A DNA stretch of 64,000 nt from positions 83,688,053 to 83,752,052 of the forward strand of contig OY720344.1 in NCBI GenBank assembly GCA_963082975.1. The letters run 5' to 3'. The DNA is from Labia minor (Eukaryota; Arthropoda; Insecta; Dermaptera; Spongiphoridae). The translations under genes and the position numbers were made by a program. Shown here one piece after another: positions 1-64,000 of this stretch (position 1 is the first letter of the stretch; each line of letters starts with the position of its first letter). The notes below the pieces were generated by a model. That model did not search any database. It was not told the DNA's origin and saw only the letters and a list, made by a program, of their open reading frames with translations.

Positions 1-424
1 TAATGAAAAATTTTCAATTAAAAAACATATAACAATTGAGATAAATATTATATTTCTAAGTACTCTGAAATTTACATTTTCTGGAATAAAGTTTTTCCAG
101 TGTTAATAAAATTCAAAATCAGGGTTAAAAAATCATTAAAAAATAACTATTCTAAACTTAGGTTTTCTCATACTACTATTTTCTAAATCTTTTTCACTCA
201 CTAAGAATTTTTCATTTTTGAAAAACACACCTTTGATAATTTAAAAAAAAAAAAAAAAATTATTGAAAATTATTTAAAAATTACTTAAAATTAAAAAAAA
301 TTTTTTTTTAATAACTAAGTTATCTATAGTTTTAATTTTTATTATTTATTTAAATGCATATTTTTTTTTTAATTCAATATTAAAAAAGAAAATTGTTTTA
401 TTTATATGTTTATTTTGATTTTAG

Positions 425-683
425 GAATTGGTTTATGAGATCTGAAGATCATCGTCGTCAACAACCTCGACCTAACCCAGTTGTAAACTCGTTTGATCCA
501 CCTCTCACGCCCATTCCTCCTACCTACCTACCCTCTAATAAGTTTTCGATGAAATGTATCTACTCACCGTGTGCTCTAATATTTAATTTTACCTTGAAGT
601 TGTCACCTGATCCTTTTGTAATGATATTCTTATATCTATATTTAGTTTTTTTTGGATCTTTAAAAAAACAAACAACTAATTAA
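425..683 (+). CDS. Possible 3' terminal exon of an unrecognised gene
   Basis: An open frame follows a good splice acceptor (TTTTGATTTTAG ending at 424) and runs to a TAA at 681-683. Its first part is GC-richer than the surroundings and encodes a basic, proline-rich stretch beginning NWFMRSEDHRRQQPRPNPVV and continuing with PPLTPIPPTYLP. The second half turns AT-rich and hydrophobic, so the true coding end may lie earlier, at a donor I could not settle. Upstream exons would lie outside the window. No family is recognised. It could also be a chance frame behind an acceptor-like sequence. Confidence 0.3.
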
Positions 684-2637
684 TCTTTCCTTCAAAAAAG
701 TCATTAATTAATTATATAAGAAAATAAATAAATAAAACAATTCCGTTCAATTTCCTAATCTAAAGATTTTTTTTTTGTTCATATTTATATGACTTTCACT
801 AGTAAATATTTATTGGTTTAGTGAATCCTTCTTAAGTAAATAAATAAAAAATAAGAAGGCAAGGTTTAAAAAAGGGATGAGAGAAAACTGACTATTTGAC
901 AGCAACCCACAACTTCCCGAATTGAGGATGAATATTAACTCAAGGACAGAATCTGACGAACAAATAATTTTTTTTAATCATTGGAATAATATATATATAT
1001 ATATATATCATTAATTTTTGAAGGTAAACTTTTTATTTTTAAGATCCTTGAATCGATTTATGGTTATTTTTGTATTAATACAATTACAAAATTTTAAAAA
1101 AAGTAGATCGTCGCCTGGAGTTTATGCAACTCTGGGGGTTTCTTTTATTTAAATTTGAGTAAAAAAAAAAAAAAAAAAACAAACCCGGTTGTATAAATAT
1201 CAGGCGTTTGTCCTAAATATCTTTGCCTCTCACTATACAGATGTTTTTGTAAATTGTATTGATTATCAAAAATAGATAATATTGCATCTGATATCTTATT
1301 AATAAAAAGATAAAATAAATTTAATTAAAAAAACGGCATAAATTATACCAAATGGAAAGTATTGAATAGTAAATATATTAAAGAACAACCGTTATGCATG
1401 TGATCGCCTCCGTTCACCAAGTTAGTATGAAAAAAATAATATCTTAGAATAAACAAAAGTCAACTTTCAAAATATTTTTGCCATTCAGTTTTCTCAATTG
1501 GAAATCAAAATAAATTCTTTGTTGGTATATAAGATGAATATTCATTGAAATAAAAAAATAGTAGGTAGACAAGTGATCAATGAAAGGAAAGTTTTTTTTT
1601 AAGGAAACAATAGATTTCTTCCCAGATATCAATCACATCATAACAAAATAAATAATTCTGGAGAAATTTTTTTTATCAATAAAAATGGACATATAAAATT
1701 AAGTTTGTTTTTATTTTTTAATTCAATTTAAGGTTCAAATTTTAAAGAAAAATTGAATAAAATAATTTATATTATTTTTTTATGCAAAATGATAATTAAT
1801 GGAAATGGTACCTCAAAATTAGAAAAATTTAGTATAACTTGTTAAGATGACATTCTTTCAACTGGTAATGTTAGATCAATACATGAATTGATTGGTTATT
1901 TTTTTAAAAATATGTAAATGTGAATTATACGGGTAACAAATGATAAATGTGTTTTATTATATATATTTCTAAACATTTTTTAAAAATATAGAACAAACAT
2001 TTATCATAATCTACTCTAATTATAAGAGAAAAAAATATATAAATATGTAATATTTTATTAAAAAGTTAAACAAAATGTGGGAATTATTATTGACGTTATA
2101 AAACTAATCTACGATTTGAATGGATATAATCTTTTATTAAGTAATCCTATTATAAACTGATGTAATAAAAATGTATTTAAAATTCTATTTCATTTATAAT
2201 TATTGTTATTAAAAATATCAAATTCAGATTAGATTTTGAGCACTTAGAATCAAGGTATAGGCCTCAAGAGTATAAAAAGTATTATCAAAGACTGAAATAA
2301 TATTCCTTACGTCGTTAGTTAACTGTTAACGGTTGCATAAACTAAAGGCGAAATGAATATTTCAATATTTCAGTGCTTCTTGATTATACAAGCATTCAAT
2401 GAAAATTTTCAATATCATAATTTTGATTCAATGCAAAAAATATGTAGTAATTTTTTTTTAATAAATAAATATTATTTATAAAATTAGACGTATAATAATC
2501 AAAATTTTATCCTTTTAAAAACATTTTATTTGAAAGTTAAATTAAAACGAATTAAATTAATATAAAAATTAAAAATCACCTCGAATATATTTATATATAC
2601 CCATTTATAAAAGAATAGGCTAGATAATAGACGCTAT
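684..2637. other. AT-rich stretch without a supported gene
   Basis: Mostly low-complexity AT sequence with a TA-repeat near 992-1010 and A-runs near 1160. A short GC-richer patch at about 893-960 on the plus strand has an acceptor-like start (TATTTGACAG) and an open frame reading SNPQLPELRMNINSRTESDE. It could be a small exon, but nothing confirms it. The rest of the interval shows no gene, RNA or mobile element that I can support. Confidence 0.4.
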
Positions 2638-2869
2638 TTAATATTTAATTTCTAAATTTCCATCTAAAAAAAAGAGGCTGGTAGGTATTTTGTTCTTGAA
2701 TGCATGTTTGACTTTGTGGAGAATCTGTAAAGCGAGGTTGCAGGAGGCTTCTGAGATCTGTTCATTGAGGCCAGAAATAGACCAGCTGTTGGTCGCCTTG
2801 AAGGCTTGAAGGCGGACAGCCAGCAGCCGAGAACCGTAATATGGATGAAGTCTTGTCTCCATCTCGTCA
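2638..2869 (-). CDS. Possible internal exon of an unrecognised gene
   Basis: A GC-rich island in very AT-rich DNA has an open minus-strand frame. The frame follows an acceptor-like TTTATCAAGTAG and reads FYDEMETRLHPYYGSRLLAV, then LQAFKATNSWSI and ASCNLALQILHKVK. Codon use and composition look exonic, and the helix-like leucine pattern looks like real protein. The 3' boundary is unclear: GT sites near the HKVKHAF segment could be the donor, and the frame runs on into AT-rich sequence. I recognise no family. A second open minus frame overlaps it and looks like a shadow. Partner exons were not identified. Confidence 0.35.
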
Positions 2870-2879
2870 TAAAACTACT

Positions 2880-4123
2880 TGATAAAAAATAAAATATTAT
2901 AGCAAAAATAAAATAAAAAAAAAAACCAATCAATTCATCAATTAGCTTGAAGCTCTATTATCAATAATGTTAGACATTTCAATTCTATTTAAAATTTTAT
3001 TGGATGTTGTTGATAGATAAAGTGAAACCAAAGAAAAAAAAAATAAAGATAAAAATATTATAGATTGATTAAAAAATAAAATATTTTTTTTTTGTAAAAT
3101 CATTTACAATAAATGAAAAAAAAATCAAATTAATATTTTATTAATAAAATTATATTTTACATAATTCATATTTTTGAAGTTGGCTATATTAAAATTTTCT
3201 TGCATAAAGTTCATTGAAAATAAAATAACATGAAAAACGTATTTGGCTTTCCCAAATGACAACTTAAGAATTTATTAAATATTATGTATATACATTACAA
3301 AAATATATTATATAAATGTTGTCCTACGATATTTAAATGGATTGAGTGGTTGATTTATTTAACATTTTCCCCTTGACTCTCCTTTAGATATAAATAAATT
3401 ATATAACATTTGATTAATACTGTTAATGAATGAATTGGAAGTGAATCATATCAATTTAGAAGATATATTAAGTTAAATAAATAATTTTATATAATTTTAT
3501 AAAAAAAAAAACCTTGGAGTTTTTTAAATATTAGAAATATTTATAATATATACATTCTAAAGAATAATAAAGATATTATTCTAAAGTTAATGTCTAATTA
3601 AGTCTTTGAACTTTTATTAAATTGAATCAAATGAAAATTCTTCAATCAGTTAAAAAAAAAAATAACTACTATATTTATAGTATATTATTATTAATATTTT
3701 TTCAAAATATCATATTGAATTCAATAAAAGAAAAAATGTAAATGAATAAATTACTTTTATGAATAGTATTTTTCATTATTATAATGGAATAATTAATTAG
3801 TTTAAAATAAAGTATGTGTTATTATATATTAAGCTAACTAGTAACATGTTTTCTACATGCCATGTATAATATTCTATGTATATTTTGTATATAAATTTTA
3901 TTTCTTATCAGAATATACAAGATTTAAATATAATTATTGATTAAAACTATTATGAAAGAAAAGATAAAGACAGTAAATAACACGTAGAGAAAAATCAAAA
4001 TCAACTGATAGTTGAGAAGAAGAAAACTTCTTATGATCGTGTAAAAACCGAAATGTGTCCCTATAAAGAAAATATATCAATCAACTTGAAATTTTACACA
4101 GAGTACTTACTTTAAATAATTAG
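2880..4123. other. AT-rich stretch, nothing recognised
   Basis: Low-complexity AT sequence. The only notable item is a 30-bp segment (3431-3460) that recurs exactly at 5179-5208. No open frame, RNA gene or element end could be supported here. Confidence 0.4.
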
Positions 4124-4764
4124 CTGGAGTGTCTCCACTCGACTATCTCGCAATTTGAATTGGATTAAATAACATAATATATTATATCTAAATTAAATTT
4201 AATTAATTATAAATTATAAATAATAAATAATAAATATTAAACCAGCGCATGTTTGGCTTTTTGTTGATGGCACCACGTCACGTGTTGGCGCGTGAGATTT
4301 GCAGTGTTAAAAAATTAATTCTGGTAATTTCAGCGAATCAATCAAGCTGAAATTCTATATATAGCAGTTTTATACAATGTTTAATCATGTGAAAAATTAT
4401 CAAACATATATCTTTATTTTTACGGTCACTTTAGAGGAAAAAAAATCAAAACGTTGTAGGTAATGACCCTCTTCCGGTTGAGCTACATTTCTCAAAAGTT
4501 GATAGAAAACTATGAATTTTGAATAATGTCCATGTACCAAATTTCATCATTCTAGCTCAAACCGTTTTTGCGTAATCTTGCCTACATACATACACACACA
4601 CATACACACACACATACACACATACACACACACACACACACACAGACATTTTTCTCAACCTTAGTGAAAATGATTCAGGAACCTTCAAAACGTATAAAAA
4701 CATCAAAATCTCAACATCGAAAATTTTCGTGATCGCAATACTATCTCTGGCGAGATAGTAAAAA
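4124..4764 (-). mobile_element. HINE-A copy (Helentron-like non-autonomous element)
   Basis: Nearly full-length copy in reverse orientation. Read on the minus strand it starts TTTTTACTATCTCGCCAGAG and ends in a subterminal repeat TTGCGAGATAGTCGAGTGG, followed by the hairpin GAGTG-GAGA-CACTC and CCAG. The 5' CTATCTCGC and 3' GCGAGATAG motifs are inverted copies of each other. The centre holds a CA/GT simple-sequence tract (about 4585-4645). This matches the plan known for Helentron-associated elements such as DINE-1: subterminal inverted repeats, microsatellite core, 3' stem-loop. No protein is encoded. Family assignment is by structure only. Confidence 0.7.
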
Positions 4765-4903
4765 TGAGCTGTGGCCAGGCGCAGAACCGACCAATGATTT
4801 GAAATAAATTAATTTCCAAACAAAATTATTTATATATATATATATATATATATGTAAGTATAAAAAAAAAATATTTTTAAAACTTGAATTAAAATGACTA
4901 AAT

Positions 4904-5118
4904 CAGGGATGAGCAACCCGCGGCCCTTTAAATGTTTTTCTGCGGCCCGCCGAGCATTTCTAAAATAGAATTTTATTATTCATCTCGATTATTTATAAAC
5001 AATATTATAATGTTTATTAGTATATATATAAAGCTTTGTAAATTATTAGTAAGTGCGGCCCGCCACAAAATTTTAAAATTTAAATTGGCCCGTGGGTTAA
5101 AAAGGTTGCTCACCCCTG
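4904..5118. mobile_element. hAT-type MITE, 215 bp
   Basis: Terminal inverted repeats CAGGGATGAGCAACCCGCGG and, at the other end, GGTTGCTCACCCCTG. It is flanked by an 8-bp duplication, GACTAAAT before and GACTAAGT after (7 of 8). GC-rich terminal blocks containing GCGGCCCGCC are repeated internally in inverted orientation. It has no coding capacity, so it depends on a hAT transposase supplied elsewhere. The single mismatch in the target duplication suggests a moderately old insertion. Confidence 0.8.
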
Positions 5119-5262
5119 GACTAAGTTATATTATCTTAGTTTTTATTTTTAGATTAATTACTCAATTATTAATTACTATGAATTGGAAGTGAATCATATC
5201 AATTTAGATTTTAAGTGAAAAATTTCCGACAATGAATATAAAATTAATTAATTACTTTGGAA

Positions 5263-5518
5263 ACTACCACTTCCGGTTTTCACACCAAAAGTTAATGAAT
5301 TCATGCTACTGATACAAAGTATATATATACCTAATTTTATCAAAATCCGTTGAGCCGTCTATACGGACATACAATGGACGGACTCACGGACAAACATCAC
5401 GCTAAAAATACTTTTTTTCTGTTAAGAAAATGCATGATTCGTGGAGATATGTAAAAATCTCCACATGTGAAATTTGGTGTGAAAACAATCCTTCCCTTCC
5501 TATCGTCGGTGGGTAAAA
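5263..5518 (-). mobile_element. HINE-B fragment (5' half)
   Basis: Reverse-oriented 5' half of the second Helentron-like family. On the minus strand it starts near TTTTACCCACCGACGATAGG, continues through CACACCAAATTTCACATG, and includes the degenerate GTCCGTC tract and the CCGGAAGTGGTAG motif that marks the internal block. The 3' half with the hairpin is absent. It lies only 145 bp from the hAT MITE at 4904-5118. Confidence 0.6.
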
Positions 5519-5519
5519 A

Positions 5520-6279
5520 TGATTTTTATTATTATTAAGTTTGATTATAATTAATATAATTAATATTACTATTGCCCAATTTTTAATTGTTTAAATATAT
5601 TGAGAATATTAGAAATGATTACAGTGAAAATGGTTTCGATTTTAAAAATTTAGAGATATGAATAATAAAAATCTTACTATAATTAATTTGTCATCAACAT
5701 AAATAAAATTTTCAACTTCCTGCACAATGGGAAACCCATAATTTTTTAAGAAAAAAATCATTTTATTTAAAACAAATTTAAATATATAATAAACAGTTAA
5801 AATATTAAAAAAACGTTCTACTTTATTCAAATTATATATAAAAATTTAGAAACGAATGTTGAGAGTATCAAAAACCTTGTATCTAGTTTGTGCTCCCTTT
5901 TCCTCTCTCATCATTTTAATTTAACGCTTCGATTTACTTCACTGGATATAAAATCATTGAGCATTAGAGCAAAGCAATTAATTTGTTTGGAAATGGTTAA
6001 AGGACATACCATACAACTAATTTTTGTCATGAAGAACTAATAAATATTGAGCTAGAGAAGAAACCGAAAAAATTATAACAAATGACGTTTATCATTAAGT
6101 TAACTATAACTCCCATCGATTTATTATAAATATTTTATTCTGTATTTATCTATATTACGAGATGTCTAGATATTTTGATATTTTTCTTTTGGCTATAAAA
6201 AAAATAATATTATTAAAATTAGTAAAATTATAAGAAAAATTTATATTTCCTTAAATGTTTATGTGCACTTTATATAGTA
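5520..6279. other. AT-rich stretch, nothing recognised
   Basis: No open frame, RNA gene or transposon terminus could be supported. The short minus-strand frame inside 5642-5830 is low-complexity and has no coding signature. Confidence 0.4.
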
Positions 6280-6675
6280 CTAGCTGCTCCGAGCGCCTTC
6301 CAGGCGCCCTTCACACCTAGACGGGGGCTCCGCCCCCTGTACCCCCGAGTGATACATAGTATTTGGTTGAAAGTCTGTATGTAAAAGGTTTTCATCCATT
6401 TTGTTTCAATCAGTATAAGTAGATAAGACATATATTTGTTTTCTTGGAAAATATATTTTAATTTAATCAGTAAATTAATTATATATTATTATTGTATATG
6501 TTATATTTATCTAACTCTGTGTCTATACAGTTTTCGAAAGCCGCAGCATCCACTTTTCTCTAAGAGTCCCTATCCTGAGCTACAACCAAATCCTACCCTG
6601 TCCCATCTCTCCCATGTCCCTTCCTTCATTGTCCACCCACCTTGATCTTTGGTCTTTCACCGGATGTTTCCCAAT
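6280..6675 (-). mobile_element. Helitron, truncated copy
   Basis: This is the 3' terminal part of the Helitron family seen complete at 47720-49244. On the minus strand it ends in a GC-rich hairpin, then GGAGCAG and CTAG, followed by T. The hairpin here carries small changes. The following segment matches the 45280 copy up to about 6675, including a degenerate minus-strand stretch related to the C-terminal end of a non-LTR retrotransposon reverse transcriptase. The 5' start (TCTATATATATA) is missing. Confidence 0.65.
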
Positions 6676-7224
6676 ATTTGTGGCTCTTTATTTTACATAT
6701 ATATGTATAAAACATGATAACGATTAAAACGAATGTTTAATAATAATGACGAAGTAAACGCCTATTATAATAATAGCAGACCCGGAAAAGCTTCGCTTTT
6801 GCATGTGTGTCTGTATACATATCTACGTATATGATAACTGAACACTTAATAATAATAATAATAATGTATTAAATGAATATAATTGAAATTTTAGTTGTAA
6901 TTGCACTTTTTTTTTGGTTTTTATTTTTATTTATTTTTATTGGAATTATTACAAATAATAATAATAATAATATACCGTTTAATACGTGAAAATAATAATA
7001 ATAATAATAATAATAATTTATTAAATTAATATAATTGAAATTTTATTTTTTATTATTATTATTAAGAGAATTTTTATTAAAAGACCACATTATTTGTATA
7101 AAATTATTTATTAAATTAAAATAATTGTACAACGTTTCAACTGCTTATTCTGCAGTCGTTTTCAAGTAATCGTACGCTTGCTCCGATTCAAGCAGACTTT
7201 TATTATTACATTTTTATTTTTATT

Positions 7225-7537
7225 TTTTACCGACCGACGATAGTAAGGGAGGTATTGTTTTCACACCAAATTTCACATGTGGAGATTTTTACATATCTCC
7301 ACGAATATTTCTTAATTTAAAATTATATGACGTCATCCAGCCATTCATGACGTCACACCCTGGTCTTACATATATATTACAAATAAAATAAAATTAAAAA
7401 TATTTATGTTATGTCCATATCTGTTTTTATTACATTAATAGATATATTAAAATTATTTGAAATTGTTTCTGTAGCTGGAAATTAATTTACTTCAAACCGT
7501 CGGTCGGTTCGGACCTGGCCACAGGTCAACTTATTTT
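7225..7537 (+). mobile_element. HINE-B copy with internal deletion
   Basis: Starts TTTTACCGACCGACGATAG and ends CGTCGGTCGGTTCGG, then hairpin GACCTG-GCCA-CAGGTC, then AACTTATTTT. The subterminal ACCGACCGACG and CGTCGGTCGGT are exact inverted copies. Compared with the copy at 37041-37455, a block just after the CTCCACGAAT motif is deleted. It is flanked by T-runs, as expected for the T/T insertion preference of Helentron-type elements. It is non-coding. Confidence 0.7.
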
Positions 7538-8743
7538 GTTAATAATTTATTTTTATTTTTTATTTTTTTTGTTAATAATTATTACATTTTTATTTGTTCG
7601 AAAAATTATTTCTACTTTATTAATTGTTAATAGTTATTACATTTTAATTAACAGTTTTCGGAATAAGTATATTCTCTTATTTTATAGAGATTTTTATTGT
7701 TTGTCTCAAAAGTCTACCTACAATATTTCATTACCATTGTATGATTCAAAATAAAATTGAAAATATTTAATAGGACATGACATGATCTTAGTATTAATTT
7801 ATTTTCATTATATTAGATTGATTAATAAAATTCAAAATATTTAATAGGACATGACATGATCTTAGTATTTTTCCCATCCCAGAATATTTGCTAAAATTAC
7901 GTGTTGGAGTTCCAATTACCTGCATATTTAATGGCAATTTCAATGCTGAATATACTTTTAATTAAAAAATTAAAAAAATTTGAAGAAAGTAAATGGAATT
8001 ATTATAATTAATAAATCTATATATAAATTTAATAAATATTCAAACAATAATTGAAACAATATAAATAAAACGATTCAATATTTTACTTACATTGTGATTT
8101 ATATTTCTATTTTTATTACAACTGTTATTATGGATATGTTATTTTTGACAGTTTAAAAAAAATTAAAAATATTTGAATGTTTAAGTTTTTATGTAGCGCC
8201 ATCTGTCGATAGTTTTGTGACACTACAGACTTTTACCAAAATATTACTAATTAAATTAATTTTGGATTTAACTACACCAGTGGTTCTTAAACTGTGGTCC
8301 GCGGACCCCTGGGGGTCCGCGAAGCCTTTACTGGGGGTCCGCGGTCCTCGGAAAAAAATCATCGTAAAAATATATACATATATAAATATTTAAAGTTCAT
8401 TGTGTAACTATATCCTCCTAGAGAATTACGGCTATAATTTAATACTATTAATAATACTATTTTATTTTATTAAATTGATAATTATGTCAATTAATTTTTT
8501 GTGAATAAATAAACATATATAAAAAACTATATATAAAATTTGAATTTTCATCCATTCATTCATTTAAAATCATTTTTCGATTGTTCCTTTAAAATAACCC
8601 CTCTTAGGGGCTCGGAAGGGGAGGCATATAAGGGAATTTTCTTTCACTTTGTTATTGGGGAAAACCAGGGGAGGGGACAGTCTTACCCGGAAAAACCCAA
8701 ATTGTCAGCGTCCACTCTGGGGTTTTAAACAGTTTTAAAGCAA

Positions 8744-8853
8744 ATGTTAATTATAAGTTCATTTCTCAACGAGTTGTATCTTTAAATTATTTTTATTAAT
8801 GTTAATTATAAGTTCATTTCTCAACGAGTTGTATCTTTAAATTATTTTTATTA
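8744..8853 (+). repeat. 55-bp tandem duplication in the hAT leader
   Basis: Two adjacent identical 55-bp units, each beginning ATGTTAATTATAAGTTCATT and ending TTTTTATTA, in the 5' non-coding part of the hAT. Identity of the units implies a recent duplication. Confidence 0.85.
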
Positions 8854-9298
8854 ATTTAATTAATTATAATTAAATTATAGCTAATAATAGTTTATTATAG
8901 CTAATAATTTTTTTTAATTTTTAGTGTAATTTGCATGATCATTATTTTATAAAAACACTAAACACATTTTGCAATTTCCCAGAAAGGCTGTTTTTGAGAG
9001 TAAGTATAAGTTAGTTTTATGAATAAAAAATATTTATTTTAATAATATTTTAGAATCAAATTACGAAATATATTTATTATATAAATTAATATTCATTTAA
9101 AATGATATTAAATCATTTATTTAAAATGATTTAAAACATTTATTAAAATGATTTAAAACATTCATTTAAAATGATATTAAAACATTCATTTAAAATCATA
9201 TTAAAACATAGCTAGTAAATAATAATTCGTTATATTTATATTATATTTATATTATATTTATATTATTGTAGTTCAATGTTAATAAATTACTCCATAAA

Positions 9299-11158
9299 AT
9301 GGATCGTTGGCTACAAACTGGTTCAACACAGAAACGGAAAGAATCAGATGATGAGGCATCAACAGCAAACTCTACCAAGAAACGCAAAACTAGAAAATAT
9401 TCGGATGATTATTTATCATTTGGATTTACTTATATTTGCAACAATGATGTGGAAAGACCAGTCTGCGTTCTATGTCAGGAAAGTTTATCCAATGAAAGTA
9501 TGAAACCTGCTAATCTCAGACGTCATTTACAAACAAAGCACAGCGAGCATGTTAGTAAGTCTATCGAATTTTTTAAAATGAAAAAAGAAGAACTTAATTC
9601 AAGTCAGAAATTGATGGTAAAGACGGGATCTGGTGGTATGAGTAAGAAAGCAGTAATGGCATCATATGAAGTAGCTCTACTTATTGCTAAAGCAGGAAAG
9701 CCGCATAATATAGCAGAGCAATTAATTCTTCCTGCTACAAAAGTAATTACAAATATAATGTTAGGAACTAAAGCAGCAAACGATATAAATTTGATTTCAT
9801 TATCAAATGATACGGTTAAGAATAGGATTGAAGACATGTCATGTAATATAAAAGAAGAATTAATATCGAGAGTGCGCAAAAGTCACTATTACTCATTACA
9901 ATTGGATGAAAGTACTGATGTCACTAATAATGCCAATTTGTTAGCTTTCATTAGATATGAGTTTGAAAATCAAATACAAGAAGATGTATTGTTTTGTGAT
10001 TCACTACCTTCACGAACGACAGCTAATGACATATTTAACAGTTTGAATAATTTTATAACCGAAAATGAAATAGAGTGGCCAAAATGTGTTGGAATTTGCA
10101 CTGATGGTGCTCGTGCAATGTCAGGTACAAGAACTGGATTGATTGCTCTTATTAAAAATGTTGCGCCTCAGGTTGTTTGGAATCATTGCTGCATTCACAG
10201 AGAATCATTAGCAGCCAAAAATATGTCACCAGATTTGAAAAGAACATTAGACGAAGTAGTTAAAATTGTCAATTTCATTAAGGCTCGTCCACTTAATTCC
10301 AGAGTTTTTAAAATTTTGTGTGAGGAAATGGGTAGTCAACATACACATTTATTATTACATACAGATGTACGTTGGTTGTCCCGCGGGAAAGTACTCATTC
10401 GCCTTTTTGAGCTTCGAGATGAAATACGATTGTTTTTAATAGATGCGCATTTTGAACTGACCGAATGTTTCAATGATTTTATCTGGTTAGCTAAGGTGGC
10501 TTACTTGACTGATATTTTTACAAAATTGAACGAACTTAATTTGAGCCTGCAAGGTACTGTTGTAAATATATTTAAAGTTGAAGATAAAATAGAAGCAATG
10601 ATTAAAAAAATCGACTTGTGGTCGAAACGCATCCAGAACGGTGTATATGAGTCTTTTCCAACTCTCAATGATTTCATAGAAAGCTCCAGTGAAAAATTGC
10701 TTAATCAAACGCGTCAATTATTTGTTGAACATTTAATTACTTTGAAAAGCAACTTCAGGAAGTATTTTTCTACTCCTGATCCTTGCAATAACTGGATCAG
10801 AGATCCATTTAATATGGAAATTACAAATACTAAACATTTATCTGCACCTGAACAAGATATTCTCGTGGAATTATCATGTGATACAACTTATAAACTAAAA
10901 TTTAACAAAACTGAATTGAGCAACTTTTGGTTACTTCTCAGGTCAGATTATCCTGCGCTTGCAAATAAAGCACTTCAACACTTGATTCCATTCTGCACAA
11001 CATATTTATGCGAACAAGCTTTTTCGGTACTATTTTATATTAAGTCTAAATATAGAAACAAATTAAATGTAGAGCCGGATCTTAGATTAAAAGTTTCCAA
11101 TATTAAGCCAGATATTGAGATTCTTGTTTCAAGAAAACAACTGCATACATCTCATTAA
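9299..11158 (+). CDS. hAT transposase (ZBED5/SCAND3-like), 619 aa
   Basis: Uninterrupted frame from ATG to TAA. The N-terminus carries a lysine/arginine-rich segment (about 27-33) and a BED zinc finger with Cys56, Cys59, His76 and His81. The RNase H-like core follows: a first catalytic Asp near residue 203 (YSLQLDESTDV), a second near 269 (GICTDGARAMSG), then CCIHRESLAAK. The C-terminal hAT dimerisation region contains PFCTTYLCEQAFS with the expected catalytic Glu near 572. The length is normal for this family. The enzyme excises and reinserts hAT elements and makes 8-bp duplications. This start is preferred because the frame begins MDRWLQ, typical of these proteins. An overlapping short frame from 9276 is a shadow. 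It sits inside the hAT at 8278-11544. Confidence 0.93.
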   Translation: MDRWLQTGSTQKRKESDDEASTANSTKKRKTRKYSDDYLSFGFTYICNNDVERPVCVLCQESLSNESMKPANLRRHLQTKHSEHVSKSIEFFKMKKEELNSSQKLMVKTGSGGMSKKAVMASYEVALLIAKAGKPHNIAEQLILPATKVITNIMLGTKAANDINLISLSNDTVKNRIEDMSCNIKEELISRVRKSHYYSLQLDESTDVTNNANLLAFIRYEFENQIQEDVLFCDSLPSRTTANDIFNSLNNFITENEIEWPKCVGICTDGARAMSGTRTGLIALIKNVAPQVVWNHCCIHRESLAAKNMSPDLKRTLDEVVKIVNFIKARPLNSRVFKILCEEMGSQHTHLLLHTDVRWLSRGKVLIRLFELRDEIRLFLIDAHFELTECFNDFIWLAKVAYLTDIFTKLNELNLSLQGTVVNIFKVEDKIEAMIKKIDLWSKRIQNGVYESFPTLNDFIESSSEKLLNQTRQLFVEHLITLKSNFRKYFSTPDPCNNWIRDPFNMEITNTKHLSAPEQDILVELSCDTTYKLKFNKTELSNFWLLLRSDYPALANKALQHLIPFCTTYLCEQAFSVLFYIKSKYRNKLNVEPDLRLKVSNIKPDIEILVSRKQLHTSH

Positions 11159-11699
11159 ATATGTAAGTTATATTTAATGAGATAGATGCAGTTATTTTTT
11201 AAAATATTTCTTATTTAATATTTTCTGAAAAAAATTATAAAATATTTATATGAATTTAATGTAAGTACCCATTATAATTTGTGAGATTTGTTGCTATGAC
11301 AATGTTTGTATTTTCTTTCTTCAATATTATAATTTCTAATAAAATGTGTTCTACAATATGCAAAAAAATCGTTATTCACCAATCACTGTTAGAAATATTC
11401 ATCATATATCCTTGTCCTTATGAGATCGTAAGCCAGAAATTAATTAATAAAATGACGTAAAGTACCTAAAGTTGTGATGGGGGTCCGTCAAAAAAAATTT
11501 TTTCAAGTGGGGGTCCGTGGAGTACATAAGTTTAAGAACCTATGAACTACACTAAAACCTTCCATGGGACGCCCACAACAATCCCTGAAAGTTTCATCGC
11601 AATCGGACGGGTAGTTTTTGAGTATTTGACAGACACACACACATACACACAGACAGACATTGCCTTTTATATATATAGAAGATAGAAGAAGAAGATAGA

Positions 11700-11826
11700 A
11701 GATAGAAGATTCAAGATTTGTTTAAATTGTTAATATGATAAATTTAATTTGAATTTGTATTGTTATGTAATAACAACAATGGATCTTCTAAATATTTGAA
11801 AAAGCGAAATGCTCTTCCTTCATTAC

Positions 11827-11857
<31 letters not shown>

Positions 11858-12315
11858 GATCAATTAAAATGTAAAATAATAAATACAGAGAAGTTATTAC
11901 ATTTGTAAAATAAATTCAGTTAGAAAACTTATCAAGTTGACGATTTTTAGGATACATGACTGACGTCTTTCATATATAATTAGTCATCAGAAAATGTACG
12001 TGAATAGAGGAACAAAAACAAATTTGTTTATATCTTAAACAAAATGAATAAATATGAAATAAGATTTCACAATGCTTTACTTTGACTAAGAAAAAAATGT
12101 TATCATATTTAATAGTATTACGAGAAATGAGGAAAAGAGTCCTCAACCGACAAATTTTTAATAAATTAAGATAATTACTCCCTCTCTCTCTCTCTCTCTT
12201 AATGAAGAAGAACACCAAAAAGGAGAAAAGTAAAAATGGAAAGTTGTTTTTATCACAATTCATAGACTTCACAAATTAAATACATATATATTTATATATG
12301 ATTTTAGCTTTAAAA
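11700..12315. other. AT-rich stretch with simple repeats
   Basis: A TA-repeat at about 11827-11853 and a CT-repeat at about 12180-12199 are visible. The minus-strand frame across 11970-12272 includes the CT repeat (translated as RERERE) and has no coding signature. Confidence 0.4.
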
Positions 12316-12571
12316 CAGTGATTCCCAAAGTGGGCGCTGGAGCGATCCAGGGGGGGGGGGGGGGCGGTGATGGCCACAGATGCATTTAGGGAAAATTACT
12401 TTTCTATTCTGAGATCAATAAATAGATACATAAATTCAATGTTTCTAATTTACACCTTTATTTATAATATTTTGCAAATAGTTACACTTATCTTTCTGTT
12501 TAATTTTTATTAAAATTTAAAAAAAATAATTTCCAAGGGGGCGCTTGGCCAAATAAGTTTGGTAACCACTG
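12316..12571. mobile_element. hAT-type MITE, 256 bp
   Basis: Inverted termini CAGTGATTCCCAAAGTGGGC and GGGGGCGCTTGGCC...GGTAACCACTG. It is flanked by a perfect 8-bp duplication CTTTAAAA (12308-12315 and 12572-12579). It holds a run of 15 G (12350-12364). It has no coding capacity. Confidence 0.85.
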
Positions 12572-12579
12572 CTTTAAAA

Positions 12580-13452
12580 GAATAATTTACGATTGCACCA
12601 TATTTTTTTTTACTTTGTCATTGCAATTTATTTTCTCATCATCTCTTATTATCAATCAGTTAAAATATTATCAATGATTATAAGTATATTCGAAAAAGAT
12701 ATATCTAAAAAATATGATAAAAATTCAAAAGTTGAAAATACGTTAAATCATTATCAAAATAAAATTTGAGATTAAGTTAATCTTTAATAATTAATTATTT
12801 TGGTTATATGGATTTATAGATTTACATGTATATAAATATTATAATATAATATGAATAATTAAATGGTAATAATTGTACTGAGGTCTTTTGAAAACCTACG
12901 ATTATAACTAAAGAACAATGGAATGTGGAAACATGCAGTGAACATACACACACTTATACACAAACACACCGACACAGGTATACAGAGCTCTTCCTGTCAG
13001 GTTGGTTGGATTGGTTGTAACGGCTAAACAAGGAAATGCAAGACTCGAATCTATCATTTTGTTCATAAGTTTTTATTTTATGTTTCATATAAGATTGATT
13101 GAAAAATAAATAAAGGGGTAAAAATAAATTTTAATCTTTAAGAAAAATAAGGAAATATTTTTAAAAATGTATATATTTTATCATAAAATAAATATTTGAT
13201 ATAAACATTCTTTTGTTTCGCATATATACTCGTTCTTAATAATAAATAAAATTGATAGAAAACTGCATTTAAAAAAAAAAAAAAAATTATAAGAAAAATA
13301 AATTTTTATATTTAAAAATTTTCTTCCCCATTTTTCCTAAATATATATAATAATAAATGTATAAAAATAATTATTATAGTTAAATAATGTAAAATAATAT
13401 TTAGATATAATTTATAATTGATTATCTATTCTAAATTCTATATACGTTACAT
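12580..13452. other. AT-rich stretch between two MITEs
   Basis: A GC-richer patch at about 12895-13030 contains ACACA repeats and a TTGGTTGGATTGGTTG motif. It has no open frame or splice signal that I can support. The remainder is low-complexity AT. Confidence 0.35.
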
Positions 13453-13686
13453 CAGAGGTTTCCAAAGTGGTCTATATCGACCCCTAGGGGCAACCTGCAA
13501 GGGGTCTACGGCAGCGAATACCAAATTTCCGACATGGCTCTTAAAACATTTTTAATTTTCCAATAAGGCTCTAAAAAAGGGTAAAATTTTTTTATAAAAA
13601 AAAAATCAAAACCAATTTAGGGGGTCTACCCAAAACCGAAAAACATGGCAAGTGATCTACGACACAAAAAAATTTGGGAACCTATG
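13453..13686. mobile_element. hAT-type MITE, 234 bp, diverged
   Basis: Inverted termini CAGAGGTTTCCAAAGTGG and TTTGGGAACCTATG. Internal GGGGTCTAC blocks lie near each end in direct order (CAAGGGGTCTACGG and AGGGGGTCTACCC). Flanks CGTTACAT and CTTTAGAT match at 6 of 8 positions, consistent with an old 8-bp duplication. It is non-coding. Confidence 0.65.
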
Positions 13687-14165
13687 CTTTAGATCAATTA
13701 AGGGTAATTTTTGTAATATTTAAAACTTCAAAATATATATTTTGAAAGTCATTGATAGAAAAATGAGTGAGACTGCTATAAAAAGTGGAAAGTAAGCATA
13801 CAATTCCAGATTTGGATTTGTTAAGATTGCATGTTTATAAGAAACAAAAAAAAAAACAAATCCAATTATGCAAGAACTAATAGGAGAAAAAAATGGGGAA
13901 ATAGAAGAATACAATTTCTTTTAAAATTATCTATAAAATTACATTTTAATATAAATTATTTGTTTTCTTTTATTATATATATATGACTGGACATTTTATT
14001 TTAATTATATATACATAAACACTATTTAAAAAAAACTCAAGATAATAAATAACATTTTGGATATTTTTGTGGAGTTTTTGTTAATGAATAGATTTTAAGT
14101 TTTTAGTTAAGATTGGTCAAATGTATAGAAAATTAAGAAGATAAATTCGAAGGTGTCAGGCTACC

Positions 14166-14284
14166 GTTCTTTCCGGAATACCAGGAAATCGTTCTATTGT
14201 GTTAGAAACTGACAAATGGATCAGTACTCTGAGTCATTTGCAACGGGAAAACGAATCACTCATTAAAGCATATTTATAATTTTA
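14166..14284 (+). CDS. Possible short terminal exon, unrecognised
   Basis: After a CAG at 14163-14165 an open frame reads ATVLSGIPGNRSIVLETDKW, then ISTLSHLQRENESLIKAYL, then a stop. Composition is clearly richer in GC than the flanks. The SHLQREN segment looks like the start of an amphipathic coiled helix. An in-frame stop lies just upstream of the acceptor. The acceptor has a poor pyrimidine tract. No family is recognised and no partner exon was found. It may be a genuine last exon or a decayed one. Confidence 0.35.
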
Positions 14285-14649
14285 TAATTCAAAATGTAAA
14301 AGATAAAAAAGTATTGAAAAGCCTAAATATATATATATATTTATAACAATAATCCTTAATAGAAATTATCTCTTTAGTCATGTCATAAAGAGAAAATATT
14401 AATCAATGTATAAACAAACAATGACTATTTGTTTTTTAATTTAATTAGATAAGTATGAAAAAATAAACAAATATACCTCCATATAAATTTATAAGATAAA
14501 TTGTACAACCCATCTCTATATCAACTCTATAAATTTAAAATAAATTATATTAATTTCCTTTGCATATATATACAAATTATGTTGATATACCCAATAGAAA
14601 ATATGTATATTTAATTTTTTATTCATAATTTTCTTTTATATATCAGACT

Positions 14650-14860
14650 GTGGCACGAGTCAGACGTGTGTTAGTGTTAGTGCTGAGGAGAGCTTAATAA
14701 CGAACTAAGTCAAAAGATTACCCACTCGTTCCACCCAAAATAACAACAATGATCCTTGATCTCATAGTCTAAGCACAGAATCCCAGAAATTCCTTCCTCA
14801 AAATTCTCTTGAAAATGGAGCCAAAACGTCGAGACTCAAATTTAACAAAAACACACGTGT
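14650..14860 (+). CDS. Possible first exon (leader and MEPKRRDSNLTK start)
   Basis: A GC-richer block begins at an initiator-like ATCAGACTGTGG. It runs as a leader to an ATG at 14814 that opens MEPKRRDSNLTKTH and then meets a GTAAAT donor-like site within ACACGTGTAAATAA. If real, this is a promoter, 5' leader and first coding exon on the plus strand. No downstream exon can be tied to it with confidence. A GTTCTCGGCCGC patch behind a good acceptor at 17135 is one candidate. Treat it as a hypothesis. Confidence 0.3.
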
Positions 14861-15536
14861 AAATAATCTGAAAATAATTTTTCATAATATATTTAATAAA
14901 TTAAAATTAGTTTTTTAAATAGTAATTCAAAATGACAGGTCAAAGACTTATTTTTAGACTAATGGGTTACAGTTAGATTTTTTTCTTCAAAATTGAAATA
15001 AATGTATTATTATTATTATTATTTTATTTTCATCTTTAAATTTTTCCCACGAAACAAAATTGAAATGACTGATATAATAAGTATAAACAAACCAATTTTA
15101 TTATATATATATATATACATTTTGTTCAAAGAAAAATTGAAATCTGAAGACTTTAATAAATTTAATACGTAATCAATATTGATCGTTAGAAACCAATTTA
15201 AGTATTTTTAACGAGAGAAGTTTTTCACATTTTATAATCAAGTTGTGGCATGAAGAAAAAAGAAATCTTATATCCACTTTTTCCGAAAAATCATAGATTA
15301 TATATAATTTAAATGCATTTCTGTATAAGAATTTATCCAAAAATTTAATAAAACTGTTCAATTTTAAGCAATCTTCTGTAATAGATATATAAATAATATA
15401 TGCATTTAAATGTAAATAATATTAGATTTATTAAATTAAGATTCGATCGAAAATAAATATTCAATATTTTTTTAAATTAATTTAATATTAAAAAATACAA
15501 AAATAAAATATCTATCCAAAAACTCGGTTAAAAAAT

Positions 15537-16115
15537 CTGGAGTGACTCCAATGGAGTATCTCGCAAATTTGAATTGGATTAATTAACATATATTATATTT
15601 AAATTAAAATTAATAAATAATTTTTTTAAACCAGGGCGTGTTTGCCCCTTTGTTGATGGCACCACGACACGTGCTGGCGCGTGATTGTCAGTCAACGTGT
15701 TAAAAACTTAATTCCGGAGCTTTCAGCGATTCAATCAAGCTAAAATTCCAAATATACCAGTTTTATACAATTTTAATCATTTGAAAAACTATCAAATCTC
15801 TATCTTTAATTTTATGGTCAGTTTAGAGGGAAAAAAAATGAAAACGTGGCAGGTAATGACCCTCTTCCGAAAGAGCTACATTTCTCAAAAGTTGAGAGAA
15901 AATTACGAATTTTGAATAATGCCCGTGTATTAAATTGTATTTCATTATTCTAGCTCAAACCGTTTTTGCGTAATCTTGTCTGCACACACACTTACAGACA
16001 TTTTTCTTGACCTTAGTGAAAATGACTCATGGTCCTTCAAAACGTATAAAAACATCAAAATCTCGACATCAAAAATTTTTGTGATCGCAATACTATCTCG
16101 CCAGAGATAGTAAAA
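15537..16115 (-). mobile_element. HINE-A copy
   Basis: Reverse-oriented copy. The right end reads CTATCTCGCCAGAGATAGTA on the plus strand, since this motif is itself palindromic. The left end carries CTGGAGTGACTCC and GGAGTATCTCGCAA, so the 3' hairpin is slightly decayed. The CA-repeat core is much shorter than at 4585-4645. Non-coding. Confidence 0.7.
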
Positions 16116-16358
16116 AGTATGTTTTTATAAAAAATTTAAAAAAAAATATTTAGGATTTTTTTTTTTTTTAAATTCATTTGCACACACAATAACCAAAGCA
16201 TCCATAAATCAAAAGGCGGAACTCAAGCCAAGAATTTCTCATTTTGAATCATTTTCTTAAATAAAACAAATACGAAACATAAATAAAGATGGTAATATTT
16301 CAAGGTGTTCTAAGAGAATCAATAAATGTATCTTCTTGTTGGTGCGTGTAGAAGTTCG

Positions 16359-16570
16359 AAGGGGCGGTCAGTTCCCGTCCCCTGAGGGCCGATGACCCTC
16401 TCCTCTCACTCTGATCGGCTTCGGTAGATGATCAACACCAGTAACGTTCGTCATGTTCGTCAGGTTGGCCATTGTGGCTATATCTTTTCGATTTTAACAA
16501 CCAATTCTATTGTTCCTAGTCAATGACTCAGAGGTGAGCACAGTTGCTTTTGCCTTGGGAGTACCGATTG
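16359..16570 (-). CDS. Possible first coding exon (MANLTNMTNVTG start), GPCR-like N-terminus
   Basis: A GC-rich island of about 250 bp. On the minus strand a leader is followed by ACAATGGCC, a good insect start context, with an in-frame TAA 24 bases upstream. The peptide MANLTNMTNVTGVDHLPKPI plus R then reaches a donor AGA/GTGAGAGG (coding about 16421-16483, donor side lower). Without splicing the frame stops after 34 residues. Three consecutive N-glycosylation sequons (NLT, NMT, NVT) at an unprocessed N-terminus are typical of extracellular tails of G-protein-coupled receptors, but no transmembrane exon was found. It could instead be a non-coding leader exon. Confidence 0.35.
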
Positions 16571-16599
16571 GAGTTGGCTAATGAAAGTGTCACAACAAA

Positions 16600-19500
16600 A
16601 AAAAAAAAAACAAAAACAAAACAACAACACAGAGAAAAATGATTAGGAATCAATATCTATTTGGAAACTTTGACTAATAAATAAAAATGAAGACAAGTCT
16701 AAACTAGTATTAGAAAAACAGTTACAGAGAGGCACATAAACGTAATGCACAACGTGACTGGAAACGGATTACCAAGAATAAAAGATCTTGAAAAAAAAAT
16801 TCTCTAGGGAAAAGAAATAGGGCTTAGAGATTGTGAATTTTTATTTAGTTATATCCATGAAATTTATAAAAAAATAAAAATTAGTAGATAAATAAATTCA
16901 TTTTTTTTTTAATTATATAAATCATTTTTTATTTGAACGTGAAAAACCTTTGTCTGATGTTCATTTTAAATATATCAAATGTTTTCCCTTTAGAAATAAA
17001 TACAAATTATAAAAATAAATAAATTATATAAATAAATCAAATAAATTTAATAAATATATAAAAATATATATTTTATTAGGAAGAAAGAAAAAATTAAGAA
17101 ATCTTTAGCATAAATTTTTAATTTTCAGGTTCTCGGCCGCAAAAGGTCATTTATTTTGTGTACATCCCCTTAATCCCTGAATTTTTTTTTTTTTGATTTG
17201 ATAAAATTCACATCTGCTTTACATAAGTGAAAAAATGTTCAGTCTTTTTAACATTTTTTTCCTCGAAATGCAAGTAAATGAAAATTTTGAATTTATTGGA
17301 ATGAGTAAAAAAAAAATTATATTAAGGACTGATTCAAGAATACAAGATACAAGTGCTTTAAAGGGAAATATGAAAGAAGACTCTGCTACAAAGGAAACGA
17401 CCACCTGCTCCAGGGGAACTCATAGCAGATGGTGTCTTTGGGAAACTTATAAGCAAAATTTCACTTACAATCTCTTTCTACAGTAACTATTAAAATAGTG
17501 TTAGTGACAATGAATTAATTAAAGATTAAATTTTTATTTTATTAATATAACGGATGGAAAATGAAATGATATTGGCATTTTCGTAAAATTTCTATTTTTC
17601 TTATTACATTACAACAATATTTGGAAAATATGTGATTTATGTATGAATTTCACTTTAGAATAAATTATAGAAAATTTTATTAGTAATAAAATTATGTTCC
17701 GCAAAAAGTGGATTATTCTTCCTTTGTTTCCTTTTTTTATATGAAATTCCTATTATTCTCCATATACTATTCTCTTCGAAACTTTCCAAAATTAATATTT
17801 TTATTAAAGGTATGATTGGCTGATGCGAAGTGATTTAGAATATAATTATTGTCAAAATAATTATATCGGAATTAAGATTATATATACTTTCACTTTATAT
17901 ATATAAAATTCAATATTAAGATGTAATTTAAACGTAGTGAGTATTGCTTTAAAGAAAAAAAAAACAACAAAAAGAAAATTCAATATTAAATCTAGTAATG
18001 TAATGAGAACAAAGTCAAAGAAACAAACAAGCGTCATTCTTTTCAGAAAAATCTACAATTTCTTATTTATTTATTGTAAATAAATAATTTTATCGTTTAT
18101 AAAACAAGCCACATCATAGAATTATCATTGAAATAACAAATATAATTTTAGTCATACATGAAATAATGTAAATCATTTTTCTATTTATTTAAAAAAAGTA
18201 AGATTATCAATATAATAAACAAGAATTTGTTTGTTATCGAGGTTACTTTATATTTAGAAATTTCAAAAATATTAATTTTATTTATATAAAATTAGTAAAG
18301 AATAAAGAAAATTTATACATAAAAACATAAAAAAGATTCATAGATGAGAAGTCAATCATTATATAAATAATTTAATAATAACATTCTGAAGGGTTAGTGG
18401 ATAATTTTAACATCATATTATATAAGAATAAACCATAATAGGTTTCAAATGAGATCGTTTAACAGAGATAGACAGCTCGTGTCTGGCAAATGCATTGACC
18501 TGCAATGCAAATGGCAACCACCGTTATATGACTGACTCTGATATACTTAAGTTATATTTTTTTTCTTCTTTGATTTTTCAAAATCCTGTAATTTTTGAAG
18601 GCCTAAAGACAAACAATATTTTATTTCAATTGTACTGAAACTGTATTGCGAATGACTAGACTTAGCGGAACAATAATTACCTGAATAGGCAATTAATTAA
18701 ATATTTTCACAATTGAAATTAATTATATAAGTTACTTTTTTATTTTAAATTTATATTGCTAATTTGATAAGAGTTTCTATAAATAAAATATTAAATAAAT
18801 AAATAAAAGAATGTAAAGTTTTGTAATTTTTAGAAATTCTAATAAAGATATTAAAAGATCAATTTTTATAAAATAAATATTTAAAAAAAATCTAAGTTTT
18901 AGGTTAGAATTAAAAAATAAACCATTTTCCCAGAATATCAAGAATATTTATTACTGAATAGTTTTGATTTGAAATCATGGTTATTAGAGAATAGTCAAAT
19001 GGAACCTAATAATTTATATAATATATTATATATTTTACTTCGAGGGCATTATTTTGAAATAAAGATTTATTGTTGAAACATAATCTTTTTATAATAAATG
19101 AAACCATTCATTCATTGAAAATAAGTGATTACGATGATCATTACCAATATTAACTTTTCACTTTCTTAGGTAGAGAAGATAAATTTGAATAAATAATTAA
19201 AAAAACATTTATCATTCATATATATATATATATATTCAAAATACTTATTGATATATATAATATATAATCATAAAAAAATTCATTTAATTTATATATTTTA
19301 ACCTTATATTTATCTTTATTTTTATCAATCTAGAATTAAAAAGGTAATTATTTTTAAATCATTTAATCTTTTGATAAAATTAAAAAATTAATATGTATAT
19401 AAATTTAGAATTTAAATTTATATATAAAAAAAAATATTAAATTAAATATTAACTAGTATTATCAATTACTAGGATATTTTTTTAACGAAAAATGAAATAA

Positions 19501-22110
19501 TAATAATAATAATAATTATATTCGTGATGATTCAAAAGCCATGAAGCTGATTCATCTAATATAAGAAAATGGAACTTTCACTGGTTATACAACACTCCTT
19601 CTAACGTAAAACATTATCAGTCCAAGTCAATAATAAATAGATATAGTTAATTAAGTAAATATTTATTAATAATGTATGAATGTCTTCTCTATGAAAAATA
19701 TATTTCTGAAAATTTTATTATCAAAAATGATTTGATTCCTAAAAATTTGAAAATTATATTGAAAATTTTATTATAAAAGAAAAAATAAATATTAGAATTT
19801 TTATTTCAAACTGATAATATTATATATAAGTTTTCATTGAATGAATAAAAAAATATTTTTAATATTTTATTATATATAAAGTCTGTTTATTCAAATTATA
19901 TTAAAATCTAATTCTATGTGTGAGTTTTGTTCATGAATGGATTGAAAAGTGAATGTGGCCTTAAAAAATATCGATAAGTGAGATTTAAGAGTAGATTAAG
20001 AAATAGTGATGGCGAAATTAATTGAATTTGAGATGCGTTATAGTGTTTTACATATATAGATTGTTGTTTTATTTCAATTAAATTAAATTAACAACAATTT
20101 AAATAATTTATTTAAATCTATTTAAAAGTTAGAGAATAAAATTGTGTAAATAATATATTTTATAATAAAGATATGATAAAAATTTACAAAAAAAATAAAT
20201 AAAATAAAAATAAAATTTATTTAATGAAAAGATCGCCAGTGCTGATGACGTTGGTGATAATCAGAAACCCGAAACAACCGGAAAGCAGGTCAGCTGACTT
20301 AAAAAAAAAGGGGGAGCTAAGAACTCCCTGCTATCAGGTTAAAATGTTTTAAGAGCAAAAAACATGACTTGAGTTTTAGTCAAATTTTCATTATTTTTTT
20401 ATTTGATTTTGGTATATTCTATTTAACAGGTTCCATGTACCACCGGTGGGTCATTCCGCCACATAAAATAAATAGACAAATTATGGAGCCAGCGGGAACG
20501 TGTTAAAAATATTTTCTTTAATAATAATAATAATAATAAAACGTTGAATTAAAAATCAAACTATCACTATAATGATAAGATGATCCGACTTTGATTATTA
20601 TTATTATTATTATTTTTAATTAGTATATTATTAAAAAAAATATATTTTCATTATAAAATCTTTACTCAATACAAAAAAAGAATAGTGAAATTTATAATTA
20701 ACACATTTTTATTTAATTAATTATCGGGGTTCAAAGAAGTTCAAATGGTCAAAATTAATGAATTATTTTGTAAATATTAAAATTAGATTATTAATTATAT
20801 TAAATTAATGTGAATCTAATGAAATATTTTAAAAAAATAATAAAATTAAAATCATTAATATAGTATAATTTAAACATGAAAATTATTATTAATTATATAT
20901 ATATATATATAAATAGATTTAAACTTTCCAACCCTCTTGAAATGGAGGTTTTTGATTAGTTGTGTGGGTCAAGAGAAAGTGTTCTTCAACACATCTATTT
21001 TAAAAGTGTAAGCATTAGTTTGTATTTGTTTTTATTGAACAACCAGTTTATAGCAAAAACTTTCTATAAATATTTTTGAAAAGACAAAATTAGATCATTT
21101 TGATTCATTTAATACCAGATATATATAATATAAGTTCATTTAAAAATGAATTGTCTATTTATTTTGAAAGAGTTCTTTTTATGATTATTTTTAATTTAAT
21201 TTATTACAATTTTTTCCTGAAAGAAATAATCAAATAATCTTTTCTATTGGATGCTTTCATGGCCACAATTACATTAGCATTTGAGCTTATCAAGTGATAT
21301 GATAGGATCTCCAGATCCTCGCCAGTCTGACCTAAATAGTGAATTTCATAAATTGAAATTAAAATAAACAATTTTTGTCTTTTTTTATTAAAAAAAAAGA
21401 ATTTAAGGAGAAAGTATAGTTGTTAAAAAAATTGAAAACTTTTAGAAAAACCAATTTGTGTTTTGACATCAGCATCCTTCTAATATAATTTTTTTTTCGT
21501 TTTTTTACAAATAAATAAAGTAAATCAGGTCAAAAGATTCTCTTTCTTCCGGTCATATTTCCGGTCTCACAAAGTCAAAACATGAAAACAAAATTAATAA
21601 AAATATGACTAATCTATCATATACAATAAATAATATCTATAAAGCTTTTATAATGTTTTTTCATTAGAAAAAATATGCAATTTTTAATTTAGACAATATT
21701 AAAATTATATATGCATATGTATACTAATACACACAGATACACAATATAATAAATATAAATAAATATGTTATATGACTTTAATTACTTTCTTTTTATTAAT
21801 TGTAATGTGAGTGTTTCATAATTCAAAGATAAAAGAATAATAGAATGTGAGAAGAAAGTTATTTCAATAAATTAAAAAAAAAAAAAAAAAATTATTAAAT
21901 CTAACATTAAATGAACATATTTAATTTCTTTAAATAAGGAGGGACGTTAAAATCAGATAAGAAAATTTATATATTAGAGAGTAATTAAATAAATAAATAA
22001 ATATAAATTTTAAATATCATAATCACACACATTTAATATACCTAATAAATTATGGAAAATACAAATAATATGTACATATATTATTATTATTTTTTGGATA
22101 AAAATCCTAC
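16600..22110. other. AT-rich, transposon-poor stretch; presumably downstream of or inside the CK1 alpha gene
   Basis: No further casein kinase exon was found here although the gene must continue to lower coordinates. Patches of higher GC occur at 17135-17180 (acceptor-like TTAATTTTCAG, then GTTCTCGGCCGC), 17390-17440, 18470-18540, 20230-20340 and 21250-21345. The last has an open minus frame reading QTGEDLEILSYHLISSNANV after an acceptor-like TATTTAG. None could be assigned. Confidence 0.35.
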
Positions 22111-24889
22111 CTGGTATGAGGAATTCCAACGCCTCCATTAAGAATTTTGTATAATTTACTTTCATAAAGAAGTTGTGGGTGTCGCGCTCGAGCGGATTCC
22201 AGTTTGATGGCCACTTCCTAAAAAGATCAAAAGTAAAGTTAAAGACTGTACAAATTTTTATTTGGTTAATCAATAACATATATAAATGAGTATATAATTA
22301 TATGAATAAATTATGAAATATTTTTTATTTTTTTTAATATCAAATTGAAATTGTTTTCAATGTTAATGGATTGAAATTGAGTGAAAAAATAATAAATTTA
22401 GGGGAAAATCATATTAAAAAAAATGATCAATATAAGAAATAATAGATTAATATTAGTATTATTATTTACTTATTTAGTTTATTTAGTTACTCTTAATTAT
22501 ATTCTATCTATAAATAAACATTAATTTTCTGAACTAATTCTCAATCAATTATACTTGTTTTTTTTTTAAATATTTTTCAATATATATAATATTTCATTAA
22601 CAAAATTTTTTATAAATTTCTATAATTATTTATAATTTTTGTTTTCAGGAAGTCTTTTAGAAATTGTTTTTATTTTTAATTTTAAATATACAATATCAAT
22701 TAAAATAAAAAAGAATTGGTCTTTTAATCAAAGATTAATTTCGAAAGGGTTTCCGGAGAAACAGGAAGTCCAATTTACCTCAAAATTATGGTCATTCTTA
22801 GGTAATGTTTAATAAAACTATCAAATTATTCTCAATTGGATAAACGGTATAGAGGCTAAAGAAAGCACCTATATTTACAATTACAAACACAAAGAGAACG
22901 CTATAAAAATTACAAAAATAGATTCTTGAAATCTTAAAACAATCAACTTTTTTAAATATTCTAGTCTAAATTAAATTATTGGACTTGGCGAAATTAGATC
23001 CTCTATATTCAAGTTAGGCGGATGAAGGGTATTACCATTAAACATAAAGCCTATTCATAAATGTATATAATTTACTTATTTTCAATTTTGGGTTTATTTT
23101 AAAAAAGTGTTAAAAATGTTATATCCTAAGAACTAAATAATTAAATTTTAAAAAATATCAAAAATGTTGGAAGCCTATAATCAGGTCTACAGTCACTAAT
23201 AAATAGTGTGTCGGGGAACTTTTTTAATCATTACCCAAAAATATATTTTTGTGTAAGTTGATATTACCCCATGGTGAAGAGTAAAAAAAACGAAATCGCC
23301 TCTTTTTAAGCATCTTTCCTATTATAGCCCCCCATGATAATTTTGAAAAGAAAACAATTGAAAAGAAAATAATTTGTAAAAATACTAACAGGTTTATAAA
23401 ATAGCAAATTAAAAATATATACTTTTTACTCACGAAAGAGTTTCATTTTTACCCCCAAAAATTTCATTTTTACTCCACATTTCGGGTAATTTATCCCGGT
23501 TCCCCGACTGCTGGTCAAAATTAATTATAGTATATTTTATTTTTTAATGTTATTTACTTTAAGGTATTAATGTATATATATATATATATTTATTTATAAT
23601 TATAAGAAAAAATGTTTTTTTCATACATTTTTTTATCTAAATAAATTAGGTATATTTTAGTAAAAAATTTTAGATGTAAAAACTATTTTTAATAATAATA
23701 CAATATGATAAATTTAGATATATTTACTAATAGGTTTTTTCATTCCAAAAATAAATTAATTATATATATATATATATATATGTTTATTCTTGGTATTGAG
23801 ACAGATTCAAAATGTATATTTTTTTAAATAAATGGCGCAATATTTTTGAGTAAAAAAACTATTAGCTTATCTAATATTTTATAAAGCAAATGAAATTTTA
23901 AATTAAAGTGATACATACAATTTTCAATTAATAAATAATCAAAACTCGTGTAAATGATAAAAATTTAAAACTAAAATTAAATAAATTGAATAAAAATAAA
24001 TATAATATAATATATAGTTAATTATCAACTTCTATTTTTATATAATATAATTTCATTTTCATTTTCCAATATACGTATTTTAATAGTGTAAAAATATATG
24101 ATTAAATAAACAGAGATAAATAATATTCTTTTATTAAATATCTGTTTTATATAAATTTTTAATTAATGGAAAAAGTAATTTGTATTTAATATCCAATATT
24201 TCAATATGACATCTTTTTTTGATCCAGAGAATTTTATAGAAATATGAAGAAATATTGCAAATAAATTCCAATAACTGCATAGATATTCAACATTAAAAAG
24301 ATTATTTAATATTTTTATGTTTGCACTTCACTTTATTTATATTTTAATTTAATATTTGGAATAAATGTAATTAAAAAATTAATTATATATATATATATGT
24401 GTGTAAAAAACTATTTAAATTTACATAAATATATACAATTGGATAATAGATTAAATTCTATTATATTTCATTTATTTTTAAGAATGTTGGTGATTTTTTT
24501 AAAAATATTTTCAAACAACACATAATTATAAGACTCAATTTTGACAGGAGTTGTCATTATTAATGTATTTTTACATTTTTTTCTTCAATAATAATTATAT
24601 TTTTATATAGGTAATCTAATTTATTATATATTATGAGAGTTTAAAGAATCAAGTTACGCTTTTCTTGAAATAGACAAAACAAAAAAACCCAAATGGATTT
24701 TTATATGAGGAAGAAAAATGCTTGTTAGTAGGCTTTATAAATAAACATATTAATGAAAAAACATACCTCTCCATTCATTATATTAATACCAAGATATATT
24801 TCACCAAAAGAACCACTTCCGATTTTTCGAACTATACGGTATTTACAACCAACTACAAATTCTTTTCCACATGGTAGATTGGTCGCCAT
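22111..24889 (-). CDS. CkIalpha: Casein kinase I alpha, first two coding exons (3' part not seen)
   Basis: Exon 1 (24889-24767) encodes [20 protein letters not shown] and [20 protein letters not shown], with the glycine-rich ATP loop GSGSFG. It ends at donor GAG/GTATG. Exon 2 (22217-22111) starts after TTTTTAG and encodes [20 protein letters not shown] then [15 protein letters not shown], with the ATP-anchoring lysine in VAIK. It ends in phase 2 at CAG/GTAGG. The phases join cleanly. [16 protein letters not shown] and GGVGIP identify the alpha branch of casein kinase I, the serine/threonine kinase that primes beta-catenin and Ci/Gli for destruction in Wnt and Hedgehog signalling. The catalytic loop (HRDIKPDN) and all later exons were not found between 22110 and 1, so the next intron is very long or the locus is a partial copy. 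Intron 1 (2.5 kb) holds a TIR element. Confidence 0.88.
22218..23203. other. CK1 alpha intron 1, 3' part
   Basis: AT-rich intronic sequence. No additional exon or RNA gene is visible. Confidence 0.5.
23204..23513. mobile_element. Small TIR element (MITE), family undetermined
   Basis: Inverted termini TAGTGTGTCGGGGAACTT (left) and CCGGTTCCCCGACTGCTG (right), followed inside by matching ATTACCC and GGGTAATTT motifs. It is about 310 bp and non-coding. The minus-strand frame inside it is low-complexity. Flanks CTAATAAA and GTCAAAAT do not give a clear target duplication. The CAG-like ends are compatible with hAT, but this is not proven. It lies inside CK1 alpha intron 1. Confidence 0.5.
23520..24766. 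other. CK1 alpha intron 1, 5' part
   Basis: Low-complexity AT sequence with several TA-repeats. No other feature is supported. Confidence 0.5.
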
Positions 24890-25140
24890 AGTTAATAGTT
24901 TTTAAGGTAACACTTAGTCTACGGGGGGATGAGTAGGGAATTTTGGATAGATTATAAGGATTACAAAATTAAAAAAAAAAAGAATGAAATCAATAAATCC
25001 TTTGAAAGAGTCCACTATAACACAACAAGATGTATCAAACAGGCGGACATTTCTCTTGCAATGAAGTGCAACTGACGTCGTCGGGGACAAAGCGGCGCTA
25101 GGCCTTCTGGGCTCTGCTGGGCGCAGATACACACCGAGTC
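24890..25140 (-). promoter_or_regulatory. CK1 alpha 5' leader and promoter-proximal region
   Basis: The composition rises sharply between about 25030 and 25140 (GGCCTAGCGCCGC, GCCCAGCAGAGCCC on the minus strand), directly upstream of the kinase start codon and with no other gene between. A CRE-like TGACGTCG lies at 25073-25080. No TATA box is evident. This is most simply the transcribed leader and core promoter. The exact start site cannot be fixed from sequence. Confidence 0.45.
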
Positions 25141-25635
25141 AAATGAATAACCAAATGACTTAATTTAAAGAAATAATAAGACAAAAAATTTATTTATAAA
25201 ATAAAATAAGCGTTTTCTGGCTAATATTACTTATCTAAAAAAATTCAATAACATTTTATATTTGAAATAAATAAACAAAATTTTTCTGAAAACAAACTTA
25301 AAACTTAAATTACCGCCATATTTAAAATGAAAAATCAATTGAAAACTTATTTTTTATATTCTAAAATTTATATATTATAAATTCTATATCTATATATATT
25401 TCATCTGAATAATTTTTTTTTTAAATTTTAGTTTTAATATTTTATTTCTTTTTGAAAATAAAATAAATGAACTTTATAAATATGAATTTATTTTAAATAT
25501 ATTTTTCATCAAAATAAAATTTATTTTTAAATATTTATTAATTATTAATTCTTAAAAATTACTTTAAAATATTTAATATAACTTATTTTAATATTAATTT
25601 ATTTATCTATATTTAATTTAATTTAATTTAAAAAT

Positions 25636-25642
25636 AAAAAAA
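25636..25642 (-). terminator. Pol III terminator of tRNA-Asp
   Basis: Seven consecutive T on the transcribed sense, two bases past the discriminator base of the tRNA. Confidence 0.8.
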
Positions 25643-25644
25643 TC

Positions 25645-25716
25645 CTCCCCGGCGGGGAATCGAACCCCGGTCTCCCGCGTGACAGGCGGGGATACTGACC
25701 ACTATACTACCGAGGA
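25645..25716 (-). tRNA. tRNA-Asp (GTC anticodon)
   Basis: A 72-nt cloverleaf. The acceptor stem TCCTCGG pairs with CCGGGGA (one T-G pair), with discriminator G. The D arm contains TAGTATAGTGG (A box), the anticodon arm is CCGCCTGTCACGCGG with GTC in the loop, and the T arm contains GGTTCGAATCC (B box). There is no intron. A run of seven T directly downstream on the coding strand is a good RNA polymerase III terminator. It decodes GAC/GAU. It lies on the same strand as CK1 alpha, about 0.6 kb upstream of its leader. Confidence 0.97.
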
Positions 25717-25719
25717 CAT

Positions 25720-28700
25720 ATTAACTTACAATATATTAATAAATTAAATTTTTAAATTTCTCTTTAATAAAATTATTAATATGAGATTAGACGAAATTAT
25801 TTTGATTTGTCCAAACTTCCTAAATTGATTTCACAACTTTTGTCTAGACCATTTTCCTAACTACCTCTATGTCTATGTATTATTTTCTAAATAAATTATT
25901 GATAAGTTGATTTATGTTTTATAATTGTTATATTGTTATATAAACTACCATGTTTAATTTTTTTTAACAATTTTAATTGCCAAACATTTTGTTATACATT
26001 TCTACTAGTAGTTTTCTTTTTTACTTATATGAGCTTTTTGATTTTTTTTTATTCCCAGCATCACCTACCTATCTATCGTCACATTTTATTCCATACCAGG
26101 TCTAGGCGTTATTTTAATATTTTTCACCATCCGTGTCTTGCTTTTTTTCCAGCCACTCTCCCGTTAGTTCTTTGTATACGTTTTTGTACATTTTACTTTT
26201 ACTTTTGGATCTCTTCTCTATTCAATCTTCTTTCTATTTCCTATTTTCAATTCTTTTCCAAATCGTTGGCCAGTAATCATTCTGGTGTGCTCTTGATGAT
26301 TTAAAATTCATCTATGCTGAAGAAATAGTATCTTGAATGTTCTAAAATTATTTTTAAATTAAAAGCCTGTTTCTTATCTAATTCTCCCTCTAAATGGAAA
26401 AAATTGAAAATTTCATAAAAATTAGAAACACATTTCTTTTATCATTTTTTTAAATTCAAAAAATTAAAATTATAAATCATAAAACCAAAATTTACCTATT
26501 TATGTGATATATTTAATTCTTTCATTTTATAATTGATTATAAATGTACATCTGACAAGTGATGCAATTGATTTTACAATTAGTTATATATTATAATGGTT
26601 ATAAAAGGATATTTGATAATATATATATATTTAAAGTATTTTATCTTGCGCAATGCTTAAATTTTTATTTAGTTAGTTATTAGTATTTAGTTTTATTGTT
26701 ATATAAACTGAAAAATCTAAATATATATACATATAGATTTATGTAAACATAGATATACATAAATATTTGGATTTATAATTTTATTAATTATAATTTAATT
26801 TATATAATAATAGTAATTTTAATTTATAATTTTATGTATATTGAATCAAAACTAAAAAATCAGTAATTAGTCATATACATCCCCTTATATGAATTTATAT
26901 GAGTAACTAAAACCAAGTGTATTTTCATAAGGAGTTTGTATATTACTGGTATTAAAAACAAATTTCTTACAAAATTAAATATTTTGTAGGATATATAACT
27001 ATTTTCGGCTTTACAACTTATTAATCAAGGAAAATATTAAATAATTGTTATTTTGATGAACATACATATTTTATTAATTATTCATACAAATATTTTCAAG
27101 TATACACAAGGAAATATATATTTTTATAACTAAAGATTGGTGTTAATATATATACAAGGTTTATTTAACATTCATTTAGTTTTTTTAATATATTATTAAA
27201 AAACAATCTGGATAATATATATACAGTGAGTTATATTTCTATTAGTAAATTAATTTAAATATTTTTTCTGTATACTTGTTTGGATATAAGTATAAATATT
27301 GAAAATAAATAAAAAATTATTTTTCTAATGTTCGTTGAAAAAATGATGGCAAAATGTTGCGACATTTTGAATAATTATTTTAATTATATAACAGAAAGGA
27401 ACTTTTTTATATATAAATAAAATCAAATTTATTAATTATATTTAATTTGTTTTGGAAATTTTGATTATAAATTGATTTAAATATATATATAATAATCAAA
27501 TATAATGTTTAAACATATTAATTTAAAATTTAAGGTTGTATCACTTGGAAATTGTTTTTTGGATTTATAATGAAATAATAAATACAATTAATATTGAGTT
27601 TTACACTGTACATGAACGAGTCCTGAACAATTGAGGAGCACAAATATCAAATCGATAGATATATTCACTTTTTTATATAATATAGTGGAAGGTCTCAATG
27701 TAGAAATACGTATGAGCCCACCAAGTAGTTTTTTAACATATTTATTATATTGCGTTATCGGTTTACTTAAAAACATTCAATGAAAAAAAATTTTTAACAT
27801 TTTTATTTAGTCTTTTATTTAACATTTGAAATGTTGCTAAATTAAATAAAATTATACTTAGTATACATATATTTAATAATTATTTTGACACAATATATTT
27901 ATTTGAAAACAATCTTTAGCTTTGTGAATTTTATCTTTAGACTTATATAAAACGGATAAAAAAATAAAAAATAATTATTCAATAGATTGAATAATGGAAA
28001 CATTATATTTTTAATTATAATCAGTTTCAATTGGTAAATGATGGTCGTTTCTATTAAATAATTTTTCCTTGTTTAAATATGAATAGAAAATAAAATTATT
28101 TGATTGAACATTTATAAAATATATTTTATTTTAAAGCTCTTATTCTTTTTATTAAAATAATTATCCTAATAATAATACTAATAATAGATTTATGTACATA
28201 TACATAAGAAATTTAAAACCAAATGAAATATTTTCAAATTTTTAAAGAAAAAAAATCATTAAATTTTACATTTTTTAATTTTTCTAATTTTATCATCAAA
28301 TATTTAAAAAATATATAATAATTTATATTAATGATTTATTAATTGATATTAAAGAAAAATATAATTGTCATTATATATGTTCATATGCTAATATCAATGA
28401 TTTTTTATTCATTTTTATCAAATTAATACATAAGTTGGACCCTTTTTTCCATTTAACTCAAAAATATTATATTTCAATTATTCTCTATTATCATTATTAT
28501 TTAATTCAAAGAAATTGATTGCTAAATAAAAATATTAATTAACGTACAAATTTTAAAAAAATTTTTTTTTGTAAATCTTAAATTTTAGATCGAAAAGTAA
28601 ATAATATATATTTCTCTAAATGACGCTTTATATGAGTAACATAACGAAATATTGATTAAAATAATTAAGAGATAAAAATAGTTTACTAATTTTTTTTAAT

Positions 28701-29002
28701 ATTCCAATCAATCACCCTTTCAACCCCAACAAACTATGCTAAAATCTTGGAATCTTCACTGGGGTATATAATATATATTAATAAATGAAAATATGAATAG
28801 CCTTTAATTATTTTTAAAAAAATGAGATCATTAATAATCAAATTCAACATTTCATCTATTAATTTTTTTAATAATTTAATTAATTATTAATATATAAATG
28901 AATCTTTTCTCGTAAAAAATATTTAATATTAATATTTTCAATTCACTAAAGTCAGGTGGCTATTTCAGAAATTAAATTATTTATAAGAATATTAAAATAA
29001 TA
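25720..29002. other. Intergenic AT-rich stretch
   Basis: About 3.3 kb of low-complexity sequence between the tRNA and the 3' end of HR96. Open frames at 25933-26304 (plus) and 27588-27776 (minus) have no recognisable motif, splice context or conserved composition, and I do not call them genes. Confidence 0.45.
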
Positions 29003-32000
29003 TTAATGTGGCTTAAGATCGAATATCTCTCGAAGGAGAGGTTCGACATGTCTTGGATTTACTCCCAAGTAGACTCTTAAATGTTCATCATTTAAACGAT
29101 GTAACTCCGCTAATTTTTGTATAAGTCGTAAAAATGTAGAGCGGCCTTCACAGCCAGGATATACACTCTCCAAATATCGCCGAAGAAGATAATAATAGCT
29201 ATTCTAAAAAAAAAAGTATATTATAAGTATTTATTTACTTTATTTTTAAAGAAATGAATAAAAAATAAATAAAAATTATTTTAATTATGTTTTTGAAATG
29301 TAGCTGTGTCATTATACTATAATAATTTCAACATTTTAAATGCAATTTATTAAATAAAACTTAACATAAATTTAATTAATAAAAATTTAATAAAGAAAAT
29401 TATATTAAAAAATAAGTGAAGGGAAACAAGGTTTTCATGATGGTATAATAATCAAAATTCAAATAAATAAAGACAACAAAATATCATTTTGTAACTTAAC
29501 TGAACATTAGAATCTAATTTACCATTTTTAAATATTTATATTTTAGATTTATTTTTAGTTTTATAAAATAAAATATATGAACTCTTGGACTCTTACAACC
29601 CTATTGATTGTTAGTAATATATCTTTTGAAATTAATTCATATAGAAAATATTTTTTTTTATATATAAAATTTAGTTTATAAGTGGATTTTCACAGCAGAT
29701 ATTATATATAAATAAAATAATTTTAATAATTAAATATTAAAAAAATTGATAATTATATTTTTTTGCCTTAAATTTTTAGTCATTCTTAAAAAAAATAAAC
29801 TTTCTAAATTATAAAAATACCTAATTACCTGTTCTAAACGTATCACATCAGAATGAACTACCCGTTGTCGTTCTGGCGTAAAAAGTGTTATAGCTCCAAG
29901 AATGTGCATAACTGATTCATCGTTTCGCCATCGTGGCTCAAAAGAGCGTAAAAACTGTTGATGAGCTTCGTAAATATTTCCTCTTGCTTCTTTTAAAACC
30001 TCTACTTTCAAATCGAGATGATCTTGTGTATGAGGTATCTGTGAGAGAAGAAAAAATCTTTCGATAAATTTGTAATTTTAAGTGATATTAGAAATATTTT
30101 CTTTAAAATTAAAATTTGAAAAATAATTTACCTTCCATGAATCTTTATCAGGGTCATAATTGATTGCACTACGTAAAATAAGCATTTCAGTACAACCACC
30201 TTTCAAAAGAGCAACTTGATCCTCTTGACATAGATTTTTAAAGGCATTTATTTTTTTACATGTTTTTATTAATCTGCGAATTGCGATCGCTGTCAAATTT
30301 ATAACATCTAAAAGGCTTTCGGACTGAAAAAAAATAATTTTATTAAAAATATATAAAGAGAGATAATATGAATAAATAAATAAAAATAAATCAATAAAAT
30401 GAAAATATATATGAAGAAAAGAACATTTCTAAATTTGTTTGTTGTTGTTTATATTTAACATTAATAAAGAAAAATTGTTATTAATATAATTCTCATTTTT
30501 ATTTTAATTATATTTTTAAAGATAAGAAATATTTAAGTTTACAAAGTTGCAATTGTTTGGGTAAAAATAAATGATTAATAATGGATGTGTGAGATAATTA
30601 TTGTATTTGTCATCATAAAATAGTCGAAGAATGTTAGGTGGACACTATTCATATTTTTGATTTATTTAAAATTATATCCTTTTAAATTTATTTATTTATG
30701 TTAAAAATATTTACTTTAAATCGACAGTCATCGCCAATGAGTGAAGTAATATCATTATCGAGTGGATCATGGAGTGCTTTATTCGCTACAATCAATTCGT
30801 TAATTTTGGCCCGTTCAGCTTCATTTAATTCACGTGAATTCTGATGGGTTTGGGTTAATGAACTATATGCTTGAAATTCCAATTTAATAGCTTCCGCAAG
30901 AATTGACTCCAATGAATCAGGTTGAACACGAAGACCATTTCTAAAAAAGAAAAATATTACTTTTATAAATTCTATATTTTATAGAATTATATTAAATAGT
31001 CAATTATTATACTAGTGTATCAATAGGATTGTTAGGAGTTATTAATGAGTATATTCAAGATTTGTAGTTGAAATAAATGTAGACAGCTTATTTTACATCA
31101 GCTACTATAATAATTATACTTCTCTAGATGGAATTTAAGTTTTTTAACAAAATTACAATTTTTAAAAAGATTTTTCTATATTAATTAATTTCTAAAGATA
31201 TCATATATTATATTACTAGGAGCGAATCAAACATAATTATATTTCATGTTCCTATTATTATTCTTACAATTATAATAAATTTACACTTCTCTAAATAAAG
31301 ACAAGTATACTTAATTATTGAGTGATTGACAATTATTTCTGATATAATTAGGTTGGAAATAAAATATATCTCATAGTTGAGCTTGCTAATACTGTAACTA
31401 AAAAAATTCACAAATTTTGAAATTAAGTTAAAAAAACTTTAATTTTATTGAATTACAATTTTTAAAATTTTTATTTCTCGGAGAGCTATTAATTTTTTTA
31501 TAAAATATTTATTATAATAATAGAATGGACTATAAGGTATCATTTCACATATTAATATTAAAATTACTCATTCTTACGGATTTTCTGTGTTTCCAGGTGA
31601 TGTTGATGAGGATTGTTGTTTTTGAATTGGATCATCATCTTCTAATTTAACGTCAAATGGATCATTAATATTTTTAGAGACTTCTTCACTGTTTGTTGGC
31701 ACAAATAAATTCATTGATGTAGTAGCTGTAGTAGTAGATGGATCCTTATGGTTTGCAGTGGTAATGACACTTACAGGATTCGATTTTGGTTCGATAGCGG
31801 CTGCCACTGGACTTGCTGGGCTTGGGGCTAAATTAGCAGGAGAGGGCGAACTTCCAGGTGATCCCCATGCCTCAGAAGTTTCTTCACCCTAATATTTATT
31901 AATTTTTTTTAATTTTATAGACTTATAAATTTAATTTTAATCGTTTGAAAAATGTAGTATTGATGTAAAATAATATTATAATCAAAAATTAAATAATTTT

Positions 32001-33434
32001 AATTGAAAATCCTGTTATTTTTGAATAACAAATATTTTCAGTGAAAAGTTTTTCTATTTTTTCTTTGTAGTGATTAATTTTTTTCTATTATTATTTTTGT
32101 TTGTTAATAAACATATTTAGTTTGTAAAATTCAAAGGTCAATAAAAAAAATTGCAAATATATAAATTAACAAATTTAATTATAAAATATTTTTTCATATA
32201 TATATATATATATATTATACTTTAAAATATTACTTTTAACTTTAAAAAATTCATTTTTTTTACCTTGTGAGCTTTAGAATAATTGACTTCATATCCTGTT
32301 GGGGGACCATTGCGTTTTTTTGCTCGATTAATCTCAATTTTCTCTCTTTTTACAGCTTTATCTTCATCTGACATAATATAGTCCTTCCTCATCCCAATTG
32401 CAAAACATTTTGCCAAGCGACATTTTTGACAAAAACGTCTCGTAATTGGAGTGATTTCGCAGTTATTAGTAAAAGGGCAACGAAATTCCTATAAATGAAA
32501 GAAAAAAAATATTCAAAATTTAAACTTTGACTTAAATGAAAAGTTCATTTAATTCAAAAATAATATTTTTCATTTTTACTTATTTTTTATTAATTATTTA
32601 CAATAAATTCGATTGTTATTTGAAAGAGTGACGGAAAAAGAAATAAATCAAACTAAAATAATTCAAATTCAAACAATGTGTTTTTAAAGAAATAATTATT
32701 AAATATATGCATATAGGAGAATGCAATGTTTATGTTTACAACCGATATTGGTAGATAAAAACGTAGGATGTTGCCAATGGAAAGTTGCTGAGATAAGGAA
32801 ATGCAATGAATTTTCTCAATACCTGCGACTGATTTGAAAATTTTTAAAACCAAATTAAACAACTGTTTAGTGGAAATTCCTTTAAAAAAGACTAAATTAT
32901 TTACAATAACAAACAAGTTTTTATAACCTTACTCTACAAAATGTAACCATTTATTATTTTCTTGCCTATCAGCTGATGTCACAATGTCACAAGAAAATGA
33001 TAATATCTTGTATACGGATACGAAACGAAAATCTAATTATGCATTTTTTTTTTATTTTAATTTAATATTATTCAAACTTTTTCCAAAATGCAGTAAGAGA
33101 ATCTCTTCCTTGTCATATATTACTTAATATAATATAATATGTTATTTAAGCAAAATTCTAATGTTCTAAGGGGGTGGGAGGTACAAATCCCTGATCAATT
33201 TTTAAATTTCCATTGTGTAATTGAGTTTGACTTGAATGGAGAAGAATATAGAATTATACTTGTTTGATCACTTGCTTTATTTTTCGGAGCATTTCTTCGA
33301 AAAAAAGCTTTACAAGACTCGCATGATACTGCATTAAAATTATGTCCGAGGGCTCTGTCCCCGCAAACGCCGCATACTTTGTCGGCGATTCGCAGCTCAG
33401 GCTGCGTCCCGTTGCTGTTGGGACTCACTTCCAT
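29003..33434 (-). CDS. Hr96: HR96-type nuclear receptor (NR1J), complete, seven coding exons
   Basis: Exons: 33470-33276 (ATG at 33434), 32488-32264, 31888-31578, 30940-30715, 30323-30132, 30038-29829 and 29203-29003. The product is about 507 aa. The DNA-binding domain spans residues 21-86. Finger 1 is [10 protein letters not shown] with P-box CESCKA, which is diagnostic of the HR96/DAF-12 group. Finger 2 has Cys 57, 63, 73 and 76, followed by [12 protein letters not shown] Ser/Thr/Pro-rich hinge (exon 3) leads to a helical ligand-binding domain including [20 protein letters not shown]. It ends with an AF-2 helix PLLREIFDL. Family role: ligand-regulated nuclear transcription factor controlling xenobiotic and lipid/sterol responses. 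Intron 1 fits only as a GC-AG intron. An in-frame open stretch back to an acceptor at 33471 means the true start could lie upstream. It is shorter than the Drosophila protein, mainly in the hinge. Confidence 0.95.
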
Positions 33435-33470
33435 CGATCCGAAAGCGAATCCTCCTCCGACAATCCTCCT

Positions 33471-36400
33471 CTGAAATCCAAAAAAAATCTTTGATAAAAT
33501 ACTATAATATATATTAAAATGAATTAGAGGAATGCAAATTTTATTTATTGATTATTAATGCTATTTAAATTAACTTGTGTAAATATTTAAAAAACCAAAA
33601 TGCTAAGCGGATTAAATGTGTACTTTGATATCGATATAATAAAAATGTTCATTAATTGATTGGTCATTGAACATATTTTTGAATTTGTTATAAATTAATA
33701 GTAGTAAATGGTATTTTTTTAATCTGGGTGAATTTTAGATAAAGTTAATCTATATATTTAAATATATATCTTTTATATGAAAAATTGGGAAAAAATATTA
33801 TTTTCGAATAAATTATTTAGTCAGATGTCAACAACATTCTTTGGGTATGGAACATAATATCTTCTATTATGTTATATACAATGGACTTATTTATTTGCAA
33901 TATTAAATGAAAACTAGATAAAAGATAAATTTTTAGAATCAGAGATAATTAGAACCATTTATATTAGGAAGATTTATATTATATAGTAAATGAACTAATA
34001 AATTTAAAAATAAAATAAAAACTAAGGAAATTAGGGAGGTGATAAATCAATGATTTAAATAAATAAATAAATGATAATAAAGAAAATAAAAAAATAATTT
34101 ATTTTTTTTCATTTCTAAATAAGATTTCTTATGAGTACAATTTGTATTTTTGTATTATATATATTTTATTCTTCTACACAAATAAATAAATAATATTTTC
34201 CAAAATCTGTAAATATAATATATATTTTGACTTGTGTTAATTTAAATTTTTTTTGTCATTTTTTAAATGGACATATATTCATAATCCTAACCATCAATGA
34301 TAATTCATTATTCCAGATTGATGATGTGGAATAAATTTTCAAACATGAATCATTTTTATTTCATCAGAAAGATAAAAAAAACTGTTAAAGTTTGCTTATA
34401 ACCAAAATATAAAATAAAACAATTGAGGCATATTGTCCGGATTGAATTGAAATAATTAAGCATTGTTAAAATACCATTATATTTAAAAAAAAATTAATAT
34501 TACTCGAATAAAAACTTTTAAATCTCTTTATTAAAAATAAACTCACCTAATTTGGCAATTTGAAGTTTTTAATCGGAGTTATAAAACGAAATCAGGATTA
34601 AAAAGTTTATATTAATTTTTTAAAAAAAAAAAGTTTAAAAAATACAAAACAAATAATCAAATTTATTAAATTATAGGTATATTCATTATTAATAAATTAT
34701 CAACATATATATATAAGATTGTATTTTAATTTTATAGAAAGCATAATTCAATCATTAAGATTTAATTATTTAATTTTTCAACTTATTTTGCTTACTCTAA
34801 AAAATAATCATACAATTATTGCTAGATAAAAGGATGATTTTAAATGATGTAAATAGTTTCAATATGTTTTACTTAAGAATAAATTAAAATATTAAAATTA
34901 ATATATATATATATATAGATAAAATAATGTTAAATGAGATATAAATCAATAATGAAAAAGATCTCTTACATTCATTTTTGTTAGAAGTCATCTAAAGAAA
35001 ATGTTATTTATTTATATAAAAAAACAATTAAATAGATTTATTTGAAATAATATGTAATATCTGATTATAATTTGTTGACAAGAGAAAAATAATTTTAGCA
35101 TATTAACAATAATTACGAAATTGATTAATCTTTCTTCTAAATGAAAATTATCTAAGGAATTTGATAAGAAACTAATGACAGCTGATCATGTTATATAATT
35201 TTGAATTTATTTATTTTGTTTGGGTATTTGCACCAAAAGTGGGGGTGTTTGGATGTTAAAAGGGTGATGGTAGAAAGGTCATGCCTACCTGGTAAACATG
35301 AATTTAGAATAGATGCAAACCCAAATGACAACCGTATGATATTTTCCTGTCCTTCCCCTGTCCTCCATTTCAATTCCTTCCATATGATTCACACCCAGAA
35401 AGCCACTCGTCACCGCGCTAAATTTGAATACATTGATTTTATTTTCTGCAACTTGAAACATTATATTTGTATATAAGTATATATAAAAGTTAAATAAATA
35501 TAATTTTAAATATTAAAATATTTATATTTATTTGACATTTATTTATATTATATTTTTTGTTTTTGATTAAAATTTAATTAAAACAAAATATGTAGGTATA
35601 CCCTTTTACTCGAAAATATTTTATAAAATTACCCCATTTTAAAAATGAAATTTTAATCTAATTAGAAGAAAATTATACTCTTTACATATTGTTTTTTTTA
35701 ATATTATCAATGTAAATAAATAAAATAAATATTCACAAAGAATATTTTGTTTGAAAAGTTCAGCCTTTAGTCTCTCCTCCCCAAAACCAAGATATCTCAT
35801 TATTTTAAAATAAATAAATATAACAATCCAATACTAAATATTTTGCTAAAATATAAATTTAAGAATTTTTTTAAAAATATATATATATGCATTTATGAGC
35901 GAATTCTACTTAAGAGAACTCGAAAAATTTTAGAGAATTATAAAGAAATGGTAAAAGCAAAAGTTTCATTATAAATGAATAAGACTTATTTATTAATCCA
36001 TAATTAATTTTAATTTATTTATGGTTCATTCAATCCTTCATTCATTAATAAAGTTATTTTTTTGTTAAATAACTTTAGAGTAGTTCTCTCTAATTGAGAA
36101 ATTTATAAGTTTATTAAATTATTAAATGGAGCAAACTCAAATAAAAAAATAAATAGAAATAAATTATTTATAATAAAATCTTTTATTCTATTAAAAATGT
36201 AAAAGTAAAATTTGTTCCATTAATTAGTTATCTTATGTTTTATAAACAAATAAATTAATTTCTATATACAATCCTTTATGTTGTATCATAAGAGGAAAAT
36301 AGTGAATAGCGTTCTTGCACAAGACAATCGTTTGTAAATGGAATATCAATCTCATAATATTAACAATTGCAATGCAAGATTCAATTCAAATTTACATACT

Positions 36401-36910
36401 AAAATTAATTCCAATATTAATCCTTTCTCTAATTTATTAGAAACTAATCGACATGTCTCATTCATACGAGTAATATTACAAATTTCAACCAATATAATCA
36501 ATAAAGAGTTCATTTGCATAAAAGAAAATTTTAACTACATATTTAAAAAAATAAGCTTATTTCGATTGTAATAAAATTATTATTTATTTTAATTTTATCA
36601 TGTTAATTTTTATTTTTTAGAACTGTGCATATAAAAGTGTAAATACCATATACATACAAGCTGATTATTAGATTTTATTTCTCATTTTTAATATTCTCAG
36701 GAATTTCTCTCTTAACTTTTTACTATAAATTCAATTCTATGTATGTGGGTGAACGCTATAAAGGCTATATCGTAAACACTAATAAATTAACCCACAAAAT
36801 TCTTACCAACTTGATATTAATTTATATGAAATAATATTAAAATTGAAAATGATTCTTAAATTAATATATGATAAGAACAAAATATAATGTTCAGGTTTTT
36901 ATAATTAGAT
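33471..36910. other. Upstream region of HR96
   Basis: A splice acceptor (GGATTTCAG on the minus strand) ends at 33471, so a 5' exon of HR96 should lie here. One candidate is a GC-richer patch at 35230-35420 with a minus-strand donor TTACCAG/GTAGGC at about 35287. Its reading frame does not join the receptor frame, so it could only be untranslated leader. The plus-strand frame at 36338-36571 is low-complexity and not supported. The rest is AT-rich. Confidence 0.35.
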
Positions 36911-37516
36911 TAGTGTTTTTCAACTTTTTTGGACCAAATGTCCACTTCTAAGGCCGGCTTCACATCGCCCCCCTATAAATTTTACTTAGAGCCATATTGA
37001 AAAATCAAGTTTCAGAACCTGATCGCAAAATCATCTTACCTTTTTTACCGACCGACGATAGTAAGGGAGGTATTGTTTTCACACCAAATTTCACATGTGG
37101 AGATTTTTACATATCTCCACGAATCATGCATTTTCTAACCAGAAAAAAGTATTTTTAGCATGATGTCTGTCTTTGTATTGGTTTTATCCTCGGGAAAATC
37201 ATATTTATTAGTTTTTTCTTGATTTAAAATTATATGACGTCATCCAGCCATTCATGACGTCACAGCCTGGTCTTACATATATATTATAAATAAAATTAAA
37301 TTAAAAATGTTTATATTTATTATTTATGTATTCATATCTGTTTTTTATTACATTAATAGATATATTAAAATTATTTGAAATTGTTTCTGTAGTTAGAAAT
37401 TAATTTACTTCAAACCGTCGGTCGGTTCGGACCTGGCCACAGGTCAACTTATTTTAAGAGATATAAATTATTTCGTCCCCCTTTAAGATGTCGATCGCCC
37501 AGGTTGAGAATTACTA
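36911..37516. mobile_element. hAT-type MITE interrupted by a HINE-B
   Basis: Termini TAGTGTTTTTCAACTTTTTT and CAGGTTGAGAATTACTA are inverted repeats. Flanks AATTAGAT (36903-36910) and AGTTAGAT (37517-37524) form a 7 of 8 target duplication. GATCGC and CGATCGCCC motifs recur inside. A HINE-B occupies 37041-37455. Without it the MITE is about 190 bp. Confidence 0.75.
37041..37455 (+). mobile_element. HINE-B copy with both ends present
   Basis: Both ends are present: TTTTTTACCGACCGACGATA at the start, and CGTCGGTCGGTTCGG, the GACCTG-GCCA-CAGGTC hairpin and AACTTATTTT at the end. A degenerate ATGTCTGTCTTTG stands where other copies carry the GTCC repeat. Internal TGACGTCA-like motifs (ATGACGTCATCC, CATGACGTCAC) are shared with the 7225 and 54281 copies. 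It is inserted in a T-run of the MITE at 36911-37516. Confidence 0.75.
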
Positions 37517-37810
37517 AGTTAGATAATAAAACAAATTTTTGTCAAACATGTAAACACTTTTTATTAATAAATGACATGATCCCTACCTCCCCATCAATAC
37601 TCAATCTAAATCTGCAAAATATCTGCATTTATAATGTTTATAGATTGACCACTGATAAAGATAACATTGATTACGCCCAAACAATTTTACATGTCCGTTG
37701 GATAGAGTTGTTTTATTATATAACAATAAATACAGGACATTTTGACTATAGAAATATTATCATTAAAAAATAATTAATTTTAAACTTTTAAATTTTTTAT
37801 TAATTTCTTT

Positions 37811-38492
37811 TTAATAATAGACATCTGACATGAGGCTAGGAGCAGAAGGTTTGTTTAAGATATTCATTCGATTATTGTTATCTTGATCAACAATGTCGTT
37901 TTTATTTAGATCTTTTGTGAAGTCCAATACCCGTGTATTCAACAAATCCGTGGGATGCATTTTCTCAATCAAAGGCTACAATAAAAACAAATAAGTAAAG
38001 GTTTGTAAACATAATAATATATTATCTAGAATTTTATTGTTGTTAATATTTGAAAAAAAATCTAGTCATTATTATATTATTAATTATAATTATACTCTTT
38101 GAAGTAGATTTGATGTTACTATAATGATGAATTAACTCTGAAATACATGTAATAACTTTGATTGGGATTTTTTTTAATATATATACTTATATATAAGTAT
38201 ATATATATAAGTTTAATTATCATTTGCAAGAATAATTTAATTTCTTAAAATATTTATTTAATTTATTTAAGTTTAATTAATGTTAAAAAAATATATTTTA
38301 ATTAAAGTTTAAGCAAATTTTTTGCTAAATTATACTTACATAAGTAAGATAATACAAGAGAAACAATGGTAGCAACCGTTTGGTATTATCTGGGGTAGAT
38401 AATTCTAAACGGAAAAATTCTCTGAAATTTTGTTCCTCCATATCAACATGACATTCTGGCATTAAATCTTGATGGACTATCTATAATAAAAA

Positions 38493-38529
<37 letters not shown>

Positions 38530-41500
38530 ATAAAAATAATAATAATAACATAATCTATAAATCATGTAATATAATTTAAGTACAATATCAAATTATTATT
38601 TAGATATAAATTTTTATTTCTATTTATTATTTCTTTCTCAATAAAATAAATGAAAATTAAAAAAAATATTATAATATTATAATGCTATCAATTAATCATT
38701 TATTGAATAATAATATTAGATCCATATTAAAATTTGTAGTATCTAATTAAATAATATTTTTTCAAATTAATTTCAAAGAATTTAATAATACAACATATCA
38801 AATTATATTTGATCTATGGAATAGTTTAATTAATTTTATGTATAAAATAATAAGGGTACAGAAAGATATTTTGACCCTTTAATTCAACATTGGCTAGTAA
38901 AATGGAAGAGGTTAGAGGAAGGGCCAGATGAAGAGAGAGTTTTCCTGATTACCTTGGCTATTTGGTACAGCAGAGTCAGCTGCTGATAATTCATCCTCTC
39001 CAGCTGTTGGCTGATCTGCTTTGCAATAGTGCATAGACATTTACCGAGGCCCTGAACAAAGAAAAATATAAAATAAATAATAATAAGACTAAAGATAAAA
39101 AATAAGTGTAATATTTAATTTATTGATGATTATTTATCTATTATTAATATTCTTGTTAACTATAACATTACTTCATATTATTTTCTATGTTTAATAGGTA
39201 TGAACTATTTTAAATATATAAATAAATTTATAAATTTTCTAAATAGTATTTATTGAAGAAAAGGTTTCTGGATCTAAAACTTGGATTGGAGATAAACAAG
39301 ATTCTCACTCATTTACTATTTTATATAAATATATAACAAGATAAATATAATTTATATCCGAAAAATTCTCAAGATTCAATTAATTTTAATCTGAATTAGA
39401 TAAACAATTCTAGAGAACCTTTGTAGCAATTATTATAATAAATTTTATTTATTTTTATTTCTAATATAATAATTGAAAATTAATTCATTTTCAATGAATT
39501 AATTAATTGAAATTAAATTCTAATAATTGAAAATTATTAGATCATATTTATTGAATGAAAAAGTAATTACTTTTAATAAATCATATACAATATGCTGACG
39601 ATTTTCAAGATCAGAATAACATAGATATAATTTTCTAATATAATTATACAATTTTATATTGATATACATTAGTATATAGAAATAATATTTAAAGTTTCAT
39701 CATCTATAATTGCTGATTTATATTATTATAGAGATGGTCTGTGATTATTATATTCTTATTATGTTATTATAATTCTAACTTCATGGACATTTTTTTTTGT
39801 TTTTCTTAAAAAAGTTAAATGAGGATAAGTTTTTTAAAAATCTAATAATTGATATTTATATAAATATTAACAATAACAGGATAGGTTCTAGGATTTTGAG
39901 CGCCTCGAATATGAAATTCATGTGCTTAATTAGACTTATAATTGACAATATTTTAAAGAAATAATTAATAATACTTGATTATATTTTTAAATTTATTATA
40001 TATATATATATATCTAATATATATTAATAAACTTTTTACTGAATTCTTTAGTAAGTGAATCGATGAATTTTGAGCACGGTTGTCTTGACCACTGATAATG
40101 TCTCCAAAGCAGTCAAGACACCAATGCGCCGCCTTCTCAATGGTTTCACTGAGGTCTTCTTCTATGAACTGAGAGCGTCGAAGTCGTTTGCGTGGGGGCT
40201 CATAGTCGTTTAAAGATGCTTTTATATAAAAGAAGAATATAAATATAAATATATTTGTATTGCTTAGAACTCATATAAATATTTTTTTTTATCTTACCAC
40301 TATTGATATTATGACAATAACGCTTATTAGAATAGAATATAATAGATAATAATAATAAGCAATTTTATTGTTAATTAAAATAATTAAAATAAAAATAGTT
40401 TTAAACAGATATTATTTTATTTATTTCGACTGTTACTTTTATTGTATAATGTATTTTTACTATCTCGCCAGAATATTTGGTACATGGACATTATTCAAAA
40501 TTCATATTTTTCTATCAACTTTTGATAAATGTTGCTCAACCCGAAGAGGATCCTAACCTACAACGTTTTGATTTTTTTTCTTCTAAAGTAACCGTAAAAA
40601 TAAAGATATATGTTTGATAGTTTTTCCCATGATTAAAAATTGTATAAAACTTCTATATATAGAATTTCATCCTGATTGAATCGCTGAAAATACTAGGATT
40701 AATTTTTTAACACTGCAAATCACGCACCAACACGTGATATGGTGGCATCAACACAGAGCCAAACACGTACTGGTTTAACAAATATTATTGATTAATTTTA
40801 ATTTATAATTTAATTAATTAAATTTAATTTAAATTAATATATGTTATTTAATCCAATTCAATTTGGCGAGATAGTCGAGTGGAGACACTCCAGATTTTTT
40901 TTCAAGTTTAAATTATATATAATCTTATACATTATAATTAATAATAATCCTATAAGTTATATTATTTGTAATATACAAATTATATAAATACATTATATAT
41001 ATCCCCTTTTTTGAACTAATTTAATATTTATATAAATTATAATTTCCTTAATAAACATTATTAACATTAATATTGATTTGATAGATTTTGATTGTATTTT
41101 TTAATATTTTTTTTATTTAAATCTCAGATTCTTAATTTTATATAATATAAAGGGGAGTAAACAAATATATTTGATCCCACTTGAGTCGCCATTTAGCATT
41201 CATTTAGGACACCTCCAATCACATAAACATATTGACTCTTTAGTCTGAAGTAACCATTTCTACCATTTCTTGTTCTTCAAAAATGAGAGATCCAATCCAT
41301 TTATGTCATTTCTCAGTCACATTTGAATACTAAATGACAATCCAAACGGCCTAACCCCTCTAGAAGCTGAGTAGTGTATGTTCCAAAACCATTCATTTTG
41401 TAAGAACATATAACATATAGGTATATCCAATTATTAATCGTCATAACTAGTACCTTTGTCAATTTCTTGATCTGGATTTACTAATTCTAAAGCTTGACTA

Positions 41501-42645
41501 ATAAACGACAAAACTGGATGGAGAAAGGGTACTTCTTTCTCATTTAATGGCTAAAACAATTAGAAGAGGAATTCAACATTATTATTCTTAGATTAATTAA
41601 TTTGAAAATATTAAATAAAATAGTAATTTGTTTAATCAGATCAAAAATAGAGATATGATTAAATAAAATAAATAAATAAATTAAGAAACTTCATTTAAGT
41701 TTAGTATATAGAATATTTATATTATATTTTATTTCTACCATAAAAAAACATTCTCTATATTAAATTTTTCATAAGATCAAATTGAATTATTTTTGTTGGC
41801 TTGACGATTAAAAACATCTGTTCAATTCTTTCTCAACTATCATGAAATGTGAGATCTTCCAGGAGAAAAATTATTTATTTTTATTTTTTTAAATGTCTTC
41901 AAGTTATATGATCCAAAAATAACACTAATCATAAAATCGAATTATTTATTTATTAATTAACAGGATATTTTTCAAATAAATAAAGTTACAAATTCATTTA
42001 TGATTATAATTTTGAATTCCATAAACTTTAATCTTTTTCTTTTTTTTTAAATAAAAACTTCAAATTATTATTAATTAATCTATTCATGGCTGTTTGTAAT
42101 AATAGATTCAGATAAATTAAATTTTTAAAACCTTTTCATTTGCATTGAAAAATAATATTATTATTATTTTTTTGATTAATGAAAGTTTTATATTGAAAAA
42201 ACCTTATTTGAATTTAGTTGTTGCAGTTGGGTGGCAGCGTGACATGGTCCTCCACACCAGGGGGGTGGTGAATCTGTCAACGACCAATGGATATTGCATC
42301 CGTTATTCTGAAGAGTAATTAATGAAATAATATTTTGATTTCTTTTTTAAGATGGAAAATTATAAATAAAAAAAAACAAAAAACTAAAACATATGCGAAC
42401 CTTAAATAATTCGGTATCAAATTCTTTTATAGGGTAGATGCCGATTAAATGACACCAGCCACGCAGCCATTTAATATCTAAATCTTCATCCTATAATTAA
42501 AAACAATTATTATGAAGGATTTCTTTCTATAATTGATATTCATTTAAAATGATAATTAAATAATTTCTACTCAAATGTTTTTTTTAAATTATTAAAAAAT
42601 TAAATTTGATTAAATTAATTAAAATGTTATTTGATTCTTATAAAA

Positions 42646-42684
<39 letters not shown>

Positions 42685-43409
42685 ATATATAAGGTAAAAC
42701 CGAGTGATATGACTCCAAATTCGGTTTTTTTCAAATCTCAAACGATAATACTTATTATGACATGATTATTGGTGTTAATGGTATCTTGGACTATTAGATA
42801 TTCAGAGAGAAAATTGAAATTTTATTCTTAAAATAAGAACTTCTAAAATTAACAAAATTAAACAAAATAAAAAAGTCGACAATATCCCTAACAGGGTGGA
42901 TATTGTGAAGCCGGTGTGAAATTTCATGTAAAACAAAAATAAAATCTCATGATATTGAAATATTTAAATATTAAATTATGTAAATTTTAAGAATTAGAAG
43001 AATACATAACTTAATTGATATATTTACACAATTCTGGGACTATGAATATTTCCCTCGTGATAGGGGGCGGGGGGTTCAATTTTTCAATGTTAAACTAAGA
43101 ACAATGAGGGATATATAAATAAATACATTTTAATATTAATTTTAAACATAGAATATATTATACTTACACAAATTGCAGAATAAAAGAAATTACGAACCTT
43201 TAAAATAAAGATGATCAAATTTCGCTTGCGTTTATCTTCAAGATGACGGACAAACAAAACCTTGTGACTCAACGGTTCGCTTATAGCTAAAATAGACACT
43301 AATGGTGCCGTATAGGGACTACTATCATCCAACTTTCGCTCACCAAAAGGGTTAGTTTTCGAAATATAGAAAACTCGTTTTACCTTCTATATATATATAT
43401 ATATGATAG

Positions 43410-43440
<31 letters not shown>

Positions 43441-43445
43441 GATAG

Positions 43446-43491
<46 letters not shown>

Positions 43492-44433
43492 AGTATTTAT
43501 ATTCGAACTGAACTAATATACATAAATAAATACTATTTCATAAATTCTATCTACATTTTTTAAAAATATTCACATGATGGTTAATTTATATACACAAATT
43601 ATATAATTATGATTTTTTAAATATATAATTACGCACCTCTTTTGAGTTTTCTAAAAAATTCATTTTTTCTAAGACAATATCTTTAATGACTTTCTTTGAA
43701 TTATTCTTATCTAAAAATGTTATAAAAAAATTAATTATATCATATATCATAAGTTTTTAATTTCTTTTAATCTTAAACATATACCTAATATTTCTAAAGA
43801 TAAATAAAACTAGATTTTTGATATATCAATGTGATAATAAAAATAAAAATATTTTTTATATTTTTATTTACATATATTATATTCTAATATTCTACTATTA
43901 ACAAAAAATAATATTTGACTAATACGACTAATTAATTTACTTGAAACTATTCCACACACTATTAATTTTTTTCTCTCTCTCTCTCAAAACATTTCGCTAA
44001 AAACTCGTTTAACTTCCACAGCTACCACATTCGCTTGATTTTTGATTTGATTTTTAGCTAATATATAAACAAAAATTTTCGGATCTGATTGTGAAGATCA
44101 AAGTCGAATTGAAGAGAGTATATCTATTCTGGAATCTCACTTTATTTCGAGGATTATGTTCAACATTAAGTGAATCAAACTTTAAATGTAAAAAAATTGA
44201 TTACTTAATAAAGATTTTTTTATTTTATAAACTAAGTTATCTTATATTTTCATCAGATCATTAATCATTTTAAACTTTTGAAAAGAATCAATTTAAAATT
44301 TTTTTAAAATTTAATAATAAGCTAATCTTAAAAATAATTATTAAAATATGAATTTTTACAAGATTTTATTTTCACCTTTTGGACAAATATTGGTATTAAA
44401 TTTGCCCTGAATCCATTTCCGAATTGTCTCCAT
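37811..44433 (-). CDS. Unrecognised nuclear-looking protein, ten coding exons, about 398 aa
   Basis: Exons with compatible phases: 44433-44376, 43710-43637, 43386-43198, 42490-42401, 42307-42203, 41550-41454, 40218-40040, 39051-38953, 38480-38340 and 37975-37811 (stop TAA). The product starts [20 protein letters not shown] and contains [40 protein letters not shown] and a Cys-rich [12 protein letters not shown] basic PPRKRLRR (likely nuclear localisation signal) is followed by [17 protein letters not shown]. It ends [14 protein letters not shown]. The later part is helical and leucine-rich ([15 protein letters not shown]). No signal peptide is seen. I do not recognise the family. The consistent frame through ten exons and canonical splice sites argue for a working gene. 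An acceptor just before the ATG indicates a further 5' exon, so the start is provisional. A HINE-A (40455-40893) lies in one intron. Confidence 0.8.
40455..40893 (+). mobile_element. HINE-A copy with 5' internal deletion
   Basis: Starts TTTTTACTATCTCGCCAGA and jumps directly to the GGTACATGGACATTATTC block, so the CA-repeat core is missing. It ends GGCGAGATAGTCGAGTGGAG, with hairpin GAGTG-GAGA-CACTC and CAG. It is inserted in the sixth intron of the gene at 37811-44433, opposite to its transcription. Confidence 0.75.
43388..43500. repeat. AT minisatellite
   Basis: Repeats of GATAGTATTTATATATATA with a variable TA tract, three units, just upstream of the third coding exon of the orphan gene. 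Its last TA tract forms the end of the intron next to the acceptor TATATAG. Confidence 0.75.
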
Positions 44434-44439
44434 TTTAAC

Positions 44440-45279
44440 TAAAAAATATAAAAAATATGTATATATATAGCTGTCTCTTAGAAACGGCATTAAAAATGTA
44501 ATTTATTATCATTCTAGAAAAACTTTTTGTTAATTTATAAATTTATCAAATAATTTTAGAAAAAAAAGGCAAACTTGTAATTAGATACAATAAAACTGAT
44601 TTAAGTATTTATTTATTTATTTCAGATTTTCGAATAATGATGAAGAATGAATGGATTTTTCTTCGTTAAAAATTGATTATGATGATTTATCATATATCTG
44701 AAGTGAATAAATAACTAAGCATCTTATATTTTCTTTAATTAAAAATAATGTATAAAGATTACATGAAAGTTTCTAATTTAGAAAACAAAATTATTTTATC
44801 GATTTCAAGAATATTTCAAGGTACATTTTACATTCCAAACACGCTCAAATATCAAAGGGATAATTTCTTTTTAATGTTACTTTACTCTTATTCTAAGAAT
44901 TTCTCTTATTTATTAAGTACCTGGTTCACTGAGCCACTGCTTGCTTCTTTAAAAAAATATACTTTATAAATTGTGAATATTGTTTTAAGAATATTAAGGA
45001 TTTGTCTGGGAATATTAATAAATTTGTTGGGGCGTGAATATTCTCGTTTTTACTTTTTTTTAAATCATGAATACTTTTGTCTCTATTTATTCATTTAAAA
45101 TTTAAAATAATTTTTTTTTTTCAAAGACCAACGATTTTTCTTTTGTAATAAAACATTTTATAAGGATTTATTAATAGTTTTGCATCTCGGTTCAAAGAAA
45201 ATATCCATACATATTCAACAATGAATACAAAATATATTCAAATATATAGATTTTTATTTTTATTCCTATTAAATATAAA
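44440..45279. other. Upstream region of the orphan gene
   Basis: AT-rich. The acceptor TATTTTTTAG (minus strand) immediately before the start codon implies that a 5' exon lies at higher coordinates, but I could not locate it. The plus-strand frame at 44748-44969 is not supported. Confidence 0.35.
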
Positions 45280-46580
45280 CTAGCTGCTCCGAGCGCCTTC
45301 GGCGCTCTTCACACCTAGACGGGGGCTCCGCCCCCTGTACCTCCGAGTGATACATAGTATTTGGTTGAAAGTCTGTATGTAAAAGGTTTTCTATCCATTT
45401 TGTTTCAATCAGTATAAGTAGATAAGACATGTATTTGTTTTCTTGTAAAATATATTTTAATTTAATCAGTAAATTAATTATATATTATTATTGTATATGT
45501 TATATTTATCTAACTCTGTGTCTCTACAGTTTTCGAAAGTTCTTAGCCGCAGCATCCACATTTCTCTAAGCGTCTCTATCCTGAGCTCCGACCAAATCCT
45601 ACCCTGTCCCATCTCTCCCATGTCCCTTCCTTCATTGTCCACCCACCTTGGTCTTTGGTCTTCCACCGGATGTTTCCCAATCGGTTTCTCCCAATTTCTA
45701 GTTTCTCCAATTCCAACCACTTCCCCTTTCCATCCCAGCCTTCTCGATTTTATAACCTTAACTATATCTGGACATTATTTCTCGTTATGCCATCTCCGCC
45801 ATCCCCTTGTGACCTCATCTTCTTTTGGCCTATAAATGCTGCGAACAATATTAATCTGACAAATACTCTAAATCTACTCTCGTCTCCCAGAGTCATCGAT
45901 AGGGTGACCAAACGTCCCGTCTTAGGTGCTCTGTCACAAAAATGTCTTCGGGACACCGCACTGTCCCGTTTTTTCAATATTTAGGACATTTCGTAATTTT
46001 TTTTCAAAATTTTTTCAATTTAGTTCTAAAAAAAAGGTATACCGTTTGTCCCGGTTTGGTGTTTTCGAAATATGGTCGCCCTAGTCATCGATCAACATGA
46101 AAAATAATTGTTTTATATATTTTAATTTTGATCCTCTTTGATGAGATAAGCCCCTTTACTGCATAATAACAGGCGTTACTCAATTACAACGTCGATTTAA
46201 ATTCTTCTCGAATATTATTATCCTTCGTGATTAGAGATCTTAAGTATTTAAATATTTATACTTTTTCAAATTCTACATTTTGTATGTTAATTGTATGTAA
46301 GTCGTATCCGTATCATAATTCTTGAATTTTTTGTTTAATTACATTTCGGTTGATTTTTCCCCAATTTCTCTAATCACCTGTCTCCTCTTCCAGTCCAATT
46401 CATTTACCTATCAATGTTGCATAAAGCATTTAAATTTCTTAATTTGGCTAGAACACTCCATTTTTTAAAATTTTAAATAGAGGGAGAGAGAGAGGTTCTA
46501 ATTATATATATATCTGTTTCTATGACAGCAAAAAAGTAAACAAATTACATACATACAAACACTCTCCTTTATATATATTT
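45280..46580 (-). mobile_element. Helitron copy carrying a retrotransposon fragment
   Basis: On the minus strand the end is hairpin GAGCGCC-GAA-GGCGCTC, then GGAGCAG, then CTAG followed by T. The start is a decayed AATATATATAAAGGAGAGTG, with the family leader TTTGCTGTCATAGAAACA just inside. The interior encodes degenerate pieces of the C-terminal region of a non-LTR reverse transcriptase on the same strand, such as MTLGDESRFRVF and QRPRWVDNEGRDMGEMG. No Rep/helicase is present, so the copy is non-autonomous. A hAT-like MITE is nested at 45900-46083. Confidence 0.75.
45900..46083. mobile_element. MITE (hAT-like, TAGGGYGACCA ends) nested in a Helitron
   Basis: Inverted termini TAGGGTGACCAAACGTCCCG and TTTGGTG...ATGGTCGCCCTA. 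It is flanked by a perfect 8-bp duplication GTCATCGA (45892-45899 and 46084-46091). It is 184 bp and non-coding. The 8-bp duplication supports hAT mobilisation, although the ends lack CAG. Confidence 0.85.
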
Positions 46581-47284
46581 CTGGAAAATGGAACACCCGC
46601 AGCTCAAGTCAGGAGTTACCTAAGATTCTAATTTCTTTTTTATTTTTCATCATTTGAGGTACCCTTCACCTCAGAAAAATTTGGTTACCTTACTCCTTGT
46701 ATTTTAGGCTCTGGAGTTTTTTGCGTACGGACGGACACTGTCGTATTAAATATATAGATATCATTTAAATTATTAAATTATTTAATTTAATTTATTGTAA
46801 AAGTTCTCATTTTAATAAATTAGATCATATTTATTGAATATTTGAATTGAACTATTTTTAAATGAATAAGAGTATCAATTAAAGAAAGATTTTTTTTTTA
46901 AAAACTATATTTAATAATTTTGACAATTTTCGAGAACACAAAGACATAGTATATGTACAATTTTGTTAGTATAAGAAGATAAATTTTATATTTTTATATT
47001 GAAGAATATAATATTTTAATCTTCTGCAATTATAATTGTTCATTTGTATTTTTTTGTTAATAACTTTATGGACAGTTTTTGTTAATCTCAGGAAAGTTAT
47101 ATAAATATCAAAGAGAATTCTTTTTAGAAATAAAATTATTAAAATTTAAATAAATGTTAATAAAAAAAAAATAAAATAATAATAATATTCATATAAATAT
47201 AATATTCATATAATAATGTTTTTCAAAGCGATTCTGAAACATTGTAATTAATTACTTTAGGAAAAAAGTAATTAATATGATTTT
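46581..47284. other. Repeat fragment and AT-rich DNA
   Basis: At 46585-46760 a GC-richer fragment ends GCGTACGGACGGACACTGTC and then AAATATATAGAT, which looks like the terminus of another rolling-circle or similar repeat. No second end was found. The remainder up to the HINE-A start is AT-rich. Confidence 0.3.
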
Positions 47285-49167
47285 TTTTATCCCGACAGAG
47301 ATATTGAGATTACGAAAATTTTCGATGTTGAGTTTTTCATGTTTTCATACGTTTTGAAGGTTATTGAGTCATTTTCACTAAGGTTGAAAAAAAAGTCTGT
47401 GTGTGTGTGTGTTAAGTTTGGTACACGGACATTATTCAAAATTCGTAGTTTTCTATCAACTTTTGAGAAATGTAGCTCATCCGGAAGTGGGTCACCACCA
47501 CGTTTTGATTTTTTTTCCTCTAAAGTGACCGTAAAAATAAAGATATGTTTGAGAGTTTTTCACATTATTAAAAATTGTTTAAAACTGCTATATATAGAAT
47601 TTCAGCTTGATTTAATCGCTGAAAGTACGAGAATTAATTTTTTAACACTGCAAATCACGCGCCAACACGTGACGGTCAACAAAGAGCCAAACATGTGCTG
47701 GTTTAATAAATATTATTTACTAGCTGCTCAGAGCTCCTTCGTCGCTCTTCACATCTAGACGGGGGCTCCGCCCCCTGTACCCCCGAGTGGTACATAGTAT
47801 TTGGTTGAAAGTAGTAAAAGGTTTTCATCCATTTTGTTTCAAACAATGTATAAAATAAAACATTCATTTCTTATTGTGTGATTATTTAAAATATATTTTA
47901 ATTTATTTAGTAAATTAATTATATATATTATTATTGAATATGTTATATCTATCTACTTGAAAGTTCTTGACAGCTCCAACCACATTTCTCCAAGTGTCCC
48001 CGGTGACCTCATCTTTCTTTGGCCAATAAATGCTGGAAAGAATAATCTGAATCTACTCTCATCTCCCAGGGTCATAGACCATGCGTGGCTCAACGGTACT
48101 CGAAAGTTCTTGGCAGCTACAACCACATTTCTCCAAGTGTCCTTATCCTGAACCTCTGTTCCATCTCTCGTACGTCATTCCCTCATCTTTCTTTGGCCCA
48201 TAAATGCTGGGGAGAATCCTATATTCTCAAATACTCTGAATCCACTCTCATCTCCTAAGATCATAGACCATGTCTCACACTCATATAATACAACAGACAA
48301 AATAATTGTTTTATATATTTTAATTTTCATTCCCTTTTATAATAATTTTGATGAGATAAGCCTCTTTACTGCATGATAACAGGCGTTTCCCGATTGCAAC
48401 TTCGATTTAAATTCTTCTCAAATATTATTATCCTTCGTGATTACATTCAATTTTTCTGCATATTCAAATTCTACAATTTGTATGTTAATACTGCTCCTGT
48501 TTGTTTCTAAATATATTTATTTATCATTATTAATTTCAAACCTCATCTCTTTTCCTACCTCGATTAATTTTTCCTCGCTATCTGTAATTGTAATTGCCGA
48601 ATCTCCTATTATATTTAAGTCGTCTGGGTCACCTAATATTTTACAATTGATTTCCGCATCTTACTCTTTCTTTACTACCTTCAAGATATATTTTAAGATC
48701 AAAATTTGAAAAAGTTTATCCGGATCTATTGAGTCATGCGTAGGTTTTACTAAAGTCAACAAATAATTAGTGAACAGAGATATTGAATTCGCGGTTTTTT
48801 TAATATCTGTCATAATGAAAATATCTTAATTAATGTTGATCGATTTGGCCTGAACCCTCAATGATAGAGTTATATACATTGTGTAAAATGAGTCCGCCAG
48901 TCAGTGGGCCACGCCTGGCTCTTGAATGAACAACACGGAGAACTATATATAAACTTTAAAAAATTAAATTCTGCGGTTTTATTGATTAGATATTAATAAA
49001 ATCTATAGCCTATGTTACCATAGAGGTATATAAGAATATTGTGATGTAATTTCATAGAAATCGTTTCTTATTTTTTGATGTTTATAATTCTAAATTACCG
49101 GTAAAGTGTCGGTTAAGTAGGAAATTTCTTTTTTGTTTGTTTCTATGACAGCAAAAAAGTAAACAAA

Positions 49168-49198
<31 letters not shown>

Positions 49199-49346
49199 CA
49201 TACATACATACATACATACAAACAGTCTCCTTTATATATATAGATTAATTTTAATTTATAATTTAATTAATTAAATTTAATTTAAATATAATATATGTTA
49301 TTTAACCCAATTCAAATTGCGAGATAGTCGTGTTGAGACACTACAG
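47285..49346 (+). mobile_element. HINE-A copy split by a Helitron
   Basis: Left part 47285-47719 begins with the decayed subterminal repeat ATCCCGACAGAGATATTGAG, includes a GTGTGTGTGT core and ends at AATAAATATTATTTA. The right part 49245-49346 resumes TTAATTTTAATTTATAATTT and ends GCGAGATAGTCGTGTTGAGA, with a mutated hairpin and CACTACAG. The two parts join exactly as in the copy at 59459-60679. Confidence 0.85.
47720..49244 (-). mobile_element. Helitron, both ends present, inserted between A and T
   Basis: 1525 bp. On the minus strand it starts TCTATATATATAAAGGAGAC and ends with CTAG. The GC hairpin before the end is decayed here (GAGCGACGAAGGAGCTC). The host bases are A on the left (47719) and T on the right (49245), with no duplication, the Helitron hallmark. 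An expanded CATA tract (about 49167-49220) lies near the start. The interior carries minus-strand remnants of non-LTR reverse transcriptase, such as REEFKSKLQSGNACYHAVKR. It has no Rep/helicase and is non-autonomous. Confidence 0.85.
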
Positions 49347-49359
49347 ATTTTTTTTTAAA

Positions 49360-49690
49360 TGTGATATTGTATATACCAGGTGGACAAGCCGTTGATTATA
49401 TAAAATATTGTTCAGCCTGTCGGACCACCTTTGCCACTAATGAAGGAGTTAAAAAAAGAATTCTCAACTCTTTCACACGGGGAATAAAACAAATTATTTG
49501 GGAAAGGAACCCTTAAATATACTTCACCAAAGAGTGCAGTACGTTTGACTATTAGCGCTTAGGAGAATCACGTTGAACATCCAAAATCTTAAAGCAATAA
49601 CAAATTAAATTAATCAAATATCCGATGCTAACATATGGGCCTGCAAAGGAAAGATTAGGTTCACTTTTTCTAAAATAAAAGATAAGTGTT
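49360..49690. other. Unassigned repeat-like stretch
   Basis: Moderately GC-rich. A plus-strand frame reads GGQAVDYIKYCSACRTTF, with a CxxC pair, and stops shortly after. No family is recognised. It adjoins the possible fossil terminal repeat at 49690-50102 and may be part of the same old element. Confidence 0.2.
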
Positions 49691-50102
49691 CGTTGCCACG
49701 CTATAAAATGTATTTAATTAAAGAAAAATTAATATAAAGTAAAGAAACTAAAATAAAATTAAAATATAAAAATAAAAGAAATAAATGCTGGCTAATACTC
49801 AGCTAAAACAAACAAATTACAAAAATATAGTAATAATAAATGAAACACAGTGTCTCCACGTGTTTTTACAACGAAATGGCGAATTTACACCTAAAAAGCG
49901 TGGAAAAGATATCCACTTCTAAAAGATACAAGTTATCAACATGAAGTCCCACAAGCAAGTCCTAAAAGCAAGTGAGAGAGATCACCTCTGCTACCACAAC
50001 GCTAGCCGTTGGCGCCATTAGCCAAAATCGAGCATGGTGATTGGCTGTGAGGAGTCATGTGACCCCAACTAGTGGCGTTAAGGTAGCCACTAAACTCAAC
50101 AC
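49690..50102 (-). mobile_element. Possible fossil LTR (solo or end of a broken LTR element)
   Basis: A block of distinct composition. On the minus strand it starts TGTTGAGTTTAGTGGC, has a GC-richer first half and an AT-rich second half, and is followed by a GTGGCAACGAAC segment. That layout resembles a long terminal repeat. No second copy, target duplication or coding region was recognised, so family and age are unknown and the element is certainly broken. The frame at 50002-50256 is not a gene. Confidence 0.2.
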
Positions 50103-50223
50103 ATGGCATACCAATATAATAAAAAAAACATGCATATTTAAAAAGGAAAAAATTACAAAAATTATATAAAAATAAATTGACCTTAAAAATAAATAAATCT
50201 AAATCAGGGAGCGGCGTTAACAC

Positions 50224-50460
50224 CAGGCCTTCTTTATCTATGGGTCGCGACCCCAAAGGGTGTCGCGTAGCAAAATTCTGGGGTCGCGAGAGATTTTATT
50301 GTCAAATATTTAATTTTAATTTTAGATTTATAATATAAATATAAATATAAATATAATATAAATTTATAATATAAATAAAATTTTATATGTATGTATATTG
50401 TTACCTAATAAATAAATCATCAAAATATATTTATATATCTTTCTTTTATATTTATACGGG
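50224..50460 (+). mobile_element. hAT-like MITE fragment
   Basis: Starts CAGGCCTTCTTTATCTATGG followed by GTCGCGACCCC, a common hAT terminal sequence. A related GGGGTCGC lies near 50459-50466. Neither a clean right terminus nor a target duplication was found, so the extent is uncertain. Confidence 0.4.
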
Positions 50461-50838
50461 GTCGCCAGGAAAGTCACACTGTCCGGTTGTCCGGTTGTTT
50501 GTTGGTTTGTCCGCGGCATTTTATAATCGATATTTCAACAACTTCTCGTCATTCAATCAACTTGAAATTTTGCATACGCGCTTGCTCCTGCTAATAATAC
50601 ACGAATCAATTGAAAAATCCACTGAATTATTTATCTATTAGTGGTAATTAATTATAAATTTTCATATGCGGAATATGGGATAGTTCACTATTTCAATCAT
50701 AGATGGCGATAGCAGTTCTATTAAAATTAAATTAAATGTCAAACTATTCTGTGGTTGTAAAAAAATGTTACACATGTTATTAATAAGAAATATTTAAAAT
50801 AACGACTACATTTATTTACGTACGACTAAAAAGTATAA

Positions 50839-51118
50839 AATAAATTTAAGTAAAAAGAAATCTTTTTAAAAAACACACTTTACTTAAAATTGCACTAAAA
50901 AGTAAAAAATAAAATCACTGTAAAGTGTGTGCGCTCAAATTATAATAACACCGTAAAACATTTGCTTCCACTATTATGTGATTATGATTATAATTTGATA
51001 ATGATTTGTTATTATAATTTGAGCGCACACACTTTACAGTGATTTTATTTTTTACTTTTTAGTGCAATTTTAAGTAAAGTGTGTTTTTTAAAAAGATTTC
51101 TTTTTACTTAAATTTATT
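50839..51118. repeat. Long near-perfect palindrome (foldback)
   Basis: Arms of about 112 bp (50839-50950 and 51007-51118) are exact or nearly exact inverted copies, separated by a 56-bp loop. The arms contain ACTGTAAAGTGTGTGCGCTC and its complement. No coding sequence and no clear target duplication. A transcript would form one very long hairpin. It may be a foldback MITE or a source of hairpin small RNAs. Confidence 0.85.
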
Positions 51119-51629
51119 AAATGTGTGTTATTCTTTTTATATTCTTATTATTTATGGTAATATTAAGATTCTAAAATTTTTATCAAATAATTATTTTATA
51201 TTTTCTTATAATTTTTATAAACAATATATAATTATACTTGCTCTTTATAAATCATTTAATTCTTATTAATTTAAATTTAAATTTTAATAATACTATGACA
51301 TGATCGATGACTCATTATATCAAATGAAAAAGAGAAATGCGATTCTCATTGTCTTCATTCACACATGCCTCTTTCTGATAGCTAAGATATAAAAATATTT
51401 TTTAATTTTTTTATAGAAAATTTTTAACAATTTAGAGATTATATGCCTTAAATATGTTCTTTTTAAGTTCCTAAATGCTCCATTAAACAGATATAAACTT
51501 TGACCTTAATATATTTTAATATGTATAGTAACAAAAAAAATGTAAATGTCAGGATGGGGCGGTGTTGTCGGGCAATCAGTCGGTTGAGAAAGTACATTGT
51601 CATTGCGTTTACTTTTTTCCGTCACTGTA

Positions 51630-51975
51630 CTACATGGACTGAAAAGTTCCGGGATTTTTCAATAGGTCTTGATTAAACATTGTTTTTTAATGGGAAAAAC
51701 TTGTGAACAATCATTGCACTGTTTGCAGGAATGTTATCCAACATCTGCTCCTTCGAGAACAACAGTTTATCAAGACGCGATATTCCTGTTTTTCCATTTT
51801 TCTTATGAAGGTGAAAGTAGCGTCACTCAAACGACTGTAGCTTGTAAACGAATGGACGAAATGTCATGATACTTCATACTTAAACTAGTGACAGATGAGC
51901 CTCTCGAAATAAGTCATGTTTATTTTCTAGTGGCGTCACCTATTGAAAAATCCCGGAACTTTTCAGCCCATATAG
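51630..51975 (+). mobile_element. Mariner deletion derivative
   Basis: Terminal inverted repeats of about 38 bp starting CTACATGGACTGAAAAGTTC (right end, as complement, CTATATGGGCTGAAAAGTTC), with two mismatches. Flanked by TA on each side (51628-51629 and 51976-51977). Inside, a short plus-strand frame from 51669 reads FLMGKTCEQSLHCLQECYPT then SAPSRTTVYQ, which matches the N-terminal helix-turn-helix of mariner transposases. The catalytic DDD part is deleted. The element is 346 bp and cannot move without a transposase from elsewhere. Confidence 0.88.
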
Positions 51976-52077
51976 TATATACACCTATACTTGTAAAAGA
52001 GAATGATAAATTTTTATATTAAAATTTTCAAGAGAATTTTATAATTTTCATTAAAATAAATATTTTTAAAAAATACC

Positions 52078-52197
52078 CAGGGTTGTGGAGTCATGTAAAA
52101 AATGATCAGCTCTGGCCCCGGCTTAATTAAATGCGGATTTAATAGAAGTTGGAACCGGAGCAGGAGCTGATCAATTTGTTGAGGCTTCACTGCTCTG
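52078..52197. mobile_element. hAT-type MITE, 120 bp, diverged
   Basis: Termini CAGGGTTGTGGAGTCATG and GAGGCTTCACTGCTCTG are imperfect inverted repeats. Inner GATCAGCTCTGG and GGAGCTGATCAATT are also inverted. Flanks AAAATACC and AAATTATC agree at 6 of 8. Non-coding. Confidence 0.6.
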
Positions 52198-52479
52198 AAA
52201 TTATCAATTATTTTGTTTAAAAAAATGTAATATACAAGTATTTTATATGAATGATTTTTTTTATTATTTACAAAAAATGATTTTTATTTACATAAATTAA
52301 AACAATAAAAAAGTAATTATATATAGACTAGTATAAATAATTAAATATAATAATAAGAAGAAAAATAATGACATGGATTAATAATACTTGATGTTTGCTG
52401 AATTGATTGCAATGCACATTGAGATAACATATCTTGTCAATTCTTTTTTTGAAATAGTTAATATATTGAAAATAGTTAA

Positions 52480-53642
52480 TTATGAATTGTTGTTGTCTGG
52501 CTTGTAGGCTCGATAGGCAAGATTCTGAGCCTGTTCTTGAGAGTCGTCACGGAAAGCAACAGGTTGCTTGAGATTAGTGGCATCCCTTGCGTAGACATCG
52601 CCCTGTCGGTAGAGGCTATAGCTTTGTCGGTCATGCTCACCGCTGTAACAGGAAATAATGCTCAATTTATTCTTTTCCTGGGATTAAACAAAGAAATAAA
52701 TATTATATATATATATATTAAATTAAATTTAAGAAAACAAAAGATTTAAGTTGTTAAAGTAGCCAGATATGAGCAAAGGAGGGAAATATATTATAAACAA
52801 ATATTGTTTTTAAATTTATGTGAATACAAATTATTATTTGTTTAATAATAGATTAGTTTATAACTATAAGCACAAATAAAAGCCCTATAAAATGGTTAGT
52901 TAGTTTAGAAATGAGAAAAAATTTTATTTTCGCCTATCTCGAAACAAAATAAAAATTATAATTTATTATATTTTAAATTTTATTCTGATTATAATAAAAA
53001 AATTAATTAATTTATCAATATATAAAAAAACGTTGAACACCTTTGATAAATAGTATAAGTTTTACCTTAAAATCGTACCCAATTATCAAAATTATAACAT
53101 TAGTGAGTTTAAGAGGTGTTTGATCCGATATAATTTGTTTCTTTCATAATACGAGTATATTGTGTATAAACGAACGATGTAGGTTTGGAAAAAAGGATAT
53201 ATGCAAATAAAAAAGATTTTAGGAGATCAGTATGATCTTATAAGATTTTGAATGAGATAATGTTATTTATAATATATTATATAGGAATAGAAATTTACTG
53301 TATCAAAAAATGTATTAAGGCCAAACCAAGCCACCAGCCATGTCATTTCCATTATATTGTTTTTTGCAGCAAATTATTATTATTTCTATATGTTATGTTC
53401 GTTTAAATTTCCGTATTTTTACGAGAAGTTATTTCAAAGCTTCAAAACGGAGTAAGTTAAATATTACCGATTCATTCAACTCAAAATTCCAATATTGAAT
53501 TCTAGTCACACAAACTATATAAGACCCAAAAATATGAATTCTCTGCTTTAAAACTCCCTTGAAAATGATGCCAATATGGGCGACGAAAGGACTAACAATA
53601 AAACAAGAAAAACTTCTCATAATATTGGTAAATGTATATTTT

Positions 53643-53675
<33 letters not shown>

Positions 53676-56600
53676 TATTTATAAACTGTTATTAAACTAT
53701 TGTTTAAAGTTTTTATAATTTTGTGGATGTAAATATTAATTAATTAATTTTATTTTGGTATTTTGAAGCAAAGTCCACAAAGATTAACAAACAAATAAAA
53801 TAATAAACAATATTGGAATCCAATATTAGAAACAATAAGAACTTAGTTGGAATTAATAATTATTTTTATACTATACATAATCAATCAATAATAATTGTCA
53901 ATATAGAAAATTGATTGAAATGTATAATGACAACTCCTATATTACTTTTAAAAATTACCAAATTTTAAGGTGACCATTTTTCTAATATCTTCCTTAAATT
54001 TAATTTTGGTCGATTTGGCCTAAATCCGGATTTCATAATCTCCTAATTTTTCCTCTGCATATGTTTGTAATGTTGGTAAGAGAAATTTCCTTGTAGATAT
54101 TACAGTCCGTTCTTAAAAAGTGGGATTCTAATATGATCTTTTCTTTATAGCAAGAACTAACTTGTGCATACACTATACTAAAGGTTTCGCATTATATGTA
54201 ACCTCGGTTCTTCTAAATTAATTTCGACGGAGTCTACCGCTAGTGTTTCTGTTCTATTACTTCCATTTGAGTTTAATAATTTTTACCGACCGACGATAGT
54301 AAGGGAGGTATTGTTTTCACACCAAATTTCACATGTGGAGATTTTTACATATCTCCACGAATCATGCATTTTCTTAACAGAAAAAAGTATTTTTAGCATG
54401 ATGTCTGTCCGTCCGTCCGTCCGTCCGTATAGATGTGTACAGCCTGAACGGCTCAACCGATTTTGATGAAATTTGGTATATTTACTTAATGCATCAGTGG
54501 GATGAATTGATCAACTTTTGGTGCAAATCCGGAAACCGGAAGTGGTAGTATTAGCGATCGACGATAGGAAGGGAAGGGTTATTTTCACACCAAATTTCAC
54601 ATGAGGAGATTTTTTTATATATCACCACGAATCATGCATTTTCTTAACAGAAAAAAGTATTTTTAGCATGATGTCTGTCCGTGCGTCCGTCCGTCCTTCC
54701 GTCTGTCCGTATAGATGTGTACAGCCTGAACGGCTCAACCGATTTTGATGAAATTTGGTATATTTATTTAATGCATCAGTGGGATGAATTGATCAACTTT
54801 TGGTACAAATCCGGAAACCGGAAGTGGTAGTATTAGCGATCGACGATAGGAAGGGAAGGGTTATTTTCACACCAAATTTCACATGAGGAGATTTTTTTAC
54901 ATATCACCACGAATGTATTGGTTTTATCCTCGGGAAAAATCATCCTTATTATGTTTTTCTTAATTTAAAATTATATGACATCACCCAGCCCTTCATGACG
55001 TCACAGCCTCGGGTAACGCCGGGTAACGCCAGCTACTTCAGCTATATATTATAAATAAAATAAAATTAAAAATATTTATGTTCTATCCATATCTGTTTTT
55101 TATTACATTAATAGATATATTAAAATTATTTGAAATTGTTTCTGTAGCTGTACATAACACTCAGTCCCACACCAAGACCTCCGCCTCCTGCATCCAGGAA
55201 CACTACACGCCACTTTATTCACGTCAACGGTCCATCTGGCCAAAAAATTCACTTTACCATATACCCAACTTAAAATATGGTATAGTTGTTAAAATACGTA
55301 GGTACTTGGTTTAAAATATCTAAAATTATAATACTTAGAAATTTGAACTTAAAAGGTTAATTTATATATTTAAATAATAATTATAATTATACAATTAATC
55401 TAGTGTTATGTACAGCACGAAAACCTGCCAAGTTCAAATTTCTAAGTATTATAATTTTAGATATTTTAAACCATGTGTACCTACGTATTTTAACAACTAT
55501 ACCATATTTTAAGTTGGGTGTATGGTAAAGTGAATTTCGGCCAGATGGACCGTTGACATGAATAAAGTGGCGTGCCTGGATGCAGGAGCCGGAGGACTGG
55601 GTGTGGTGGCGATTCTTTGGAATGCCAAATGTTAACCAGTGGATCAGGCTGTTGATAAAAATGATTATGAATGATTTTGAAGTGCATCTAAACTTGGCAT
55701 TGGGATGGATTTGAACCCTTTTTTAGGCAAACAAATAACCGATAGGAACTTGGCCCCCTTTTTAACAGGTATGTTTTTGATTAGATTTCAATACTTTTTT
55801 TTAAGAAAGCTTCCTATTTTTTACTTTTTGTGCCGCGCCCGCGTCCATTCTTAGCCTTTGAAGTAATTTTGTGTTTAAAAAAATTGCAAATTTTTTTAAA
55901 TTAAAATTATATTTGTTTATATATTAAATATAATAATTTTATTTGTTCTTTTATTTTATAGTTCTGAATTTCCAACTTGTATTGAATAATAAATAATTAG
56001 AACTATTAGTTAATTCATTGAAAATTATATAGAAACTGTTAAGTTATAACAATAAAAATAAACAAACTAATTAATTTAAATTATAAAGTAAAATGGTTTA
56101 ACACTATTATATATATTTATAATTTAGACCTAACGCTACTTGTATAGGTAAAATGTCACTTCCGGTAGTCAGATCATGATGAAATTTGGTATCTGAATTT
56201 TTTTCATATTTTTAAATCTATATACAAAATAGGAAGCAAATATCTCGAAGCAAACTGGTACTTTACTTGAAAGGTAAACGCAACCAGTGTAGGTAAAGTA
56301 CCACTTCCGGTTAACCGATTTTGACGAAATTTTAAAAGAAATCTACAAACTGTGAATAATATCGGTGTACCAAATTTCGAAGTCCTAGCTTGATTAGTTT
56401 CTGACAAAACCAATGAATTCGTTTGAATTCGTTAAAATCGCATTGATATTCGATTATAACAACTCAAGCTTGATCGATTTCCTAAATTTCATAATTTTTT
56501 GTTAACCTACTTATAACACACGACCTGTATGCCAAATTTCATAGCGCTAGGACAATTGGAAATACCCTAAGAATTTTGTTGACCAATCAGTGAATCAGTT

Positions 56601-59575
56601 CCAAAATAAGCTATTTTCACAGGGTCATATTTCAGGATCTACTGAAGCTATAACTATGAAATTTGGCATCCTGCTTTAGTTCTAGTATATGACTACGTAG
56701 ATAAAATTTTATCTCTGTACTTGCAATAGGCACTGAGATACAGGGGGGTCAAAAGTGACTCCAAACCATTCGTGTAAATATACTTACGGCATGCGCGCGG
56801 CTTGCTGGAACTTGGCCGGCGCACTGCCGTGCGCATAGATGTCTTAACATTTATAAATTCTATATTTATAATTGCGATGGCTACTGATTTTCTAAAAGCC
56901 TGTTCCCAGTTGCCTTTCAAAGACGCTGTAATACAGATTATATACACACAAATATCTGAAACTGATATTTAAGAAAAAATGTGAAATTTTGAATTCAAAT
57001 CTTTAGGTTGAAAACATAGAAGAAGCTATAAAAATATAATTATTCAATTATTCATGGGAAAATGATCGAAATACAGCCAAATTAACCTCGAGGTACAACG
57101 ATTACAAAGCAAAGAATACGATAGTAAATATACTTAGTTAATAGAGGTAATTATAAATTTGATTATACATTTTCATTCATTACTAATTGTAAAATGAAAT
57201 CATTTTTACAAAATAATAAATTAGTGTTATATTATTAAATTAAATTAAATTATTAGTTCTTTTTTCTTGATATAAAATAAATAAAACCTTTATCTGAAGA
57301 GCTTTTAAAATGATTAAGATAAACAATAAATAAAATCATACCTACGTATCTTACGTAAATGGAAGTGAAATACCGAGTATTTATTTATTATTTTTTTAGG
57401 AGGAAAAAAAAATAAATTTTTTAATTTAATTAAAATTATTAATCATAAGCAGATGGGAAATATTTATTTTTACCTTTTTTTAGTAGATAATATTATTAAT
57501 TAAAACAAAAAGGAAGAAATTAAAAAAAAATTAAAAAATTAAAAATATTAATAATTTAAAAAAAAATTATAAATTTTAATATTAATTAATTGATTATTTT
57601 ATTTTGTGGTTGTTTTCAGCGGTCAACGCCCTTTTATCTAACGGCCCAGAGATTGTGCTCTCCCTGATCTAAATGAAATTCAAAAAAATTATTAATGGTT
57701 TGGTTTCTCTATAATCTAAAAAATTAAAATGAATACCATTTATACGAAGGGGAAATGTTTATGTGGTTCATAATGAAACATTTAATTAAAAATGTCCTAT
57801 AAATGATTCATTTAATTAAGTATAAATAAATTTTCTAAAAAAATACTATTATTATAGTATAGTTTAGAACGTTATTTATGACAATGATGATCATCATAAT
57901 GACGAATAATCAATTTATTATTATATTTTCTTTTTATCATTAAATTTGAAAAGATTTATGGGTAATAACATTTAAAGACAGTAAGATTTAATAAATATAA
58001 AAAAAAAACAAATAATTTTTATTTTATTATCTAATAATTTATCTATTTTTATTATTTATTTAAATAATTTCTTATTTTAACTAAGTTAAATTAAAAATTT
58101 ATTAATATAGTTATTTTTTTGTTATAAATTAAATAGAATACATAATAGAAAGATTTTAATTCTTTCATGTAATTAATTATTCAATTGTGTAGGATTTGCT
58201 CCATTTTCAAATATTTGCTCTATTACAATTTGAACTTTGGCAGAGTTTAACTGAGTCTCAGGCGGATCAATAATATAATATGAACGGGGGGCGGAGCCTC
58301 CTGCCTCCACCAGTCCTGGAATCCCACCCTCGACAATTATCATACATACAAACACCCACCCACATCCGGTCAATCCACATCCACTCAAATATTAGAATTA
58401 TATTCCCTCGTTTTTTAAATTTTGACACTAGTCGAGTGAAATTCAAATGTAAATTCGATACTAAATATTAAATCCATCAACAGCGTGAAGGGTTCTCATC
58501 CAGAGGTGAGGTATCATCGGCCTCAATTTCCATCATTAAGGACCTGTTGAATGTGCCGAGATGAATTCGACTACGAAATCTAGTTGAGGAAAATTGGAAT
58601 GATTATCCATGCCTAACTCACTTTATGCATTTTGAAAATATTTTCTATTGTCCGGTTAACTGAGAAATTATGCTTTATACAAAAAAAAAAATGTAAAAAA
58701 CAAGCGTAAGGGAAGGGCAAGGGAAATAATATCTGTTTTGATTGTATATTAATAGATAACCCAGTGTCATTTTGTATATAATATCTATCTCTGGCTATCT
58801 ATCTTTAGAACATCAATAAAAGAGTAGCGCCTACCATCCCGGTTGCCGACTAATCGGGGCAGAGGTGTTGTAATACCAGTACAACGGTCCCTCTCAATCT
58901 TGATCTTGGAGGCCGCTACTTCTTATTTCAAGTACCTTCCCAATTTTGAGGCGGAGTGAACCTCATACCAGACTCCCTTTACATTTCCAGACCCGGGTCT
59001 TAAACTCATGTCCACAAACGTATTGAACCAAAAACTGCAGTGGAGCTTTTAATTTTTATACGAAAATAAATAATAATAATATATTTTTAAAATATAATGT
59101 TGGTAATAGATTATGGACTCTTATAATTCTAGTCTTGTCACTTGTATCACATTCTTTTTACTATCTCGCCAGATATAATATTGCAATCACGAAAATTTTC
59201 GATGTTGAGATTTTGATGTTTTATACTTTTTGAAGGTCCCTGAGTCTTTTTCATTAAGGTTGAGAAAAATGTCTGTCTATCTCTCTCTCTCTCTCTCTGG
59301 TGTATGTGTGAGTGAATGTAGACAAGATTATGAAAAAGCGGTTTGAGCTAGAATAATGGAATTTGGTACACGCTACACGCATGTTATTCAAAATTCGTAG
59401 TTTGGTATCAACTTTTGAGAAATGTAGCTCATTCGGAAGAGAGCGTGGAGACAGTCCATTTTTACTATCTCGCCGTAGATAGTATTGCGATCACGAAAAT
59501 TTTTGATGTCGAGATTTTGATGTTTTTATACGTTTTGAAGGTTCCTGAATCATTTTCACTAAGGTTGAAAAAAAA

Positions 59576-59608
<33 letters not shown>

Positions 59609-62600
59609 ATGTATGTAACCAAGATTACGCAAAAACGGTTTGAGCTAGAATGATGAAATTTGGTACATGGGCCTTATTCAAAAGTACCGGGACACCCCGA
59701 GCCTCGGCTCGGTACTTAAGTTAAAAAAATAATTCATTATTATTGGGTTTGGCTGGTAATATTAATACTTGAGACACCGAGCTGAAATACAATTCTTTAA
59801 TTATTTATTACAATTATTAAATGTTGCATCAATGCATCAATCTGAATAAAATGAAAGGAACTTGGTGTCCTCAATAATACATAAATATGTATTATTAGGT
59901 ATGTTTCTAAGTGAATGAATATTTTTTTTTATTGGAAGAATGATAAATATATATCGTAATTTATAATTATAAAATATTATTAAAATATATATTTTTAATT
60001 TTATTTCGAAATTAAATTAAAAATTTTAAAATATTTTAAATATAAAAAAATATTAATACAATAACCTTTAAAAAAAGGCGGGAGTCAAATTTCAATATGG
60101 ATGCCATTTTTGACGTCTCCATATATAATTTTCAATTAAGAAATAAATAATGAAGATGTATTTTTCCTGAGATGTGATCAATAAAAATCAATTTTTCTTT
60201 ATAAATACTATATCTAGTGTGAATTTGAAAAAAATCGTTAGAGCGGTTTTTGAGAACCCATGGCTATATATATATACAATTTTAGCTAGCATAATAAGAT
60301 AATTTTCTATCAACTTTTGAGAAATGTGGCTCAACCGGGAGAGGGTCATTACCTACAATGTTTTGATTTTTTTCCTCTAAAGTGACTGTAAAAATAAAGA
60401 AATATGATTGATAGTTTTTCAAATATTTAAAAATTGTATAAAACTGCTATATATAGAATTTCAGCTTGATTGAATCGCTGAAAACATCAGAATTAATTTT
60501 TTAACACTGCAAATCTCATGCACCAACACGTGACGTGATGCCATCTCACAAAGAGTCAAACATGCGCTGGTTTAATAAATATTATTTATTAATTTTAATT
60601 TATAATTTATAATTAATTAAATAATATATGTTACTTAATCCAATTCAAATTGCGAGATAGTCGAGTGGAGACACTCCAGCTTATTTTTCTTCTAAACTGA
60701 CCATAAAAATAAAGATATATGTTTGATAGTTTTTCACATGATTAAAAATTCTATAAAACCGCTACATATAGAATTTCAGCTTGATTGAATCGCTGAAAGT
60801 ACCGGCATTAATTTTTTTACACGACTGTTAATCACGGGCCAGCACGTGACGTGGTACCATCAACAAAGAGCCAAACACGCGCTGGTTTAATAAATATTAT
60901 TTTATAATTTTAATTTATAATTAATAATTAATTAAATTTAATTTTAATATAATATATGTGTTAATTAATCCAATTCAAATTTGCGAGATAATTGAGTGGA
61001 GACACTCCAGATTTTTATTATTATTATTTTAAACTTTTAGGCGAACGAAACATTTTAGAATTCATCAACTTCATTAGAAATGCAAATCTTTTGTAAGACT
61101 TGAATTCAGAAGCATAGGAGAAATTAGCTTTTAAAGTTGTAAGACATTAAATTCTAAAGATAAGAGAAAAGAATAGATTATTAGAAGCTTAGGATTTGTG
61201 AATAGCATTAATTCAACAAAACATATTAGTTAAGTTTTAAGCAGTATATATCATTAAAATATCAATTGATTATTATTGGAAAAATTTACTTATCAATTTA
61301 AATTTAATTTTCACATAAAACTTAAGGGAATTAGATATTTATTATTTCTGAAGCATTGCTTTAAATGCTTTTTTCTTTTTTGAATTGAAATTTTTTACAT
61401 TTATATGGTATATAGATATGTATGTAGCTATAAAAATATTATTAAAATGGAAAATGAATTATTAAAAAAAGCAAAGTGTATAAAAATGGAAATGGTTCAT
61501 TCGAGTGAACAGATGCTTAAATGAATCACCGAAAGAATTTATGAGCACTTACATATATTGGTGGCCAATTCCGCCTGGAGAATATTGCTGGAAATTGATA
61601 TGATCCCTTGGTGGCAGGTGGTAGTAGCTGCTATGCCCAAAACTGCCATAATTGTGATGTAAATCCGGTTTGCATATTTTAAAGAAACCAATAAGTCCGG
61701 GAATGATGAGGGCTAAAAAGCCTAAGAGTTTTTTGAAAGACGCCAATCCCAATATCAATGGCAAAAATAAAAGCAATTTCAATTTAAAAAGTTTCAAAAT
61801 TACTAGCAATGGAATGAATAATTTCTTCAATCGGGTTCGGGCTGAAAATCAAAACAATGAAATTAAATAGATTAAATTTTTTTCTAAAATAACTAATTAA
61901 AAAAACAAAACGATATTTAATTATAAATAATCATAACATTTGAATTGTATCAAAATTTTATTTCTATTATTAATTCATTTTTTAAGGATCTAAGCCCATA
62001 TTTGCAGTTTACACTTTTATTTTATTCCCATTAATTATTATATTTTTTTTAAATTTTTTTTTAAACTTGAGTCTTAATCCTACATATTCAAGTTCAGTAG
62101 TTCAGTATTTATTACATTCTTGACTTATTAATTCACTTAAAATTTAATTATGATTAAAAAACAACAATAAAGTTTTTTTTATAATATATATGATAAATAT
62201 AATTTTTAATATTTTATTGAAAATTAAATTGGGAAAATACCAATTAGAAATATATATATATTTATCATTTAGAGAAAAACTATAAAAAATTACTTGATTA
62301 AAGAATAAATGAATGATTTAATGAATCAATTAACCTTTGCAATCGAAATTATGTTTTCAAATTAGATGAAAATATGTATCCAATCAAAAATTGATTACTG
62401 AAAATATCTATAATTTCTCATTTAGATAATTTTCAAATTGGATTTGAAAATTATTAAAAAAGAAAAAAAAATATAAAAATAAAAAAATAAAAATAATATA
62501 TATATTATGTTAAAATTATTGCGGTTTGGAGTTTTTGATTTACATTATATCATAACAGAAAATGATCGCCAATAATCTTTTGTCAGTATTTTTGTTATAA

Positions 62601-63731
62601 AAAGTTAAAATAATTTTACAAAATGTTTGCAACAATCCAAACACAATATTTACAAAAAGTTGTCTTTGTCTATAGTAAAAAAAAACATTTGCTCAAGATA
62701 TATAAATGAATAAAGAAAATCAAACTGGGCTTCTAAGCGCGTTTAGCTAAAGCGTTTTGAAGCTTCGGGCATTCATGGTGGTGGTGGTTCAAAACAATTT
62801 ATCCTGTTAGTATCTATATAATTGATTAAAGATGTATATAATAAATAATAATGAATCTTGAACAAAGATTTAGTAAATCCATTAATATTTTAAAATTATT
62901 GAAGTTTGTCAATAACAAGGAAAAAACTAATAATAAATATTTCTTAATAATAAAATAAATATCCATTAATATATTTACAATAATAATAAATATTCTTAAT
63001 TAATTATTGATATTATTAAGATTTGTTTCATTCGAAATGTACTGAAAAATTTTAAATTAAATCAATACCACAAGATATGTTCTTACACAAATATTTTTAC
63101 AATATCCAATTTGCATATACATAGATTAATCACAAACCACTTGAAACTCCATACGATCATATTTTACGATCATATGTATACATTTATTTATATACTGTCG
63201 AATGGCTTTACATATTTCATCAAATATTCTATTATATTGAATTGCTCATTTCCATATGTATAGATTTGTTATTGTACTCTTATAAGTATATTTTTTTTAT
63301 TTGAATAGGAAATTAGGCTGACAAAAAGCAAAATAATTTCCTTAACAAGTGAATTTTCAAATAACAAATAATAAAATATATTACTATTACCAAAATAATA
63401 ATATATAAAATTATTTTAAAAAGATAAATTCAATTTTATTTGTGAAAAAAATAGAAAAATATAAATTAATAGATAAAATTTTGTTTTCAATATATATAAT
63501 AGACTCTTATATTATATTTTATTATATATTTTATACTTACAAAATGAGCTTTCTGTTTTATCATCAATTAGATCAATTTCAGTTGCAATTTCATCAACAA
63601 ATCTAGGCGAGTAACGTCCTTGTTGGGTGACTTCTTCAGGGAATTGTACCTCGATTGCTGTTGATTTAATAAATCGTTCTGCTTTACGTAATACAAATTT
63701 CATTAATTGATCCCATTCAGATTCATCTGCC
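52480..63731 (-). CDS. Osiris-family protein, last three exons (5' end outside window)
   Basis: Exons 63731-63541, 61841-61553 and 52642-52480 join in phase. The first encodes ADESEWDQLMKFVLRKAERF and GRYSPRFVDEIATEIDLIDD. The second is the DUF1676 hydrophobic core, beginning SRTRLKKLFIPLLVILKLFK and containing LASFKKLLGFLALIIPGLIG, then a His/Tyr-rich tail. The third ends EQAQNLAYRAYKPDNNNS and holds the AQxLAYxxY motif. Osiris proteins are insect-specific secretory or membrane proteins linked to cuticle and endosomal trafficking. The signal peptide and Cys pair should lie in upstream exons beyond 64000. The donor AT/GTAAGT of the middle exon overlaps an in-frame TAA, so an unspliced transcript would stop there. 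The intron before the last exon is 8.9 kb and full of transposons. Which Osiris paralogue it is cannot be said. Confidence 0.9.
52643..54280. other. Osiris intron, proximal part
   Basis: AT-rich intronic DNA with a TA-repeat near 53645-53675. The frame at 53429-53620 (minus) is not supported by motifs or composition. Confidence 0.4.
54281..55150 (+). mobile_element. HINE-B with internal tandem duplication, 3' end lost
   Basis: Starts TTTTACCGACCGACGATAG. A unit of roughly 290 bp containing CACACCAAATTTCACATG, a GTCC repeat and GGAAGTGGTAGTATTAGCG is present about 2.3 times in tandem (internal units begin ATCGACGATAGGAAGGGAAG near 54549 and 54839). The 3' body follows, with the TGACGTCA-like motif. 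The element stops at GTTTCTGTAGCTG, where the foldback at 55150 begins, so the terminal hairpin is missing. It lies in the Osiris intron. Confidence 0.75.
55150..55605. repeat. Long inverted repeat (foldback) in the Osiris intron
   Basis: Left arm about 55150-55349 and right arm about 55429-55605 are inverted copies with scattered mismatches and small gaps, around an 80-bp AT-rich loop. Shared motifs include CCATATTTTAAGTTGGGTGT (as complement on the left) and TTAACAACTATACCATATTT. Minus-strand frames in both arms share RLLHPGT and PYTQLKIWYSC, which shows an inverted duplication of one ancestral segment. Family unknown. Confidence 0.75.
56095..56835. repeat. Unclassified repeat with ATGAAATTTGG motifs
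   Basis: The segment repeatedly carries GATGAAATTTGGTA-like motifs together with CACTTCCGGT. This vocabulary is shared with the HINE families. It ends in a GC-rich block with hairpin GCGCAC-TGCC-GTGCGC (about 56818-56833). It looks like the body of another rolling-circle-type element, but termini were not identified. The minus-strand frames inside are shadows. Confidence 0.35.
56840..58172. other. Osiris intron, AT-rich part with one possible small exon
   Basis: Mostly low-complexity AT. At 57618-57672 on the plus strand a strong acceptor GTGGTTGTTTTCAG precedes an open frame VNALLSNGPEIVLSLI and a stop. It could be a terminal exon of an opposite-strand gene or chance. No partner exon was found. 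Confidence 0.3.
58173..58388 (-). CDS. Possible small frame in the Osiris intron
   Basis: Minus-strand frame of 71 codons reading SGCGLTGCGWVFVCMIIVEG then GGSAPRSYYIIDPPETQLNS. The N-terminal part is hydrophobic and could act as a signal sequence. Composition is clearly higher in GC than the flanks. No family is recognised, and the plus strand also has an open frame here. It may be a small secreted protein, a cryptic exon or part of an unrecognised repeat. Confidence 0.2.
   Translation of the reverse strand: MSGCGLTGCGWVFVCMIIVEGGIPGLVEAGGSAPRSYYIIDPPETQLNSAKVQIVIEQIFENGANPTQLNN
58480..59154. other. GC-shifted unassigned stretch
   Basis: The interval 58800-59030 is markedly GC-richer (GGTTGCCGACTAATCGGGGC, TTGGAGGCCGCTACTTC) and follows AATAAAAGAG. 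It has no long open frame on either strand. It may be the leader or end of an old retroelement, but neither repeats at its ends nor a coding region are seen, so I leave it unassigned. Confidence 0.25.
59155..59457 (+). mobile_element. HINE-A, 5' part, first of a head-to-tail trio
   Basis: Starts TTTTTACTATCTCGCCAGAT, contains a CTCTCTCTCT tract, and passes directly from the AATGTAGCTCATTCGGAAGA block to GCGTGGAGACAGTCC, a decayed trace of the 3' hairpin. It is followed at once by the next copy in the same orientation. Confidence 0.7.
59459..60679 (+). mobile_element. HINE-A, complete ends, interrupted
   Basis: Starts TTTACTATCTCGCCGTAGAT and ends GCGAGATAGTCGAGTGGAGA, with the hairpin GAGTG-GAGA-CACTC and CAG. 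A foreign segment sits at about 59684-60300. Without it the copy is about 600 bp, the normal length of the family. Confidence 0.8.
59684..60300. mobile_element. Insertion within HINE-A, rolling-circle-like, family undetermined
   Basis: The left end is GTACCGGGACACCCCGAGCC then TCGGCTCGGTAC, containing the hairpin CCGAGCC/GGCTCGG within an outer GTACCG/CGGTAC pairing. The right end contains GAACCCATGGCTATATATA. The interior is non-coding. No target duplication is seen. A terminal GC hairpin opposite a TATATA end resembles Helitron layout, but the CTRR terminus is missing. Confidence 0.4.
60680..61010 (+). mobile_element. HINE-A, 3' half, third of the trio
   Basis: Begins abruptly at TTCTAAACTGACCATAAAAA and runs to GCGAGATAATTGAGTGGAGA, hairpin and CAG. 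It abuts the end of the preceding copy in the same orientation. Confidence 0.75.
61011..61552. other. Osiris intron next to the DUF1676 exon
   Basis: AT-rich. The donor GTAAGTGCTC at 61552 starts this 8.9 kb intron. Nothing else is supported. Confidence 0.5.
61842..63540. other. Osiris intron between the two upstream exons
   Basis: A 1.7 kb AT-rich intron starting with donor GTAAGTATAA (63540) and ending TTGATTTTCAG (61842). No transposon is visible. A GC-richer patch near 62725-62790 has no supported frame. Confidence 0.5.
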
Positions 63732-64000
63732 CTAAAAATTGAAGAAAAATTATTTTTCATTTCATTATGAATTATTAAACTTAATTGATTTAAATTATAT
63801 GAAACAATAAAATTTTACAAATAGTATAAATCTATAAATAATTGAATTAATTCAATCCAATAATTAACAAATCATTATTAAATTTTATATTATTCAGTAG
63901 TTATATACTTGAATGTATTTAATTATATATAAATAATGTTTAACTATTGAAATTAAACAATTAATAGAATTAGTAATTAATTAATAGAGTAAGCAGATAT
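63732..64000. other. Osiris intron at the window edge
   Basis: Intronic AT-rich sequence ending in the acceptor TTCAATTTTTAG. The preceding exon, expected to hold the signal peptide, lies outside the window. Confidence 0.45.

Follow-up and report, generated by a model that had tools for sequence, protein, structure and literature searches.

A non-autonomous Helitron between A and T inside a putative HINE, with filled and empty sites in one genomic window

Introduction

Canonical animal Helitrons, according to the part of Thomas et al. (2014, PMC4067079) available to us, start with TC, end with CTRR and carry a 16-20 nt palindrome set back about 11 bp from the 3' terminus; they insert at A/T sites and duplicate no target bases. 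The same extract describes HINEs as elements with subterminal inverted repeats, a 3' palindrome, a microsatellite and a T-rich target, and assigns the Rep motif RGLPH to the Helitron type and RGSPH to the Helentron type. Insect Helitrons have already been described as inserting between A and T, with empty sites to match (PMC6544945), and as ending in CTAG with an A on one side of the element and a T on the other (PMC4344730).

The insertion reported here lies in a 64,000-nucleotide stretch of Labia minor DNA, hereafter called the window, and belongs to a family that shares with the canonical Helitrons of the PMC4067079 extract the TC start, the CTRR end, the 3' palindrome, the A/T site and the absence of duplication, but differs from that description in two hairpin-CTAG units placed in tandem and in about 5% of exact 5' ends that lack the preceding A. 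With the Hel-2 Helitrons of Lepidoptera, as far as the available text of PMC4344730 describes them, it has in common a 5' TC, a 3' CTAG, A/T flanks, a 3' hairpin, a variable tetranucleotide microsatellite near the 5' end and a non-autonomous nature, whereas the microsatellite is (TATG)n here and (CTGT)n in Hel-2, the likeness being drawn from the published description. The window case is well supported as a clean Helitron insertion of a known kind, and what is less usual about it are the many exact 3' ends, the tandem hairpin-CTAG units and a 5' side that is less faithful than the 3' side. It provides a base-exact Helitron empty site that is supported by counts across one whole insect assembly, the source assembly of 604 Mb and 71 contigs.

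Results and Discussion

Insertion site

The features of the window that bear on the insertion are collected in Table 1.

Table 1. Positions of the Helitron copies and HINE copies discussed in the text (window coordinates; a slash marks an element border).
Feature	Position	Strand	Basis
Inserted non-autonomous Helitron, 1525 bp; 5' TCTATATATATAAAGGAG, (TATG)n near 5' end, 3' CTAG	47720..49244	-	Boundaries fixed by paralogues; same 3' end in 30 fetched genome loci including this one
Helitron 3' end: hairpin GGGGGC-gga-GCCCCC then GTCTAG; hairpin AGAGC...GCTCT then terminal CTAG	47720..47775	-	DNA fold z -3.0 (this copy)
Left part of interrupted HINE	47285..47719	+	Alignment to other HINE copies
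Right part of interrupted HINE; ends in 3' subterminal repeat GCGAGATAGT, short palindrome, CAG	49245..49346	+	Alignment
Read-through HINE lacking the Helitron; empty site 60588/60589	60300..60679	+	Alignment
HINE intact at the insertion point; 98-100% identity to 40 further near-full-length genome matches	4124..4764	-	Alignment and genome search
Related Helitron copy B; 3' CTAG/T; first three 5' bases differ (no TC)	45280..46581	-	3' part 10.6% (24/226) from insert
Third related Helitron copy C, 3' end, CTAG/T; 5' end not found	6280..6680	-	3' part 1.7% (4/239) from copy B, 11.1% (25/226) from insert

The host sequence breaks off after ...TAATAAATATTATTTA (last base 47719) and continues with TTAATTTTAATTT... 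(from 49245), while the insert between these points, read on the minus strand, has the form A/TCTATATATATAAAGG...GAGCAGCTAG/T, with A/TCTATATATATAAAGGAGACTG as a longer reading of its start and A/TC...CTAG/T as the shortest rendering of its termini and their neighbours. When joined, the two host flanks aligned to the uninterrupted HINE at 60300-60679, whose stretch 60570-60605 is identical across the insertion point, and no gap appeared where they meet; an insert-free junction would read TATTATTTA^TTAATTTT. The joined flanks are in register with five other HINE copies of the window (60300-60679, 60681-61010 and 40476-40893 on the plus strand; 4124-4764 and 15537-16115 on the minus strand), all of which except the first show small differences from them. 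Base composition alone, with two strands and two registers counted, gives a chance of about 3e-4 for A/TC...CTRR/T at boundaries fixed by paralogues. The original prediction of a Helitron inside a HINE with an A/T empty site was thus borne out by exact filled and empty versions within the window, and the host coordinates that it gave, 47285-49346, proved correct.

Its further claim of an insertion without duplication stands with one qualification. The empty site is clean; however, positions 47719 and 49244 are both A, so that the junction is fixed to one base only and the absence of a duplication is indistinguishable at this site from a 1-bp duplication of T. The same sequence can equally be written as an element C...CTAG plus a 1-bp T repeat, and the wording "no duplication" follows the Helitron convention.

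The account that we regard as almost certainly correct is that a short Helitron without genes, copied by a Rep/helicase made elsewhere in the genome, inserted at A^T into an existing HINE by rolling-circle transposition and without loss of host bases. A Rep/helicase protein encoded elsewhere would have copied the gene-less element, and rolling-circle transposition would have placed the copy at an A/T site towards the 3' end of the HINE, in a part rich in A+T, where all host bases would have been kept. Observed directly are the precise ends, the empty site, the near-constant ends and A/T flanks, the high copy number, the low divergence among the closest copies and the presence of Rep genes in the genome.

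Further empty sites came from a second repeat, into which the Helitron has inserted at one identical base (TTTTATTTTATTTA^TAATATATATG) in two genome loci, L029 and L030. Empty counterparts that are exact at that base were found in the neighbouring unit in L030 and at window positions 37201-37376, and window segments 7308-7458 and 54946-55131 read through the point with at least one base difference nearby. That L029 and L030 fall in different Helitron length groups suggests two separate insertions at one spot. A third locus, L009, has the Helitron in the same repeat in the opposite orientation, with 7 extra bases at the 5' side relative to the empty copies, and gives no clean empty site. These bases possibly mark a 5' end shifted outward (A/TCTTCTA-TCTATATATATA), or they may be an older difference in that repeat unit, which would look identical.

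Copies and ends across the genome

Searching the genome with the Helitron produced 3523 candidates, of which 40 were scored; these yielded 70 match rows, whose best 30 were fetched as loci, a sample biased toward query-like copies. All 30 end in GAGCAGCTAG/T (CTAG/T), and 27 of them start with A/TCTATATATATA (A/TCTATATATATAAAGGA, i.e. A/TC); L014 and L022 have no 5' TC, and a search for the 5' end of L025 did not find one. Since L004 and L005 have long identical flanks in common, they were counted as one event. Leaving out the L005 duplicate, L014, L022 and L025, the insertion is at A^T in 26 of 26 TC-start sites, whose surroundings are 89% A+T within 15 bp vs 73% at 100-400 bp. The expectation that the ends do not vary from copy to copy is nearly borne out in these loci, with a constant 3' CTAG and a 5' TC that is lacking in two of them.

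Exact ends were counted throughout the assembly, with a backward-pattern control of 0 for each count. The 3' end GAAGGMGCTCKGAGCAGCTAG is followed by T in 7037 of 7077 cases (99.4%) and by another base in 40, and the 5' end TCTATATATATAAAGGAGASTGTTTGT is preceded by A in 1522 of 1609 (94.6%) and by another base in 87 (T 73, G 12, C 2, counted from the listing); both counts require an exact match, so that they pass over diverged copies and include duplicated segments more than once. T, as the base before 73 of the 87 exceptional 5' ends, is more frequent than would be expected from A-to-G mutation. Further CTAG-ended copies, for which the original prediction suggested a search, exist by the thousand, and end fidelity can be measured instead of assumed, while the claim that both ends are always flanked by A and T has to be softened to near constancy, closer on the T side than on the A side. 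The window copy itself has both the 5' TC and the 3' CTRR of canonical Helitrons, and the family inserts at A/T sites and duplicates no target bases, subject to the one-base ambiguity described above and to the exception of L009. Against our main explanation speak the missing TC in L014, L022 and copy B, the failure to find a 5' end for L025, the 7 additional bases of L009, the 87 of 1609 exact 5' ends that are not preceded by A, 73 of them following a T, and the broken state and deviating 3' end of the Rep element that has the same 5' end.

A tentative reading, which we consider possible but rather doubtful, is that joining to the target is more exact on the 3' side than on the 5' side, where the element may also use T^T sites or begin at a shifted position, as in L009. 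If this were true, it would mean, together with the tandem hairpin-CTAG units, that the target is chosen mainly through recognition of the 3' end and that the 5' start is loose.

The three Helitron 3' ends of the window fold alike as DNA. The inner hairpin unit is GGGGGCGGAGCCCCCGTCTAG, and its CTAG followed by C occurs at 30 places genome-wide. Copy B has a 17-nt palindrome, GAGCGCC-gaa-GGCGCTC, 11 nt from its end, which agrees with the 16-20 nt at about 11 bp of canonical Helitrons; at this position the insert keeps a shorter, 5-bp stem with a 9-nt loop, and its last stem, though imperfect, agrees with the consensus of its group, so that the imperfection is not damage in this copy. For copy C, a candidate 5' end at 11673 (TCTATATATATAAAAGG) is preceded by T and has 80% identity over only 51 bases. 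Literature searches for tandem hairpin-CTAG units gave no recognised match, and the "two hairpins" of PMC5148889 are one at each end, not a tandem pair. At two places (C1:113104009-113104046 and C10:52419317-52419354), where the match places overlap, the inner CTAG appears joined to a reversed 3' end, which would fit an inversion of the last hairpin.

Relative ages

Compared with a consensus built from 13 near-full-length copies, the window Helitron has 10 differences in 1501 positions (0.67%), and the 13 copies, the best-scoring ones for the query, are 0.20-0.80% from their consensus. The interrupted HINE differs from a six-copy in-window consensus at 15 of 373 positions (4.0%). These two copies are thereby ordered, the Helitron copy being younger than its host copy, in agreement with the nesting.

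The original prediction went further and took the nesting to order the two rolling-circle families in time, which did not hold up. A greater age of the entire HINE family relative to the Helitron family is very improbable: the 4.0% of the host copy against the 0.67% of the insert would fit such an order, but the HINE at 4124-4790 and its near-full-length matches make up 41 rows, query included, at 98-100% identity, and 18 of the 40 others are printed as 100% (best 40 of 600 candidates scored). Both divergence samples are best matches to their queries and show recent activity, not the age spread of either family. The interrupted copy, at 9.4% from the copy at 4124-4790, is thus part of an older group within a HINE family that stayed active. 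Both rolling-circle families have been active recently, both have near-identical copies, and one nested pair cannot date the two families.

Source of the enzyme and alternative origins of the insert

The Rep domain (PF14214) gave 104 match rows in the genome, several rows coming from some elements and several lying in long open frames. Among 30 Rep loci fetched from these rows, 22 carry the motif RGLPH, four RGSPH and four neither. One of these elements, at L053 with L061, is the only Rep element seen with an insert-like 5' end: it starts with A/TCTATATATATAAAGAAGAG and has 80% identity over 147 bp to the 5' end of the insert. It is a decayed Rep/helicase element of 6413 bp with a broken frame and the motif RGLPH, and its candidate 3' end (CTAG/T with an ATCCG/CGGAT stem, judged by eye) differs from that of the insert. 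Given the broken frame and the different 3' end, it documents kinship of the 5' end and not an active source. Which Rep/helicase moves the Helitron family is, like the rolling-circle steps themselves, something that we infer.

The one-base ambiguity at 47719 and 49244 would also accommodate a cut-and-paste or other DNA transposon with a 1-bp T duplication, an origin that we judge extremely unlikely, since the two ends of the insert do not form inverted repeats, all 30 fetched copies agree in their 3' hairpin and CTAG end, and a Rep/helicase element has the 5' end in common with the insert. An assembly or recombination artefact between unrelated repeats is just as improbable, for although duplicated segments such as the flanks of L004 and L005 exist in the assembly, the Helitron ends recur at thousands of places and both flanks belong to one HINE in register.

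The interrupted host element

Copies of the HINE, a putative Helentron-type element, open with a run of T followed by ACTATCTCGC; at the other end stand GCGAGATAGT, GAGTG-GAGA-CACTC and CAG. They have the subterminal inverted repeats, 3' palindrome, microsatellite and T-rich target of HINEs and DINE-1-like elements in the extract of PMC4067079; five 5' ends in the window open with a T run, and three genome copies appear, from their coordinates, to sit in a T8 run of another HINE. Unlike the mite HINEs of the same extract, with a repeat of 12-15 bp located 38-60 bp from the 3' end, the host has a repeat of 10 bp about 18 bp from its 3' end. HINE would hence be a fair name for the host element, based on its plan of subterminal repeats and 3' palindrome.

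An autonomous partner with the ends of the host HINE was not found among the two Helentron-type Rep loci with upstream DNA read. These belong to four near-identical Helentron-type loci considered as partners, and both have another 5' end.

HINE units are arranged head to tail in 59156-61010 (59156, 59460, 60679/60681), with an additional insert of about 600 bp in one of them, and genome copies at C1:124093702 and C1:124094353 are likewise arranged head to tail.

Other features of the window

No exact match was found in viral_contigs for four patterns (two of the Helitron 3' end, one of the 5' region, one of the HINE) or in genome_contigs for one Helitron 3'-end pattern, the window's own genome records possibly being excluded from both. 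Rfam at gathering scores reported one tRNA in the window and nothing else. Pfam assigned no family to three fragments of copies A and B, which by eye may be similar to the terminal part of a non-LTR reverse transcriptase.

Nested in copy B is a 184-bp MITE-like element at 45900-46083 (TAGGGTGACC...GGTCGCCCTA) with an 8-bp target repeat (GTCATCGA), which presumably fits hAT behaviour. An open frame of 619 aa at 9299-11158 has a weak match to the hAT dimerisation domain (E 0.00085, below the Pfam cut-off). Exons matching a nuclear hormone receptor (zf-C4 and ligand-binding domain), together with two DUF1676 frames, one of them below the Pfam cut-off, are in keeping with an insect and lie at 29733-33551 and 61552-63814, both on the minus strand.
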